Below are positions 1 through 64,000 of a stretch of DNA of 64,000 nucleotides, piece after piece (the first letter of the stretch is position 1; each line of letters opens with the position of its first letter). Made by a program: the position numbers and the translations under genes. This stretch comes from Cymodocea nodosa (lineage: Eukaryota > Streptophyta > Magnoliopsida > Alismatales > Cymodoceaceae), in the NCBI GenBank assembly GCA_036874045.1, contig CM072345.1:3931501-3995500 (forward strand). The letters are read 5' to 3'. The notes under the pieces were generated by a model. The model saw nothing but the letters and a program-made list of their open reading frames with translations. It did not search any database and had not been told where the DNA came from.

Positions 1-689
1 AAAATCTCTATCGATAGTAAATACTTCCATCACTACATGCAACACAATTACACCACTGAAAACTTAATCACTTACAATCCTACCTCCTCTCCCTATAGAA
101 TCGCAAGTCCAGAATTGCAAGATGATCTCCTCTTCAGCATACTGGCATCAACTCGAAACCAAGGCTAGAAGCTTTACGATCTCCTGAGATATAAGTTGGT
201 GTTTAGTGAAAATGGCTTCCCTTCCCGAGACGCGATCACTCCTCACAGTGGTTATTAGGCACCATGTTTGGCTCGAAATCGACCCGACATCAGGAAAGTA
301 TCCTCACAGACCTTCGATGGTTGGTGATTATGGAAATGTTGGTGATGTTGGTGAATTGTTGGTGATGGTGTGGATGCTTCAGTGAACTTCCGATGCTGCC
401 TGCAGTTAGCATGGTCTTCCACCTTTACACACACTGTCACGCACCGCCAACCATACTTTCTTCATTTTTTCTCCTCTTCTTTTATATTTCTTCAGTAGTA
501 ACTGCTTCTGCTTTAGATGATCAGTTGGATTTTCTTTATTCAAATCAACGATGGTGATTTCTTCTTCCTTCTACAAGTGAATTCCTACGTGATACATGCA
601 ATCGTGGTTTTCCTTTGAATGTCCTATTTCTATAACCGTTACAATGGCATATTAGAAAATAAATGGTCTGTAGAGTTACAAATAACTCA
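1..689. other. Unassigned flank, no gene recognised
   Basis: I recognise no gene or element here. About 100-440 is visibly richer in G and C than the rest of the window. It holds a 61-codon minus-strand frame (255-440) rich in His, Pro and Ser with no motif I know; it could be an exon remnant or chance. The stretch 440-680 is pyrimidine-rich and gives nothing. A half-site of the type found in the LTRs (taactcaacgga followed by ttcgttga) begins near 683, so the retroelement debris to the right may start there. Confidence 0.3.
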
Positions 690-2570
690 ACGGACTTGCT
701 TCGTTGATTTAACTATAAAACACGTGCAATAAAGAAATAAGCTGCTAACATAACGCATTACCTTAGTATGTATTCATATAACTCAACGCGTACAGTTATG
801 CTAACTTAACGAGTTAAACATGTGCATCTCACGTGATATACTAAAACATTTAAATTCAATACGTGCATAATTCTAACTTAACAAATTCAGATATTTTGGA
901 CACTTAAGAACCTAACTATCTGATGCCCAGATGCATTTCGGATAGTTAACAGATAACTTACCGAAAATCCACTTAAGTCATAAATGATGGTTTCAACACG
1001 TGTACTTCTGAAAATAATAAAATATTCTTTAAAACATAACTATCTGATACATTAAACATAACTCTCCGAAATAACAAAAAATTCGGATACTTAAGAATTT
1101 CACAGCTTGCAATTTACCGACAGTTTAGAAATGCACTAGATTAACATTAATTCTTTGAAATTATGCATATTCTTTCATTAAAGCATATAACATTGCAATT
1201 ATAACATAATGACTTAATTCTCATATGGTAAGCTAAATATTATGCAATTAACCAACATTTAACCGTTAATATTATGCACTTTTTCATTCTAAACACTTCC
1301 CCTATACTTAAATTTTTCTAGTCCCTTAGCAAACTAAGATCTAACTAGTTGGTCTTTCTAAAGTACTAGAATTAATTCTTCACTTAGTTTTTCTTTAGAA
1401 TACATAATTTAGATTACTATATAAATATTCTGTATTTTTCAGTAATCTATTTTAACTTTGCTTTCTCCTCTTCAACCTGCAAATATATTTAGAATATATG
1501 TAAATTACATACAAAATACATTAGCATCACATAAGTGTTAATTATATTATCATTTCTTTTTCTTTTTTTAGCATCTATCATCTTGAATTTTCCAATATGA
1601 TTTTCAGAATAAATTTCAAGTACATACAAATCAAAACACAATCCAATTCAATATGATTAAGACAAGTAGAATAAAGAATTGTATCTCAAATAAATAACTT
1701 CAAAAGTCTATTCTAGATTCATACTTCAGTAATTTTAGATAACAGAAAATATACTCGATTCAAAAGATATTTATATTTCACAAAACACTTGTATCTTTTT
1801 CGAACAATATATGCATATTTGTACTTTAAAAGTTAATTTGACAAGCTTGAATAATATAAGAGCTTTCTAGTGTACCCATGCATCGAGCTTTCAGTCAACA
1901 ATCCCAGATCTAATCAGGATCTTAGGTTGCCAGATTTAAAGAGTCCTTTTTCAGGTCAACAATCCTTACATACCTATCTACTCAAGTACAAAAGACTCGT
2001 GATCAAACAAGTCAATAAACTCTCAAAGTTTTTCTCTCTTTTTTTCTTTTTAACACAGTATATGTATGTATTTCATTAATACAGATGCAATAAAACACAA
2101 ATCTCATATAGTCCTACATCTATTATTTACTGAAAATATGAATCCATATCAATGAGCTCATACTTTTTCTATAGTTTAATAAGATTTACACATAAATCAT
2201 TCTACAAGTTTAATCAATCAAATTAAATGTATCATTGATCATATGTATTTCATTTAATCCAAAAATCAACATTTTAGCTCTTTTAGGATTTTAGATAATT
2301 TACTAAGTTTTAGTTAAGCATTTTCTTTTCAAAATCATGAAACTATTAAACTCATAAAATTCAGTAAAAACATAAGATACTATATCTAGATTTGTATGAA
2401 TAATAAAATTTGTAGCATCTTATATAAGATTATAAATATAACATTCAAGCAGTTACAGTTCTTAAAAATTTTACAGTTTCAATTATCGGAGAGTTACAAC
2501 AAATTCTTGTTTAAAAAATTTTCACTTTCCACAGATAGAACTTTTGCAGTACCATTCTAATTCCTCTAAT
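690..2570 (-). mobile_element. Old Sirevirus-type Ty1/copia fragment X (3' part)
   Basis: The reverse complement of about 1550-2330 aligns by eye with the noncoding stretch between pol and ORF3 of element A2 (about 33050-33800), including the run around 1860-2030 that matches 33330-33500. The reverse complement of about 700-1130 resembles the A-family LTR: G-box, the 'aactcgttaagtta' motif, and TTCGGATAGTTA-type half-sites near 935-1110. This makes it the 3' portion of a minus-strand relative of family A. It is broken and much more diverged than A1-A3, so it is the oldest copy of that lineage in the window. No coding part is recognisable in it. Confidence 0.6.
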
Positions 2571-2599
2571 TAACAAAATTACATGGTTGTTACTTTAAT

Positions 2600-2645
2600 T
2601 ACCTTCCCCCCATACCTACATTTTGCATTGTCCTCAATGTAAAAG
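2600..2645 (-). other. Ty3/gypsy (Athila/Tat-type) conserved noncoding motif
   Basis: Read on the minus strand, this holds ATTGAGGACAATG (2626-2638) followed about 15 bp later by a run of six G (2606-2611). From memory, an ATTGAGGACAATG then TTTAAGT-TGGGGG arrangement is typical of Athila/Tat elements just after pol. Its minus orientation agrees with the gypsy pieces to the right. A weaker echo (TTTAAGTATAGGGGAAG on the minus strand) lies near 1295-1312. I cannot assign it to a particular element. Confidence 0.45.
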
Positions 2646-2650
2646 ACTTT

Positions 2651-3069
2651 ACAGTAAATGTAGCAAGCATGTATATTGTTTTGTTGACTTGGCATCTAAC
2701 TCAACGAACTTAGTTGAAATGTAAATTCAGGATAAGTAATCAATTACATACATTGTCCTTTTGTATTTCCTTCAATATCTTCCGATTTTTGATTCTAAAA
2801 AACATCTCATTCACACATAAAATCAATATATATAACAAAATAACAACTTAACTTGTTAAATCAGTGTCTTGTGTGGAACCCAAGCTCCTATGCCTTTGGT
2901 GGCTCACAAGCAAGCCAGCTGGTTTCCCAGAACAGATACCAACAAACTAGATTGATATTTTGTTTTTCTTTTTTTTATAGAATAAAACTAAAACTAAAAC
3001 TAAAATTTTTCTTTTCAAAAAAAAAAAAAATGCAGAATACACACAACATTAAAAGCACAGAATCATAGT
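2651..3069. other. Spacer with nothing recognised
   Basis: Low-complexity AT-rich DNA. A slightly GC-richer patch at 2865-2945 codes nothing I know in any frame. There is an A-run at 3019-3030. Part of this may be the 3' untranslated trailer of the F-box pseudogene to its right. Confidence 0.3.
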
Positions 3070-4206
3070 TTAAAAACATGATTGAAAAGTAGTAACAAAT
3101 GGAATAAACGTGTTAGTCCATGCAAACTTTTTAGGCATAATTCTTCTTACTATTAATTCTGTTTTAATGCAATTTGCTTTCCTTTTTAGCTTGTAAACTT
3201 GTAGTATGTTATCAATACTAAATATAAGTGTATTACCATTAATGAAATGAAATGCAGAAAGGGATCCTCTTCTGTTCCAAGATAATGTAGATGTTTCTTT
3301 TTCTACATCTATTCCAATATATTCTTCTTCCCACTTTCATTCATTATGGTTTTTCATAATCCATATTTGAAATTTCTTCAATTCATCCCACCATCTTATC
3401 AGACATAAAGTAGGATCATCATATTCATTATACCACATTCCCAATTGAATTTGATCATATTTTGAAGATGGTGATTTAGCTATATATCACTAGGTATAGG
3501 TAATATTTCTATAAAATCATCATAACTGTCTATACTTACTATGTATAAATCATATCTAAATGCAACTGATATATCTATGACTAGATATATATATCCATCA
3601 AGTATGACATGCATGTTGTTAATTAATGATTTCTATCCTAGATATATCATAGTATTTTCAGTCCAAGATCTATTCAGAAAATTATACACACTTAAGCATA
3701 AATCTTCATCTCAAATTCTAGTTGGTCTCCAATAATATAATTTTTCAGGAATGGTCAAATTTTTATCAGAAAATATTAAAGTTAACCCACAATTTTTAGT
3801 TGGTACTTCATATCTATTAGGCATTCCTATATTCCATTCTTCTCTTGTGATAGGATTTCTAATCAAAATGTTGGGTTACAGAATTGCATACCTTGGTTTG
3901 GTTCTGTATATAATTAATCATTCATCCATCTCCATAATATGGTCTATTCCTTCTAATGTATTGGGTGAAATTCCAATAGTTTCTTCCATATTCAAATATT
4001 CATAGCAGATTGAACTACGATTAAATGACTTCCATAAAAATCCATCTCTAATCTTAGTCATTTTTGCAGCTTGTAGTCCATGAAAATATTTTTCTCTAAC
4101 AGTTTTTGATTTCCTTTGATACACAACACAATCTACACAGATCTTTAGCTGACAAGTTACTTAGTACTTCCCTTAGTGCATCTAGTGGTAATTTCATCAA
4201 TTCCAT
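3070..4206 (-). pseudogene. Decayed F-box protein gene with F-box-associated region
   Basis: The minus-strand frame from the ATG at 4204-4206 opens MELMKLPLDALREVLSNLSA, then KDLCRLCCVSKE: a good F-box (LP-DxLxEVLSxLxAKDLxRLxxVSK), the helix pair that binds SKP1 in SCF ubiquitin ligases. Pieces further on look like the plant F-box-associated region (IRNPITREEWNIGMPNRY; SLSAFHFINGNTLIFSIDN). The last piece ends with a stop at 3070-3072. The full span equals about 378 codons, a usual size for this family. The frame shifts soon after the F-box (about 4100) and has several internal stops downstream, so it is a pseudogene. It starts only about 13 bp from sequence shared by both gypsy copies, so it may have been captured by, or hit by, that element. 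The substrate is unknown. Confidence 0.72.
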
Positions 4207-4211
4207 CTATT

Positions 4212-4417
4212 GTGATTTTGTATAACATAAACAACAATTAACATAGCTACTTCACACCATCGTGGAGTTAGGTCATAATTCAACGGACTAAGTTCATTGA
4301 GTTAAGTAATAACTCTACGATACTACTAACTATAATTAAACTTACATTTTTTTTTCTTTTTTATACTTTTCTACTTACTATATTATACATAGTTACTTCA
4401 GTTATACTATTTCATTT
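4212..4417 (-). other. E1 post-gag spacer with half-site motifs
   Basis: AT-rich noncoding DNA shared with E2 (39335-39540). It contains inverted motifs of the window-wide type (ttcaacggac, ttcattgagtta, about 4277-4303). No coding capacity is seen. Confidence 0.45.
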
Positions 4418-5761
4418 AGCTACCCTCCTAAAAGAGGTATCAATTTCATTAACAGTTCTGTTGATAGGATTAGGTATTGCTTGCATTAGCAATCCTCCAG
4501 TAGGTCTAACTTCCATTGATTCTTTTTGTCTAGGGGGTATATTTCTATTTATATTTTGATTTTGAATTGCAGCATTTCCAAATACAAGATCTAAACGATT
4601 GTTTAATTGTTGGATTATCTTTTCTAATTTCTCTATTTTAGATCCTTGTTCAATTAAAGCTTCATAACTTATATTTTTGTCATTTATATTTTCTCCTCCC
4701 TGGAAATTGTTGTTTCTCCAAGATAAATTTGGGTGATTTCTCCAATTAGGGTTATAAGAATTTTCGAAGTTATCTTTCTAGTTTCTAGCATAAATAATAT
4801 CTAAATCATTAACATTTGCATTCTTTTCTGCTAGCTTTTGATTTAATGATAACTCTTCTATTTTCTTTGTTAATTTAGTTAATTTAACTTCAAGCATAGT
4901 GTTTGAATCTATTTCATGCATTCCCCTTGGCAATATTCTTTTATCTATAATAGCTTCAACTGAGTTTTCCCATTGTGCAGTTCTTTTTGCAAAGTTTTCT
5001 AAATATGCCCATGCTTCTTCACTACACAATTTTTAAAGTCCATTCTGACAAGTAGATTCTAATAAAGATTTTGTTGAAACATCTATGCCTTCATAAATTA
5101 TACCTATTAACTGTGCTTTACTCATTGCATGATGTGGACATTGAGTCAGTAAATCTTTAAATCTTTCAAAATATTTCTAGAATGATTCTCCCTGTTTTTG
5201 GCTACACATTAATATTTCCTTCTTCTTTTTAATCATTTGATGTGTTGGATAATATTTTTCTAGAAAAACAAAGCAAAATTCAGTCCATGCAGAAATTGAA
5301 TCAAGCGATAGAGTATATAACCATCTCTTAGCTGTGTCTTTTAAAGCAAAAGGGATATATCTAAGTTTAATAGCATCAATACTCATGTTCGGCATTTTCA
5401 TCATTTGACAAACTTCGTTAAATTCTCTAAGGAAATAATAGGCATCCTCTCTTTCTAATCCATGAAATTGTGGCAATTGACAAATATAATTAGATTTCAG
5501 TTCAAGCCTATCTCCCTCAAAGTTTGGCAATTGAATACATGAAGGTTCATCAACTAATTCAAGATACAGAATTTTCCCTAATGGTTTCTCTACTAGAGCA
5601 GCCATATCTTTGTTCTCTTTTAAACAAAGGTTAGCTACACCCCTAAGGATTTCATTAAAGTCTAATTCAGAAAATATTTCAGTACGTCTTTGTGTTGAAT
5701 AATCTTGTGTAGGTGTTCTTACTAATCGTTTAGTGTTAGGAGAACAAATCCATGTGCTCAT
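4418..5761 (-). pseudogene. E1 gag (capsid) remnant
   Basis: The longest intact frame (194 codons, 5177-5761) starts MSTWICSPNTKRL and contains ALKDTAKRWLYTL followed by FLEKYYPTHQ, the retrotransposon gag/capsid signature of Athila-like elements, in which such proteins package element RNA into virus-like particles. A second frame to the left (4778-5029) is Leu/Lys/Glu-rich with a predicted coiled coil. It is followed by an NPNWRNHPN motif typical of the gag C-terminus in this lineage. The remnant is broken. The matching region in E2 is 39550-40880. Confidence 0.75.
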
Positions 5762-5875
5762 AAATTCTTAACATAAAGTAAAATAGCAGAAGATTAATTA
5801 CATACCAGTTTGAAGCTTTATATTCAATAAATAGTTGTTGACAGATGAAGTTGAATCAATTGCTTCTCCTTCTAG

Positions 5876-5905
5876 TTCCCCAACGAATTTCCTTTTCTTC
5901 CCCAA
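5876..5905 (-). other. Possible degenerate primer-binding site of the gypsy LTR
   Basis: Just outside the inferred LTR end, the minus strand reads TTCGTTGGGGAACTAGA. This resembles the GTTGCCGGGGAAC core that follows the LTR in Athila elements. The match is partial; its support is mainly position, between an LTR-like TG..CA block and gag. Confidence 0.35.
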
Positions 5906-5906
5906 G

Positions 5907-6745
5907 TGTTGGTAACTCGTAAATAACATTCTGTTCTATATTTACAATGCACGTTCATAAAGCAAATGAATCTTGTTGTAATAACGTGTCTTGTAACGTG
6001 TAGTGTGGTTCCTATTTTTATGGGTACGTGTGTCACTTCTAATTTCAAATTTTAATAATCGCTAAACCCACAAAGTTTCATTCGTGGCTAAAAGAATAAC
6101 CATTTAGCTTAATCCACGAAGTAACCTCATTGAGTTACAGTTGTAACTCAACGGACTAGCTTCAGTTATTATTGCTAACTCCACGGACTAACTTCGTTGA
6201 GTTACAAATAGCTCAACGGAGTGACCTTATATTATATTATTGACCTCGTGGAGTTAAGGTTAACTCAACGAACTTACTTCGTTGAGTTAACACTTAGCAA
6301 CTTCTAAAAACTTACTTCTCATATTAACTTATATATTTTTCTCTCCTGCATTCTGTTAACTTGAATAAAGTTAAATACATATCATTAATGAAGTGTTCTA
6401 ATTTAAAACTCATTTGAATCTAAAAATTATATAAATATTTAACTTATAGTTCATTACATGTTATGCAGAATTTATATTTTACTTTGCAGCATGCATATAT
6501 TTTCAGGCATTAACTAGTTATCTTGCATTTAATCCTGTCATTTAGCAAATTTGTATATATTTTAAACAATCTTGCATCTTGTTCAAACAATTATATAATA
6601 TTCAAGATAATTCATCCATTTCATCATTCTCAAACATAAATGTAAATACATCTAAAAAAAACATACATTCATTTATATGGATAGTTTATATTACAATCAA
6701 TCAGATATTTTTCATACAAATATATACAAGTAGACGAACAATACA
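5907..6745 (-). repeat. Probable LTR of E1 (about 839 bp)
   Basis: On the element strand it begins TGTATTGTTCGTC directly after a purine-rich tract (AGGAGAAAAGATTAAA) that follows ORF3, and ends ACGAGTTACCAACA before a primer-site-like stretch and gag. The terminal TGT..ACA fits an LTR. The matching block in E2 is 41028-41923. It contains several TTCGTTGAGTTA half-sites. No second LTR of the same element is present for dating, so the boundaries are inferred from structure. Confidence 0.5.
6261..6289. repeat. Perfect 12-bp-arm palindrome in the E1 LTR
   Basis: TAACTCAACGAA at 6261-6272 and its exact reverse complement TTCGTTGAGTTA at 6278-6289, separated by 5 bp. Another TTCGTTGAGTTA is at 6193-6204. 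It belongs to the half-site class found across all the element families of this window. Confidence 0.85.
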
Positions 6746-6747
6746 AT

Positions 6748-8991
6748 TTAATCTTTTCTCCTAAGTTCATCTACTTCCTTTTGGAGTTTTTCTAATTGTT
6801 GCTCTAATTGGTTTATCCTATCTACAACTCGTATAATTCCTCCAAAAAGGTTCAGCAATCTCTGCAGCATAATAATTTTTGTATTCTTTCATTGAAATGG
6901 CTTTAGATCTTATCCTTTTGGATGCCCATTTCGTGAAATCAATATAGTCCACCATCAACAGTGGAATCAGATCTCCATAATATAATTTCTTTTTCACTAT
7001 TCTCAGCTTGGAGATAAAAATTGCAGACCAATTTATCTAAATTCTGTTCACAACTGCATATGTGACCCATTTGACAAATTGACTCAGTTCTATATCATGA
7101 CCTTGTCGTTGGTAGACATTCTTAATCAAAATGTTAGCTATCATGTGTGCTTTACCATTTAATTGCTTCAATCTATTTAATAATGGCACACCAAGATTGA
7201 TAGCTAAACAATCCTTTATGATCTATTCTATCCACTCGACTGCAGTTGTGCTTTCCAAAATTTCTAGTCCATTCTTTAATCCTAAAATGTTGTGGAGAAG
7301 CTCTGGTGTTATCTATACATCAGCTTACTCCATGTTGGAAATTAATCCTCTTTCTCCTTCTCTTAAGTTTGCATAAAAATAGGACACTAGATTCTCATAT
7401 ACTGCATGTCCTCTTTCTTGAGAAATAAACTGCAGTAGACCTTGGAACTCAAATAAATCCTTAATTTCTTGCATACCGTCCCAATTTACTGGTCTACTGT
7501 AAATGATATCATAACCCCTAATCTCTTGGTATTTATTATATGCTTCTTGACTCCAAAAGTGTACTTCATTCAAAACTATTGTTTCAGTCGGGTCAGGAAT
7601 GTGAATTTGTTGCTCTAGAGGTGTTTGTTCTTGAACTTCCTCTTGCATGTGTTGAACTTGAACTTGCTGAAGATGCTCTAAAGATTCCTGCATTTTTGCT
7701 TTTGCTTTTGACTGTGGTGGTGAGCCAGTAGAACTCTCCACTCTGTCTTGAATTCTGTCCAAAATTTGCTGAAGAGTTCTTTGCTCTTTAATGGAATCTG
7801 TCGAGTCATCTCTTTCCATATATAATTGTTCAGCTTCTTGTTCATTATCTTCTTTTTCTTCTTACTCTTGACTACCAATCTGCAATATCACTGTTCATTT
7901 TGATTCTGTGGTAGATTGGGATGGAGTTACGAGCAAATTAGCTTCTACCCTAATTTCTATTTCTTCTTCTTGTACTGGTTGTAGACTAGTTTCAACATGT
8001 TTCTCTTCTTCTCTTTGCTCTTGCTGCTGCTGCTCTTGCTCCTCCTCAGAATTGAATAGTAGGTTTACAAAACTCAGCTCTACAGGCCCTATTGATATTT
8101 GCATCTTAGATTTAATCTCTTCTTGATGTTCAGGCACTATCTCTTTTCCTTTCCTTCTTCTGATTAATTGTGCATGGTCTTCCTCTTCTTCTTTTGAGAT
8201 TAAATCTATAAAAATAGGCTCTATAGGCATTTGAGCCATAAGTACTAGCTCTTCCTGTTTAACTTTTTCCATAATTACTGGTCTCGAAGGACCAGCTTCA
8301 GCTCCTCTTGTAGTAGGTCTGGCAGTAGCTTCTTGATGCTATTCTACTTTAATTTTATATTGGGCTTTCAACTTTTCTACAGCCCTCTTTTTGCACCGTG
8401 CATCAAACACCATATGTGCTCTACTGCCAACTCTTCTGGTTCTCCTTGGTCTTTTCCTATTTGAACCAGTTCTTGAAATTCTCTTTTTTTTTCCTAAGTA
8501 GAAGGCCCCAAAATTGATGCTCTTTCTAACGGCCTTAGTGGTGGAACTAAAGGTTCTGGCTACTGTTCCTCAGGAACAGATCTTTCAGTAGTTAGCTCCT
8601 CTTGTTCTTCAGTTTCCAGTTCTTCATTTTCTTTCCTTTGTTGCTCCCAGATTGCCCACTGAGCTTGTCTACCTATGCATCTTTTGAACTAGAGGCGGGA
8701 CTTACGTTGGATTAGTTCTAGGGCAACTTTGTTATTTGGCCTGATTTTTCTCTCTCTACTTACAGCAACTTCCATAGCAACTTTGATTCTAGTTTCCATA
8801 ATCTGAGGTATTTGTATACCCAAATCTACTAACACTTTTCTCTAGTAGAAAAGGTCAGATTCTACCTTTTGTAACTCTTTTTCCCTTGTCGTATTCCTGA
8901 TTTTTTGCCTTGTGTGACATTCCACCGAATCTTTGAGAAATTCTGACATGTCAACTGCATTTTCCCAGAACTCGGGTGTCATCTTCCTCAT
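6748..8991 (-). pseudogene. E1 ORF3: plant-transposon-domain protein, homologous to Sirevirus ORF3
   Basis: The span begins with an ATG at 8989-8991 (MRKMTPEFWEN) and ends against the purine tract of the LTR. It is about 2.24 kb and broken several times. The N-terminal third is charged (a TRQKIRNTTREKELQKVE-type helix). The middle is Glu/Gln-rich and likely disordered. The C-terminal part (about 7600-6750) carries DLFEFQGLLQF, SYFYANLREGE, KLYYGDLIPLL and RSKAISMKEYKNY. The same order of motifs occurs in ORF3 of the Ty1/copia elements A1-A3. The FYANL stretch recalls the 'putative plant transposon protein' family of Athila-type elements. No signal peptide or membrane segment is evident, so I do not call it an envelope. 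Its function is unknown. Confidence 0.65.
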
Positions 8992-9084
8992 CGTGGAGTT
9001 ACACAATGGAACGGAATCGCTCTGATCTCTACTATTCTAAGTTCTAAATGATTCTATGGATAATGCCCCCAAACCCTAAGTTTA

Positions 9085-9320
9085 GTATAAATAAGTCCTA
9101 AGTTTAGGTAGGTAATCAGGTCACTTCCCACGCAAAACTCTCACCCTCTCATCCGTGGAATTACGGTTAACTCCACGGATTTAGTCCATGAACTTAACTA
9201 CAGTACTCCATTGAGTTAGAGTTAACTCAACAGGGTAAATTCGTTAACTTATCCTAAACTCAACGGAGTAAGTTCGTTGAGTTAAGTGTAACTCAACGGA
9301 CTTCCTATAAAGTTATATCT
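9085..9320 (-). promoter_or_regulatory. Half-site array and TATA-like box upstream of E1 ORF3
   Basis: On the minus strand a TTATTTATACTAAAC stretch (about 9083-9097) lies about 95-105 bp before the ORF3 ATG. Upstream, 9150-9300 is packed with inverted half-sites. The clearest pair is TTCGTTGAGTTA (9273-9284) and TAACTCAACGGA (9289-9300), with a 4-bp gap and one mismatch. E2 keeps both the TATA-like stretch (about 43279-43295) and the array (43365-43505). Position and conservation suggest a private promoter for ORF3; this is inference. Confidence 0.5.
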
Positions 9321-9724
9321 AATAAAAATGCATATAATAATAATTTTTACTTCGATCAAGATCGAAGAATTTCTGGTCTAGCCGATCTTAATTTTCCAAC
9401 ATTTTAAAATTTTTTAGTCAAACCATTATATTCCTCGATTGAACCTAAATTAAATATTTTCTTTCTTTTTTTTTCTTTTTTTCTTTGTCGGTTGAATCGA
9501 TACTATACTTCGGTAACTCCGACATTAAACTAAATATAATATATATATGTTTTTATGTTTTTGTGTTTCAGTTAGACCGATGGATCCTAGTAGTTGAACC
9601 GCAACAATTTTTTTCTTTTTAAAATATGTTTCTATAAAACTGATAATTCCTTTCAGTTTAATCGTGATTATATTTAAATAAGGTTATATATATATATATA
9701 TATATATACTTAGAAAATTTCTTA
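9321..9724 (-). other. E1 noncoding spacer after pol
   Basis: A noncoding spacer between integrase and ORF3. It holds weaker inverted motifs (tcgatcaagatcga near 9354; cggttgaatcgat near 9489) and a simple (TA)n tract at about 9684-9708. No gene is seen. Confidence 0.5.
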
Positions 9725-11090
9725 CTAAGTGAAGCTCAAGTAATCCTCTACTCTTACTTCTTCTACAATTCCAAAGGAACTTTTTGGTATTTTCAAAATA
9801 GGACTAAGTCTTTGTCCATTTACTTTAAATATATTCTAATTTTTAGGATTTTCAATTTCAATAGCTCCGTAGGGATAAATATTTCAAACTATGTATGGTC
9901 CTGCCCATCTAGATCTTAATTTTCCTAAATGATTATGGAGTCTAGTCATGTAAAGATATACTTCTTGTCCTATTTCAAAGGTTTTTGGAATAATTTTCCT
10001 ATCATGCCAAAACTTCATTTTCTCTTACAATTTTTGAATAAGCTTCATTCTTAAATTCTTCTAATTCAATCAATTATATTTTTCTATTCTCAACAACTTG
10101 ATTTAAATTAGTGTTCAGAGTTTTTAATGCCCAATAAGCTTTATGTTCAATTTCAATTGGTAAATGACAACTTTTTCCATATACTAGCCTAAAAGGTGAC
10201 ATACCTACGCTTGTCTTATAAGCAGTTCTATTAGCCCAAAGTGCATCTATCAATCTATTAGTCCAATCTGTTCTAGTAGGATTTACTACTTTTTCTAAGA
10301 TTAACTTAATTTGTTTGTTTGCACTTTCTACTTGTCCACTTGTTTGCGGATGATATGATGTTGCAATTTTGTGGTTTACTCCATATTTCTTCATTAAGGC
10401 TTCAAAACTTCTATTACAGAAATGAGTTCCTCTATCACTGATAATTTAGGTATTCCAAATCTGGCAATTATATTGGTTCTTATAAAATGTATTACCACTT
10501 TGTTGTCATTAGTTTTTGTAGGAATAGCTTTTATCCATTTAAATACATAATCCACCCCCAACAATATATAATTAAATTGATTAGACATAGGAAATGGACC
10601 TATAAAATCTATTCCCCACACATCAAAGATTTCAACCTCAACAATAGGATTAAGAGTCAGCATATTTCTCTTTGATATTCTTCCTATTTGTTGACATTTT
10701 TAATAACTTAAGCAATATTTATGAGCATCTTTGAATAGTGTTGGCTAATAAAATCCACATTGCAGAATTTTAATAGCAGTTTTCTTTGAACCAAAATGCC
10801 CTCTACATGTTTGATCATGGTAGAAAGACAATATGCACTGATATTCAGTTTCTAGAACACACCTCCTTAAAACCAGATCAGGACATTTCTTAAATAAGTA
10901 TGGGTCTTCCCAATAGTAATATTTTACTCTTGAAAAGAACAATTTCTTATGTTGTCTATTCCAATCCTTAGGTGTTAAACCAGTAATTAAGTAATTAACT
11001 ATGTCTACATACCAAGGCATCGTGTTGATGGTCATTAATTGTTCATCAGGAAAATTATCCTTAATTTCAATATTTGATTTTTCTATTTAT
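9725..11090 (-). pseudogene. E1 integrase region
   Basis: Ty3/gypsy integrase, which inserts the element cDNA into the chromosome. The zinc-binding part lies at about 11035-10745 (FYHDQTCRGHFG, the H..GHFG pattern). The catalytic core includes VWGIDFIGPFPMS at about 10620 and [15 protein letters not shown] at about 10340, the latter ending at the expected Glu-containing helix. A C-terminal piece (9725-10070) ends with a motif like VNGQRLSPILK. No chromodomain is seen. The region is broken. Confidence 0.8.
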
Positions 11091-12480
11091 AATCTTGATA
11101 AATGATCTACTACTACATTCTCACAACCTTTTTTATCTTTAATTTCTAGATGAAATTCTTGTAATAATAATATCCATCGAATCAATCTAGGTTTGGTCAC
11201 TTTCTATGCTATTAGGTGTTTTAAAGTTGAATGATCCGTGTATACTATCACTTTAGCTCCAATCAAATATGATCTAAACTTTTCTAAGGCAAATACAACA
11301 GCTAACAGCTCTTTTTCAGTAGTTGTATAGTTAACTAGAGCATCATTTAAGGTTTTGCTTGCATAATGAATCACTCTAGGAGATTTTTTTATCTTTTGTC
11401 CCAACACTACTCCTACACCAAAATCAGATGCATCACACATTAATTCAAATGGATGGCTCCAATCAGGTGCTTGAATTATAGGAGTTGAAATTAAGCTAGT
11501 TTTAAGCTTGAAAAATGCTTCTTTGCAATTTTTATCAAAATTGAATGGGACATCTTTTAATAGATTGGTTAAAGGTTTAGCTATTTTGCTAAAGTCTTTA
11601 ATAAATCTTCTATAAAATCCAGCATGTCCTAGAAATGATCTAATATCTTTTACTAATTTAGGTTCTGGTAGATTAGAAATTACTTCTATTTTAGCTTTAT
11701 CTACTTCCAACCCTTTCTTTGAAACATGTCCCAAGACTATTTCTTGTTTAACCATAAAGTGACATTTTTCCCAATTTAGAACCAGACTTTTTCCACACAG
11801 TATTTTAATACTTGGTCTAAATTATTTAAACACACTTCATATCAAGTTCCATAAACAGTAAAATCATCTATAAATATTTCTAAAAAATCTTCAGTCATTC
11901 TAGTGAATATGCCCTGCATACACCTTTGAAAGGTGGCTGGTGCATTGCATAATCTGAATGGCATTCTCTTAAAAGCATAAGTTCCATTAGGACAAGTGAA
12001 AGTTATTTTCTCTCTTATCCTCTAATGCTATTGGGACTTGGTTATATCCTGAATACTCATCTAGGAAACAAAAATATTCTTGCCTTGCTAATTTCTCTAG
12101 CATTTGATCTATGAAAGGTAAGGGAAAATGATATTTCCTAGTCACTACATTCAACTTTCTATAGTCTATACACACTCTCCAGCCTGATTGAATTCTAATA
12201 GGTATCAAGTCGTGACTTTCATTCCTAATAACTGTTAATCTTGATTTCTTAGGAACTACATGGATTGGGCTAACCCATGAGCTATCAGATATCGAATAAA
12301 TTATGTCATTATCTAACCATTTAACTATTTCCCTCTTGACTACTTCTTTAAGGTTTGGATTTAATCTCCTCTCAGGAATTCTAACAGGTTTAGCATTCTC
12401 TTCCACATATATGTGGTGACAGCATAAAGTTGCACTTAACTCTTTTATATCAGTCATAGTCCATCCTATTGCTTCTTTAT
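11091..12480 (-). pseudogene. E1 reverse transcriptase and RNase H region
   Basis: Gypsy RT: GWRVCIDYRKLN at about 12180 (fingers), FLDEYSGYNQVPIA at about 12050, then the thumb/connection motif SFLGHAGFYRRFIKDFS at about 11620. RNase H follows ([45 protein letters not shown]). The intact frames are 11987-12457 and 11204-11755. The region is broken in a few places. The same region is in E2 at 45260-46624. Confidence 0.85.
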
Positions 12481-12619
12481 AAGTTTTGACTACATCTTTT
12501 AATTTAGCAATTTGATCCTTTTTTAAAACTGAAGCAATAATGATTGGACATGTTCATTTTTCTTCCAAAAATATATAGGTTAATTCAAGAGATAAAGGTT
12601 TTAATTCTAATTGTTGCCC

Positions 12620-13640
12620 ATCAGAAGCTAGAGCTCCTAATTGAACATCATCATTTTCTAAATTAATTTCTTCCTAATCTCCTTCTAGATTTATGCTTTC
12701 ACTTTCCTCTAAAGATTCAGAATTGAGTTGCCTATTTAACTCTTCTTGAATCACATCATCTAGCATATCTCCTTCATCCTCAAAAAAATCTATGATATGT
12801 AAGGACATTTCTAACTCCTTAAACTTTTCTGGTTTGAAAATGTTTAATTGAGTATCCTCATTACCATATGCTAACTTCATTACTCTAGTTTTATAATTAA
12901 TAATAGCCCCTGATGTTGCCAAAAATGGTCTTCCCAAAATTAAAGATGTATCACTATTTTTATGCTTAATTTGTTGGGAATCCAAAATTACAATATCAAT
13001 AGGATATATGAAGTTTTTTATTTTAATTAAGACATCTTCTATTTTTCCTCTAGGGTATCTTATACTTCTATCAGCTAATTGAATAACAGTCCTAGTAGGG
13101 ATTAAGCCTTCTAATCCTAAGGATGCAAATATATCACTTGGCATAACATTTATACCTGCACCTAAGTCTATTAAGGTTCTTTCTAGAATGGTATTTCCTA
13201 TGGTGCATGATATAACACGGATTCCAGGATTAGATAACTTTTTAGGAATTTGTGGTAGAAATAGGGAACTACTTTGCTCAGCTAAAAAGATTTTCCTTAA
13301 AACTTTTCGCTCTCTTTTCTTAGTACACTAATCATTAAGAAATTTAGCACAAGGTGGCATTTTCTGCAATAAATCTAATAAAGGAATGTTAACTTGTACT
13401 TTTTCAAAAATTTCTCTAATTTCTTCTTATTTTTCAGGAAATGTTTGTTGTAATCTTTCAGGATAGGGATCTAATGATTGTGATTTAAAAAATTCTTTTT
13501 CTTTCATTTGATTTCTTTGATCATTTTTAGTCTCATTTGCATATTCGGATTTTTCTTCATTGATTTCTATATTTTCAGATATTACATTTTCGTTATCATT
13601 TTGATTTTTGTTCTTATCCACCTTCATATTATTTTCGTTT
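12620..13640 (-). pseudogene. E1 protease region
   Basis: An aspartic protease-like domain of gypsy elements: LIDLGAGINVMPSDIFASLG (about 13170-13110), where the D-G-A triad sits in the usual place as DLGAG, and SLILGRPFLATSGAII (about 12940-12890). An Asn/Lys/Glu-rich linker lies upstream (13427-13627). The copy in E2 is 59790-60851. The region is broken. Confidence 0.75.
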
Positions 13641-13779
13641 TGAATTCTTGATGGTATATCAGTTCCAGATCTTAATGTTATACATAAATCTTCTAGATTT
13701 TCGTTACTTTCTTGATGCTCTTGTATATCATTTTCATGATTATGATCTTTAACTGTTTTTAGTTAATATTATGCACTTT

Positions 13780-15377
13780 TCATTTTAAACAATTTAGTTC
13801 TTCTTGCATTACCACTATCCAATTTTCATCAGATAATGCTTCTTCTATATTCCTTTGTTCCACCATAAAAACAAACATACACATACTACTTAAATTTACT
13901 GAAGCTCTAGTTTTAACTCCCTCATTAATATTATCAATGACTTGAGTAATGGGATGTGATAAGGAATAACGCCAATTTCTCTGATTTTCCTCAATATTCT
14001 CATCAACATCTAAAAGTCCATCACTTTCATCATTAGTTTGATCATTTAAGTTCATATTTTTGATTTTCTCAGATAAATCTTCAATCTCTCTATTGATTTG
14101 TAACTCTTTTGGAAATTTGATCAAATCATCACTATTAGCTTTAGATTGAGATTCTCTAAAAGAATTTTCATTAAAGCTTACATGGAGGGTTTCTTCAATA
14201 GTTCTAGAAGTCTTGTTATATACTCTATAGGCTTTACTTCTAGTAGAGTAACCTACAAAAATTCCTTCATCCACTTTGGCTTGAAATTTATCCTTTTTAT
14301 CCTTAGTACTAAGAATAAAACACTTGCAGCCAAATGGTTTCATATAGGAAATTTTTGGAACCCTATTAAACATAATTTCAAAAGGAGTTTTATTAACACG
14401 AGGTCTTAAGTGACTTCTGTTAATAACATAACAAGTTGTATTTACTACTTCAACCTAAAGATTTTGAGGTAACTTATGTTCATTCAACATAGTTCTGGCC
14501 ATTTCCTGAAGTGATCTATTCTTTCTCTCAGTAACACCATTTTGAGACAATGCTCTTGGAAAAGAAAATCTGTGATCAATGTCGTGATCTATACAGTAAT
14601 TATTCATTTGATCATTATCAAATTCAATACTATGCTCATTTTGAACAAGATTGCAAAACATTTTAAACTTTTCAAAAACTTCTGTCTTAGATGCAAGTAA
14701 ATATACCCAAGTTTATCTAGAGAAGTCATCTACTAAAACAAATACATACCGTTTACCACCAAGACTCATGATTCTTGTTGGTACAAATAGATCCATATGT
14801 ATAAGTTCAAGACTCTCTTGCTTGAAATATCAGTTTTGGATCTAAAAGAGTTTTTGTGAAGTTTACCTAATTCACATGCATCACACATAAAGTCCTTTGA
14901 GTATTTAATCTTTGGTAAACCTCTCACTAAATGTTTTCTAGATAGTTTATGTAACAGTTTCATATTTATATGCCTGATCCTTCTATGCCACAAATATGCA
15001 TCACTAGTTTTAGGTAGCAAACATGAATTTAAATCAACTGCGCTAGAAGGTAAAGATAAAATACATACAGAACCTTTTCTTTTAGCAATAAACTTAAGTT
15101 TATCTGTATTTTTATCAATAATTTTACATACATTATCTTCAAACACTACATAATATCCATTCTCAGTTAGTTTTATAACACTCAGCAAATTAAATCCTAG
15201 GTTTTCTACATATAGTACATTTGAAATAACACAAGTTGGAGTTATTTGAACATTACCCATACCTATGATTTTATCCATACTTTTGTTTCCAAATGTTACA
15301 CTTCCTTTCGTGGTATTTGTAAAATTTTGTAGTAGACTTTTCTGTCTGGTCATGTGACTTGATGCTCCACTGTCCAA
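13780..15377 (-). pseudogene. A0 protease, GAG-pre-integrase and integrase region
   Basis: The first frame (14766-15377) opens MDSGASSHMTRQKSLLQNF, a copia aspartic protease active site (DSGAS). It continues into a GAG-pre-integrase domain (YLWHRRIRHINMKLLHKL) with the CDACELGK motif. Integrase pieces follow at 14455-14661 (DHRFSFPRALSQNGVTERKN, the core Glu region) and 13780-14373 (MKPFGCKCFILSTKDK, the copia integrase C-terminal motif), ending in the first residues of RT (DENWIVVMQEELN). The region is broken. Confidence 0.85.
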
Positions 15378-15900
15378 GATCCATTTTCATGTTATTTCCT
15401 CCTACAAAACAAATTAAGAAAAACTCTTTTTTGGTGCCTAATGTTGTTGAGAACCAAGTTCATTAAACGCATATTTCTTCTTTTTGTTTAAAAATAGTTT
15501 AACATTGTCATTTATATTCTTATTAGTTGTAAGTACTATAGACTTATCATTAGCGTCATACTTTATTGGTTTGAGATTCAGGATAATCAAATCCTAAGCC
15601 AAATTTATAAGACACCGCAGGGGTACTAGTTAGTTTGTCTAACTTAGTTTGACTTAAATTCCATTTCTCAAAGGTAGAATTTAAATCTTGCTTTCTCAAT
15701 TTTAATTTATCCATCTTACCTTAGATTTTTCAACCTATTTGATTTTAAGCAGTCTAAAAGCTTTAAAACAACTTGAGCCTTAAATCAAGAAAGTTAAACG
15801 TATGCTCAGATATTAATTTTTGTTTAAAAACAAGGAAGGTAGAATGAGCAATGATATTAAATAAGTTGGTATAGATTTTATATCAAAGATTATTAACAAA
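15378..15900 (-). other. A0 gag tail and leader
   Basis: The minus strand carries the end of gag (YKFGLGFDYPES-type motif, about 15570-15620) and the leader seen in A2 and A3 (ggttgaaaaatctaaggtaa, about 15710-15730). Most of gag is not seen. No separate gene. Confidence 0.6.
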
Positions 15901-15912
15901 GCTCTGATACCA
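15901..15912 (-). other. Primer-binding site of A0
   Basis: The minus strand reads TGGTATCAGAGC two bases from the LTR end. This complements the 3' end of plant initiator methionine tRNA, the usual Ty1/copia primer. Confidence 0.85.
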
Positions 15913-15914
15913 CT

Positions 15915-16484
15915 TGTAGGATTGTATGGCTACATAAGAGGGGGGTGAATTGTGTATTTTTAATATTTTCTAAAATATAATTGAAACTTTAAAACTCAAA
16001 AACAAGTTGAGATATTGTTTTCATAAAATCATTTTTATTCAAGGATTCAATTACAATATACAATTCAATTCTCCTCAAGAATTGTAGATGCAATTATAAC
16101 TCGATACCATGTATCATCTAAACAATTTCATAACTACAAACAAAGAAAACTAATTTACGGAATTTAAAACTTTTCTCCCTGTTTGAGATCTTTCTTTTTC
16201 TTCTTTTTCTTCTTCAGCAATTCTTCAGTGACGAATATCTTGTCTTTCTCTACTTCACCGAATTTGCTTTCACTTGATACTTCAAATCTTCAGCGACATA
16301 AATTTAACCTTTTCTACTTCACTGAATTTCTTCCACTTGAGAGATTTTGCCCAAAGAGGTGTTTTTGATCCCTGAAAAAGATTTTTCTTTCGGTGTGTAG
16401 GAATGGTTTGATCTTTGAAAAGATTTTTCGTTTTGTGTGCAAGGATGGTTTGATCAACGAGAACTCTATGCCTTTTATACTGTA
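15915..16484 (-). repeat. Partial 5' LTR of A0
   Basis: It starts tgtaggattgtatgg (reverse of the LTR terminus ..GATCCTACA) and matches the R/U5 side of the other A-family LTRs up to about the TATA-box region (ttttatactgta, 16474-16485). There it meets element A1 in the opposite orientation. Confidence 0.75.
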
Positions 16485-17213
16485 TTAGAGATAGATAAAT
16501 TAAAACTGAGAGAGCAAGATTTAAATTCTACCTTTGAGAAATGGAATTTAAGTCAAACTAAGTTAGACAAACTAACTAGTACCCCTGCGGTGTCTTATAA
16601 ATTTGGCTTAGGATTTGATTATCCTGAATCTCAAGCCAATAAAGGATTTATTAGTTGCAGTTCAAGTAAATCTAAGACTAAAATTCCTTTTATTATGAAA
16701 CAAGGTAATAAATATGTAGAAGTAGGTACTTCAAGGGATGAATCATGTAGTAATAATATAAATCAATGTGATTTGTCAAATTGTACTTCTAACATGACTA
16801 AATGTTTCTAAAACTCTTGTTTCTTGTTCTGGAAATTCAGTTTCTAATGTTTCTAAAATTTCAGACAATTGTAGTAAACTGAAAATTCAAAAACCTGAGC
16901 ATGTAATTCAGTACACTGGTATTAGACCAATTACTCATTCTGCATGTGATAAAACTGAAAATTCTTGTGCAGAAAAAGATTTTGTATGTACGGAAAATGT
17001 TAATACAAGCACAAAATCTTGGTATGAACTTACTGAAATGTATGAGCATGACCAAAATAAATTAACATCTGATAAAAATCTGTTTGGTCTTGATTATACT
17101 ACATCTGAAAACATAAAGAATGATTGTAAAAGCAATAATGCTATATGTGAGTATGAAGCTAATGATAAATCAATAGTACTTACAACTAATAAGAATATAA
17201 ATGATAATCACAA
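16485..17213 (+). pseudogene. A1 gag C-terminal region
   Basis: It matches the C-terminal part of the gags of A2 and A3: LREQDLNSTFEKWNLSQTKL, the SYKFGLGFDYPES motif, then a Cys/Asn-rich stretch and an AICEYEANDKS motif. The first part is coiled-coil-like. It is broken. It has no known enzymatic role; gag forms the particle shell. Confidence 0.7.
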
Positions 17214-17685
17214 ATCTTAGTTAATCTGAATTAATGTCCTTTGAAAATCTTGATGAAATAATTTAAAAAGACAAATAAACTATTTTAGATTTAAAGGACA
17301 AAATGTTCAAATAGTTTACAATGTTCTCAAGATAATGTTAAGTTTAGCATGTGTGTTGTTTTCGGAACGTTTCGGTTGGAAGCATCCGAAAATTGTTTAG
17401 TGTACTAACTAGACGTTATGTTAGATAAGGTAACGTGTAAAAGTGCCTCTAGATAGCGTTTTACTCGTTAGGTTAGTTAACTCAACGAGTTATACTTGAA
17501 TATTTCGGGTACCTTGATTGAATAAACTTTATTCAATATTTATTTAATTTCTAAACCCGACTTCTCTTCATGTTAAGTTATACCCCTAAAAACCCTATTT
17601 AAACACTTATTACACGGGCACTTAGGTTATTTGTAAACTTTGTCAAGAAAATCTTTCCCGCTTGTTGCTGTTACAACCTACAACG
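17214..17685 (+). promoter_or_regulatory. Upstream region of A1 ORF3: motifs and TATA-like box
   Basis: A noncoding segment kept in A1, A2 and A3. It contains actcgttaggttag, then taactcaacgagtta (about 17479-17493), and a TATTTAAA box at 17596-17603, 83 bp before the ORF3 ATG. The arrangement suggests separate transcription of ORF3; this is inference. Confidence 0.5.
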
Positions 17686-19926
17686 ATGGTCTCCAAGTTC
17701 TACAAAGGTCGTGGTAGAGGAAAAGGAATAGAGAATGATGAAGTTCCACGTACTTGGTTCAAGAAAATATTTCGAGTGGACAAAAGGTTAGTAGAAATTT
17801 ATAGTGAATATTTCTTTCCTGAAGGTATACTAAATGAAGTTAGACAAGAACTCCAAAATACTGATGCTAGTATTACATACATGGGGATTCGAAGTAAATT
17901 TGATAGAGAATACAGAATGAAATGTGCTGAGATTGCATTTTTGGAACAGTATGTAAAATATTTGTAAAAAGGTGTAGGTTCATCAAATAGAACTCCTCAA
18001 ACTCCTATAAATGGTACAAGACTACAAGCATTTAAGGAAGAGTATGAATCAGCTATCCCTACTCCTTTATATTCAAAACAAGTAGAATCAGATATTGCTG
18101 TAGACAAAACAAAAGTTTACAGTCTTCGAAAGGCCGTTGCAATAGAAAGTGCCTTAGAAGAATTAAAGCAGAAAACTTTTATGGAGCAATTTGAAAAGAA
18201 AACATCAATACTTGAAAAGGAGAAACAGAAATGTTATAGAAGAAGGAAAGTTACAAAAATTATGTCTAAGGAAACAAAGTCTATTGAAAAAGGAGAATCA
18301 GATGAAAATTTATTTCCAAAGGACAATGTATGTCTAGACATTGTACCTTATTGTGCATCTAATAAATTCATCAGTTCCGAACACACTAAAACTGATGAAG
18401 ATAATGAGACTTTATTTTCCCTTGCTAGAAAGCTTGAGAAGAAATACAAGTCAAATATGAGCTCAAGTTTTTCTATCAGTACAAGTCTTGATGATGCAGA
18501 AATTAACAAATCAAAGCATCAGGCACTTGACATTGAACAAGTTATTGCAGATATAATTGACAATGTTGAAGCAGTAACTAGTTCACAAGCTGAATTGTCT
18601 GGAGTAGCAGATATTGAAAATGTTAAGACTCCAAAAGAGTTAAAAGTTAACTAGCCTTCTACAGAATCTATAGAAGTAGAGTCTGAGAATTCACAGAATG
18701 AATCAATGGAATTATCTGTTGAACAAAATGAACAATTACAGACAGATACACCGACTGTAGAATTTGTGGAAAAATTGAACTCTGAACATTCTATAGAGAC
18801 TGAACAGATGAATGTTGAGCATACTGACAATGTTCCTAACACTGTTGAAGCTGAAGAATCAAGCTTACTTGAGTAGCTTCAAGATAATATTTTGGAAGAG
18901 GAACAACATGACATTCATTTTGAAGAAGAGGTTCCTAAAGATGAATTAAACTCTGAATCACGGCTTCAGGTATCACCTTCTTTGTATACAATATTAAAAA
19001 TTCAAGGTAATGCAATTCATTTTAGATCTGAAGAAGCATTGTAGAAATACAATAATCTAATTACATGTCAGATTCTGCATGCTTGTCCAATAAAATTTAG
19101 AAATTTGATGGAAATAAGAGATCTGCTTGAGTTTCAAGGCCTCATTAAATTCTTGCCAGTAGGAAAGAAATGGAAGCAATACATAGAGCTTATTGCAGCT
19201 TTTTATAGCAAACTGGTCAAGAATGGAAATTTTCTGAAAACTCAAATAAATGAACAGGAGTTTATATTGTCTCCTGAGTTAATTTTTGAAGTTTTAGGAT
19301 TAAAGAATGAAGGTATTGTTGTTACCAACAGATTTGACATGATAAGACAACTGGAATGGAACATTCAGTCTTTATCAAAAATTCCAGATGTATATTCTGA
19401 AATGAGATTAATGGAAAATCTGAATGTAGAGGCAAGGTTTATTGCAAATATATTGCATGCAAATTTATTTCAAAGAGTTGTACATAATTTGGAAGTCAGT
19501 AGAAGTTATTTATATGCAACTTATGGCCTGCTGAATAGAATTCAAATAAATTGGTTTGATGTTTTTATGTCTCAATTACAACATATGAGTTCAAAGTTAT
19601 TTTATGGTGATGTTGTATGTAGAATCCTTGCAAGCCAATTGACTTTATCCAACTAGCCCTCTGAAACTAAAGGCATGAGAGCATTTAGTGTCAAATATTT
19701 GCAAAAATTCCAAACCATGCATAAACCTCAACGACAACAACAACACCAACAACCTGATACAGACCATATACAACAACAACAACAAAGTTATTCAGTTCAA
19801 GCAGAACAACAAACCTAGCTACCTCCTGACTTAGATGCAGTGTTTAACGACATCAGAAATGATATTAAGCATCTAGGAGATAAAATATGTAATGCTATAA
19901 GTGATATACTTAGGAGGGGTCGGTAA
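17686..19926 (+). pseudogene. A1 ORF3 (post-pol gene of family A)
   Basis: It starts MVSKFYKGRGRGKG at 17686. In order: a short basic Gly/Arg/Lys-rich N-terminus; a helical region (RTWFKKIFRVDKRL; DASITYMGIRSKFDREYRMK); a basic patch (KEKQKCYRRRKVTKIMSKE); a long acidic Ser/Glu-rich middle; a C-terminal domain (about 18990-19700) with DLLEFQGLIKFLP, FILSPELIFEVLGL, NRIQINWFDVF and KLFYGD; a Gln-rich tract; and a small tail ending ISDILRRGR. Its length of about 2.24 kb matches the gypsy ORF3 of E1. The copy is broken a few times. I see no signal peptide or membrane segment. Confidence 0.65.
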
Positions 19927-20346
19927 CTGTTTTTGTTTATTTCTGAATACAAAATGTAATGTTTATATTACTTGTTTGATTCATTGAACAATACATTTTT
20001 ATGTAAATGTGTTCAATTATTATTCTTGTTTACAGAAATCGTTGTTGTAATTCTCTTATATATATATATATATTCTCTGTAATTATCTTTTTGATTAATG
20101 ACAAAAAGGGGGAGAAATATTATAAAAAGATGATTATGATCTTAATTGCATATATATATTATAAAAGGAGATGCTATTTAAATGGTTATTGTAATCTGAC
20201 AGATGATAATTAGAAAACTGATACTTATATAATTATTGACATTTGAGAGTTTTAGTTTTGAGAGGTAAAATTTACACAAACAATAGAAATAAGTTTAAGT
20301 CATAATTGATTTAATATGGTTTTGTCATCATCAAAAAGGGGGAGAT
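19927..20346 (+). other. A1 3' noncoding region with two polypurine tracts
   Basis: AAAAAGGGGGAGA occurs at about 20103-20115 and again at 20333-20345, the second one base before the 3' LTR. Duplicate polypurine tracts upstream of the 3' LTR are, from memory, a Sirevirus hallmark. A 68-codon frame (20007-20213) with a hydrophobic run spans the first tract and is kept in A2 and A3. Confidence 0.75.
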
Positions 20347-20658
20347 TGTTGAGTATTTTTGTTTTGATGATGTGTGCTGAATGAAAATAATCATATTTGC
20401 TCAATTACTATGGCTTGTGAAAAGAAATTAAAATCATCAATTAATACAAAAAAAGCTTAGTGATATAAATACTTGTCTATATTGGATCTGAAGTTAATAA
20501 CTAGTCATTTAATTGCATTAATTTCTCATTTAGCTAAACGTTAAGTTAACATGTGTTTTTATTGAAAAGCATGATATGTTTTAATGTTATATCTTCTATA
20601 TCATGAATAGTGCACGTTTAGACAACTCGTTAAGTTAGAGTTTTGTTTGTATAGAGGT

Positions 20659-21233
20659 CACGTGAGAACTCGTTAAGTTAGAGGCTTAAAGGTTAAAATA
20701 GGTCACGTGATAACTCGTTAAGTTACTGAGTAAAAGAAGAGATGAACTTGTTAAGTTAGTGTTATACACGTGGTGAAATTATAAGTTATGAATGTTGTAT
20801 TGTATCACGTGAGGTGCACATGTTTAACTCGTTAAGTTAACATAACTAAATGTGCTGAGTTGCTATATTGAACACTAAGGCAACACGTTAGGTTAGCGTT
20901 ATAAACTTAAGTTGTTATTTTTGCACGTGGTAAAATTCTTATTATAAAAACATTTGTTTATTACTAAATCGGTGAGTTAAAGTTTTTCAGAGGCTTACAG
21001 TCGTAACTATCCTGAAAGGTAACTTAAGTCATGTTTTCAGGTCTTGACACGTGTCTCACTAGTTTTATAATATAAAGAGTTTTTCGGTGACTTACATCTG
21101 TAACTATCCGAAACTTAAACTATGTTCGGTGAGTTATCGTTTAACCTTCCGAAAGAAAGGTTAAGCTGGTTCGTTGAGTTAGCATAACACCACGGACTTA
21201 GTTCATTGAGTTAGCTACAATACTTGTCACGTG
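20659..21233 (+). promoter_or_regulatory. Cluster of seven G-boxes in the A1 LTR
   Basis: Exact CACGTG at 20659, 20704, 20767, 20806, 20924, 21048 and 21228. The first two are each followed after 4 bp by CTCGTTAAGTTA. G-boxes are the core target of plant bZIP and bHLH factors in light, abscisic acid and stress responses. A random AT-rich stretch of this size would be expected to hold none. Confidence 0.75.
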
Positions 21234-21518
21234 AAATGGCACATGAGGAACTCGTTAAGTTATATATATATACTTGTGTAACTTGTTTAGTTAACATTAA
21301 AGTAACGACTTCTTATTACACTAATGAAAAATTTTTGGACAAGAAAGTTTATTTTGCAGAAAATTTTTCAGAGATCCAAGACTGATGATTAAAGGAAATT
21401 CGAAATATAAGCGTGGGTTAGAACGTGTGTGTTTCGATGAAGGAAAAAGAAAAGACGTGGAGAAGTGGAAAACTAGTAGTGATTAAACGTGGAGGATATG
21501 CATGAAATGAAGATACAG

Positions 21519-21525
21519 TATAAAA
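21519..21525 (+). promoter_or_regulatory. TATA box of the A1 LTR
   Basis: TATAAAA inside gtaTAAAAGGCATAGA. It is conserved in A2 (28731-28737) and A3 (49460-49466) and placed between the U3 motif clusters and the repeated leader, as expected for an LTR core promoter. Confidence 0.75.
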
Positions 21526-22075
21526 GGCATAGAGTTCTCGTTGATCAATCCATCCTTGCACACAAAACGAAAAATCTTTTCAAGGATCAAACCATTCCTG
21601 CACACCAAAAGAAAAATCTTTTTCAGGGATCAAAAACACCTCTTCGAGCAAAATCTCTCAAGTGGAAGAAAATTCAGTGAAGCATAAAAGGTTAAATTTA
21701 TGTCGCTGAAGATTTGAAGTATCAAGTGAAAGCAAATTCGGTGAAGTAGAGAAAGACAAGATATTCGTCACTAAAGAATTGCTGAAGAAGAAAAAGAAAG
21801 ATCTCAAACAGGGAGAAAAGTTTTAAATTCCGCAAATTAGTTTTCTCTGTTTGTAGTTATGAAATTGTTTAGATGATACATGGTATCGACTTATAATTGC
21901 ATCTACAATTCCTAAGGAGAATTGAATTGTATATTGTAATTGAAACCTTGAATAAAAATGATTTTATGAAAACAATATCTCGACTTGTTTTTGAGTTTTA
22001 AAGTTTCAATTATATTTTAGAAAATATTAAAAATACACAATTCACCCCCCTCTTGTGTAGCCATACGATCCTACA

Positions 22076-23100
22076 CTCTCATTTGAGACATTAAATCTCC
22101 TTAGTACCTTTTCTAGATACTTCTTTTGATTTAATCTCAAAGTGTCTGCCACTATATCTCAGATAATTCTCATACCCAAGATTTGCTTGGCTTCTCCCAT
22201 ATCCTTCATGTCAAATTCTTTTGACAGTTGTCTCTTCAATTGCTTAATCTATTCCATACTGGAACAAGCAATTAACATATCATCTACATAAATCAGTAGA
22301 ATAATGAAGCAATCATCTAGCAGTTTTATGTAGCAGCAATAGTTTGTATCACATCTTTTGAAGCCTAGGGTACTGATAAAGGTATCAAATCTCTTGTACC
22401 ATTGTCGTGGTGCTTGCTTCAAACCATACAGACTTTTCAGCAATCTACAAACTGTCTTTCTTTTCTTGCTAGTAATTGTAAATCCTTCTAGCTGCATCAT
22501 GTAAAGTTCTTCCTGCAAGTCACCATGTAGGAATGTTGTCTTTACATCCATTTGCTCCAAGAGCAAATTTCTTGCAACAACAATGCTTAAGACTATTCTA
22601 ATAGTATTCATCTTCACAATAGGAGAGAATACTTCTGTATAGTCTATATCTTGAATTTGCTGAAAACCCTTGACGACAAGTCTAGCTTTATATTTCTTGC
22701 TGCCATCTGGTTGTTCTTTTATCCTGAACACCCATTTGTTTCCTAGGATTTTCTTTCCTTCTGGCAAGGAAGTTAGCTCCCAAGTATTATTCTTCTCTAG
22801 GGATCTCATTTCTTCTTTCATTGCTAACTCCCATTTATGTGCATCACTTGCATAGATTACTTCCTGATATGTTTCAGGTTCACCATCATCCGTCAATAAC
22901 AGATAAGTGAATGATGGTACATACCTTTCTGGTTGTCTAGAGACCCTTCCAAACCTTCTAAGTTGTCCAATGACAACTTCATCTTCTTGATCATCTAGAT
23001 GTTCTTGATGTTCAGCCTCTAGAAGCTGAATTTCTTCTACAGGTTCCTTCTGAGGTTGTTCAACATCATTATCTAGACTGATCTCAGCAGTACTTCTTAA
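22076..23100 (-). pseudogene. C reverse transcriptase region
   Basis: The main intact frame is 22249-22896. Copia RT motifs: WELAMKEEMRSLEKNNTWEL (start of RT), KYKARLVVKGFQQIQDIDY, DVKTTFLHGDLQEELYM, LKSLYGLKQAPRQWYKRF, and the catalytic YVDDML at about 22270. Upstream (22900-23100) lies a Glu/Gln-rich linker between integrase and RT. The region is incomplete at its C-terminal side. Confidence 0.85.
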
Positions 23101-23822
23101 CTAAAGCTCTGACTGTTGTTCTTCTGCACTTTCTCTGTGCTTAAACATCTTGGATTCAATGAATATTACATCTTTTGCACAGATTATTTTCTTGGTTTCT
23201 TCTACCCAAAATCTGTAACCAAAATAATCCTTACCATAGCCAATGAAATAACATATCTGTGATTTTGAATCCAACTTGTCTCTTTTGTCACTATTCAAGT
23301 GGACAAATGACTTTGATCTAAAGACTTTCAAGTGAGCATAGTTGACCTCTTTCCGTGTCCACAACTCTTCAAGGTTCTTAAGCCCCATTGGGATGGATGG
23401 TCCTCTATTTATTAGATAGGCAATTGTATTAACAACTTCTACCTAGAATGTTTTGGGAAAACCTGCATGCAGTCTCATGCATCTTGCCCATTCATTCAAG
23501 GTCCTATTCATCCTTTTAGCAACTCCATTTTGTTGTGGAGTTCCAGCTACAGTCGTCTGCCTTCTAATTCCTTGCTCCTCACAATAAACTTTAAATTCAT
23601 GGCTATCATATTCTCCTCCATTATCTGACCTGATGGATTTGATTTTTCTTCCACTCTGATTTTCCACTTTTGCCTTCCATTTCTTGAAGACTTGGAAATC
23701 TTCAAACTTCTATTTTAGAAAATAAACCCATACCTTCCTTGTATTGTCATCAATGAAGGTGACATAATAGAGAGCACCTCCTAAAGAACTGATAGGAGTA
23801 GGCCCCCACACATCCGTGTGAA
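23101..23822 (-). pseudogene. C integrase region
   Basis: The core motif IRSDNGGEYDSHEF and then TPQQNGVAKRMNRT (about 23443-23667) are the second Asp and the Glu region of copia integrases. The C-terminal GLKNLEELWTRKEVNYAHLK and FIGYGKDYFGYRFW motifs lie at 23101-23388. It is broken in a few places. Confidence 0.8.
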
Positions 23823-25232
23823 CTAGCTCCAATTTTTGTGACTTAGGATCATGAGGATCCCTAGCAAAGCTGACTTTCTTCTACTTTCCCTCAATGCAGT
23901 CCTCACACATATCCCTAAATTGACATTCTTTAGCTTAAGGATTTTCCCTTCTACCACTAAAACTTTCAGTCCATTCTCACTGAAGTGTCCCAATCTTTTA
24001 TGCCATAAGTCAATGTCTTCAGTATCACTAACTACTGCAATGGAGTCATCTTGATCCGATGTTAAATATAAGGTATCTATCCTCTGTCCTGAGGCAATAA
24101 TCATTGCACCTTTGGTTACCTTCCATTTGCCTACGCCAAAGGCAATCTGATAACCATCATTGTCTAGGGAACTTATGGAAATTAATTGCTTTGCAAGATC
24201 TAGTACATAGCTAACTTCTTGCAATTTCCATATCCCTTGCTTTGTTTTAATGTGTACCTCTCCAATTCCCAACACATCCAGACTTGTGTTGTTAGCTAGG
24301 TACACCTTTTTCACAGGAGTTGCACGATAACTGTGCAACAAATCCTTCCTATAGGTAGTGTGGAAAGAAGCTCCTGAGTCCAGTACCCATGAGTCAATTG
24401 AACTATCAACACAGCATACTAGGGCATCATCTGAATCGTAGGAGACAACATTTACAACTGCTCCTTTTGATTCCTTCCTTCTACTGTCTTTCTTGGGAGC
24501 CTTACATTGTGACTTGAAGTGCCCCCATTGATTACAATTCCAGCATTTGATATCTGCTCTCATTTTACTGGTACCTTTGGACTTTGACCTTCCTTTGGAT
24601 TTAAATTGTTTTGATTTACTTCTCCCTCTAGTTTCAACACTAAGGGCAGAAGTTGAAGCTGACAATTCACTTTTCCTACGAATGTCCTCACTCAAAATTA
24701 AATCTCGGATGTCACTCATCTTGAGCTTCTCATGACCTAGTGAACTACTTACACCAGTCACGACAGGAGACCAACCTTTTGGTAATGAGGATAATAAAAT
24801 CGAGGCCCTGACTTCATCATCAAATACTATATCTACTGAGTGCAGTTGATTCAGAATAGTATTTAGCTCATTAACGTGGTCAGTTACATTTCCACATTCA
24901 TGCATTTTCAGATTAAATAATCTACGCATGAGAAATACCTTGTTGGCAGCTGAAGGCTTCTCATACATATTAGACAAAGCTTTCATCAAGTCAGCTGTTG
25001 TTTTCTCCTTGGCAACATTTGAATGAACGCTTCTTGCTAGTGACAACCTAACGAGACCTAAAGCTTTTCTGTCCAATAACTCCCACTCTTCCTGATCCAT
25101 CTTCTCTAGTTTTCTTCCGAACAACGGTTGATGAAGATCCTTCTGATACAAATAGTCTTCGATCTGAGACCTCCAGTATCCAAAATCTTTTCCATCAAAC
25201 TTCTCGATCTTGAGCTTTCTATCGTATGCCAT
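23823..25232 (-). CDS. C gag-protease-GAG-pre-integrase frame (469 codons)
   Basis: A single long frame from ATG 25230-25232. Residues about 1-190 are a copia gag (UBN2 type: [30 protein letters not shown]). At about 195-225 there is a Lys/Ser/Arg-rich stretch, at about 229-242 a CCHC zinc knuckle ([14 protein letters not shown]), and at about 285 the aspartic protease active site (DSGASFHT). After residue 400 comes a GAG-pre-integrase start ([15 protein letters not shown]). In this family these form the particle shell and cut the polyprotein. It is the best-preserved coding piece of C; the element as a whole is broken. Confidence 0.88.
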
Positions 25233-25255
25233 TTTGTTAAACTGAAGAACCTTTG

Positions 25256-25266
25256 GCTCTGATACT
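25256..25266 (-). other. Primer-binding site of C
   Basis: The minus strand reads TAGTATCAGAGC, three bases from the LTR end: a one-mismatch match to the usual initiator-Met-tRNA site of plant copia elements. Confidence 0.75.
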
Positions 25267-25269
25267 AGT

Positions 25270-26221
25270 TGTTTTCTTAACGGATCATTCAGTTAACCTT
25301 CTATGACACGATACTGAAACACTTAGCTCTAAACTCACCGATGCTAAGAGTGAAGAGTAAGAGAAGAAATAATACAGAGAAGAAATAGGATTTATGTGGT
25401 TCAGCAATAGCCTACGTCCACGGAGAGTCGAGGGTTCCTTATGAGCTTCAGCACAATCAACTGAAATGTTTTACAACATCATAAAGGTTTATATACTACC
25501 CAACTTAGGGTTTATAAACCTTTAATTACATACAAGCCATTACAGTAGAGAAACAATGCTTCGGAGAAGAGGCAATTAATTTCGGAGCCTTATCTTCTTA
25601 ACTCTCCGAAATCTGCAACATTTCGGATAGTTACAGACTTAACTATCCGAAGAGAATATTCTTTCTGAACGGGCGGTACAATACCAGGTTAATTGTCTGA
25701 GAGATTCTGTATTTCGGATAGTTACAGACTTAACTATCCGAAAAGTCACTTACTTTTCTCTCTCTATCATTTCAGAAGGTTATGCTGATAACTCACTAAA
25801 AACTGCATGTCTTTCGGATAGTTATACCTTAACTATCTGAAAACTCACTTAAGTGTCTTTTCAGGCATTTCGGAAGGTTCTGCTGATAACCCTCCGAAAA
25901 ACTCATGAACTTCGGATAGTTACTGCCTAACTATCCGAAGATCCACTTAAGTCACTGCTTTCTAGATACTTGGCTTCTTAACTATCTGAAGATCCACTTA
26001 AGTGTCCTTTAAGTCATTTCAAATAGTTACAACTTAACTCTTCGAAATCTTCTGACTTTCGGATAGTTAACTCAAAGCCTCCAACTTAACTTTTATTTCC
26101 AGATACTTACGTCTGTAACCTACCAAAAATATATAAATGCCGAATACTTACTACTAATAAGCTTCCGATTGAACCTGGATTACTTGTGGCATACTCCACA
26201 CTTGTAATACTTGCCCTAACA
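25270..26221 (-). repeat. 5' LTR of C (952 bp)
   Basis: On the element strand it begins TGTTAGGGCAAGTATTAC and ends GTTAAGAAAACA. A TATATAA box lies at about 25489-25495 (minus strand). The U3 part is dominated by palindromes with arms TTCGGATAGTTA and TAACTATCCGAA (see separate entry). Confidence 0.85.
25622..25939. repeat. Array of TTCGGATAGTTA palindromes in the C LTR
   Basis: Perfect 12-bp arms TTCGGATAGTTA/TAACTATCCGAA with 6-bp loops at 25622-25651 and 25713-25742. Nearly perfect versions with shorter loops are at 25813-25841 and 25911-25939. Related TTCGGAAGGTT half-sites lie between them. Variants continue to about 26170. Confidence 0.9.
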
Positions 26222-26672
26222 AACTATTCATAACTTAATGCACAAAATAAAATATTTAAGCCCTTAGCATTCAGAGTTTCATTTTCCTTTTTAGTAATTG
26301 TCCAAGTATTATAAGTAGTTAACAGAGTATATGGTTTAGAAATCATGAACCACAACTTATGATTTATACTTTGAAGAAAAGTTGTCATCTTATATTTTCA
26401 ATATTCAAAATGTATTCCATCAAATAAAGGAGGATGATTAAGATTTTAGCCTTCATACAAAGAAAAATTACCATTTCCAATAGCCATCTTACCTTAGATT
26501 TTTCAACCTATTTGATTTTAAACAGTCCAAAACTTTAAAACAACTTGAGCCTTAAATCAAGAAAGTTAAACATATGCTCAGATATTAATTTTTGTTTAAA
26601 AATAAGGAAGGCAAAATAAGCAATGATATTAAATAAGTTGGTATCGATTTTATATCAAAGATTATTAACAAA

Positions 26673-26684
26673 GCTCTGATACCA
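26673..26684 (-). other. Primer-binding site of A0b
   Basis: TGGTATCAGAGC on the minus strand, two bases from the LTR terminus. Confidence 0.85.
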
Positions 26685-26686
26685 CT

Positions 26687-27701
26687 TGTAGGATCGTATG
26701 GCTACACAAGAGGGGGGTGAATTGTGTTTTTCAACATTTTCGATTATAATTGAAACTTTAAAATTCAAAACCAAGTCGAGACATTGTTTTCATAAAATCA
26801 TTTTTATTCAAGGTTTCAATTACAATTGAATTCTTTTTAGAAATTGTAGATGCAATTATATATCGTTACCATGTTTCATCTATACAATTTCATAATTACA
26901 AATAGAGAAAACTAATTTGCAGAATTTAAAACATTTCTCCCTATTTGAGATCTTTATTCTTCTTCTCTTTCTTCTTCAGCAATTCTTCAGTGATGAATAT
27001 CTAGTCTTTCTCTACTTCACCAAATTTGCTTTCTTCTGATACTTTAAATCTTTAGTGACATAAATCTAACTTTTTTTGCTTCACTGAATTTTCTTCCATC
27101 TAATACTTCAAATCTTTAGTGACATATATCTTACCTTTTTATGCTTCACTAAATTTTCTTCCACCTAAGAGCTTTTCCTCGAAGAGGTGTTTCTCAACCC
27201 TAAAAAAATTTTTCTTTTGGTGTGCAGGGATAACTGATCAATGAGAATTCTATGCTTTTTATACTGTATCTTCATTTCATGCATATCCTCCACGTTTAAT
27301 CACTACCAATTTTCCACTTCTTCACGTATTTTCTTTTTCCTTCATCGAAATACACACGTTCTAACCCACATTTACATTTCGAATTTTCTTTAATCATCAA
27401 TCCTAGATCTCTGAAAAATTTCCTACAAAATAAATTTTCTCGTCCAAAATTTTGCATCAAGTGTAATAAGAAGTTGTTACTTTAATGGCAACTAAACGAG
27501 TAACACAAGCAAATATATAACTTAACGTTTCTAACTTAACGAGTTCCTCATGTGCCAACTCACGTGACAAGTACTATAGCTAACTCAACGAACTAAGTCT
27601 ATGGTGTTACGCTAACTCAACGAACCATCTCCATTATATTACAAATAACTCAACGAACTAGTAATAAACAAATGTTTTTATAATAAGAATTTTACCACGT
27701 G
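26687..27701 (-). repeat. 5' LTR of A0b, first segment
   Basis: It begins tgtaggatcgtatgg (reverse of the LTR end). In the leader part it has three copies of the roughly 60-bp unit seen twice in other family members (26985-27165). It stops inside a CACGTG, where A2 is inserted, and continues at 38793. Confidence 0.85.
27697..27701. repeat. Target-site duplication of A2, left
   Basis: ACGTG immediately before the A2 LTR. The same five bases follow the other LTR at 38788-38792. The duplication comes from a CACGTG box of the A0b LTR. Confidence 0.9.
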
Positions 27702-28319
27702 TGTTGAGTATTTTTTTGATGATGTGTGCTGAATGAAAATAATCATATTTGCTCAATTACTATTGCTTGTGAAAAGAAATTAAAATCAGCCATTAATACA
27801 GAAAAAGCTTACTGATATAAATACTTGTCTGTATTGGATCTGAAGTTAACATCTAGTCGTTTCATTGCATTAATTTCTCATTTAGCTAAACATTAAGTTA
27901 ATGTGTGTTTTTATTGAAAACCATGATATGTTTTAATGTTATATCTTCTGTATCATGAACAGTGCACGTTTAGACAACTCGTTAAGTTAGAGTTTTGTTT
28001 CTATAGAGGTCACGTGAGAACTCGTTAAATTAGAGGCTTAAAGGTTAAAATAGGTCACGTGATAACTCGTTAAGTTAGTGAGTAAAAGAATAGACGAACT
28101 TGTTAACTTAGTGTTATACACGTGGTGAAATTATAAGTTACGATTGTTGTATTGTATCACGTGAGGTGCACATGTTTAACTTGTTAAGTTAACATAACTA
28201 AACGCGTTGAGTTGCTATATTGAACACTAAGGCAACGCGTTAGGTTAGCATTATAAACTTAAGTTGTTATTTTTGCATGTGGTAAAATTCTTATTATAAA
28301 AATATTTGTTTATTACTGG

Positions 28320-28427
28320 TTCGTTGAGTTATCATAACACAATGGAAATAGTTCGTTGAGTTATCATAACACAACGGAGATGGTTCGTTGAGATAGCATA
28401 ACACCACGGACTTAGTTCGTTGAGTTA
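28320..28427 (+). repeat. Four half-sites at exact 32-bp spacing
   Basis: TTCGTTGAGTTA at 28320, 28352 and 28416, with a two-base variant (TTCGTTGAGATA) at 28384. Each of the first three is followed after a short gap by a partial inverse (ATAACACAACGGA type). The same 32-bp period holds in A3 (49036, 49068, 49100, 49132). Confidence 0.9.
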
Positions 28428-28879
28428 GCTACAGTACTTGTCACGTGAAATGGCACATGAGGAACTCGTTAAGTTATATATATACTTGTGTTATTTGTTT
28501 AGTTAACATTAAAGTAATGACTTCTTATTAAATTGATGAAAAACTTTTGGACGAGAAAGTTTATTTTGCAGGAAATTTTTCAGAGATCCAGGACTGATGA
28601 TTAAAGAAAATTCAAAATATAAACGTGGGTTAGAACGTGTGTGTTTCGATGAAGGAAAAAGAAAAGATGTGGAGAAGTGGAAAACTGGTAGTGGTTAAAC
28701 ATGAAGGATATGCATGAAAAGAAGATATAGTATAAAAGGCATAGAATTCTCGTTGATCAATTTATCCTTGCACACAAAATGAAAAATCTTTTCAAGGATC
28801 AAACCATCCCTACACACCAAAAGAAAAATCTTTTTCAGGGATCAAAAACACCTTCTCGGGGAAAATCTCTCAAGTGGAA

Positions 28880-28995
28880 GAAAGTTCAGTAAAGCATAAA
28901 AATGTAAGATTTTTGTCACTGAAGATTTGAAGTATCAGAAGAAAGCAAATTCGGTGAAGCATGAAAAGATAAGATATTCGTCACTGAAGAATTGC
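28880..28995 (+). repeat. Tandem leader duplication in the A2 LTR
   Basis: Two adjacent units of about 60 bp, each reading approximately TTCRGTGAAGCATRAAAA, then a TCGTCACTGAAGA motif. A0b has three. A purine-rich GAA/AAG tract follows (28998-29030). A shorter repeat, gcacac-aaaa-gaaaaatctttt, lies just upstream (28770-28850). Confidence 0.75.
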
Positions 28996-29308
28996 TGAAG
29001 AAGAAAAAGAAGAAAAAGAAGAAGAAGAAAGATCTCAAATAGGGAGAAAAGTTTTAAATTCCGCAAATTAGTTTTCTCTATTTGTAGTTATGAAATTGTT
29101 TAGATGATACATGGTATTAAAATATAATTGCATCTACAATTTCTGAGGAGAATTGAATTATATATTGTAATTGAAACCTTGAATAAAAATGATTTTATGA
29201 AAACAATGTCTCGACTTGTTTTTGAGTTTTAAAGTTTCAATTATATTACAGAAAATATTAAAAATACACAATTCACCCCCCTCTTGTGTAGCCATACGAT
29301 CCTACAAG

Positions 29309-29320
29309 TGGTATCAGAGC
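29309..29320 (+). other. Primer-binding site of A2
   Basis: TGGTATCAGAGC two bases after the 5' LTR, complementary to the 3' end of initiator Met tRNA. Confidence 0.92.
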
Positions 29321-29505
29321 TTTGTGAATAATCTTTGATATAAAATCGATACCAACTTATTTAATATCATTCTTATTCTACCTTCCTTGTTTTTAAACAG
29401 AAATTAATATCTGAGCATACGTTTAACTCTATTGATTTAAGGCTCAAGTTGTTTTAAAGTTTTTAGACTGTTTAAAATCAAATAGGTTGAAAAATCTAAG
29501 GTAAG

Positions 29506-30969
29506 ATGGCTACTGGAAATGGTAATTCTTATTTGTATGAAGGCCAAAATCTTAATCGTCCTCCTTTATTTGATGGAATACATTTTGAATATTGGAAATA
29601 TAGGATGACTGTTTTTCTTCAAAGTATAGATCATAAGTTGTGGTTCATGATTTCTAAACCATATACTCCGTTAACTACTCCTTATAATACTTGGACAATT
29701 ACTGAAAAAGAAAATGAAACTCTGAATGCTAAGGGCTTAAATATTTTATTTTGTGCATTGAGTTATGAACAGTTCAGTAAAGTGTCGGCATATAAATCTG
29801 CTTATGAGGTGTGGCATGCATTAGAAGTTTCACATGAAGGTACTTCTCAAGTTAAAGAGACAAAAATAAACATGTTGATTCATAAGTATGAACTCTTTAA
29901 GATGCATGAAGATGAAAATATTTCTGAGATGTTTTCCAGATTTCTTGATATCATAAACTCTTTAAAATGTTTAGGAAAGAATTTTGAACAGAAGGATTTG
30001 GTAAGGAAAATTCTTAGATCCCTAAGTTCTAAATGGTCTCAGAAAGTAACATCAATTGAGGAATCACGAGATTTAAATGTTTATACTATGAATGAACTTA
30101 TAGGAAATTTAACAGCTTATGAAGTTCAATTAAATGAATCACTAAGTCACAACAAACTAAAAATGAAGAAAGAAATAACCTTCGAAATTAATTTAGATTC
30201 TGATATATCTACTGATTCTGACGAGGATTTGATTTTGCTGACTAGGAAATTCAAGAAAGCATGGAAAGCTAGGAAACAGCAAAGGAAGAAAAATGATAAA
30301 CCCTCAACGTCAAAATCATTGAATGACAAGAATTCTTCATCCAGAAAGTATGTATGTTACAACTGTAAGAAACCTAGACAACTTTCTCCAGATTGTCCTA
30401 TGAGGAAAAATGAAAAGCAAAGTAGGACAAATCAGAAGAAGACGGCTCAGAAAACTCAGAAAAAGTTTTACAAGAAAAAGTTTTACAAGAAAAAGACTTT
30501 GAAGGTCACTTGGGATGACACGTCTGAAGAGTCTGAATTTGAGGAATCAACATCAAAATCTTCACATTCAGAAGGAGAACAAGAGTTAGAAGACGTTGCT
30601 CATGTGTGCTTCATGGCAGATGTGTCTGAGGTAATATCTAATCCTGAAAGTCATTCAGATTTCAACTTTGTTGAATTATTATGTGCTTATCATGCATTAT
30701 TACAAAAACTTAAAGTATGTAAACTGGAAAATAAGAATATTAGAAAATCTTCATCCATTATGAAAGAAGAAAATTGTTTCCTGTCTACTACTTTAGAAAA
30801 GTTTAAATGTGATAATGAAAATCATGCTAGAGATTTGCAAAAATTTAGATTTAATGAATGTATTTTGCATGAACAAATACAGAATATAAATGCTAAAAAA
30901 TTAAAGATAGAATCTGAAAATGAAATGTTGAGAAACAATATAAATAAACTTGAATTAGAGATAAATTAA
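29506..30969 (+). CDS. A2 gag (487 codons)
   Basis: Begins MATGNGNSYLYEGQNLNRPP. Residues 20-50 are a DUF4219-like start (FDGIHFEYWKYRMTVFLQSI). Residues about 60-210 are a UBN2-type gag domain (YEVWHALEVSHEGTSQVKET; LRSLSSKWSQKVTSIEES). Residues about 280-300 are a zinc-knuckle position (CYNCKK..DCP). After 370 comes a long coiled coil. A Lys-rich basic stretch follows the knuckle. It forms the particle shell in this family. Further gag tail sequence lies at 31056-31765. Sirevirus gags are long, and this agrees. Confidence 0.88.
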   Translation: MATGNGNSYLYEGQNLNRPPLFDGIHFEYWKYRMTVFLQSIDHKLWFMISKPYTPLTTPYNTWTITEKENETLNAKGLNILFCALSYEQFSKVSAYKSAYEVWHALEVSHEGTSQVKETKINMLIHKYELFKMHEDENISEMFSRFLDIINSLKCLGKNFEQKDLVRKILRSLSSKWSQKVTSIEESRDLNVYTMNELIGNLTAYEVQLNESLSHNKLKMKKEITFEINLDSDISTDSDEDLILLTRKFKKAWKARKQQRKKNDKPSTSKSLNDKNSSSRKYVCYNCKKPRQLSPDCPMRKNEKQSRTNQKKTAQKTQKKFYKKKFYKKKTLKVTWDDTSEESEFEESTSKSSHSEGEQELEDVAHVCFMADVSEVISNPESHSDFNFVELLCAYHALLQKLKVCKLENKNIRKSSSIMKEENCFLSTTLEKFKCDNENHARDLQKFRFNECILHEQIQNINAKKLKIESENEMLRNNINKLELEIN

Positions 30970-31765
30970 AACTGAGAGAGCAAGATTTAAATTCTACCTT
31001 TGAGAAATGGAATTTAAGTCAAACTAAGTTAGACAAACTAACTAGTACCCCTGCGGTGTCTTATAAATTTGGCTTAGGATTTGATTATCTTGAATATCCT
31101 GAATCTCAAGCTAATAAAGGATTTATTAGTTGTAGTTCAAGTAAATCTAAGACTAAAATTCCTTTTATTATGAAACAAGGTAATAAATATGTAGAAGTAG
31201 GTACTTCAAGGGATGAATCATGCAGTAATAATATAAATCAATGTGATTTGCCAAATTGTACTTCTAACATGACTATTCTAAAAATCTTGTTTCTTGTTCT
31301 GGAAATTCAGTTTCTAATGTTTCTAAAATTTCAGACAATTGTAGTAAACTGAAAATTCAGAAACCTGAGCATGTAATTCAATACACTGGTATTAGACCAA
31401 ATACTCATTCTACATGTGATAAAACAAAAAATTCTAGTGCAGAAAAAGATTTTGTATGTACGGAAAATTTTAATACAAGTACAAAATCTTGGTATGAACT
31501 TACTGAAGTGTATAAGCATGACCAAAATAAATTAACTGATAAAAATATGTTTGGTCATGATTATACTACATCTGAAAACAAAAAGAATAATTGCAAAAGC
31601 AATAATGCTATATGTGAGTATGAAGCTAATGATAAATCAATAGTACTTACAACTAATAAGAATATAAATGAAAATGTTAAACTATTTTTAAACAAAAAGA
31701 AGAAATATGCGTTTAATGAACTTGGTCCTCAACAACATTGGGTACCAAGAAAAAGTTTTTCTTAA
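30970..31765 (+). pseudogene. A2 gag C-terminal region
   Basis: It continues the gag of this family: SYKFGLGFDYLEYPESQANK motif, KTKIPFIMKQGNKYVEVGTS, an Asn/Cys/Lys-rich stretch, and an end FNELGPQQHWVPRKSFS just before the protease. Broken. Confidence 0.75.
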
Positions 31766-31769
31766 TTTG

Positions 31770-32000
31770 TTGCAGGAGGAAACAACATCACAATGGATCT
31801 TGGACACTAGAGCGTCAAGTCACATGATCGGACAAAAAAGTCTATTACAAAATTTTACAAATACCATGAAAGGAAGTGTAACATTTGGAAACAAATGCAA
31901 AGATAAAATCATAGGTATGGGCAATGTTCAAATAACTCCTACTTGTGTTATTTCGAATGTACTTTTTGTAGAATACCTAGTTTTTAATTTGCTGAGTGTC
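31770..32000 (+). pseudogene. A2 protease region
   Basis: A copia protease start: WILDTRASSHMIGQKSLLQN at the usual active-site place, followed by SVTFGNKCKDKIIGMGNVQ and a LSVI-type end. It matches the A0 protease at 15200-15370. Broken. Confidence 0.75.
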
Positions 32001-32822
32001 ATAAATGGATAAAGGTATATTTTTAAATCAGGAAAAATATGCAGATGAAATGCTTAAGAAATTTAATTTTAATGATACAAGGATTCGAGGAACTCCTATG
32101 AGTACTACTTTAAAGTTAGATATTGATGACATAGGAAAATCTATAGATCAAAGAAAATACAGAAGTATGATTGGTTCTTTACTTTATTTGACTTCTAGTA
32201 GACCTGATATTATGTTTGCTGTGTGTGTTTGTGCTAAATTTCAATCTAATCCTAAGGAATCACACTTAATTGCAGTTAAAAGAATATTTAGATATATACA
32301 AGGAACTAAAAATTTCAGACTGTATTATTCTAAGGATAGTTCAATAGATCTTATAGGATATACTTATGCTGATTATGTAGGATCTAAATCTGATAGAAAG
32401 AGTACCAATGGCACATGTCAATTATTGGGAAATAATTTGGTGTCATGGTTTAGTAAAAGCAAAACTGTGTAGCACTTTCTACTACAGAAGCTGAATATGT
32501 TGCTGCTGCATTGTGTTGCACTCAGATTCTGTGGATAAGGCAAACTTTAGAAGATTCTGGATTATCTTATGATACAACTGAGATTTATTGTGACAATAGT
32601 TCTACAATAAATCTTTCCAAAAATCCTGTATTACATTCAAGAGCAAAGCATATAGAGGTTAGACATCATTTTCTAAGAGATAGCGTAATTAAAGGAAAAA
32701 TTAAATTAGAATTTGTGTCTAGTAAAAATCAATTAGCTGATATATTTACAAAACCTCTAGACGAAAATACATTTTGCAACATTAGATTAAATTTAGGTAT
32801 TTGTAGGCTATGTGATGTGTAA
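32001..32822 (+). pseudogene. A2 RT end and RNase H region
   Basis: RT thumb/connection: YRSMIGSLLYLTSSRPDIMF, then HLIAVKRIFRYIQGTKNF. RNase H: YADYVGSKSDRKSTNGTCQL, then TTEAEYVAAALCC-type and KHIEVRHHFLRDSVIKGKI, ending QLADIFTKPLDE and CRLCDV. It degrades RNA in RNA-DNA hybrids in functional relatives. Broken. Confidence 0.85.
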
Positions 32823-34407
32823 AATGCTTAAACTCCACATAAAAAGATAAATATTATTGATATTGTTCACCTCATAGATATTATATACTTATTATAAATA
32901 TCTAAAGTAATATCTAAACTGCTGCTTAAGATACTATGTATTTATTGTAAAATCATAGTAGTATCTTATTGATTTTAAGTAGTTTATCAATTTTAATGGT
33001 TTTTACGATTTTAAGTGAAAATGTAAATGAAAAACATTAAATACTTCTGACATTCTGAAATTTTGATTAAATGTTTTCTTTGAATCAAGGAAAATGCATA
33101 TGATCATGCATAAATTTGACTTAATTGATTAAACTTGTAGAATAAGTTATATGTAACTCATCTTAAACTGTTAATCAAAAGTATAAGCTTATTGAAACTA
33201 ATTCATATTTTTAGTACAATCATAGAAGTAAAAATTGTATGAGATTTGTGTTTTATTGCATCTGTATTAATGGAATACATATATACTGTGCTTAAAATGA
33301 AAAGTGCTTACAAAGTAAAAATCTTTGAGAGTTTATTGATTAGTTTGATCACGAGCCTTTTGTACTTGAGCAGATAGGTATGTAAGGATTGTTGTCCTAA
33401 AAAAGGATTCTTTAAATCTGGCAACCTAAGGTCCTGATCAAATTTGGGATTGTTGACTGAAAGCTCATTACACGGGTACATTAGAAAGCTCTTGTATGAT
33501 TCAAGCTTTTCAAACTAACTTTTAAAGAAAATTATCAATATTTACTGTTTTGAGAAGAAAAGTTGTTTCATTAATTACAGATATCTTTGAATCGCATATA
33601 GTTTATACCTATATGACTACTGATTTATTGAATCAACATTAGTACTTTTGAAAACGTTTATTTGAGATACATTCTTTTATTCTCCTTGAATTAATCGAAT
33701 TGAGTTCAAAGTTGTGTTTTGATTCATATACAGTAGGAATTGATTCTGGAAATCATTTTTGATGATGTCAGGATAACAGAAGTCTCTGAAAAGAAAATGT
33801 AAAAGTATAGTTATACTTAACATCTATTGTCACTACAAGTATATTTTGTATTTTGATTGACTATATTTGAAGTATATTTGTAGGGGGAGCATTAACAATG
33901 TCAAAAACTGATTAATATAATTTAAAATACAAATCTTAGTTAATCTGAATTAATGTCCTCTTAAAATCTTGATGAAATAATTTAAAAAGACAAATAAACT
34001 ATTTTAGATTCAAAGGACAAAATGTTCAAATAGTTTACTATGTTCTCAAGATAATGTTATGTTTTAGCATGTGTGTTGTTTTTGGAACGTTTTAGTTGGA
34101 AGCATCCAAAAATTGTTTTAAGTGTACTAACTAGACGTTATGTTAGATAAGGTAACGTGTAAAACTGCCTCAAGACAGCGTTTTACTCGTTAGGTTAGTT
34201 AACTCAACGAGTTATACTTGAATATTTCGGGTACTTTGATTGAATAAGCTTTATTTGATATTTATTTTATTTCTAAACCCGACTTCTCTTCACGTTGAGT
34301 TATACGCCTAAAAACCCTATTTAAACACTTATTACACGGGGACTTAGGTTATTTGTAAACTTTGTCAAGAAAATCTTTCCCGCTAGTTGTTGTTACAACC
34401 TGCAACG
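32823..34407 (+). other. A2 spacer between pol and ORF3, with ORF3 promoter-like region
   Basis: 1.6 kb without coding capacity, kept in A3 (53599-55186) and, in part, in A1 and fragment X. It holds a G-rich tract (tagggggagc, about 33881-33890), then actcgttaggtta and taactcaacgagtta (34200-34214), and TATTTAAA at 34318-34325, 83 bp before the ORF3 ATG. Its conservation suggests a promoter or a splice acceptor for ORF3. Confidence 0.6.
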
Positions 34408-36670
34408 ATGGTCTCTAAGTTCTACAAAGGTCGTGGCAGAGGAAAAGGCAAAAGTGGAAGTGATGCAAAAGGAAAAGAAATAGAGAATGATGAAGTTCCA
34501 TGTACTTGGTTCAAGAAAATATTTCAAGTGGACAAAAGGTTAGAAGAACTTTATAGAGATTACTTCTTTTCTCAGGATATATTAGATGAAGTTAGACAAG
34601 AACTTCAACATACTGATGCAAGTATCACATACATGGGTATTCGAAGTAAATACGATAGAGAATATAGAATGAAATGTGCTGAGATTGCATTTTTGGAATA
34701 GTATGCAAAATATTTCGAAAAAGGTGTAGGTTCATCAAATAGAACTCCTCAAACTCCTATAAACAGTACAAGACTACATGTATTTGAGGAAGAGCATGAA
34801 TCAACTATCCCTACTCCTTTTTATTCAAAACAAGTAGAATCAGATATTGCTGTAGACAAAACAAAAGTTGACAGTCTTCGAAAGTTCATTGCAATAGAAA
34901 GTGCCTTAGAAGAATTAAAGCAGAAAACTTTTATGGAGCAATTTGAAAAGAAAACAGCAATACTTGAAAAGGAGAAATAGAAATGTTATAGAAGAAGGAA
35001 AGTTAGAAAAATTATGTCTAAGGAAACAAAGTCTTTTGAAAAAGGAAAATCAGAGGAAAATTTATTTCCAAAGGACAATGTATGTCTAGACATTATACCT
35101 TATTGTGCATCTGATAAATTCCTCAGTTCCGAACACACTAAAACTGATGAAGATAATGAGACTTTATTTTCCTTTGCTAGAAAACTTGAGAAGAAATCCA
35201 CGTCAAATATGAGCTCAAGTTTTTCTATTAGTACAAGTCCTGATGATACAGAAATTGACAAATAAGAGCATCAAGCACCTGACATTGAACAAGTTATTGC
35301 AGATATAATTGACAATGTTGAGTCAGTAACTAGTTTAAAGGCTGACTTGTCTAGAGTAGCAGATATTGAAAATGTTAAGACTCCAAAAGAGCAAAAAGTT
35401 AACCAGCCTTCTACGGAATCTATAGAAGCAGAGTCTGAGAATTCACAGCATGAATCAATGGAAATATCTATTGAACAAAATGAACAATTACAGACAGATA
35501 CACCGGCTGTAGAATTTGTGGAAAAATTGTACTCTGAACATTCTATAGAGACTGAACAGATGAATGTTGAGCATATTGACAATGTTCCTAACATTGTTGA
35601 AGCTGAAGAATCAAGCTTACCTAAGTAGCTTCAAGATAATATTTTGGAAGAGGAACAACATGACATTCATTTTGAAGAAGAGGTTCTTGAAGATGAATTA
35701 AACTCTGAATCACGGCTTCAGGTATCACCTTCTTTGTATACAATATTAAAAATTCAAGGTAATGCAATTCATTTTAGATTTGAAGAAGCATTGTAGAAAT
35801 AAAATAATCTAATTACATGTCAGATTCTACATGCTTGTCCAATAAAATTCAGAAATTTGATGGAAATAAGAGATCTGCTTGAGTTTCAAGGCCTCATTAA
35901 ATTCTTGCCAGTAGGAACGAAATGGAAGCAATACATAGAGCTTATTGCAGCTTTTTATAGCAAACTGGTCAAGAATGGAAATTTTCTGAAAACTCAAATA
36001 AATGAACAGGAGTTTATATTGTCTCCTGAGTTAATTTTTGAAGTTTTTGGATTAAAGAATGAAGGTGTTGTTGTTACCAACAGATTTGACATAATAAGAC
36101 AACTGGAATGGAACATTCAGTCTTTATCAAAAATTCCAGATGTATATTTTGAAATGAGATTAATGGAAAATCTGAATGCAGAGGCAAGGTTTATTGCAAA
36201 TATATTGCATGCAAATTTATTTCAGAGAGTTGGACACAATATGGAAGTCAGCAGAAGTTGTTTATATGCAACTTATAGCTTGCTGAATAGAATTCAAATA
36301 AATTGGTTTGATGTTTTCATTTCTCAACTACAGCATATGAGTTCAAAGTTATTTTATGGTGATGCTGTATGTAGAATCCTTGCAAGCCAATTGACTTTAT
36401 CCGATTTACCCTCTAAAACTAAAGGCATGAGAGCATTTAGTGTCAAAGATTTGCAAAAATTCCAGGCCATGCATAAACCTCAACGACAACAACAACAACA
36501 ACCTGATACAGACCATATACAACAACAACAAAGTTATTCAGTTCAAGCAGAATAGTAAACCCAGCTACCTCCTGACTTAGATGTAGTGCTTAACGACATC
36601 AGAATTGATATTAGGCATCTAGGAGATAAAATATGTAATGCTATAAGTGATATACTTAGGAGTGGTCGAA
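34408..36670 (+). pseudogene. A2 ORF3
   Basis: The same layout as in A1: basic Gly/Arg start (MVSKFYKGRGRGKGKSGSDA), helical region, basic patch, acidic Ser/Glu-rich middle, and C-terminal domain (frame 35857-36555: DLLEFQGLIKFLPVGTKW, FILSPELIFEVFGL, NRIQINWFDVF, KLFYGD, RAFSVKDLQKF), then a Gln-rich tract and short tail. Its last intact frame covers most of the domain shared with the gypsy ORF3. Broken a few times. Confidence 0.68.
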
Positions 36671-37168
36671 AATTGTTTTTGTTTGTTTCTGAATACAAAA
36701 TGTAATGTTTGTATTACTTGTTTGATTCATTGTACAATACATTTTTCTGTAAATGTGTTCAATTATTATTCTTGTTTACAGAAATCATTGTTGTAATTCT
36801 CTTATATACATATATATATTCTCTGTAATTATCTTTTTGATTAATGACAAAAAGGGGGAGAAATATTATAAAAAGATGATTATGATCTTAATTGCATATA
36901 TATATTATAAAAGGAGATGCTATTTAAATGGTTATTGTAATCTGACAGATGATAATTAGAAAACTGATACTTATATAATTATTGACATCTGAGAGTTTTA
37001 GTTTTGAGAGGTAAAATTTACACAAACAATAGAAATAAGCTTAAAAGAACTTAAGTCAACAAACAAGTTTGTTGAATTAAAAGTTAACCCAACGAAGGTG
37101 CTTTGTTGAGTTAAACATATTTCATAATTGATTTAATATGGTTTTGTCATCATCAAAAAGGGGGAGAT
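36671..37168 (+). other. A2 3' noncoding region with two polypurine tracts
   Basis: AAAAAGGGGGAGA at about 36849-36861 and 37155-37167, the second abutting the 3' LTR. A 68-codon frame (36753-36959) spans the first tract. Between them lies a half-site pair (gttaacccaacgaa, 37083-37096; ttgttgagttaa). Confidence 0.78.
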
Positions 37169-38787
37169 TGTTGAGTATTTTTTTGATGATGTTTGCTGAA
37201 TGAAAATAATCATATTTGCTCAATTACTATTGCTTGTGAAAAGAAATTAAAATCATCAATTAATACAAAAAAATCTTACTGATATAAATACTTGTCTATA
37301 TTGGATCTGAAGTTAATATCTAGTTATTTCGTTGCATTAATTTCTCATTTAACTAAACGTTAAGTTAACGTGTGTTTTTATTGAAAAGCATGATATGTTT
37401 TAATGTTATATCTTCTCTATCATGAACAGTGCATGTTTAGACAACTCGTTAAGTTAGAGTTTTGTTTGTATAGAGGTCACGTGAGAACTCGTTAAATTAG
37501 AGGCTTAAAAGTTAAAATAGGTCACGTGATAACTCGTTAAGTTAGTGAGTAAAAGAAGAGACAAACTCGTTAAGTTAGTGTTATACACGTGGTGAAATTA
37601 TAAGTTATGAATGTTGTATTGTATCACGTGAGGTGCACATGTTTAACTTGTTAAGTTAACATAACTAAATGCATTGAGTTGCTATATTGAACACTAAGGC
37701 AACGCGTTAGGTTAGCGTTATAAACTTAAGTTGTTATTTTTGCACGTGGTAAAATTCTTATTATAAAAACATTTGTTTATTACTGGTTCGTTGAGTTATC
37801 ATAACACAACGGAAATGGTTCGTTGAGTTATCATAACACAACGGAGATGGTTCGTTGAGATAACATAACACCACAGACTTAGTTCGTTGAGTTAGCTACA
37901 GTACTTGTCACGTGAAATGGCACATGAGGAACTCGTTAAGTTAGAAACGTTAAGTTATTTATATACTTGTGTTACTCGTTTAGTTAACATTAAAGTAACG
38001 ACTTCTTATTACACTGATGAAAAACTTTTGGACGAGAAAGTTTATTTTGCAGGAAATTTTTCAGAGATCCAGGACTGATGATTAAAGAAAATTCAAAATA
38101 TAAACGTGGGTTAGAACGTGTGTGTTTCGATGAAGGAAAAAGAAAAGATGTGGAGAAGTGGAAAACTGGTAGTGGTTAAACATGAAGGATATGCATGAAA
38201 AGAAAATACAGTATAAAAGGCATAGAATTCTCATTGATCAATTTATCCTTGCACACAAAACGAAAAATCTTTTCAAGGATCAAACCATCCCTGCACACCA
38301 AAAGAAAAATCTTTTTCAAGGATCAAAAACACCTTCTCGGGGAAAATCTCTCAAGTGGAAGAAAGTTCAGTGAAGCATAAAAAGGTAAGATTTTCGTCAC
38401 TAAAGATTTGAAGTATTAGAAGAAATCAAATTCGGTGAAGCATGAAAAGAGAAGATATTTGTCACTGAAGAATTGCTGAAGAAAAAAAAGAAGAAAAAGA
38501 AGAAGAAGAAAGATCTCAAACAAGGAGAAAACTTTTAAATTCCGCAAATTAGATTTCTCTATTTGTAGTTATGAAATTGTTTAGATGATACATGGTATCG
38601 AAATATAATTGCATCTACAATTTCTGAGGAGAATTGAATTGTATATTGTAATTGAAACCTTGAATAAAAATGATTTTATGAAAACAATGTCTCGACTTGT
38701 TTTTGAGTTTTAAAGTTTCAATTATATTACAGAAAATATTAAAAATACACAATTCACCCCCCTCTTGTATAGCCATACGATCCTACA
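37169..38787 (+). repeat. 3' LTR of A2 (1619 bp)
   Basis: TGTTGAGTATTTT .. GATCCTACA. Same organisation as the 5' LTR, including G-boxes, 32-bp phased half-sites (from about 37785), the TATA box and the leader repeats. Confidence 0.92.
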
Positions 38788-38792
38788 ACGTG
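38788..38792. repeat. Target-site duplication of A2, right
   Basis: ACGTG immediately after the A2 3' LTR end CCTACA, equal to 27697-27701. Confidence 0.9.
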
Positions 38793-39334
38793 CAAAAATA
38801 ACAACTTAAGTTTTATAATGCTAACCTAACGTGTTGCCTTAGTATTCAATATAGCAACTCTATGCGTTTAGTTATGTTAACTTCACGAGTTAAACATGTG
38901 CACCTCACGTGATACAATATAACATTCGTAACTTATAATTTCACCTCGTGTACAACACTAATTTAACGAGTTTATCTCTTCTTTTACTCAATAACTTAAC
39001 GATTTCTTACGTGACCTCTATTCAAACAAAACTCTAACTTAACGGGTTGTCTAAGCGTGCACTATTCATGTTACAAAAGATATAACTTTAAAACATATCA
39101 TGCTTTTCAATAAAAACACACATTAACTGAACGTTTAGTTAAATGAGAAATTAATGCAATCAAACGACTAGTTATTAACTTAATATAATTTCAGATCCAA
39201 TATAGACATGTATTTATATCAGTAAGCTTTTTCTGTATTAATTGATGTACTTAATTTCCTTTCACAAGCAATGGTAATTGAGCAAATATGATTATTTTCA
39301 TTCAGCACACATCATCAAAACAAAATACTCAACA
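38793..39334 (-). repeat. 5' LTR of A0b, second segment
   Basis: It continues the A0b LTR in the same order as the other A LTRs (gcaaaaataacaacttaag ...) and ends caaaatactcaaca, the reverse of TGTTGAGTATTTTG. Beyond it the post-gag spacer of gypsy E2 resumes. Confidence 0.85.
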
Positions 39335-39549
39335 ACATAAACAAAATTTAATAAAGATAAAATTAACATAGCTACTTACTTACCCTCGGGAAGTTAGGTC
39401 ATAACTCAATGGACTAAGTTCATTAAGTTAAGTAATAACTCTACGATACTACTTACTATAATTAAACTTACATTTTTTTTCTTTTTATATTTTTCTACTA
39501 ACTATATTATACATAGTTGCTTCAGTCATACTGCTTCATTCAATTTCCC

Positions 39550-40880
39550 TCCCATAGGAGGTATCAATTTCATTAACAGTTCTATTGACAAGGTTAGGTA
39601 CTGCTTGCATTGGCAATCCTCCAGTAGGTCTAACTTCTATTAATTCCTTCTATCTAGGGGGGTATATTTCTATTCATATTTTGAATGATAGCATTTCCAA
39701 ATACATGATCTAGACGATTGTTTAATTGTTGAATTATCTTTTCTAACTTCTCTATTCTATATCCTTGTTAAATTAATACTTCATAACTTATATTTTTGTC
39801 ATTTATATTTTCTCCTCCCTAGAAATTATTATTTCTCCAAGATAGGTTTAGGTGATTTCTCCAATTAGGGTTATAAGAATTTCTAAAGTTATCTTTCTAG
39901 TTTCTAGCCTAAATAATATCTAAATCATTAATGTTTGCATTCTTTTCTGCTAGCTTTTGATTTAATGATAACTCTTCTATTTTTTTTGTTAACTCAGTTA
40001 ATTTAACTTCAAGCATAGTGCTTAAATCTATTTCGTGCATTCCCCTTGGCAATATTCTTTTATCTATAATAGCTTCAGCCGAGTTTTCCCACTATGCAGT
40101 TCTTTTTGCAAAGTTTTCTAAGTATGCCGATGCTTCTTCACTATACAATTTTAAAAATCCATTCTAACAAGTAGATTCTAATAAATATTTAGTTGAAACA
40201 TCTATGCCTTCATAAATTATACCTATTAATTGTCCTTTACTCATTGCATGATGTAGACACTAAGTCAGTAAATCTTTAAATCTTTCAAAATATTTCCAGA
40301 ATGATTCTTCCTGTTTTTGGCTACACATTAATATTTCTTTTTTCTTTTTAATCGTTTGGTGTGTTGGATAATATTTTTCTAGAAAAATAGAGCAAAATTC
40401 AGTCCATGCAGAACTTGAATCAAGTGATAGAGTATATAACCATCTCTTAGCTGTGTCTTTTAAAGCAAAAGGAATATATCTAAGTTTAATAGCATCAATA
40501 CTCATGTTCGGCATTTTCATCATTTGACAAACTTCATTAAATTCTCTAAAGAAATAATAAACATCTTCTCTTTCTAATCCAAGAAAGTGTGGCAATTGAC
40601 TAATATAATTAGATTTCAGTTCAAACCTATCTCTCTCAAAGATTGGCAATCAAATACATAAAGGTTCATTAACTAGTTTAGGATACAGAATTTCCCCTAA
40701 TAGTTTTTCTACTAGAGCATCCATATCTTCGTTCTCTTTTAAAGAAAGGTTAGCTACACCCCTAAGGATTTCATTAAAGTCCAATTCAAAAAATATTTCA
40801 ATATGCCTCTATGTTGAATAATCCTATGTAGGTGTTCTTACTAATAATTTAGTGCTAGGAGAACAAGTCCATGTGCTCAT
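39550..40880 (-). pseudogene. E2 gag remnant
   Basis: The longest frame, 40260-40649, carries YISQLPHFLGLEREDVYYFF and ALKDTAKRWLYTLSLDSSSA, nearly the same as E1 gag. The ATG that corresponds to the E1 start is at 40878-40880. The downstream coiled-coil and NPNWRNHP-type region is at 39830-40100. Broken. Confidence 0.72.
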
Positions 40881-41027
40881 AAACTCTTAACATAAAGTAA
40901 AATAGCAGAAGATTAATTACATACCAGTTTGATGATTTGTTTTCAGGTAAATAGTTGTTGACAGATGAAGTTAAATCAGCTGCTTCTCCTTCTAGTTCCC
41001 CAATGAATTTTCTTTTCTTTCCTCAAG

Positions 41028-41923
41028 TGCTGGTAACTCATAAATAACATTCTATTCTATATTTATAATGCACGTCCATAAGGCAAATGAATCTCATTGC
41101 AAGAACGTATCTTGTAACGTGTAGTATGATTCCTAGTTTTATGGATACGTGTCCACTTCAAATTTCAAATTTCAGTAACCGCTAAACCTATGAAGTTTCG
41201 TTCGTGGCTAAAAGAATAATTGTTCAGCTTAATCCACGAACTAACCTCATTGAGTTACAATTAAGTGAATGGACTAGCCTCGATTACTATTTCTAACTCA
41301 ACGAACTAATCTCGTTGAGTTACAGCTAACTCAACGGACTAGCTTCGTTGCCTATTTGCTAACTCCACAAGCTAACTTCGTTGAGTTACAAGTAACTCAA
41401 CGGAGTGACCTTATATTTTATTATTGACCTCGTGGAGTTAAGGTTAACTCAACGGACTTACTTCGTTGAGTTAACACTTAGCAAATTTTTCTAAAACTTA
41501 CTCCTCATATTAACTTCTATATTTTTTTTTTCTCCTGCATTTTATCAACTTAAATAAAGTTAAATACATTTCATTAATGCAGTTTCTAATTAAAACTCAT
41601 TTAAATCTGAACATTATATGCATATTTAACTTACAGTTCATTTCCTGTTATGTAGAATTTACATTTTACTTTTCAATATGCAGATATTTTCAAGCATTAA
41701 CTAATCATTGTGCATTTAACCATGTCATTCATAAAATTTGTAAAACTTTTAAACAGTTTTACACATTGTTAAACAGCTATATAATATTCAATTCAATACA
41801 GTTCTCAATTAATTCACAATTACACAAATTCAGAAACATCTGAAGTTAAAACATTTATTTATATAAATAGTTTACATTTACATATAATTAGACATTTTTC
41901 AGTACAAGTAGATGAACAATACA
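41028..41923 (-). repeat. Probable LTR of E2 (about 896 bp)
   Basis: It matches 5907-6745: TGTATTGTTCATC start on the element strand after a purine tract (AGGAAGAAAGATTAAAA), with the end near 41028. It contains the half-site array 41240-41480 (several TTCGTTGAGTTA and TAACTCAACGGA). Boundaries are inferred. Confidence 0.5.
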
Positions 41924-41925
41924 TT

Positions 41926-43185
41926 TTAATCTTTCTTCCTAAGTTCATCTACTTCCTTCTAGAGCTTTTCTAATTGTTGTTCTAATTGATTGATATGCTC
42001 AGCAGCTCCTATAATGTCTCTAGAAAGTCTAGCTATCGAAACAACAGCTACAGCATTATAATTTTTATATTCCTTGACTGAAATGGCTCTAAATCGTATC
42101 CTCTTGGATGTCCATTTTGTGAAGTCAATACTGTCCACCATCAGTAGTGGAAGCAAATCTCCATAAAATAATTTTTTTTGTGCTACTCTCAACTTGGAGA
42201 TAAAAACTAAAGGTCAGTTTACTTTAATCTTGTTCACAACTACATATGTAGCCCATTTAAGAAACTAACTTAATTCTATATCATGGCCTTGTCGTTGGTA
42301 GACATTTTTAATCAAATGTTAGCTACCATGTGTACTTTACCATTTAAGTACTTCAATCTATTTAATAATGGCACATCAAGATTAATAGCTAAATAGTCTT
42401 TTATTTCCAGTTCTGTCCACTCAACTACAGTTGTGCTCTCTAGAATTTCAATTCCTTCATTTTTCAATCCAAAAATATTGTAGAGAAGCTCTGGTGTTAG
42501 AAATTAATCATCTTTCTCCTTCTCTCAAATTGGCATAAAAACAAGGCACTAGATTTTCATATACTACATGCCCTCTCTACTGAAAAAAAACTATTAGTAG
42601 ACCCTGGAACTCAAATAAGTCCTTAATTTCCTACACATCGTCCTAGTTTACTGGGCTACTGTATATAATATCATAACCACTAATATTTTGATATTTAGTC
42701 ATTGCTTCTTGACTCTAAAAATATACTTCATTTAGAACTTGCCGTAGGGAAGGGTCAAGAATTTGAATTTGTTCCTCTATTAGGGTTTGTTCTTGAATTT
42801 CTTCTTTAATTTGCTGAACTTGAGTTTGTTGGAAATGATCCAAAGATTCCTACATTTCAGCTCCTCTTTCTATCTGTCTCACAAACTAGAGTTGTGACTT
42901 GCACTGGATTAACTCTAAGGCAACCTTGTTGTTTAGTCTAATTTTTCTTTCTCTATTTACAACTACTTCTGTTGCTACTTTAATCTTCGTTTTCACAATC
43001 TGAGGTATTCTAATATCTAAATCAACCAAAACTTTTCTCTAGTAGATGATGTCAAATTCTACCTTTTCTAGTTCTTTCTCCCATATCGTGTTCCTAATCT
43101 TTTGTCTTGTATGCCATTCCTCAAACTCTTTGAGAAATCTTATAGTGTCAATTGCCTCCCAGAACTCTAGTGTTATCTTGTCTTC
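41926..43185 (-). pseudogene. E2 ORF3 remnant
   Basis: Same family as E1 ORF3 but shorter. The N-terminal helix (KIRNTIWEKELEKVE-type) is at 43150-42900. C-terminal pieces include a frame at 41959-42192 with KKLFYGDLLPLLMV, KWTSKRIRFRAISVKEYKNY and a final coiled coil HINQLEQQLEKL. KLFYGD is identical in the copia ORF3. Broken. Confidence 0.6.
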
Positions 43186-43520
43186 GTGGTGTGACGGAGT
43201 GGAACGGAATTGCACTAATCTCTACTATTCTAAGTTCTAAATGATTCTGCAGATAATGCCCCCCAAATCCTAAGTTTTAGTATAAATAAACCCTAAGTTT
43301 TTTATGGGTAATTGGGTCATTTTCCTATGCAAACTCTCGCTCTCTCACTCACTTCTCCGTGGAGTTATAGTTAACTCCACAGACTTAGTCTGTGGACTTA
43401 ACTACAGTACTTCGTTGAGTTACAATTAACTCAAAAGAGTAAGTTCGTCAACTTATCCTAAACTCAACGGAGTAAGTTTGTTGAGTTAAGCGTAACTCAA
43501 CGAACCTCCCATAAAGTTAT
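43186..43520 (-). promoter_or_regulatory. Half-site array and TATA-like box upstream of E2 ORF3
   Basis: The minus strand has GTTTATTTATACTAAAAC at about 43279-43296 and an array of half-sites at 43365-43505 (ttcgttgagtt, actcaacgga, ttgttgagtta). It is the counterpart of 9085-9320 in E1. Confidence 0.48.
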
Positions 43521-43904
43521 AACTAATGAAAATACTTATAATAATAATTTTTAATTCAGTCAAGATCGAAGAACTTCCGGTCTAACCGATTCTTAATTTT
43601 TCCACATTTTAGAATTTTCGGTCAAACTATTATATTTCTCAATTGAATTGAAATTAAATTTTTTTTTTTCTTTTTTCTACCAATTGAACTAATACCATAC
43701 TTCGATAAAACTAACATTTTACGCAATATAATATATAGATTTTTTATGTTTTTATGTTTCGATCAAATCGATAGATCCTTTCGGTGTGACCGTAACAAAA
43801 TTTTTTATACGGTTCGGTAAAATCGATAATTTCTTTCGGTTGAACCGTGATTATATTTAAATAAGTTTTTTTTTTTTAAATGTATATTTATTTCTTACTA
43901 AGTA
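43521..43904 (-). other. E2 noncoding spacer after pol
   Basis: The counterpart of 9321-9724, with weak inverted repeats around tcggt/accga motifs and T-runs. No gene is seen. Confidence 0.45.
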
Positions 43905-45250
43905 AAGCTCGAGTAGTTTTCTACTCTTACTTCTATAATTCCAAAGGAACTTTTTAGAATCTTCAAAATAGGTCTAAGTCTTTGTCCATTTACTTTAAAT
44001 ATATTCTGATTTTTAGGATTTTCAATTTTAATAGCTCCATAAGAATAAATATTTCAAATTATGTAAGGTCTTGCCCATCTAGATCTCAATTTTCCTAGAT
44101 GGTTATGAAGTCTAGTCATGTAAAGATATACTTCTTGTCCTATTTCAAAAACTTTTGGAATAATTTTCTTGTCATGTCAGAACTTCATTTTCTCTTTTTC
44201 TTTTACAGTTTTCGAATAAACTTCATTCCTAAATTCTTCTAATTCAATCAATTGCATTTTCCTGTTTTCAGTAGCTTGATTTAAATTAGTGTTTAGAGTT
44301 TTTAATTCCCAATAAGCTTTATGTTCAATTTAAACTAGTAAATGACAACTTTTTCCATATACTAGTCTAAAAGGTGACATACATAAGCATGTCTTATAAG
44401 CAGTTCTATAAGTCCAAAGTGCATCTATCAATCTATTAGCCTAATCTTTTCTAGTAGGATTTACTACTTTTTCTAAGATTAACTTAATTTGTTTGTTTGC
44501 ACTTTCTACTTGTCCAATTGTTTGTGGATGATATGATGTTGTAATTTTATGATTTACTCCATATTTCTTCATTAAGGCTTCAAAACTTCTATTACAGAAA
44601 TGAGTTCCTCTATCACTAATAATAGTCTTAGGTATTCCAAATCTGACAATTATATTAGTTCTTATAAAATGTATTATCACTTTGTTGTCATTAGTTTTTG
44701 TAGGAATAGCTTCTATCTATTTAGATACATAATCCACCCCCAACAATATATAATTAAATTGATTAGACATAGGAAATGGACCCATAAAATATATTCCTCA
44801 CACATCAAAGAATTCAATCTCAACAATAGGGTTCAGAGGTATCATATTCCTCTTTGATATTCTTCCTATTTGTTGACATCTTAAACAACTTAAGCAGTAT
44901 TTATGAGCATCTTTGAATAGTGTTGGCCAATAAAATCCACATTGTAAAATTTTGGCTGCAGTTTTCCCCGAACCAAAATGCCCTCCACATGCTTAGTCAT
45001 GGTAGAAAGACAATATGCTCTGATATTCAGTTTCTGGAACACAACTCCTTAGAACCAGATCAGGACATTTCTTAAATAAGTAAGGGTCTTCCCAATAGTA
45101 ATATTTTACTCTTGAAAAGAACAATTTCTTATCCTGTCTATTCCAATCCTTAAGTCTTAAACTAGTAACTAAGTAATTAACTATGTCTACATACCAAGAC
45201 ATTGTGTTGATGGTCATTAATTGTTCATCAAGAAAATTATCCTTAATTTC
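43905..45250 (-). pseudogene. E2 integrase region
   Basis: Zinc-binding part near 44993-45217, core Glu region at 44441-44680 ([35 protein letters not shown]), then C-terminal sequence to about 43905. Broken. Family and role as in E1. Confidence 0.78.
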
Positions 45251-45259
45251 AATGTTTGA

Positions 45260-46624
45260 TTATTCTATTTGTAATCTTGATAAATGATCTGCTACTACAT
45301 TCTCAAAACTTTTTCTATCTTTAATTTCTAGATCAAATTCTTGTAATAACAATATCCATCGGATCAATCTAGGTTTAGTCTCTTTCTTTGCTATTAGGTG
45401 TTTTAAAGTTGAATGATCTGTGTATACTATCACTTTAGCTCCAATCAGATATAATCTAAACTTTTCTAAGGTAAATACAATAGCTAATAGTTCTTTTTTA
45501 GTAGTTGTATAATTAACTTGAGCATCATTTAATGTTTTGCTTGCATAATGAATCACTCTAGGAGATTTTTATATCTTTTGTCCCAACATTGCTCCTACAG
45601 CAAAATTAGATGTGTCACACATTAATTCAAATGGATGGCTCCAATTAGGTGCTTGTATTATAGGAGTTGAAATTAAGCTAATCTTAAGTCTAAAAAATGC
45701 TTCCTTGCAATTTTTATCAAAGTTAAATGGAACATCTTTTAATAGATTAGTTAAAGGTCTAGCTATCTTGCTAAAGTCTTTAATAAATCTTCTATAAAAA
45801 CCAGCATGTCCTAGAAATGATCTAATATCTTTTACTGATTTAGGTTCTGGTAGATTAGAAATTACTTCTATTTTAGCTTTATCTACTTCCAACCGTTTTT
45901 TAGAAACAACATGCCCTAAGACTATTCCTTGTTTAACCATGAAGTGACATTTTTCCCAATTTAGAACCAGATTTTTTTCCACACAATGTTTTAATACTTG
46001 GTCTAAATTGTTTAAACACACTTTATACGAAGTTCCATATAAAGTAAAATCATGCATAAATATTTCTAAAAAATCTTCAGTCATTCTAGTAAATGTGGCT
46101 GGTACATTGCATAATCCAGATGGCATTCTCTTAAAAGCATAAGTTCCATTAGGACATGTGAAAGTTGTTTTCTCTTGATCCTCTAATGCTACTGGAACTT
46201 GGTTATATCTTGAATACCCATCTAGGAAACAAAAATATTCTTGCCCTACTAATTTCTCTAGCATTTGGTGTATAAAAGGTAAGGGAAATGATCTTTCCTA
46301 GTCATAGCATTCAGCTTTCTATAGTCTATACACACTCTCCAGCCTGATTGAATTCTAGTAGGTATCAAGTCCTGACTTTCATTCCTAATAACTGTTAATC
46401 CTAATTTCTTGGGAACTACATGGATTGGACTAACCCATGAGTTATCAGAAATTGGATAAATTATGTCATTATCTAACCATTTCACTATTTTCTTCCTAAC
46501 TACTTCTTTAAGGTTTGGATTTAATCTCTCCTCAAGAATTCTAACTAGTTTAGCATTCTCTTCTAAACATATGTGGTGACAGCATAAAGTTGCACTTAAC
46601 CCTTTTATATCAGTCATAGTCCAT
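45260..46624 (-). pseudogene. E2 reverse transcriptase and RNase H region
   Basis: RT frame 45569-46264 with FLDGYSRYNQVPVALED, FKRMPSGLCNVPATF and SFLGHAGFYRRFIKDFS. RNase H frame 45260-45556 with [17 protein letters not shown] and [13 protein letters not shown], ending in [16 protein letters not shown]. The N-terminal RT part is at 46258-46644. Broken, but the RT piece is longer and more continuous than in E1. Confidence 0.85.
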
Positions 46625-47804
46625 TGTAGGATCATCTGTATCACAAGAGGGTGGGGTGAATTGTGTCTTTAGTAATTAAAATACTAGCGGATAAAACAAG
46701 AGCACAAAACACTTGTAAATGAAATTCTATTCTTTATGTAAAGATAGAATTTACTATATCTTTTCAGCTCAATTCCCTTCTTGAAAGTTTTGATACAGTA
46801 ATGTTCGATATACAATTCAAATAGAAAAACAAAGCTCTTATTCAAAACTAATTTTGAATTGTATAAAACCTGATCTTTATGCACACAACTTCTTTCTTTC
46901 TCTTTGCTCAGCTTCTGTATCTCTCCTTCTCCAGTTGTCAAATTTCCAGACTTGCGTTTGTAGCTCCTTTTCTGAAATTGCTTAGAATTTCAAACTTCTT
47001 CTAATGTTGGAGAATTTTTCAAAATATGAATATTCAAACTTAACTTTTCAGTTAGGGATCTAGATTGAATATTTAGACTTGGTTTTTGAGATTGGGATCC
47101 TCTGTTGTAATGTAGCTCATACACTCTATTAGTAGTCGAACTATGTTCTCATGTTCAGCATGTTCATCCACTTAATCCACGTACTAATTTTTTCTTTAAT
47201 CCAAATTACTATCTTTTTGAGTTTCCACTTTCTCCACTATAATTTTGAATTTCCACGATCTCCACTCGTAGATTCACCGAGACTTTATCTTCCTAGAGTC
47301 TTGTAGAATATCTTCTAAGTCTTCGATTTAGTTGAACATTTATCTTTTAAGTCCTGTAAAAACTCGAATACTTATCTATAACTCTTTGAGTTTTTGCACC
47401 TACAAAATACATGACTAAACATAGCAAACTTATCTGTTCGTTAGTCATTTTATAAAACTTGAAGGCTTATCTATTCATGCGTATAAAAACTCGAACAATT
47501 ATCTAACTATTCAATTTTCATTACCGAACGCACATGGAAAACACGTGACAACTTGAAACATTAAAAACACACGTGCAAATAAATTAACTATACAAGTTTT
47601 TAACATAAACTATTCGACAAAAATGAAACGTTAACTATCCAAAAGTTTTACTATCGAAAATCTAACTCTTCAGAAATCTTTAACTTATCCGACATAAAAA
47701 TGAAACTTTCCGATAATCTGTTAACTATTATACTTAGAGAATATTATTTAGACTTATTTAAAAACTTTAATAAAGCATATATCATTAAAACAAAATTCCT
47801 AACA
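46625..47804 (-). repeat. LTR of element B (1180 bp)
   Basis: On the element strand it begins TGTTAGGAATTTTG, one base after a polypurine tract, and ends GATGATCCTACA, the same terminus as family A. It has TAACTATCC-type half-sites (47590-47730) and one CACGTG (near 47543). Confidence 0.82.
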
Positions 47805-48095
47805 ATCTCCCCCTTTTTGATGATGTCAAAATCTAATAAGTCAAATAATTTATCTTTTCTCCCCCTTTTGGAATTATAAAAAAGTAAATAAAATGTAAGG
47901 AAGAAAAATATTCTAAGTACATATCGTTCAAAAAGATATTTTTAAACATGCATAACTATCATGGATTAAGCATAAACTATTTAAATATAAATTGTAAAAC
48001 ATAATCACATGACTATTAAATGCAGTAAACAATTTACATAATATTTTTAGTAACAAATTACAATACATAAATCATGCAATACGTAATTTGTATAA
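47805..48095 (-). other. B 3' noncoding region with two polypurine tracts
   Basis: On the element strand, CAAAAAGGGGGAGA lies next to the LTR (about 47806-47819), and CAAAAGGGGGAGA about 45 bp upstream (47860-47872). Again a double tract, as in family A. The rest is AT-rich and noncoding. Confidence 0.72.
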
Positions 48096-48412
48096 TCACA
48101 AGCCTCTTTGTCTTCGAAAAATACTAATCAGAGTGTTTGAAATTTGCTTTGCAATGTCTGTACTTACTCTGTTTATCTGATCAATTACTACTTGATCTAA
48201 ATCATTTTGTGAAACTTGTGATGGTTGCTGTAAAAATTCAGTATGGATGTCTGTATGTATACCTGTATTTGTATCTGTTTGTATACCTGTATTTATATCT
48301 GTATGTATACCGGTATTGATATCTGTATGTTGCTGTTGTTCTGAAAATTGTGTTGATTGTTGTTGTTACTATTGTGACTGTGTTTGCCTATCTTGTTGTT
48401 GTCGTTGTCAGA
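48096..48412 (-). pseudogene. B ORF3, C-terminal end
   Basis: The minus-strand frame has a Gln/Ser-rich start, an 8-residue tandem repeat around DINTGIHT, then NDLDQVVIDQINRVSTDIAK and a basic end SIFRRQRGL. The tail parallels the family A end DLDVVLNDIRNDI..ISDILRRGR, so this is the same protein family. The rest is displaced by the A3 insertion and not seen. Confidence 0.62.
48251..48335 (-). repeat. 24-bp tandem repeat inside B ORF3
   Basis: Three and a half units of 24 bp (plus strand: ctgtatgtatacctgtattt plus four bases), each coding eight residues (TGI-H/Q-TD-I/T-N). The frame is preserved because 24 is a multiple of three. Confidence 0.85.
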
Positions 48413-50034
48413 CTTGTTGAGTATTTTTGTTTTGATGATGTGTGCAGAATGAAAATAATCATATTTGTTCAATTACTATTGCTTGTGAAAAGAAATTAAA
48501 ATCATCAATTAATACAGAAAAAGCTTACTGATATAAATACTTGTCTGTATTGGATCTTAAGTTAACATCTAGTCGTTTCGTTGCATTAATTTCTCATTTA
48601 GCTAAACGTTAAGTTAACGTGTGTTTTTATTGAAAAGCATGATATGTTTTAATGTTATATCTTCTGTATCATGAACAGTGCACGTTTAGACCACTCGTTA
48701 AGTTAGAGTTTTGTTTGTATAGAGGTCATGTGAGAACTCGTTAAGTTAGAGGCTTAAAGGTTAAAATAGGTCACGTGATAACTCGTTAAGTTAGTGAGTA
48801 AAAGAATAGACGAACTCGTTAAGTTAGTGTTATACACGTGGTGAAATTATAAGTTACGAATGTTCTATTGTATCATGTGAGGTGCACATGTTTAACTCAT
48901 TAAGTTAACATAACTAAACGCATTGAGTTGCTATATTGAACACTAAGGCAACGCGTTAGGTTAGCGTTATAAACTTAAGTTGTTATTTTTGCATGTGTTA
49001 AAATTCTTATTATAAAAACATTTATTTATTACTGGTTCGTTGAGATATCATAACACAACGGAAATGGTTCGTTGAGTTATCATAACACAATGGAGATGGT
49101 TCGTTGAGATAGCATAACACCACAGACTTAGTTCGTTGAATTAGCTACAGTACTTGACACGTGAAATGGCACATGAGGAACTCGTTAAGTTAGAAACGTT
49201 AAGTTATATATATACTTGTGTTACTCGTTTAGTTAACATTAAAGTAACAACTTCTTATTACACTGAGAAAAATTTTTGGACGAGAAAATTTATTTTTAGG
49301 AAATTTTTCAAAGATCCAGGACTGATGATTAAAGAAAATTCGAAATATAAACGTGGGTTAGAACGTGTGTGTTTCGATGAAGGAAAAAGAAAAAGACGTG
49401 GAGAAGTGGAAAACTGGTAGTGGTTAAACCTGAAGGATATACATGAAATGAAGATACAGTATAAAAGGCATAGAATTCTCATTGATCAATTTATCCTTGC
49501 ACACAAAAAGAAAAATCTTTTCAAAGATAAACCATCCATGCACACCAAAAGAAAAATCTTTTTCAAGGATCAAAAACCCCTTCTCAGGAAAAATCTCTCA
49601 AGTGGAAGAAAGTTCAGTGAAGCATAAAAAGGTAAGATTTTCGTCACTGAAGATTTGAAGTAACAGAAGAAAGCAAATTCGGTGAAGCATGAAAAGACAA
49701 GATATTCGTCACTGAAGAATTGCTGAAGAAGAAAAAGAAGAAAAAGAAGAAGAAGAAAGATCTCAAACAGGGAGAAAAGTTTTAAATTCCGCAAATTAGT
49801 TTTCTCTGTTTGTAGTTATGAAATTGTTTAGATGATACATGGTATCGAAATAAAATTGCATCTACAATTTCTAAGGAGAATTGAATTGTATATTGTAATT
49901 GAAACCTTGAATAAAAATGATTTTATGAAAACAATGTCTCGACTTGTTTTTGAGTTTTAAAGTTTCAATTATATATCAGAAAATATTAAAAATACACAAT
50001 TCACCCCCCTCTTATGTAGCCATACGATCCTACA
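48413..50034 (+). repeat. 5' LTR of A3 (1622 bp)
   Basis: TGTTGAGTATTTTTG .. GATCCTACA. Phased half-sites lie at 49036, 49068, 49100 and 49132. TATAAAA is at 49460-49466, followed by leader repeats (49610-49735). Confidence 0.92.
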
Positions 50035-50036
50035 AG

Positions 50037-50048
50037 TGGTATCAGAGC
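50037..50048 (+). other. Primer-binding site of A3
   Basis: TGGTATCAGAGC two bases after the 5' LTR. Confidence 0.92.
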
Positions 50049-50223
50049 TTTGTTAATAATCTTTGATATAAAATCGATACCAACTTATTTAATATCATTG
50101 CTTATTCTACCTCCCTTGTTTAATATCTGAGCATACGTTTAACTCTATTGATTTAAGGCTCAAGTTGTTTTAAAGTTTTTAGACTATTTAAAATCAAATA
50201 GGTTGAAAAATCTAAGGTAAAAT

Positions 50224-52533
50224 AGCTACTGGAAATGGTAATTTTTCTTTATATGAAGGCCAAAATCTTAATCGTCCTCCTTTATTTGATGAAATAAATT
50301 TTGAATATTGGAAATATAGGATGACTGTTTTTCTTCAAAGTATAGATCATAAATTGTGGTTCATGATTTCTAAACCATATACTCCATTAACTACTCCTTA
50401 TAATACTTGGACAATTACTGAAAAAGAAAATGAAACTCTGAATGCTAAGAGGTTAAATATTTTATTTTGTGCATTGAGTTATGAACAGTTCAGTAAAGTG
50501 TCGGCATATAAATCTGCTTATGAGGTGTGGCATGCATTAGAAGTTTCACATGAAGGTACTTCTCAAGTTAAAGAGACAAAAATAAACATGTTGATTCTTA
50601 AGTATGAACTCTTTAAGATGCATGAAGACGAAAATATTTCTAAGATGTTTTCCAGATTTCTTGATATCATAAACTCTTTAAAATGTTTAGGAAAGAATTT
50701 TGAACAGAAGGATTTGGTGAGGAAAATTCTCAGATCCCTATGTTCTAAATGGTCTCAGAAAGTAGCATCAATTGAGGAATCACGAGATTTAAATGTTTAT
50801 TCTATGAATGAACTTATAGGAAATTTAACAGCTTATGAAGTTCAATTAAATGAATCTCTGAGTCACAACAAACTAAAAATGAAGAAAGAAATAGCCTTCA
50901 AAATTAATTCAGATTCTGATATATCTACTGATTCTTACGAGGATTTGATTTTGCTGACTAGGAAATTCAAGAAAGCATGGAAAGCTAGGAAACAGCAAAG
51001 GAACAAAAATGATAAACCCTCAACGTCAAAATCTTTGAATGACAAGAATTCTTCATCTAGAAAGTATGTATGTTACAACTGTAAGAAACATGGACATCTT
51101 TCTCTAGATTGTCCTATGAGGAAAAATGAAAAGCAAAGTAGGACAAATCAGAAGAAGACGGCTCAGAAAACTCAGAAAAAGTTTTACAAGAAAAAGGCTT
51201 TGAAGGTCACTTGGGATGACACATCTGAAGAGTTTGAATCTGAGGAATCAGCATCAAAATTTTCACATTCAGAAGGAGAACAAAAGTTAGAAGACGTTGC
51301 TCATGTGTGCTTCATGGCAGATGAGTCTGAGGTAATATCTGATCCTAAAAGTCATTCAAATTTCAACTTTGATGAATTATTATGTGCTTATCATGCATTA
51401 TTACAAAAACTTAAAGTATGTAAACTGGAAAATAAGAATATTAGAAAATCTTCATCCATTGTGGAAGAAGAAAATTGTTTCCTCTCTACTACTTTAGAAA
51501 AGTTTAAATTTGATAATGAAAATCATGCTAGAGATTTGCAAAAATTTAGATTTAATGAATGTGTCTTGCATGAACAAATATAGAATATAAATGCTGAAAA
51601 ATTAAAGATAGAATCTGAAAATGAAATGTTGAGAAACAATATAAATGAACTTAAATTAAAGATAGAATCTGAAAATGAAATATTGAGAAACAATATAAAT
51701 GAACTTGAATTAGAGATAGAAAAATTAAAACTGAGAGAGCAAGATTTAAATTCTACCTTTGAGAAATGGAATTTTAGTCAAACTAAGTTAGACAAACTAA
51801 CTAGTACCACTACGGTGTCTTATAAATTTGGCTTAGGATTTGATTATCCTGAATATCCTGAATCTCAAGCCAATAAAGGATTTATTAGTTGCAGTTCAAG
51901 TAAATCTAAGACTAAAATTCCTTTCATTATGAAAAAAGGTAATAAATATGTAGAAGTAGGTACTTCATGGGATGAATCATGCAGTAATAATATAAATCAA
52001 TGTGATTTGTCAAATTGTACTTCTAACATGATTAGAAATGTTTCTAAAAATCTTGTTTCTTGTTCTGGAAATTCAATTTCTAATGTTTCTAAAATTTCAG
52101 ACAATTGTAATAAACTGAAAATTCAGAAACCTGAGCATGCAATTCAATACACTGGTATTAGACCAATTACTCATTCTGCATGTGATAAAACTAAAAATTC
52201 TTGTGCAGAAAAAGATTTTGTATGTACAGAAAATGTTAATACAAGTACAAAATCTTGGTATAAACTTACTAAAATGTATAAGCATGACCAAAATAAATTA
52301 ACATCTCATAAAAATATGTTTGGTCTTGATTATACTACATCTGAAAACAAAAAGAATGATTGCAAAAGCAATAATGCTATATGTGAGTATGAAGCTGATG
52401 ATAAATCAATAGTACTTACAACTAATAAGAATATAAATGATAATGTTAAACTATTTTTAAACAAAAAGAAGAAATATGCGTTTAATGAACTTGGTCCTCA
52501 ACAACATTGGGTACCAAGAAAAAGTTTTTCTTA
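50224..52533 (+). pseudogene. A3 gag
   Basis: Two long frames (50321-51583, 51626-52534). UBN2-type gag domain (YEVWHALEVSHEGTSQVKET), zinc knuckle CYNCKKHGHLSLDC at about 51075, basic stretch (KKTAQKTQKKFYKKK), long coiled coil (51400-51770), the family motif SYKFGLGFDYPEYPES, and the end GPQQHWVPRKSFS. Particle shell protein; broken. Confidence 0.85.
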
Positions 52534-52780
52534 ATTTGTGTTGCAAGAGGAAACAACATCAAAATGGATCTTGGACAATGGAGCGTCAAGTCACATGACC
52601 GGACAAAAAAGTCTATTATAAAATTTTACAAATACCATGAAAGGAAGTGTAACATTTGGAAACAAAAGCAAATATAAAATCATAGGTATGGGCAATGTTC
52701 AAATAACTCCTACTTGTGTTATTTCGAATGTACTATTTGTAGAAAACCTAGGTTTTAATTTGCTAAGTGTCATAAATGGA
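52534..52780 (+). pseudogene. A3 protease region
   Basis: The same short protease region as in A2 (GASSHMTGQKSLL-type active-site surroundings, MGNVQITPTCVISN). Broken. Confidence 0.72.
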
Positions 52781-53598
52781 TAAAGAAAGGTATATTTTTA
52801 AATCAGGAAAAATATGCAGATGAAATGCTTAAGAAATTTAATTTTAATGATACAAGGATTCGAGGAACTCCTATGAGTACTACTTTAAGGTTAGATATTG
52901 ATGACATAGGAAAATCTATAGATCAAAGAAAATACAGAAGTATGATTGGTTCTTTACTTTATTTGACTGCTAGTAGACCTGATATTATGTTTGCTGTGTG
53001 TGTTTGTGCTAGATTTCAATCTAATCCTAAAGAATCACACTTAATTGTAGTTAAAAGAATATTTAGATATATACAAGGAACTAAAAATTTCGGACTGCAT
53101 TATTCTAAGGATAGTTCAATAGATCTTATAGGATATACTGATGCTGATTATGCAGGATCTAAATCTGATAGAAAGAGTACCAGTGGCACATGTCAATTAT
53201 TAGGAAATAATTTGGTATCATGGTTTAGTAAAAAGCAAAACTGTGTAGCACTTTCTACTACAGAAGCTGAATATGTTGCTGCTGCATTGTGTTGCACTCA
53301 GATTCTATGGATAAGGCAAACTTTAGAAGATTTTGGATTATCTTATGATACAATTGAGATTTATTGTGATAGTAGTTCTACAATAAATCTTTCCAAAAAT
53401 CCTGTATTACATTCAAGAGCAAAGCATATAGAGGTTAGACATCATTTTCTAAGAGATAACGTAATTAAAGGAAAAATTAAATTAGAATTTGTGTCTAGTA
53501 AAAATCAATTAGCTGATATATTTACAAAACCTCTAGACGAAAATACATTATGCAACATTAGATTAAATTTAGGTATTTGTAGGCTATGTGATGTGTAA
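52781..53598 (+). CDS. A3 RT end and RNase H (257-codon frame from 52825)
   Basis: An open frame: RT connection (MIGSLLYLTASRPDIMFAVC), then RNase H with YTDADYAGSKSDRKSTSGTC, ALSTTEAEYVAAALCCTQ and the copia-typical SRAKHIEVRHHFLRD, ending DIFTKPLDENTLC and CRLCDV. The DADYAGS and TEAEY motifs are the catalytic Asp and Glu surroundings of copia RNase H. The upstream catalytic RT core is not seen. Confidence 0.86.
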
Positions 53599-55186
53599 AA
53601 TTCTTAAACTCCACATAAAAAGATAAATATTATTGATGATGTTGTTCACCTCATAGATATTATATACTTATTATAAATATCTAAAGTAATATCTAAACTG
53701 CTGCTTAAGATACTATGTATTTATTGTAAAATCATAGTGGTATCTTATTGATTTTAAGTAGTTTATCAATTTTAATAGTTTTTACGATTTTAAGTGGAAG
53801 TGTAAATGAAAAACATTAAATACTTCTGACATTCTGAAATTTTGATTAAATGTTTTCTTTGAATCAAGGAAAATGCATATGATCATGCATAAATTTGACT
53901 TAATTGATTAAACTTGTAGAATAAGTTATATGTAACTCATCTTAAACTGTTAATCAAAAGTATAAGCTTATTGAAACTGATTCATATTCTCAGTACAATC
54001 ATAGAAGTAAAAATTGTATGAGATTTGTGTTTTATTGCATCTGTATTAATGGAATACATATATACTATGCTTAAAATGAAAAGTGCTTACAAAGTGGAAA
54101 TCTTTGAGAGTTTATTGATCTGTTTGATCACGAGCCTTTTGTACTTGAGTAGATAGGTATGTAAGGATTGTTGTCCTCAAAAAGGATTCTTTAAATCTGG
54201 CAACCTAAGGTCCTGATCAGATCTGGGATTGTTGACTGAAAGCTCATTACACGGGTACATTAGAAAGCTCTTGTATGATTCAAGCTTTTCAAACTAACTT
54301 TTAAAGAAAATTATCAATATTTACTGTTTTGAAAAGAAAAAGTTGTTTCATTAATTACAGATATCTTTGAATCGCATATAGTTTATACCAATATGACTAC
54401 TGATTTATTGAATCAACATTAGTACTTTTGAAAACGTTTATTTGAGATACATTCTTTTATTCTCCTTGAATTAATCGAATTGAGTTCAAAGTTGTGTTTT
54501 GATTCATATACAGTAGGAATTGATTCTGGAAATCATTTTTGATGATGTCAGGATAACGGAAGTCTCTAAGAAGAAAATGTAAAAGTATAGTTATACTTAA
54601 CATCTATTGTCACTACAAGTATATTTTGTATTTTGATTGAATATATTTGAAGTATATTTGTAGGGGGAGCATTAAAAATGTCAAAAACAGATTAATATAA
54701 TTTAAAATACAAATCTTAGTTAATCTGAATTAATGTCCTCTTAAAATCTTGATGAAATAATTTAAAAAAACAAATAAACTATTCTAGATTCAAAAAGACA
54801 AAATGTTCAAATAGTTTACAATGTTCTCAAGATAATGTTAAGTTTAGCATGTGTGTTGTTTTCGGAATGTTTCAGTTGAAAGCATCCAAAACTTGTTTAA
54901 GTGTACTAACTAGACGTTATGTTAGATAAGGTAACGTGTAAAACTGCCTCTAGACAGCGTTTTACTCGTTAGGTTGGTTAACTCAACGAGTTACACTTGA
55001 ATATTTCAGGTACCTTGATTGAATAAACTTTATTCAATATTTATTTAATTTCTAAACCCGACTTCTCTTCACGTTGAGTTATACACCTAAAAACTCTATT
55101 TAAACACTTATTACATGGGGACTTAGGTTATTTGTAAACTTTGTCAAGAAAATCTTTCCCGCTTGTTGCTGTTACAACCTGCAACG
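53599..55186 (+). other. A3 spacer and ORF3 promoter-like region
   Basis: The counterpart of 32823-34407, including the G-rich tract (about 54660-54669), actcgttaggttgg and taactcaacgagtta (about 54979-54993), and TATTTAAA at 55097-55104, 83 bp before ORF3. Confidence 0.58.
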
Positions 55187-57457
55187 ATGGTCTCCAAGTT
55201 CTACAAAGGTCGTGGTAGAGGAAAAGGCAAAAGCAGAATAGATGCAAAAGGAAAAGAAATAGAGAATGATGAAGTTCCACGTACTTGGTTCAAGAAAATA
55301 TTTCGAGTGGACAAAAGGTTAGAAGAACTTTATAGAGATTACTTCTTTTCTCAGGATATATTAGATGAAGTTAGATAAGAACTTCAACATACTGATGCAA
55401 GTATTACATACATGGGTATTCGAAGTAAATATGATAGAGAATACAGAATGAAATGTGTTGAGATTGCATTTTTGGAACAGTATGCAAAATATTAGGAAAA
55501 TGGTGTAAGTTCATCAAATAGAACTCCTCAAACTCCTATAAACGGTACAAGACTACATGCATTTGAGGAAGAGCATGAATCAACTATCCCTACTCCTTTA
55601 TATTCAAAACAAGTAGAATCAGATATTGTTGTAGACAAAACAAAAGTTGACAGTCTTCAAAAGGCTGTTGCAATAGAAAGTGCTTTAGAAGAATTAAAGC
55701 AGAAAACTTTTATGGAGCAATTTGAAAAGAAAACAACAATACTTGAAAAGGAGAAACAAAAATATTATAGAAGAAGGAAAGTTAGAAAAATTATGTCTAA
55801 GGAAACAAAGTTTATTGAAAAAGGAAAATCGGATGAAAATTTATTTCCAAAGGACAATGTATGTCTAGGCATTGTACCTTATTGTGCATCTGATAAACTC
55901 ATCAGTTCCGAACACACTGAAACTGATGAAGATAATGAGACTTTATTTTCCCTTGCTAGAAAACTTGAGAAGAAATCCAAGTCAAATATGAGTTCAAGTT
56001 TTTCTTTTAGTACAAGTCCTGATGATGTAGAAATTGACAAATCAGAGCATCAGGCACTTGACATTGAACAAGTTATTATAGATATAATTGACAATGTTGA
56101 AGCAGTAACTAGTTCAAAGGCTGAATTGTCTAGAGTAACAGATATTGAAAATGTTAAGACTCTAGAAGAGCTAAAAGTTAACCAGCCTTCTACGGAATCT
56201 ATAGAAGCAGAGTCTAAGAATTCACAACATGAATCAATGGAATTATCAATTGAACAAAATGAACAATTACAGACAGATACACTGGGTGTAGAATTTGTGG
56301 AAAAATTGTACTCTGAACATTCTATAAAGACTGAACAAATGAATGTTGAGCATATTGACAATGTTTCCAACACTGTTGAAGCTGAAGAATCAAGCTTACC
56401 TGAGCAGCTTCAAGATAATATTTTGGAAGAGGAACAACATGACATTCATTTTGAAGAAGAGGTTCCTGAAGATGAATTAAACTCTGAATCACGGCTTCAG
56501 GTATCACCTTCTTTGTGTACAATATTAAAAATTCAAGGTAATGCAATTCATTTTAGATCTAAAGAAGCATTGCAGAAATACAATAATCTGATTACATGTC
56601 AGATTCTGCATGCTCGTCTAATAAAATTCAAAAATTTGATGGAAATAAGAGATCTGTTTGAGTTTCAAGGCCTCATTAAATTCTTGCCAGTAGGAACGAA
56701 ATGGAAGCAATACACAGAGCTTATTGCAGCTTTTTATAGCAATCTGGTCAAGAATGAAAATTTTCTAAAAACTCAAATAAATGAACAGGAGTTTATATTG
56801 TCTCCTGAGTTAATTTTTGAAGTTTTAGGATTAAAGAATGAAGGTGTTGTTGTTACCAACAGATTTGACATAATAAGACAACTGGAATGGAACATTCAGT
56901 CTTTATCAAAAATTCCAGATGTATATTTTGAAATGAGATTAATGGAAAATCTGAATGCAGAGGCAAGATTTATTGCAAATATATTGCATGCAAATTTATT
57001 TCAGAGAGTTGGACACAATTTGGAAGTCAGTAGAAGCTGTTTATATGCAACTTATGGCCTGCTGAATAGAATTCAAATAAATTTGTTTGTTGTTTTTATG
57101 TCTCAACTACAGCATATGAGTTCAAAGTTATTTTATGGTGATGCTGTATGTAGAATCCTTGCAAGCCAATTGACTTTATCCGACTGGCCCTCTGAAACTA
57201 AAGGCATGAGAGCATTTAGTGTCAAAGATTTGCAAAAATTCTAGGCCATGTATAAACCTCAACGACAGCAACAACAACAACCTGATACAGACCATATACA
57301 ACAACAACAACAACAAAGTTATTCAGTTCAAGCAGAACAGCAAACCCAACTACCTCATGACTTAGATGTAGTGCTTAACGACATCAGAAATGATATTAGG
57401 TATCTAGGACATAAAATATGTAATGTTATAAGTGATATACTTAGGAGGGGTCGATAA
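55187..57457 (+). pseudogene. A3 ORF3, best-preserved copy
   Basis: Starts MVSKFYKGRGRGKGKSRIDA. An intact 510-codon frame (55712-57244) covers the basic patch (KYYRRRKVRKIMSK), the acidic Ser/Glu-rich middle (repeated ESIE, EQNEQLQT, EHSIKTEQ) and the whole C-terminal domain: HFRSKEALQKYNNL, MEIRDLFEFQGLIKFLPV, ELIAAFYSNL, FILSPELIFEVLGL, RLMENLNAEARFIANILHAN, LNRIQINLFVVFMSQL, KLFYGDAVCRIL and RAFSVKDLQKF. A Gln-rich tract and the small tail DLDVVLNDIRNDIRYLG..ISDILRRGR follow. It aligns motif by motif with the gypsy ORF3. No membrane segment. The protein looks soluble: disordered acidic middle plus a helical C-terminal domain. Few breaks. Confidence 0.72.
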
Positions 57458-57953
57458 CTGTTTTTGTTTGTTTCTGAATACAAAATGTAATGTTTGTATT
57501 ACTTGTTTGATTCATTGAACAATACATTTTTCTGTAAATGTGTTCAATTATTATTCTTGTTTACAGAAATCGTTGTTGTAATTCTCTTATATACATATAT
57601 ATATTCTCTGTAATTATCTTTTTGATTAATGACAAAAAGGGGGAGAAATATTATAAAATGATGATTATGATCTTAATTGCATATATATATTATAAAAGAA
57701 GATGTTATTTAAATGGTTATTGTAATCTAACAGATGATAATTAGAAAAATGATACTTATATAATTATTGACATCTGAGAGTTTTAGTTCTGAGAGGTAAA
57801 ATTTACACAAACAATAGAAATAAGCTTAAGTGAACTTAAGTCAACAAACAAGTTTGTTGAATTAAAAGTTAACCCAACGTAGGTGCTTTGTTGAGTTAAA
57901 CATATTTCATAATTGATTTAATATGGTTTTGTCATCATCAAAAAGGGGGAGAT
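57458..57953 (+). other. A3 3' noncoding region with two polypurine tracts
   Basis: AAAAAGGGGGAGA at about 57634-57646 and 57940-57952. The 68-codon hydrophobic frame is at 57538-57744. A half-site pair lies near 57868-57898. Confidence 0.78.
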
Positions 57954-59561
57954 TGTTGAGTATTTTTGTTTTGATGATGTGTGTTGAATGAAAATAATCA
58001 TATTTGCTCAATTACTATTGCTTATGAAAAGAAATTAAAATCATCAATTAATACAGAAAAAGCTTACTGATATAAATACTTGTCTGTATTGGATCTAAAG
58101 TTATTATCTAGTCGTTTCGTTGCATTAATTTCTCATTTAGCTAAACGTTAAGTTAACGTGTGTTTTTATTGAAAAGCATGATATGTTTTAATGTTATATC
58201 TTCTGTATCATGAACAGTGCACGTTTAGACAACTTGTTAAGTTAGAGTTTTGTTTGTGTAGAGGTCACGTGAGAACTTGTTAAGTTAGAGGCTTAAAGGT
58301 TAAAATAGGTCACGCGATAACTCGTTAAGTTAGTGAGTAAAAGAAGAGACGAACTCGTTAAGTTAGTGTTATACACGTGGTGAAATTATAAGTTACGAAT
58401 GTTCTATTGTATCACGTGAGGTGCACATGTTTAACTCGTTAAGTTAACATAACTAAAGGCGTTGAGTTGCTATATTGAACACTAAGGCAACGCGTTAGGT
58501 TAGCGTTATAAACTTAAGTTGTTATTTTTGCACGTGGTAAAATTCTTATTATAAAAATATTTGTTTATTACTGGTTCATTGAGATATCATAACACAACGG
58601 AAATGGTTCGTTGAGTTATCATAACACAACGAAGATGGTTCGTTGAGATAGCATAACACCACAAACTTAGTTCGTTGAGTTAGCTACAGTACTTGTCACG
58701 TGAAATGGCACATGAGGAACTCGTTAAGTTAGAAACGTTAAGTTATATATATACTTGTGTTACTCGTTTAGTTGACATTAAAGTAATGACTTCTTATTAC
58801 ACTGATGAAAAATTTTTGGACGAGAAAGTTTATTTTTAGAAAATTTTTCAAAGATTCAGGACTGATGATTAAAGAAAATTTGAAATATAATCGTGGGTTA
58901 GAATGTGTGTGTTTCGATGAAGGAAAAAGAAAAGACGTGGAGAAGTGGAAAACTAGTAGTGGTTAAACGTGAAGGATATGCATGAAATGAAAATACAGTA
59001 TAAAAGGCATAGAATTCTCGTTGATCAATTTATCCTTGCACACAAAAAGAAAAATCTTTTCAAGGATGAAACCATCCCTGCACACCAAAAGAAAAATCTT
59101 TTTCAGGGATCAAAAACACCTTCTCGGGAAAAATCTCTCAAGTGGAAGAAAGTTCAGTGAAGCATAAAAGGTAAGATTTTCGTCACTAAAGATTTGAAGT
59201 ATCAGAAGAAAGCAAATTCGGTGAAGCATGAAAAGACAAGGTATTTGTCACTGAAGAATTGCTGAAGACGAAAAAGAAGAAGAAGAATGATCTCAAATAG
59301 GGAGAAAAGTTTTAAATTCCACAAATTAGTTTTCTCTATTTGTAGTTATGAAATTGTTTAGATGATACATGATATCGAAATATAATTGCATCTACAATTT
59401 CTGAGGAGAATTGAATTGTATATTGTAATTGAAACCTTGAATACAAATGATTTTATGAAAACAATATCTCAACTTGTTTTTGAGTTTTAAAGTTTCAATT
59501 ATATTTCAGAAAATATTAAAAATACACAATTCACCCCCCTCTTGTGTAGCCATACAATCCT
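57954..59561 (+). repeat. 3' LTR of A3 (about 1608 bp)
   Basis: Same content as the 5' LTR. Its right terminus is less well kept than in A2, so the end is given to within a few bases. Confidence 0.85.
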
Positions 59562-59789
59562 TTCATATTATGTGAATGGTATAATCCCTTTGGTAAGCCA
59601 TAAGGTCCAAACACACATTACTTCCTTTCTTACACCTAAAATTCCTCCTCGAATTCTTCTTATCTTTGTTGAGCAGACAATCAGTTTGAAAGTGACCCGA
59701 TCTGTTGCACTTGTAGCATATGATTTTGTCTTTCGTGAATGACTTCTTCTCCATATCTCTAGATGTCTTTGCTGACCTAAAGTTCCTAT
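59562..59789 (-). pseudogene. B-side gag zinc-knuckle fragment
   Basis: The minus-strand frame 59563-59754 reads MEKKSFTKDKIICYKCNRSG, then HFQTDCLLNKDKK: a CX2CX4HX4C zinc knuckle of a copia gag with basic flanks. It lies between A3 and E2 in the same orientation as B, so I assign it to B. That assignment is inference. Confidence 0.6.
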
Positions 59790-60851
59790 GTTTCTAAATA
59801 TTGACCATCAGAAGCTAAAACTCCTAATTGAACATTTTCATATTCAATATTAAACTCTTTTTGATCTCCTTCTACATCTATGCTTTCACTTACTTCTAAA
59901 GTTTTAGAATCTAGTTGCCTATTTAATTCTTCTTGAATCACATCATCTAGCATATCTCCTTCATTCTCTAAAAAGTCTATAGTATGTAAGAACATTTCTA
60001 AGTCCTCAAACTTTTCTAGTTTTAAAATGTTTAATTGAGTATCCTCATTACCATGTGCTAACTTCATCATTCCAGTTTTACAATTTATAACAGCCTTTGA
60101 TGTTGTTAAGAATGGCATTCCCAAAATTAAAGATGTATCATGATTCCGATGCTTAATTGTTGGGAGTCCAAAATCACAATGTCAATGGGATATATGAAGT
60201 TTTTGATTTTAATTAGGACATCCTCTATTTTTCCTCTACGATATCTTATACTTCTATCAACTAATTGAATGACAGTCCTAGTAGGGATTAAGCCTTCTAA
60301 CCCTAAGGATGCAAATATATCACTTGGCATAACATTTATACCTGCACCTAGGTCTATTAAGGTTCTTTCCAAAATGGTATTTCCTATGGTGCATGATATA
60401 ACAGGGATTCCTATATCAAATAACCTTTTAGGAATTTGTGGCAGAAATAGGAAACTACTTTGCTCAGCTAAAAAGACTTTCCTTAAAACTTTTTGCTCTC
60501 TTTTCTTAGTACACCAATCCTTACGAAATTTAGCACAATATGGCATTTTCTAAAATAAGTCTAACAAAGGAATGTTAACTTGTACTTTTTCAAAAATTTC
60601 TCTAATTTTTTCTTTTTTTCAGGAAATGTTTGTTGTAATCTTTTAGGATAGGATGCTAATGATTATGATTTACAAGATTCTTTGTCTTTCATTTCATTCG
60701 TTTGATCATTTTTAGTCTCATTTTCAGATTCAGATTTTTCTTCATTGATTTCTAAGTTTTTAGATATTACATTTTCATTATCATTTTCAATTTTGTTCTT
60801 ATCCACCTTCACATTAAAAGGACCTCTAGATTTTGATAATGCAAAAATCAA
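59790..60851 (-). mobile_element. Athila-like fossil E2, protease part
   Basis: It continues E2 upstream of RT, beyond the insertions. It has the protease (frame 60127-60546 with LIDLGAGINVMPSDIFASLG; 59786-60124 with FLTTSKAVINCKTGMMKLAH) and the Asn/Lys/Glu-rich linker (60663-60851). It matches 12620-13640 of E1. Element D begins at its right end. Confidence 0.78.
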
Positions 60852-62178
60852 TGTGAGAATTTAAATTGTATTTCTCAGGCTTAACAGTCAGCAAGAAAGT
60901 AGAAGTTGATAAAAACAGTTCAAAGTATGCTGTAAGTGATAAAAAGGATTTTCGGAAGGTTACCAAGCTTAACTATCTGAAAAAGAAATATTTTCGGTGA
61001 GTTAACAGTCTAAGTATCCGAAAGGCAATATAAAGCAGTAGCAATACTATCGGACAGTTAGAAGAATTAAGTATCTGATAGTTAGAAGACTTTCGAAAAG
61101 TTAGGAAGATGGATGTATGAAGAATCGGAAGGTTACTGCAACTAACTATTTGAAATCTTGAAGAGTTTCGGTGAGTTACATGTATAATCATCTAAAACTT
61201 AAGTCATTGAATTTCCCACATGTAGAAATCCAAATAGAAGCTTAAAAGAAGAATCGGAAAGTTATTGGAGCTAACTATCCAAAATCTTGAAGAGTTTTGG
61301 TGAGTTACAGGTTTAACCATCCAGAACTTAAGTTAGTCTATTATGCACGTGCTAAATTCGATAAAGTAGTCAGAAACTTAACAAAGGATTTCGAAGGGTT
61401 ACTGTAGCTAACTATCCGACAGTTAAATAACAGTTCGGTAAGTTACAATTGCAAGTATTCGATTGAGTGACAGCTCTCATTGTACGATCTGAAATCCTAC
61501 ATGGTAGTAAGACTTAAGTGATTTTTTGGTGAGTTACAATCATCCTTCGGAGAGTTACACAGTTAACTATCTGAAAGTTTGAGAAAATCGGAAGGATATC
61601 TTGAAATATCTTCCTAAATGGTAACTTACCATATTTGGGACTAAAATCTTACCAAGTACAGTAGAATACATCCGTTGGAAGAAAAATATGATCATTACAC
61701 ATGTTCAGTATATATACAAGCAACAGACAACATAATCAGATAGCTTTTTGCTCATACATATATTTATACCAAGCTCAACAGAAGAAAGCCTTAAAGATCA
61801 TATCATCTTCAGCATTTACAAACTCAATTTTAGAAGCTCATCACGCACTCAACTCTGATACTTTCAAGCTAGTGTTTACTGAAATACACGGATCAAAACT
61901 TTAGAGAAAGATTGGTTGGAGCTACGACCTGAAAGCTCATTCAGTTGGTTGGTTCTTGCTTAAACCTTAAAGCAAGTGATTGTAAGTTTGTGAAAGTTTA
62001 GTAAAGCCCAAGTGTACCTTGGGGGTGGACTAGCCGTTAGTGGTGAACCACCTAAAATTTCTGTGTATTATTGTTATTGTGTGCTTGCTAACTCTCTATA
62101 TCAATCAGCCATTAAATAACAAAAAATAATAGATTATTACCATTCACCCCCCCTCTAGTAAGCCATAAGGTCCTAACA
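60852..62178 (+). repeat. 5' LTR of D
   Basis: Inferred start TGTGAGAATTT at 60852; end CATAAGGTCCTAACA at 62178. U3 is full of half-sites of the TTCGG-AGTTA type (ttcggtgagtta near 60993; cggaaggttac near 61128; ttcggtaagttac near 61434). A TATATATA box lies at about 61709. The start is the less certain end because the second LTR is outside the window. Confidence 0.65.
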
Positions 62179-62180
62179 AT

Positions 62181-62191
62181 TGGTATCAGAG
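62181..62191 (+). other. Primer-binding site of D
   Basis: TGGTATCAGAG two bases after the LTR end. Confidence 0.88.
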
Positions 62192-62231
62192 TAAGGTTGA
62201 TCTCGTTAATAGATTTAACCATCTGAGATCA

Positions 62232-63754
62232 TGGCTTTCCACACTATAGAGGGTCAGAATATCCATCGACCTTTCCTCTTTGATAGTAGCAATTATAACT
62301 ACTGGAAAAATAAGATGGAGTGCTTTCTCAAGAGTACAGATGTGAAACTTTGGAGAATGGTTGTACATGGTACACCAATTCCAATCAATCATGAAAGTGA
62401 CTAGACTGAGGAGGATGAAAGAATCATCTAGATGGATGCTCATGGGCTTAATTCCATTTACTGTGCACTAACTAGTGAATAGTATAATAAAATATCAGCT
62501 TGTAAATTCTCTCATGAAGCTTGGAAGATCCTTCAAACTACATATGAAGGAACCAGCCAAGTTAAAGATATTAAAATCAGCATTTTATTAAGAAAATATG
62601 AATTATTCAAAATGCTTGAAAAAGAAAGTATTACTGAAATGTTTTCTAGATTCACAAAAATTGTGAATGAACTAAGAGGCCTTGGAAGGAGCTTTTCTAA
62701 TCGTGAATAGGTACAGAAGATCTTAAGAAGCTTGATAATCAAATGAAAGCAGAAGTCTACTTCCATACAAGATTCAAAGGATCTGAACAACTATTGAGTT
62801 GAAGATCTGTTGGGAAATCTTCTAGCCCATGAAGTTCAGATGAAGGAATGGAAAGAAGAAGAAGGAGTCACTGAAAGAAAGGCTGAGAAAAAGAAAGAAC
62901 TAGCCTTTCCCTCAACAGAAGATCAATCAAGCTCAAATGAGGATGAAGTATTACTGCTAGCTAGAAACTTTAGAAAAATGATGAGACAAGGAGGCAAAGC
63001 CAGCTCCTCAAGATCAAAAGTCCTTACATGCTACAAGTGCAAAAAGTTGGGACACATTCAACTGTATTGTCCTTTCCAATGGGAGGAGGACAAACAAAAA
63101 TGGAAGAAGAAGAATAAAAAGAAGATGGCTTTGAAAGCCACATGGGATGACAGTAGTTCATCCAGTAGCTCATCAAACTCAGATGAAGAGGCATCTACAA
63201 ACATGTGCTTTGTTGCACAAGAGGTATGCTCTACATCTCCTTATTGCTTAGAAAAAGAAAATGATGATGTAGATATAGATAGTCTTCTCTATATAGTAAA
63301 TAACTTATATGTAAAATTTAAGAAGTATAAGAAAGAATTAAAGAGTTTAAACTCCTATCTAGAAGATGTCTTTGCTGAATTAGAAAAAGCCCTAGTTGAT
63401 AATAGGGAATTAAAAATTAAAATGGATAGCTATAGTTGTAAAAATTTTGATCTGAAAGAAGAAAATAAGAATCTGTTATCTGAAGTTACTGATTTAAAGA
63501 AAATTGTATGTAAATTTACTAAAGGTGAAAATAGTTTAAACAAAATCATAGGATCCCAAAGAATAGGAAGAAGTAAATTTGGCCTAGGGTATGCTGTACC
63601 ACAGGAAACTCCCTACTATGGTGGAAAAATTAGATCTTACAGAGATGGCACAACTGTTTTTGTCATTAAGAGGAGATCTACTTCTATATGGCTACCAAAA
63701 GACAACAGGTTCAATATACAAAGGACTAACACTGATGGACCCAAGAAAATATGA
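62232..63754 (+). pseudogene. D gag
   Basis: Begins MAFHTIEGQNIHRPFLFDSS (62232) with the DUF4219/UBN2 gag pattern (NYNYWKNKMECFLKS). The intact frame 62810-63754 carries the zinc knuckle CYKCKKLGHIQLYC (about 63030), a basic stretch (KQKWKKKNKKKMALKATWDD), a Ser-rich stretch, a coiled coil (about 63300-63540), and the FGLGYAVPQETPYYGGKI motif that corresponds to FGLGFDYPES in family A. Broken in its first third. Confidence 0.78.
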
Positions 63755-63794
63755 GTACCAAAAGTCTTAATTTCAACATGATTTGTAGGATTGC

Positions 63795-64000
63795 ATGGAC
63801 AAGAAAGCTCAAACGTCCAAGTGGATTATTGACAGTGGATGCTCAAAGCATATGATAGGTAAGAAAAGATTTATGAAATCTGTTAAATCAATAAATTCAG
63901 GATCTGTTAAGTTTGGTAACAATGAAAAATGTAAAATTACTGCCATAGGAAATGTTGCATCTAAAAATGGAAAAATAGAAAATTTCTTACATGTAAATGG
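63795..64000 (+). CDS. D protease start (continues past the window)
   Basis: Frame with KWIIDSGCSKHMIGKKRFM, the copia aspartic protease active site (DSG), followed by GSVKFGNNEKCKITAIGNV and the expected continuation into FLHVNG. It is cut by the window end, so nothing can be said about the rest. Confidence 0.8.
   Translation, partial: MDKKAQTSKWIIDSGCSKHMIGKKRFMKSVKSINSGSVKFGNNEKCKITAIGNVASKNGKIENFLHVN

Follow-up and report, generated by a model that had tools for sequence, protein, structure and literature searches.

The C-terminal domain of an extra gene behind pol, here called ORF3, is common to two Ty3/gypsy and three Ty1/copia elements that lie together in a 64,000-nucleotide stretch of Cymodocea nodosa DNA (the window). 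Sequence comparison confirms the predicted homology of the last approximately 235 residues of ORF3 in the gypsy copies (E1 and E2) and the copia copies (A1 to A3); the homology reaches this domain and not demonstrably the whole of ORF3. Ty1/copia and Ty3/gypsy split very early in evolution. A related extra gene in both superfamilies suggests that it was passed around or was taken from one source. With modest confidence, we favor the reading that ORF3 is a cassette that passed anciently between LTR-retrotransposon lineages and then diverged, and that it encodes a helper protein, soluble and probably nuclear. The sequence evidence comes from one window, and exchange, a single capture that was passed on and independent captures were ranked by argument; that a transfer took place at all we infer, as we do its direction and age.

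Elements of the window and their ORF3 genes

Self-BLAST showed many nested insertions in the window and, together with Pfam matches, placed E1 and E2 on the minus strand and A1-A3 on the plus strand. None of the five is intact, and each has a gene behind what is left of its pol. E1 occupies approximately 4.2-13.6 kb and E2 39.4-46.6 kb (self-BLAST, Pfam); a protease stretch at 59.8-60.8 kb we take as the continuation of E2 beyond a nested element. The E1 pol (10077..13327, minus strand) is made up of protease (12677-13327), RT (11990-12553), RNase H (11207-11821) and integrase (from 10077), as placed by Pfam matches that lie under their cut-offs for protease, RT and integrase (rve) and well above it for RNase H. 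Both E copies have the gypsy order of protease, RT, RNase H and then integrase, with a gypsy-type RNase H (RT_RNaseH_2 in E1, E 6.7e-31). Judged by integrase motifs, E1 and E2 are putative members of the Athila lineage. Behind the ORF3 of E1 and of E2 comes a gypsy gag, on the same strand and within approximately 1-1.2 kb (4412-6748; 39909-41959), an order that resembles head-to-tail elements with one common LTR; the LTRs of the E elements are not delimited.

A1 is a truncated copia element. A2 spans 27702..38787, with LTRs at 27702-29306 and 37169-38787, a 5-bp target duplication (27697-27701 and 38788-38792) and a PBS at 29309-29320. A3 spans 48415..59561, with its 5' LTR at 48415-50034, its 3' LTR from 57954, an eroded 3' end and a PBS at 50037-50048. 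The primer-site sequence is identical in A2 and A3 and is presumably of the tRNA-Met type. Published marks of Sireviruses are a PPT octamer whose first base lies 10 bp ahead of the 3' LTR and further copies of it in the linker. All three A copies carry the octamer on the plus strand at this distance (A1, 20337..20344; A2, 37159-37166; A3, 57944-57951), additional octamers lie in the linker, and the whole window holds 10 octamers where 0.26 are expected, 8 of them on the plus strand in or next to the A elements. Sireviruses are further marked by a large gag with a CCHC zinc knuckle and a coiled coil downstream of it; Pfam finds a copia-type gag and a zf-CCHC domain in A3, A1 is without a complete gag inside the window, and RT is missing from A2 and A3. 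By the octamers, the assignment of A1-A3 to the Sireviruses, made in the original prediction, is supported. Further Sirevirus remains on the minus strand (1476-2250 and 47807-47866) comprise the other 2 octamers and a stretch with 79% identity to the linker that precedes ORF3; near these remains the ORF3 domain was not found by tblastn.

ORF3 of E1 (6748..8991, minus strand) is broken and was read by three-frame translation; it runs from an ATG at 8991 to its end at 6748, with one frame change and in-frame stops between. Its C-terminal domain, delimited by tblastn with the A3 domain and by hhalign, lies at 6872..7570. In E2 the ORF3 region (41959..43221, minus strand) is frameshifted and has stops, and tblastn places the domain at 42058..42732 in the pieces 42732-42514, 42500-42315 and 42306-42058. 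In the middle of ORF3 of E1, approximately 1 kb (7.7-8.7 kb) has no aligned counterpart in E2, and a tandem-repeat search of 5700-9100 found nothing beyond short arrays. On the plus strand, ORF3 is a single frame with internal stops in each of A1 (17686..19926, domain 18997-19710), A2 (34408..36670, domain 35749-36462) and A3 (55187..57457, domain 56528-57241), read from an ATG at 17686, 34408 and 55187, respectively; the longest open stretch in A3 is 582 amino acids. ORF3 lies in sense behind pol in gypsy and Sirevirus copies alike, as had been predicted, where for the E copies "after pol" is as far as the placement goes, the 3' LTR being undelimited. The near-equal spans of ORF3 in E1 and A1 (2244 and 2241 bp), which the prediction pointed out, are taken here as a coincidence.

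Homology of the C-terminal domain

We searched the window by tblastn, using no more of A3 than its C-terminal domain as query, with the low-complexity filter on and E values up to 1. Five places were found: A1, A2, A3 itself, E1 and E2. The A3 domain matches E1 at 7570-6872 with 32.5% identity over 234 amino acids (136 bits, E 2.7e-39). Its match to E2 falls into three colinear pieces (E 2.9e-26). Among 200 controls with a shuffled domain, the top score was 28.9 bits. By BLASTP, A3 matches one E1 piece with E 5e-19, in an alignment that runs partly through the acidic stretch, and two E2 pieces with E 4e-9 and 8e-8. Profile-profile comparison by hhalign, with shallow profiles (Neff about 1), aligned three segments of A and E in the same order (E 4.8e-13, 3.9e-13 and 1.6e-7). 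The original prediction had started from an ordered set of motifs common to the two ORF3s. These motifs are present where it placed them, read across broken frames, and the profile-profile comparison bears them out; the filtered, domain-alone tblastn match carries the likeness beyond the low-complexity middle.

The match could be an artefact, either because part of one element has inserted into the other, for which the abundant nested insertions in the window would speak, or because low-complexity sequences look alike. To this we give next to no credence. Low-complexity similarity was rejected because the match survives both the filter and the restriction of the query to the domain, and a nested fragment because the domain is at the same place in both gypsy copies, has a dN/dS of 0.23 between them and differs strongly between A and E.

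Before the domain, A and E are alike in composition, with basic clusters followed by an acidic, Gln/Glu-rich stretch. The N-terminal parts of their ORF3s have no significant similarity (BLASTP best E 0.97), so that homology of these parts was rejected, and the acidic middle, predicted as a common feature, is therefore a likeness of composition only. At the DNA level, blastn of A against E ORF3 gives two short matches, of 18 and 40 nt and in opposite orientation, and a recent transfer between A and E was rejected since there is no in-register DNA similarity. A homology this old could also have come down vertically from a gene in the ancestor of Ty1/copia and Ty3/gypsy, lost later from most lineages. 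We hold this to be very improbable, because the loss would have to be so widespread and because 3' forward ORFs, as far as they are surveyed, are characteristic of SIRE and common in Ogre-Tat-Athila only (PMC6317226).

The A3 domain matches the Pfam family Transposase_32 (PF20167) over domain residues 62-198 (137 aa) with 26.8 bits (E 5.4e-6), below the curated cut-off of 45 bits, and none of five E pieces matches PF20167 at E values up to 10. The A domain thus appears to be distantly related to Transposase_32, and not a member of it; the proposed link to a family of "putative plant transposon proteins" holds for A at this sub-cut-off level and fails for the E pieces. The likeness of A and E exceeds the PF20167 match by approximately 57 residues N-terminally and also at the C-terminal end, the E1 match beginning at residue 5 of the A3 domain and running to its end. 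A weak Pfam match of one E2 piece to Ycf15 (E 0.0059), and matches below cut-off to PLN_propep, PAS and further Pfam families, were judged to be chance. A profile search of solved structures with the domain found no relative, the single match having E 1.5, and AlphaFold2 with an alignment of 8 rows gave a mean pLDDT of 41.8, a fold that is not usable. Among viral contigs and prokaryotic genome contigs, no relatives were confirmed by tblastn.

These matches bear on how two superfamilies came to share the domain. The A domain resembles a plant family in which some proteins are labeled "putative transposon", as it would if gypsy elements and Sireviruses had each captured a Transposase_32-like domain independently from host genes or DNA transposons; the dissimilar N-terminal parts of A and E agree with this, and a published survey favors separate acquisition of extra ORFs, or very fast evolution (PMC6317226). 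We consider two such captures unlikely, yet worth keeping in view. The A-E match outreaches the Pfam match at both ends, and both ORF3s run from basic clusters through an acidic stretch to the domain, at the same place after pol. For exchange between lineages speaks a match of A with E that is far stronger and longer than that of A with Transposase_32 (136 bits over 234 aa against 26.8 bits over 137 aa, a pairwise and a profile score that are not strictly comparable); against it speak the dissimilar N-terminal parts and the E pieces, none of which reaches PF20167.

Selection and divergence in the gypsy pair

The ORF3 domain of E1 and E2 has a dN of 0.118 and a dS of 0.501, which gives a dN/dS of 0.23 (bootstrap 0.135-0.378, 209 codons). 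For the pooled pol the values are 0.053, 0.193 and 0.28 (bootstrap 0.193-0.413, 550 codons). Earlier estimates from partly different segments, 0.22-0.29 for ORF3 and 0.32-0.34 for parts of pol and gag, are superseded by these. By this measure, ORF3 in the gypsy pair is shown to have been kept under purifying selection. Among A1-A3 the ORF3 ratios are 0.62, 0.62 and 0.64, with upper bounds of 0.96, 0.95 and 1.04; the signal of selection is weak here, and the decay of the copies since they inserted dilutes it.

Synonymous divergence between E1 and E2 is 2.6 times as high in ORF3 as in pol, a ratio reached in none of 2000 codon permutations. The two copies are mosaic, with a block from behind pol through ORF3 that is far more diverged than pol or gag. 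In 300-base windows, which within 7.6-8.7 kb hold too few aligned bases, identity is 0.755-0.840 from approximately 6.43 to 9.73 kb (41.3-44.0 kb on the E2 side), against 0.872-0.940 at 4.2-6.5 kb and, starting at 9.63 kb, 0.871-0.953. The drop in identity and the excess of dS therefore give the ORF3 block a deeper split than its neighbors, which fits a cassette-like exchange of the block between gypsy subfamilies; it could alternatively have come about by gene conversion of the flanks or by a regional difference in mutation rate. A cassette might pass from one lineage to another when reverse transcription switches templates among co-packaged RNAs, or when nested copies recombine.

Exchange of extra genes has been described on a smaller scale in Arabidopsis, where Athila families have exchanged env-like genes, in all described cases within Athila (PMC2410132). 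Bdelloid rotifers offer a wider parallel, since the same types of accessory ORF are found there in retroelements of different classes; the rotifer ORF3 encodes other proteins (GDSL esterase, DEDDy exonuclease) in other hosts (PMC5408684). If the module did move between superfamilies, it would be a plant counterpart of this rotifer sharing, would indicate that unrelated elements have a host target in common, and would weaken the plant-retrovirus reading of these genes.

The ORF3 product and extra genes of other elements

Genes at the position of ORF3 in Sireviruses and Athila elements have been called envelope genes, and the literature ascribes transmembrane and coiled-coil domains to env-like genes (PMC3414828, PMC2829016). 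Position and name would thus make ORF3 a retrovirus-like envelope protein, a reading that we find improbable. The usual threshold for a membrane helix in 19-residue hydropathy plots is 1.6. The maxima found here are 0.99 in A1, 0.92 in A2, 1.12 in A3 and 1.37 in E1 (two of its three frames), and no membrane-helix-like peak rises above 1.37 in the whole of A1-A3, these two E1 frames and three E2 pieces; the transmembrane mark of an envelope is thus absent as judged by hydropathy alone, on broken copies. A simple pattern search finds basic clusters in the ORF3s of A1, A3 and E1, and these, like the Transposase_32-type match, speak against an envelope. Without a membrane-like peak and with basic clusters, the product is therefore likelier to be a soluble, probably nuclear helper than an envelope. 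A nuclear role, predicted from the basic clusters and one published prediction, is put forward tentatively. By means of its basic clusters the product might enter the nucleus or bring the pre-integration complex there; its acidic, Gln/Glu-rich middle might act as a flexible linker or as a recruiter, and the C-terminal domain might bind a host factor of chromatin or of silencing. That one module occurs with two unrelated types of pol suggests a host partner, and a host factor bound by the C-terminal domain would explain how one module can serve both machineries.

The nearest published counterpart on the gypsy side is ORF(+) of sunflower Athila 14, described in 2024 as a 3'-side sense ORF with partial similarity to Transposase_32 (PF20167) and a predicted nuclear location (PMC11728184). 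Like ORF3 of the E copies, it is a 3' sense ORF of a gypsy element; it is reported from gypsy only, and neither "sirevirus" nor "SIRE" was found in the text of that paper (PMC11728184). The sharing of the gene had been predicted to be undescribed. Its gypsy half, Athila with Transposase_32, is thus in print (PMC11728184); among the matches listed for the open-access literature, there is no report of the Sirevirus half or of a gene common to Sireviruses and gypsy elements.

On the copia side, ORF3 of the A copies resembles the Sirevirus env-like gene, or SIRE eORF-3'F, in lying in sense in the linker behind pol; the passages that describe this gene do not state a relation to a gypsy gene (PMC2829016, PMC3414828, PMC6317226, PMC4093653). 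In one survey, eORF-3'F was present in 74% of SIRE elements, and SIRE extra ORFs fell into 19 groups that resembled one another little or not at all by BLAST, which led its authors to independent acquisition or very fast evolution (PMC6317226). Legume and tomato Sirevirus env-like proteins likewise have weak mutual similarity (PMC4093653), and among gypsy env-like proteins, which are little alike, only those of Calypso and Cyclops-2 were seen as homologous (PMC1142308). Where Sireviruses and some gypsy elements obtained their env-like gene has been called unknown (PMC3414828). The same paper attributes transmembrane and coiled-coil domains to the Sirevirus genes, which speaks in general against a non-envelope role. 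The common domain makes the origin testable, by running a profile of it over classified elements and comparing its tree with that of RT. Mobile-element-type domains in extra ORFs of plant LTR-retrotransposons are likewise known from Ogre (plant mobile domain) and Retand (Transposase_28) (PMC6317226, PMC11963269, PMC9289625), both of which belong to Pfam families other than PF20167. A screen of 121 genomes listed 15 atypical domains, in gypsy only, after well-described ones, including those of ATHILA, had been filtered out (PMC9289625).

A2 (31692-32822) and A3 (52562-53598) have one common internal deletion, which joins the start of the protease directly to RNase H and removes integrase and RT, with gag and ORF3 kept. 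Since the deletion is the same in both, the deleted form was copied. The join is better evidence of it than the missing RT, because RT was probed with a sequence of a different copia lineage. In keeping gag and ORF3, A2 and A3 are the Sirevirus counterpart of the pol-less Athila elements of Arabidopsis, in which gag and env are kept under purifying selection (PMC2410132). A copia fragment at 13783-15386 (minus strand), whose pol start and the A3 pol start have 90% identity over 71 amino acids and which keeps parts of integrase, is likely a relative of the A elements without the deletion. Two other copia elements lie at 22249-25292 (minus strand) and 62237-63995 (plus strand); the latter, which runs off the window, encodes a gag that shares 43% identity with the A3 gag.
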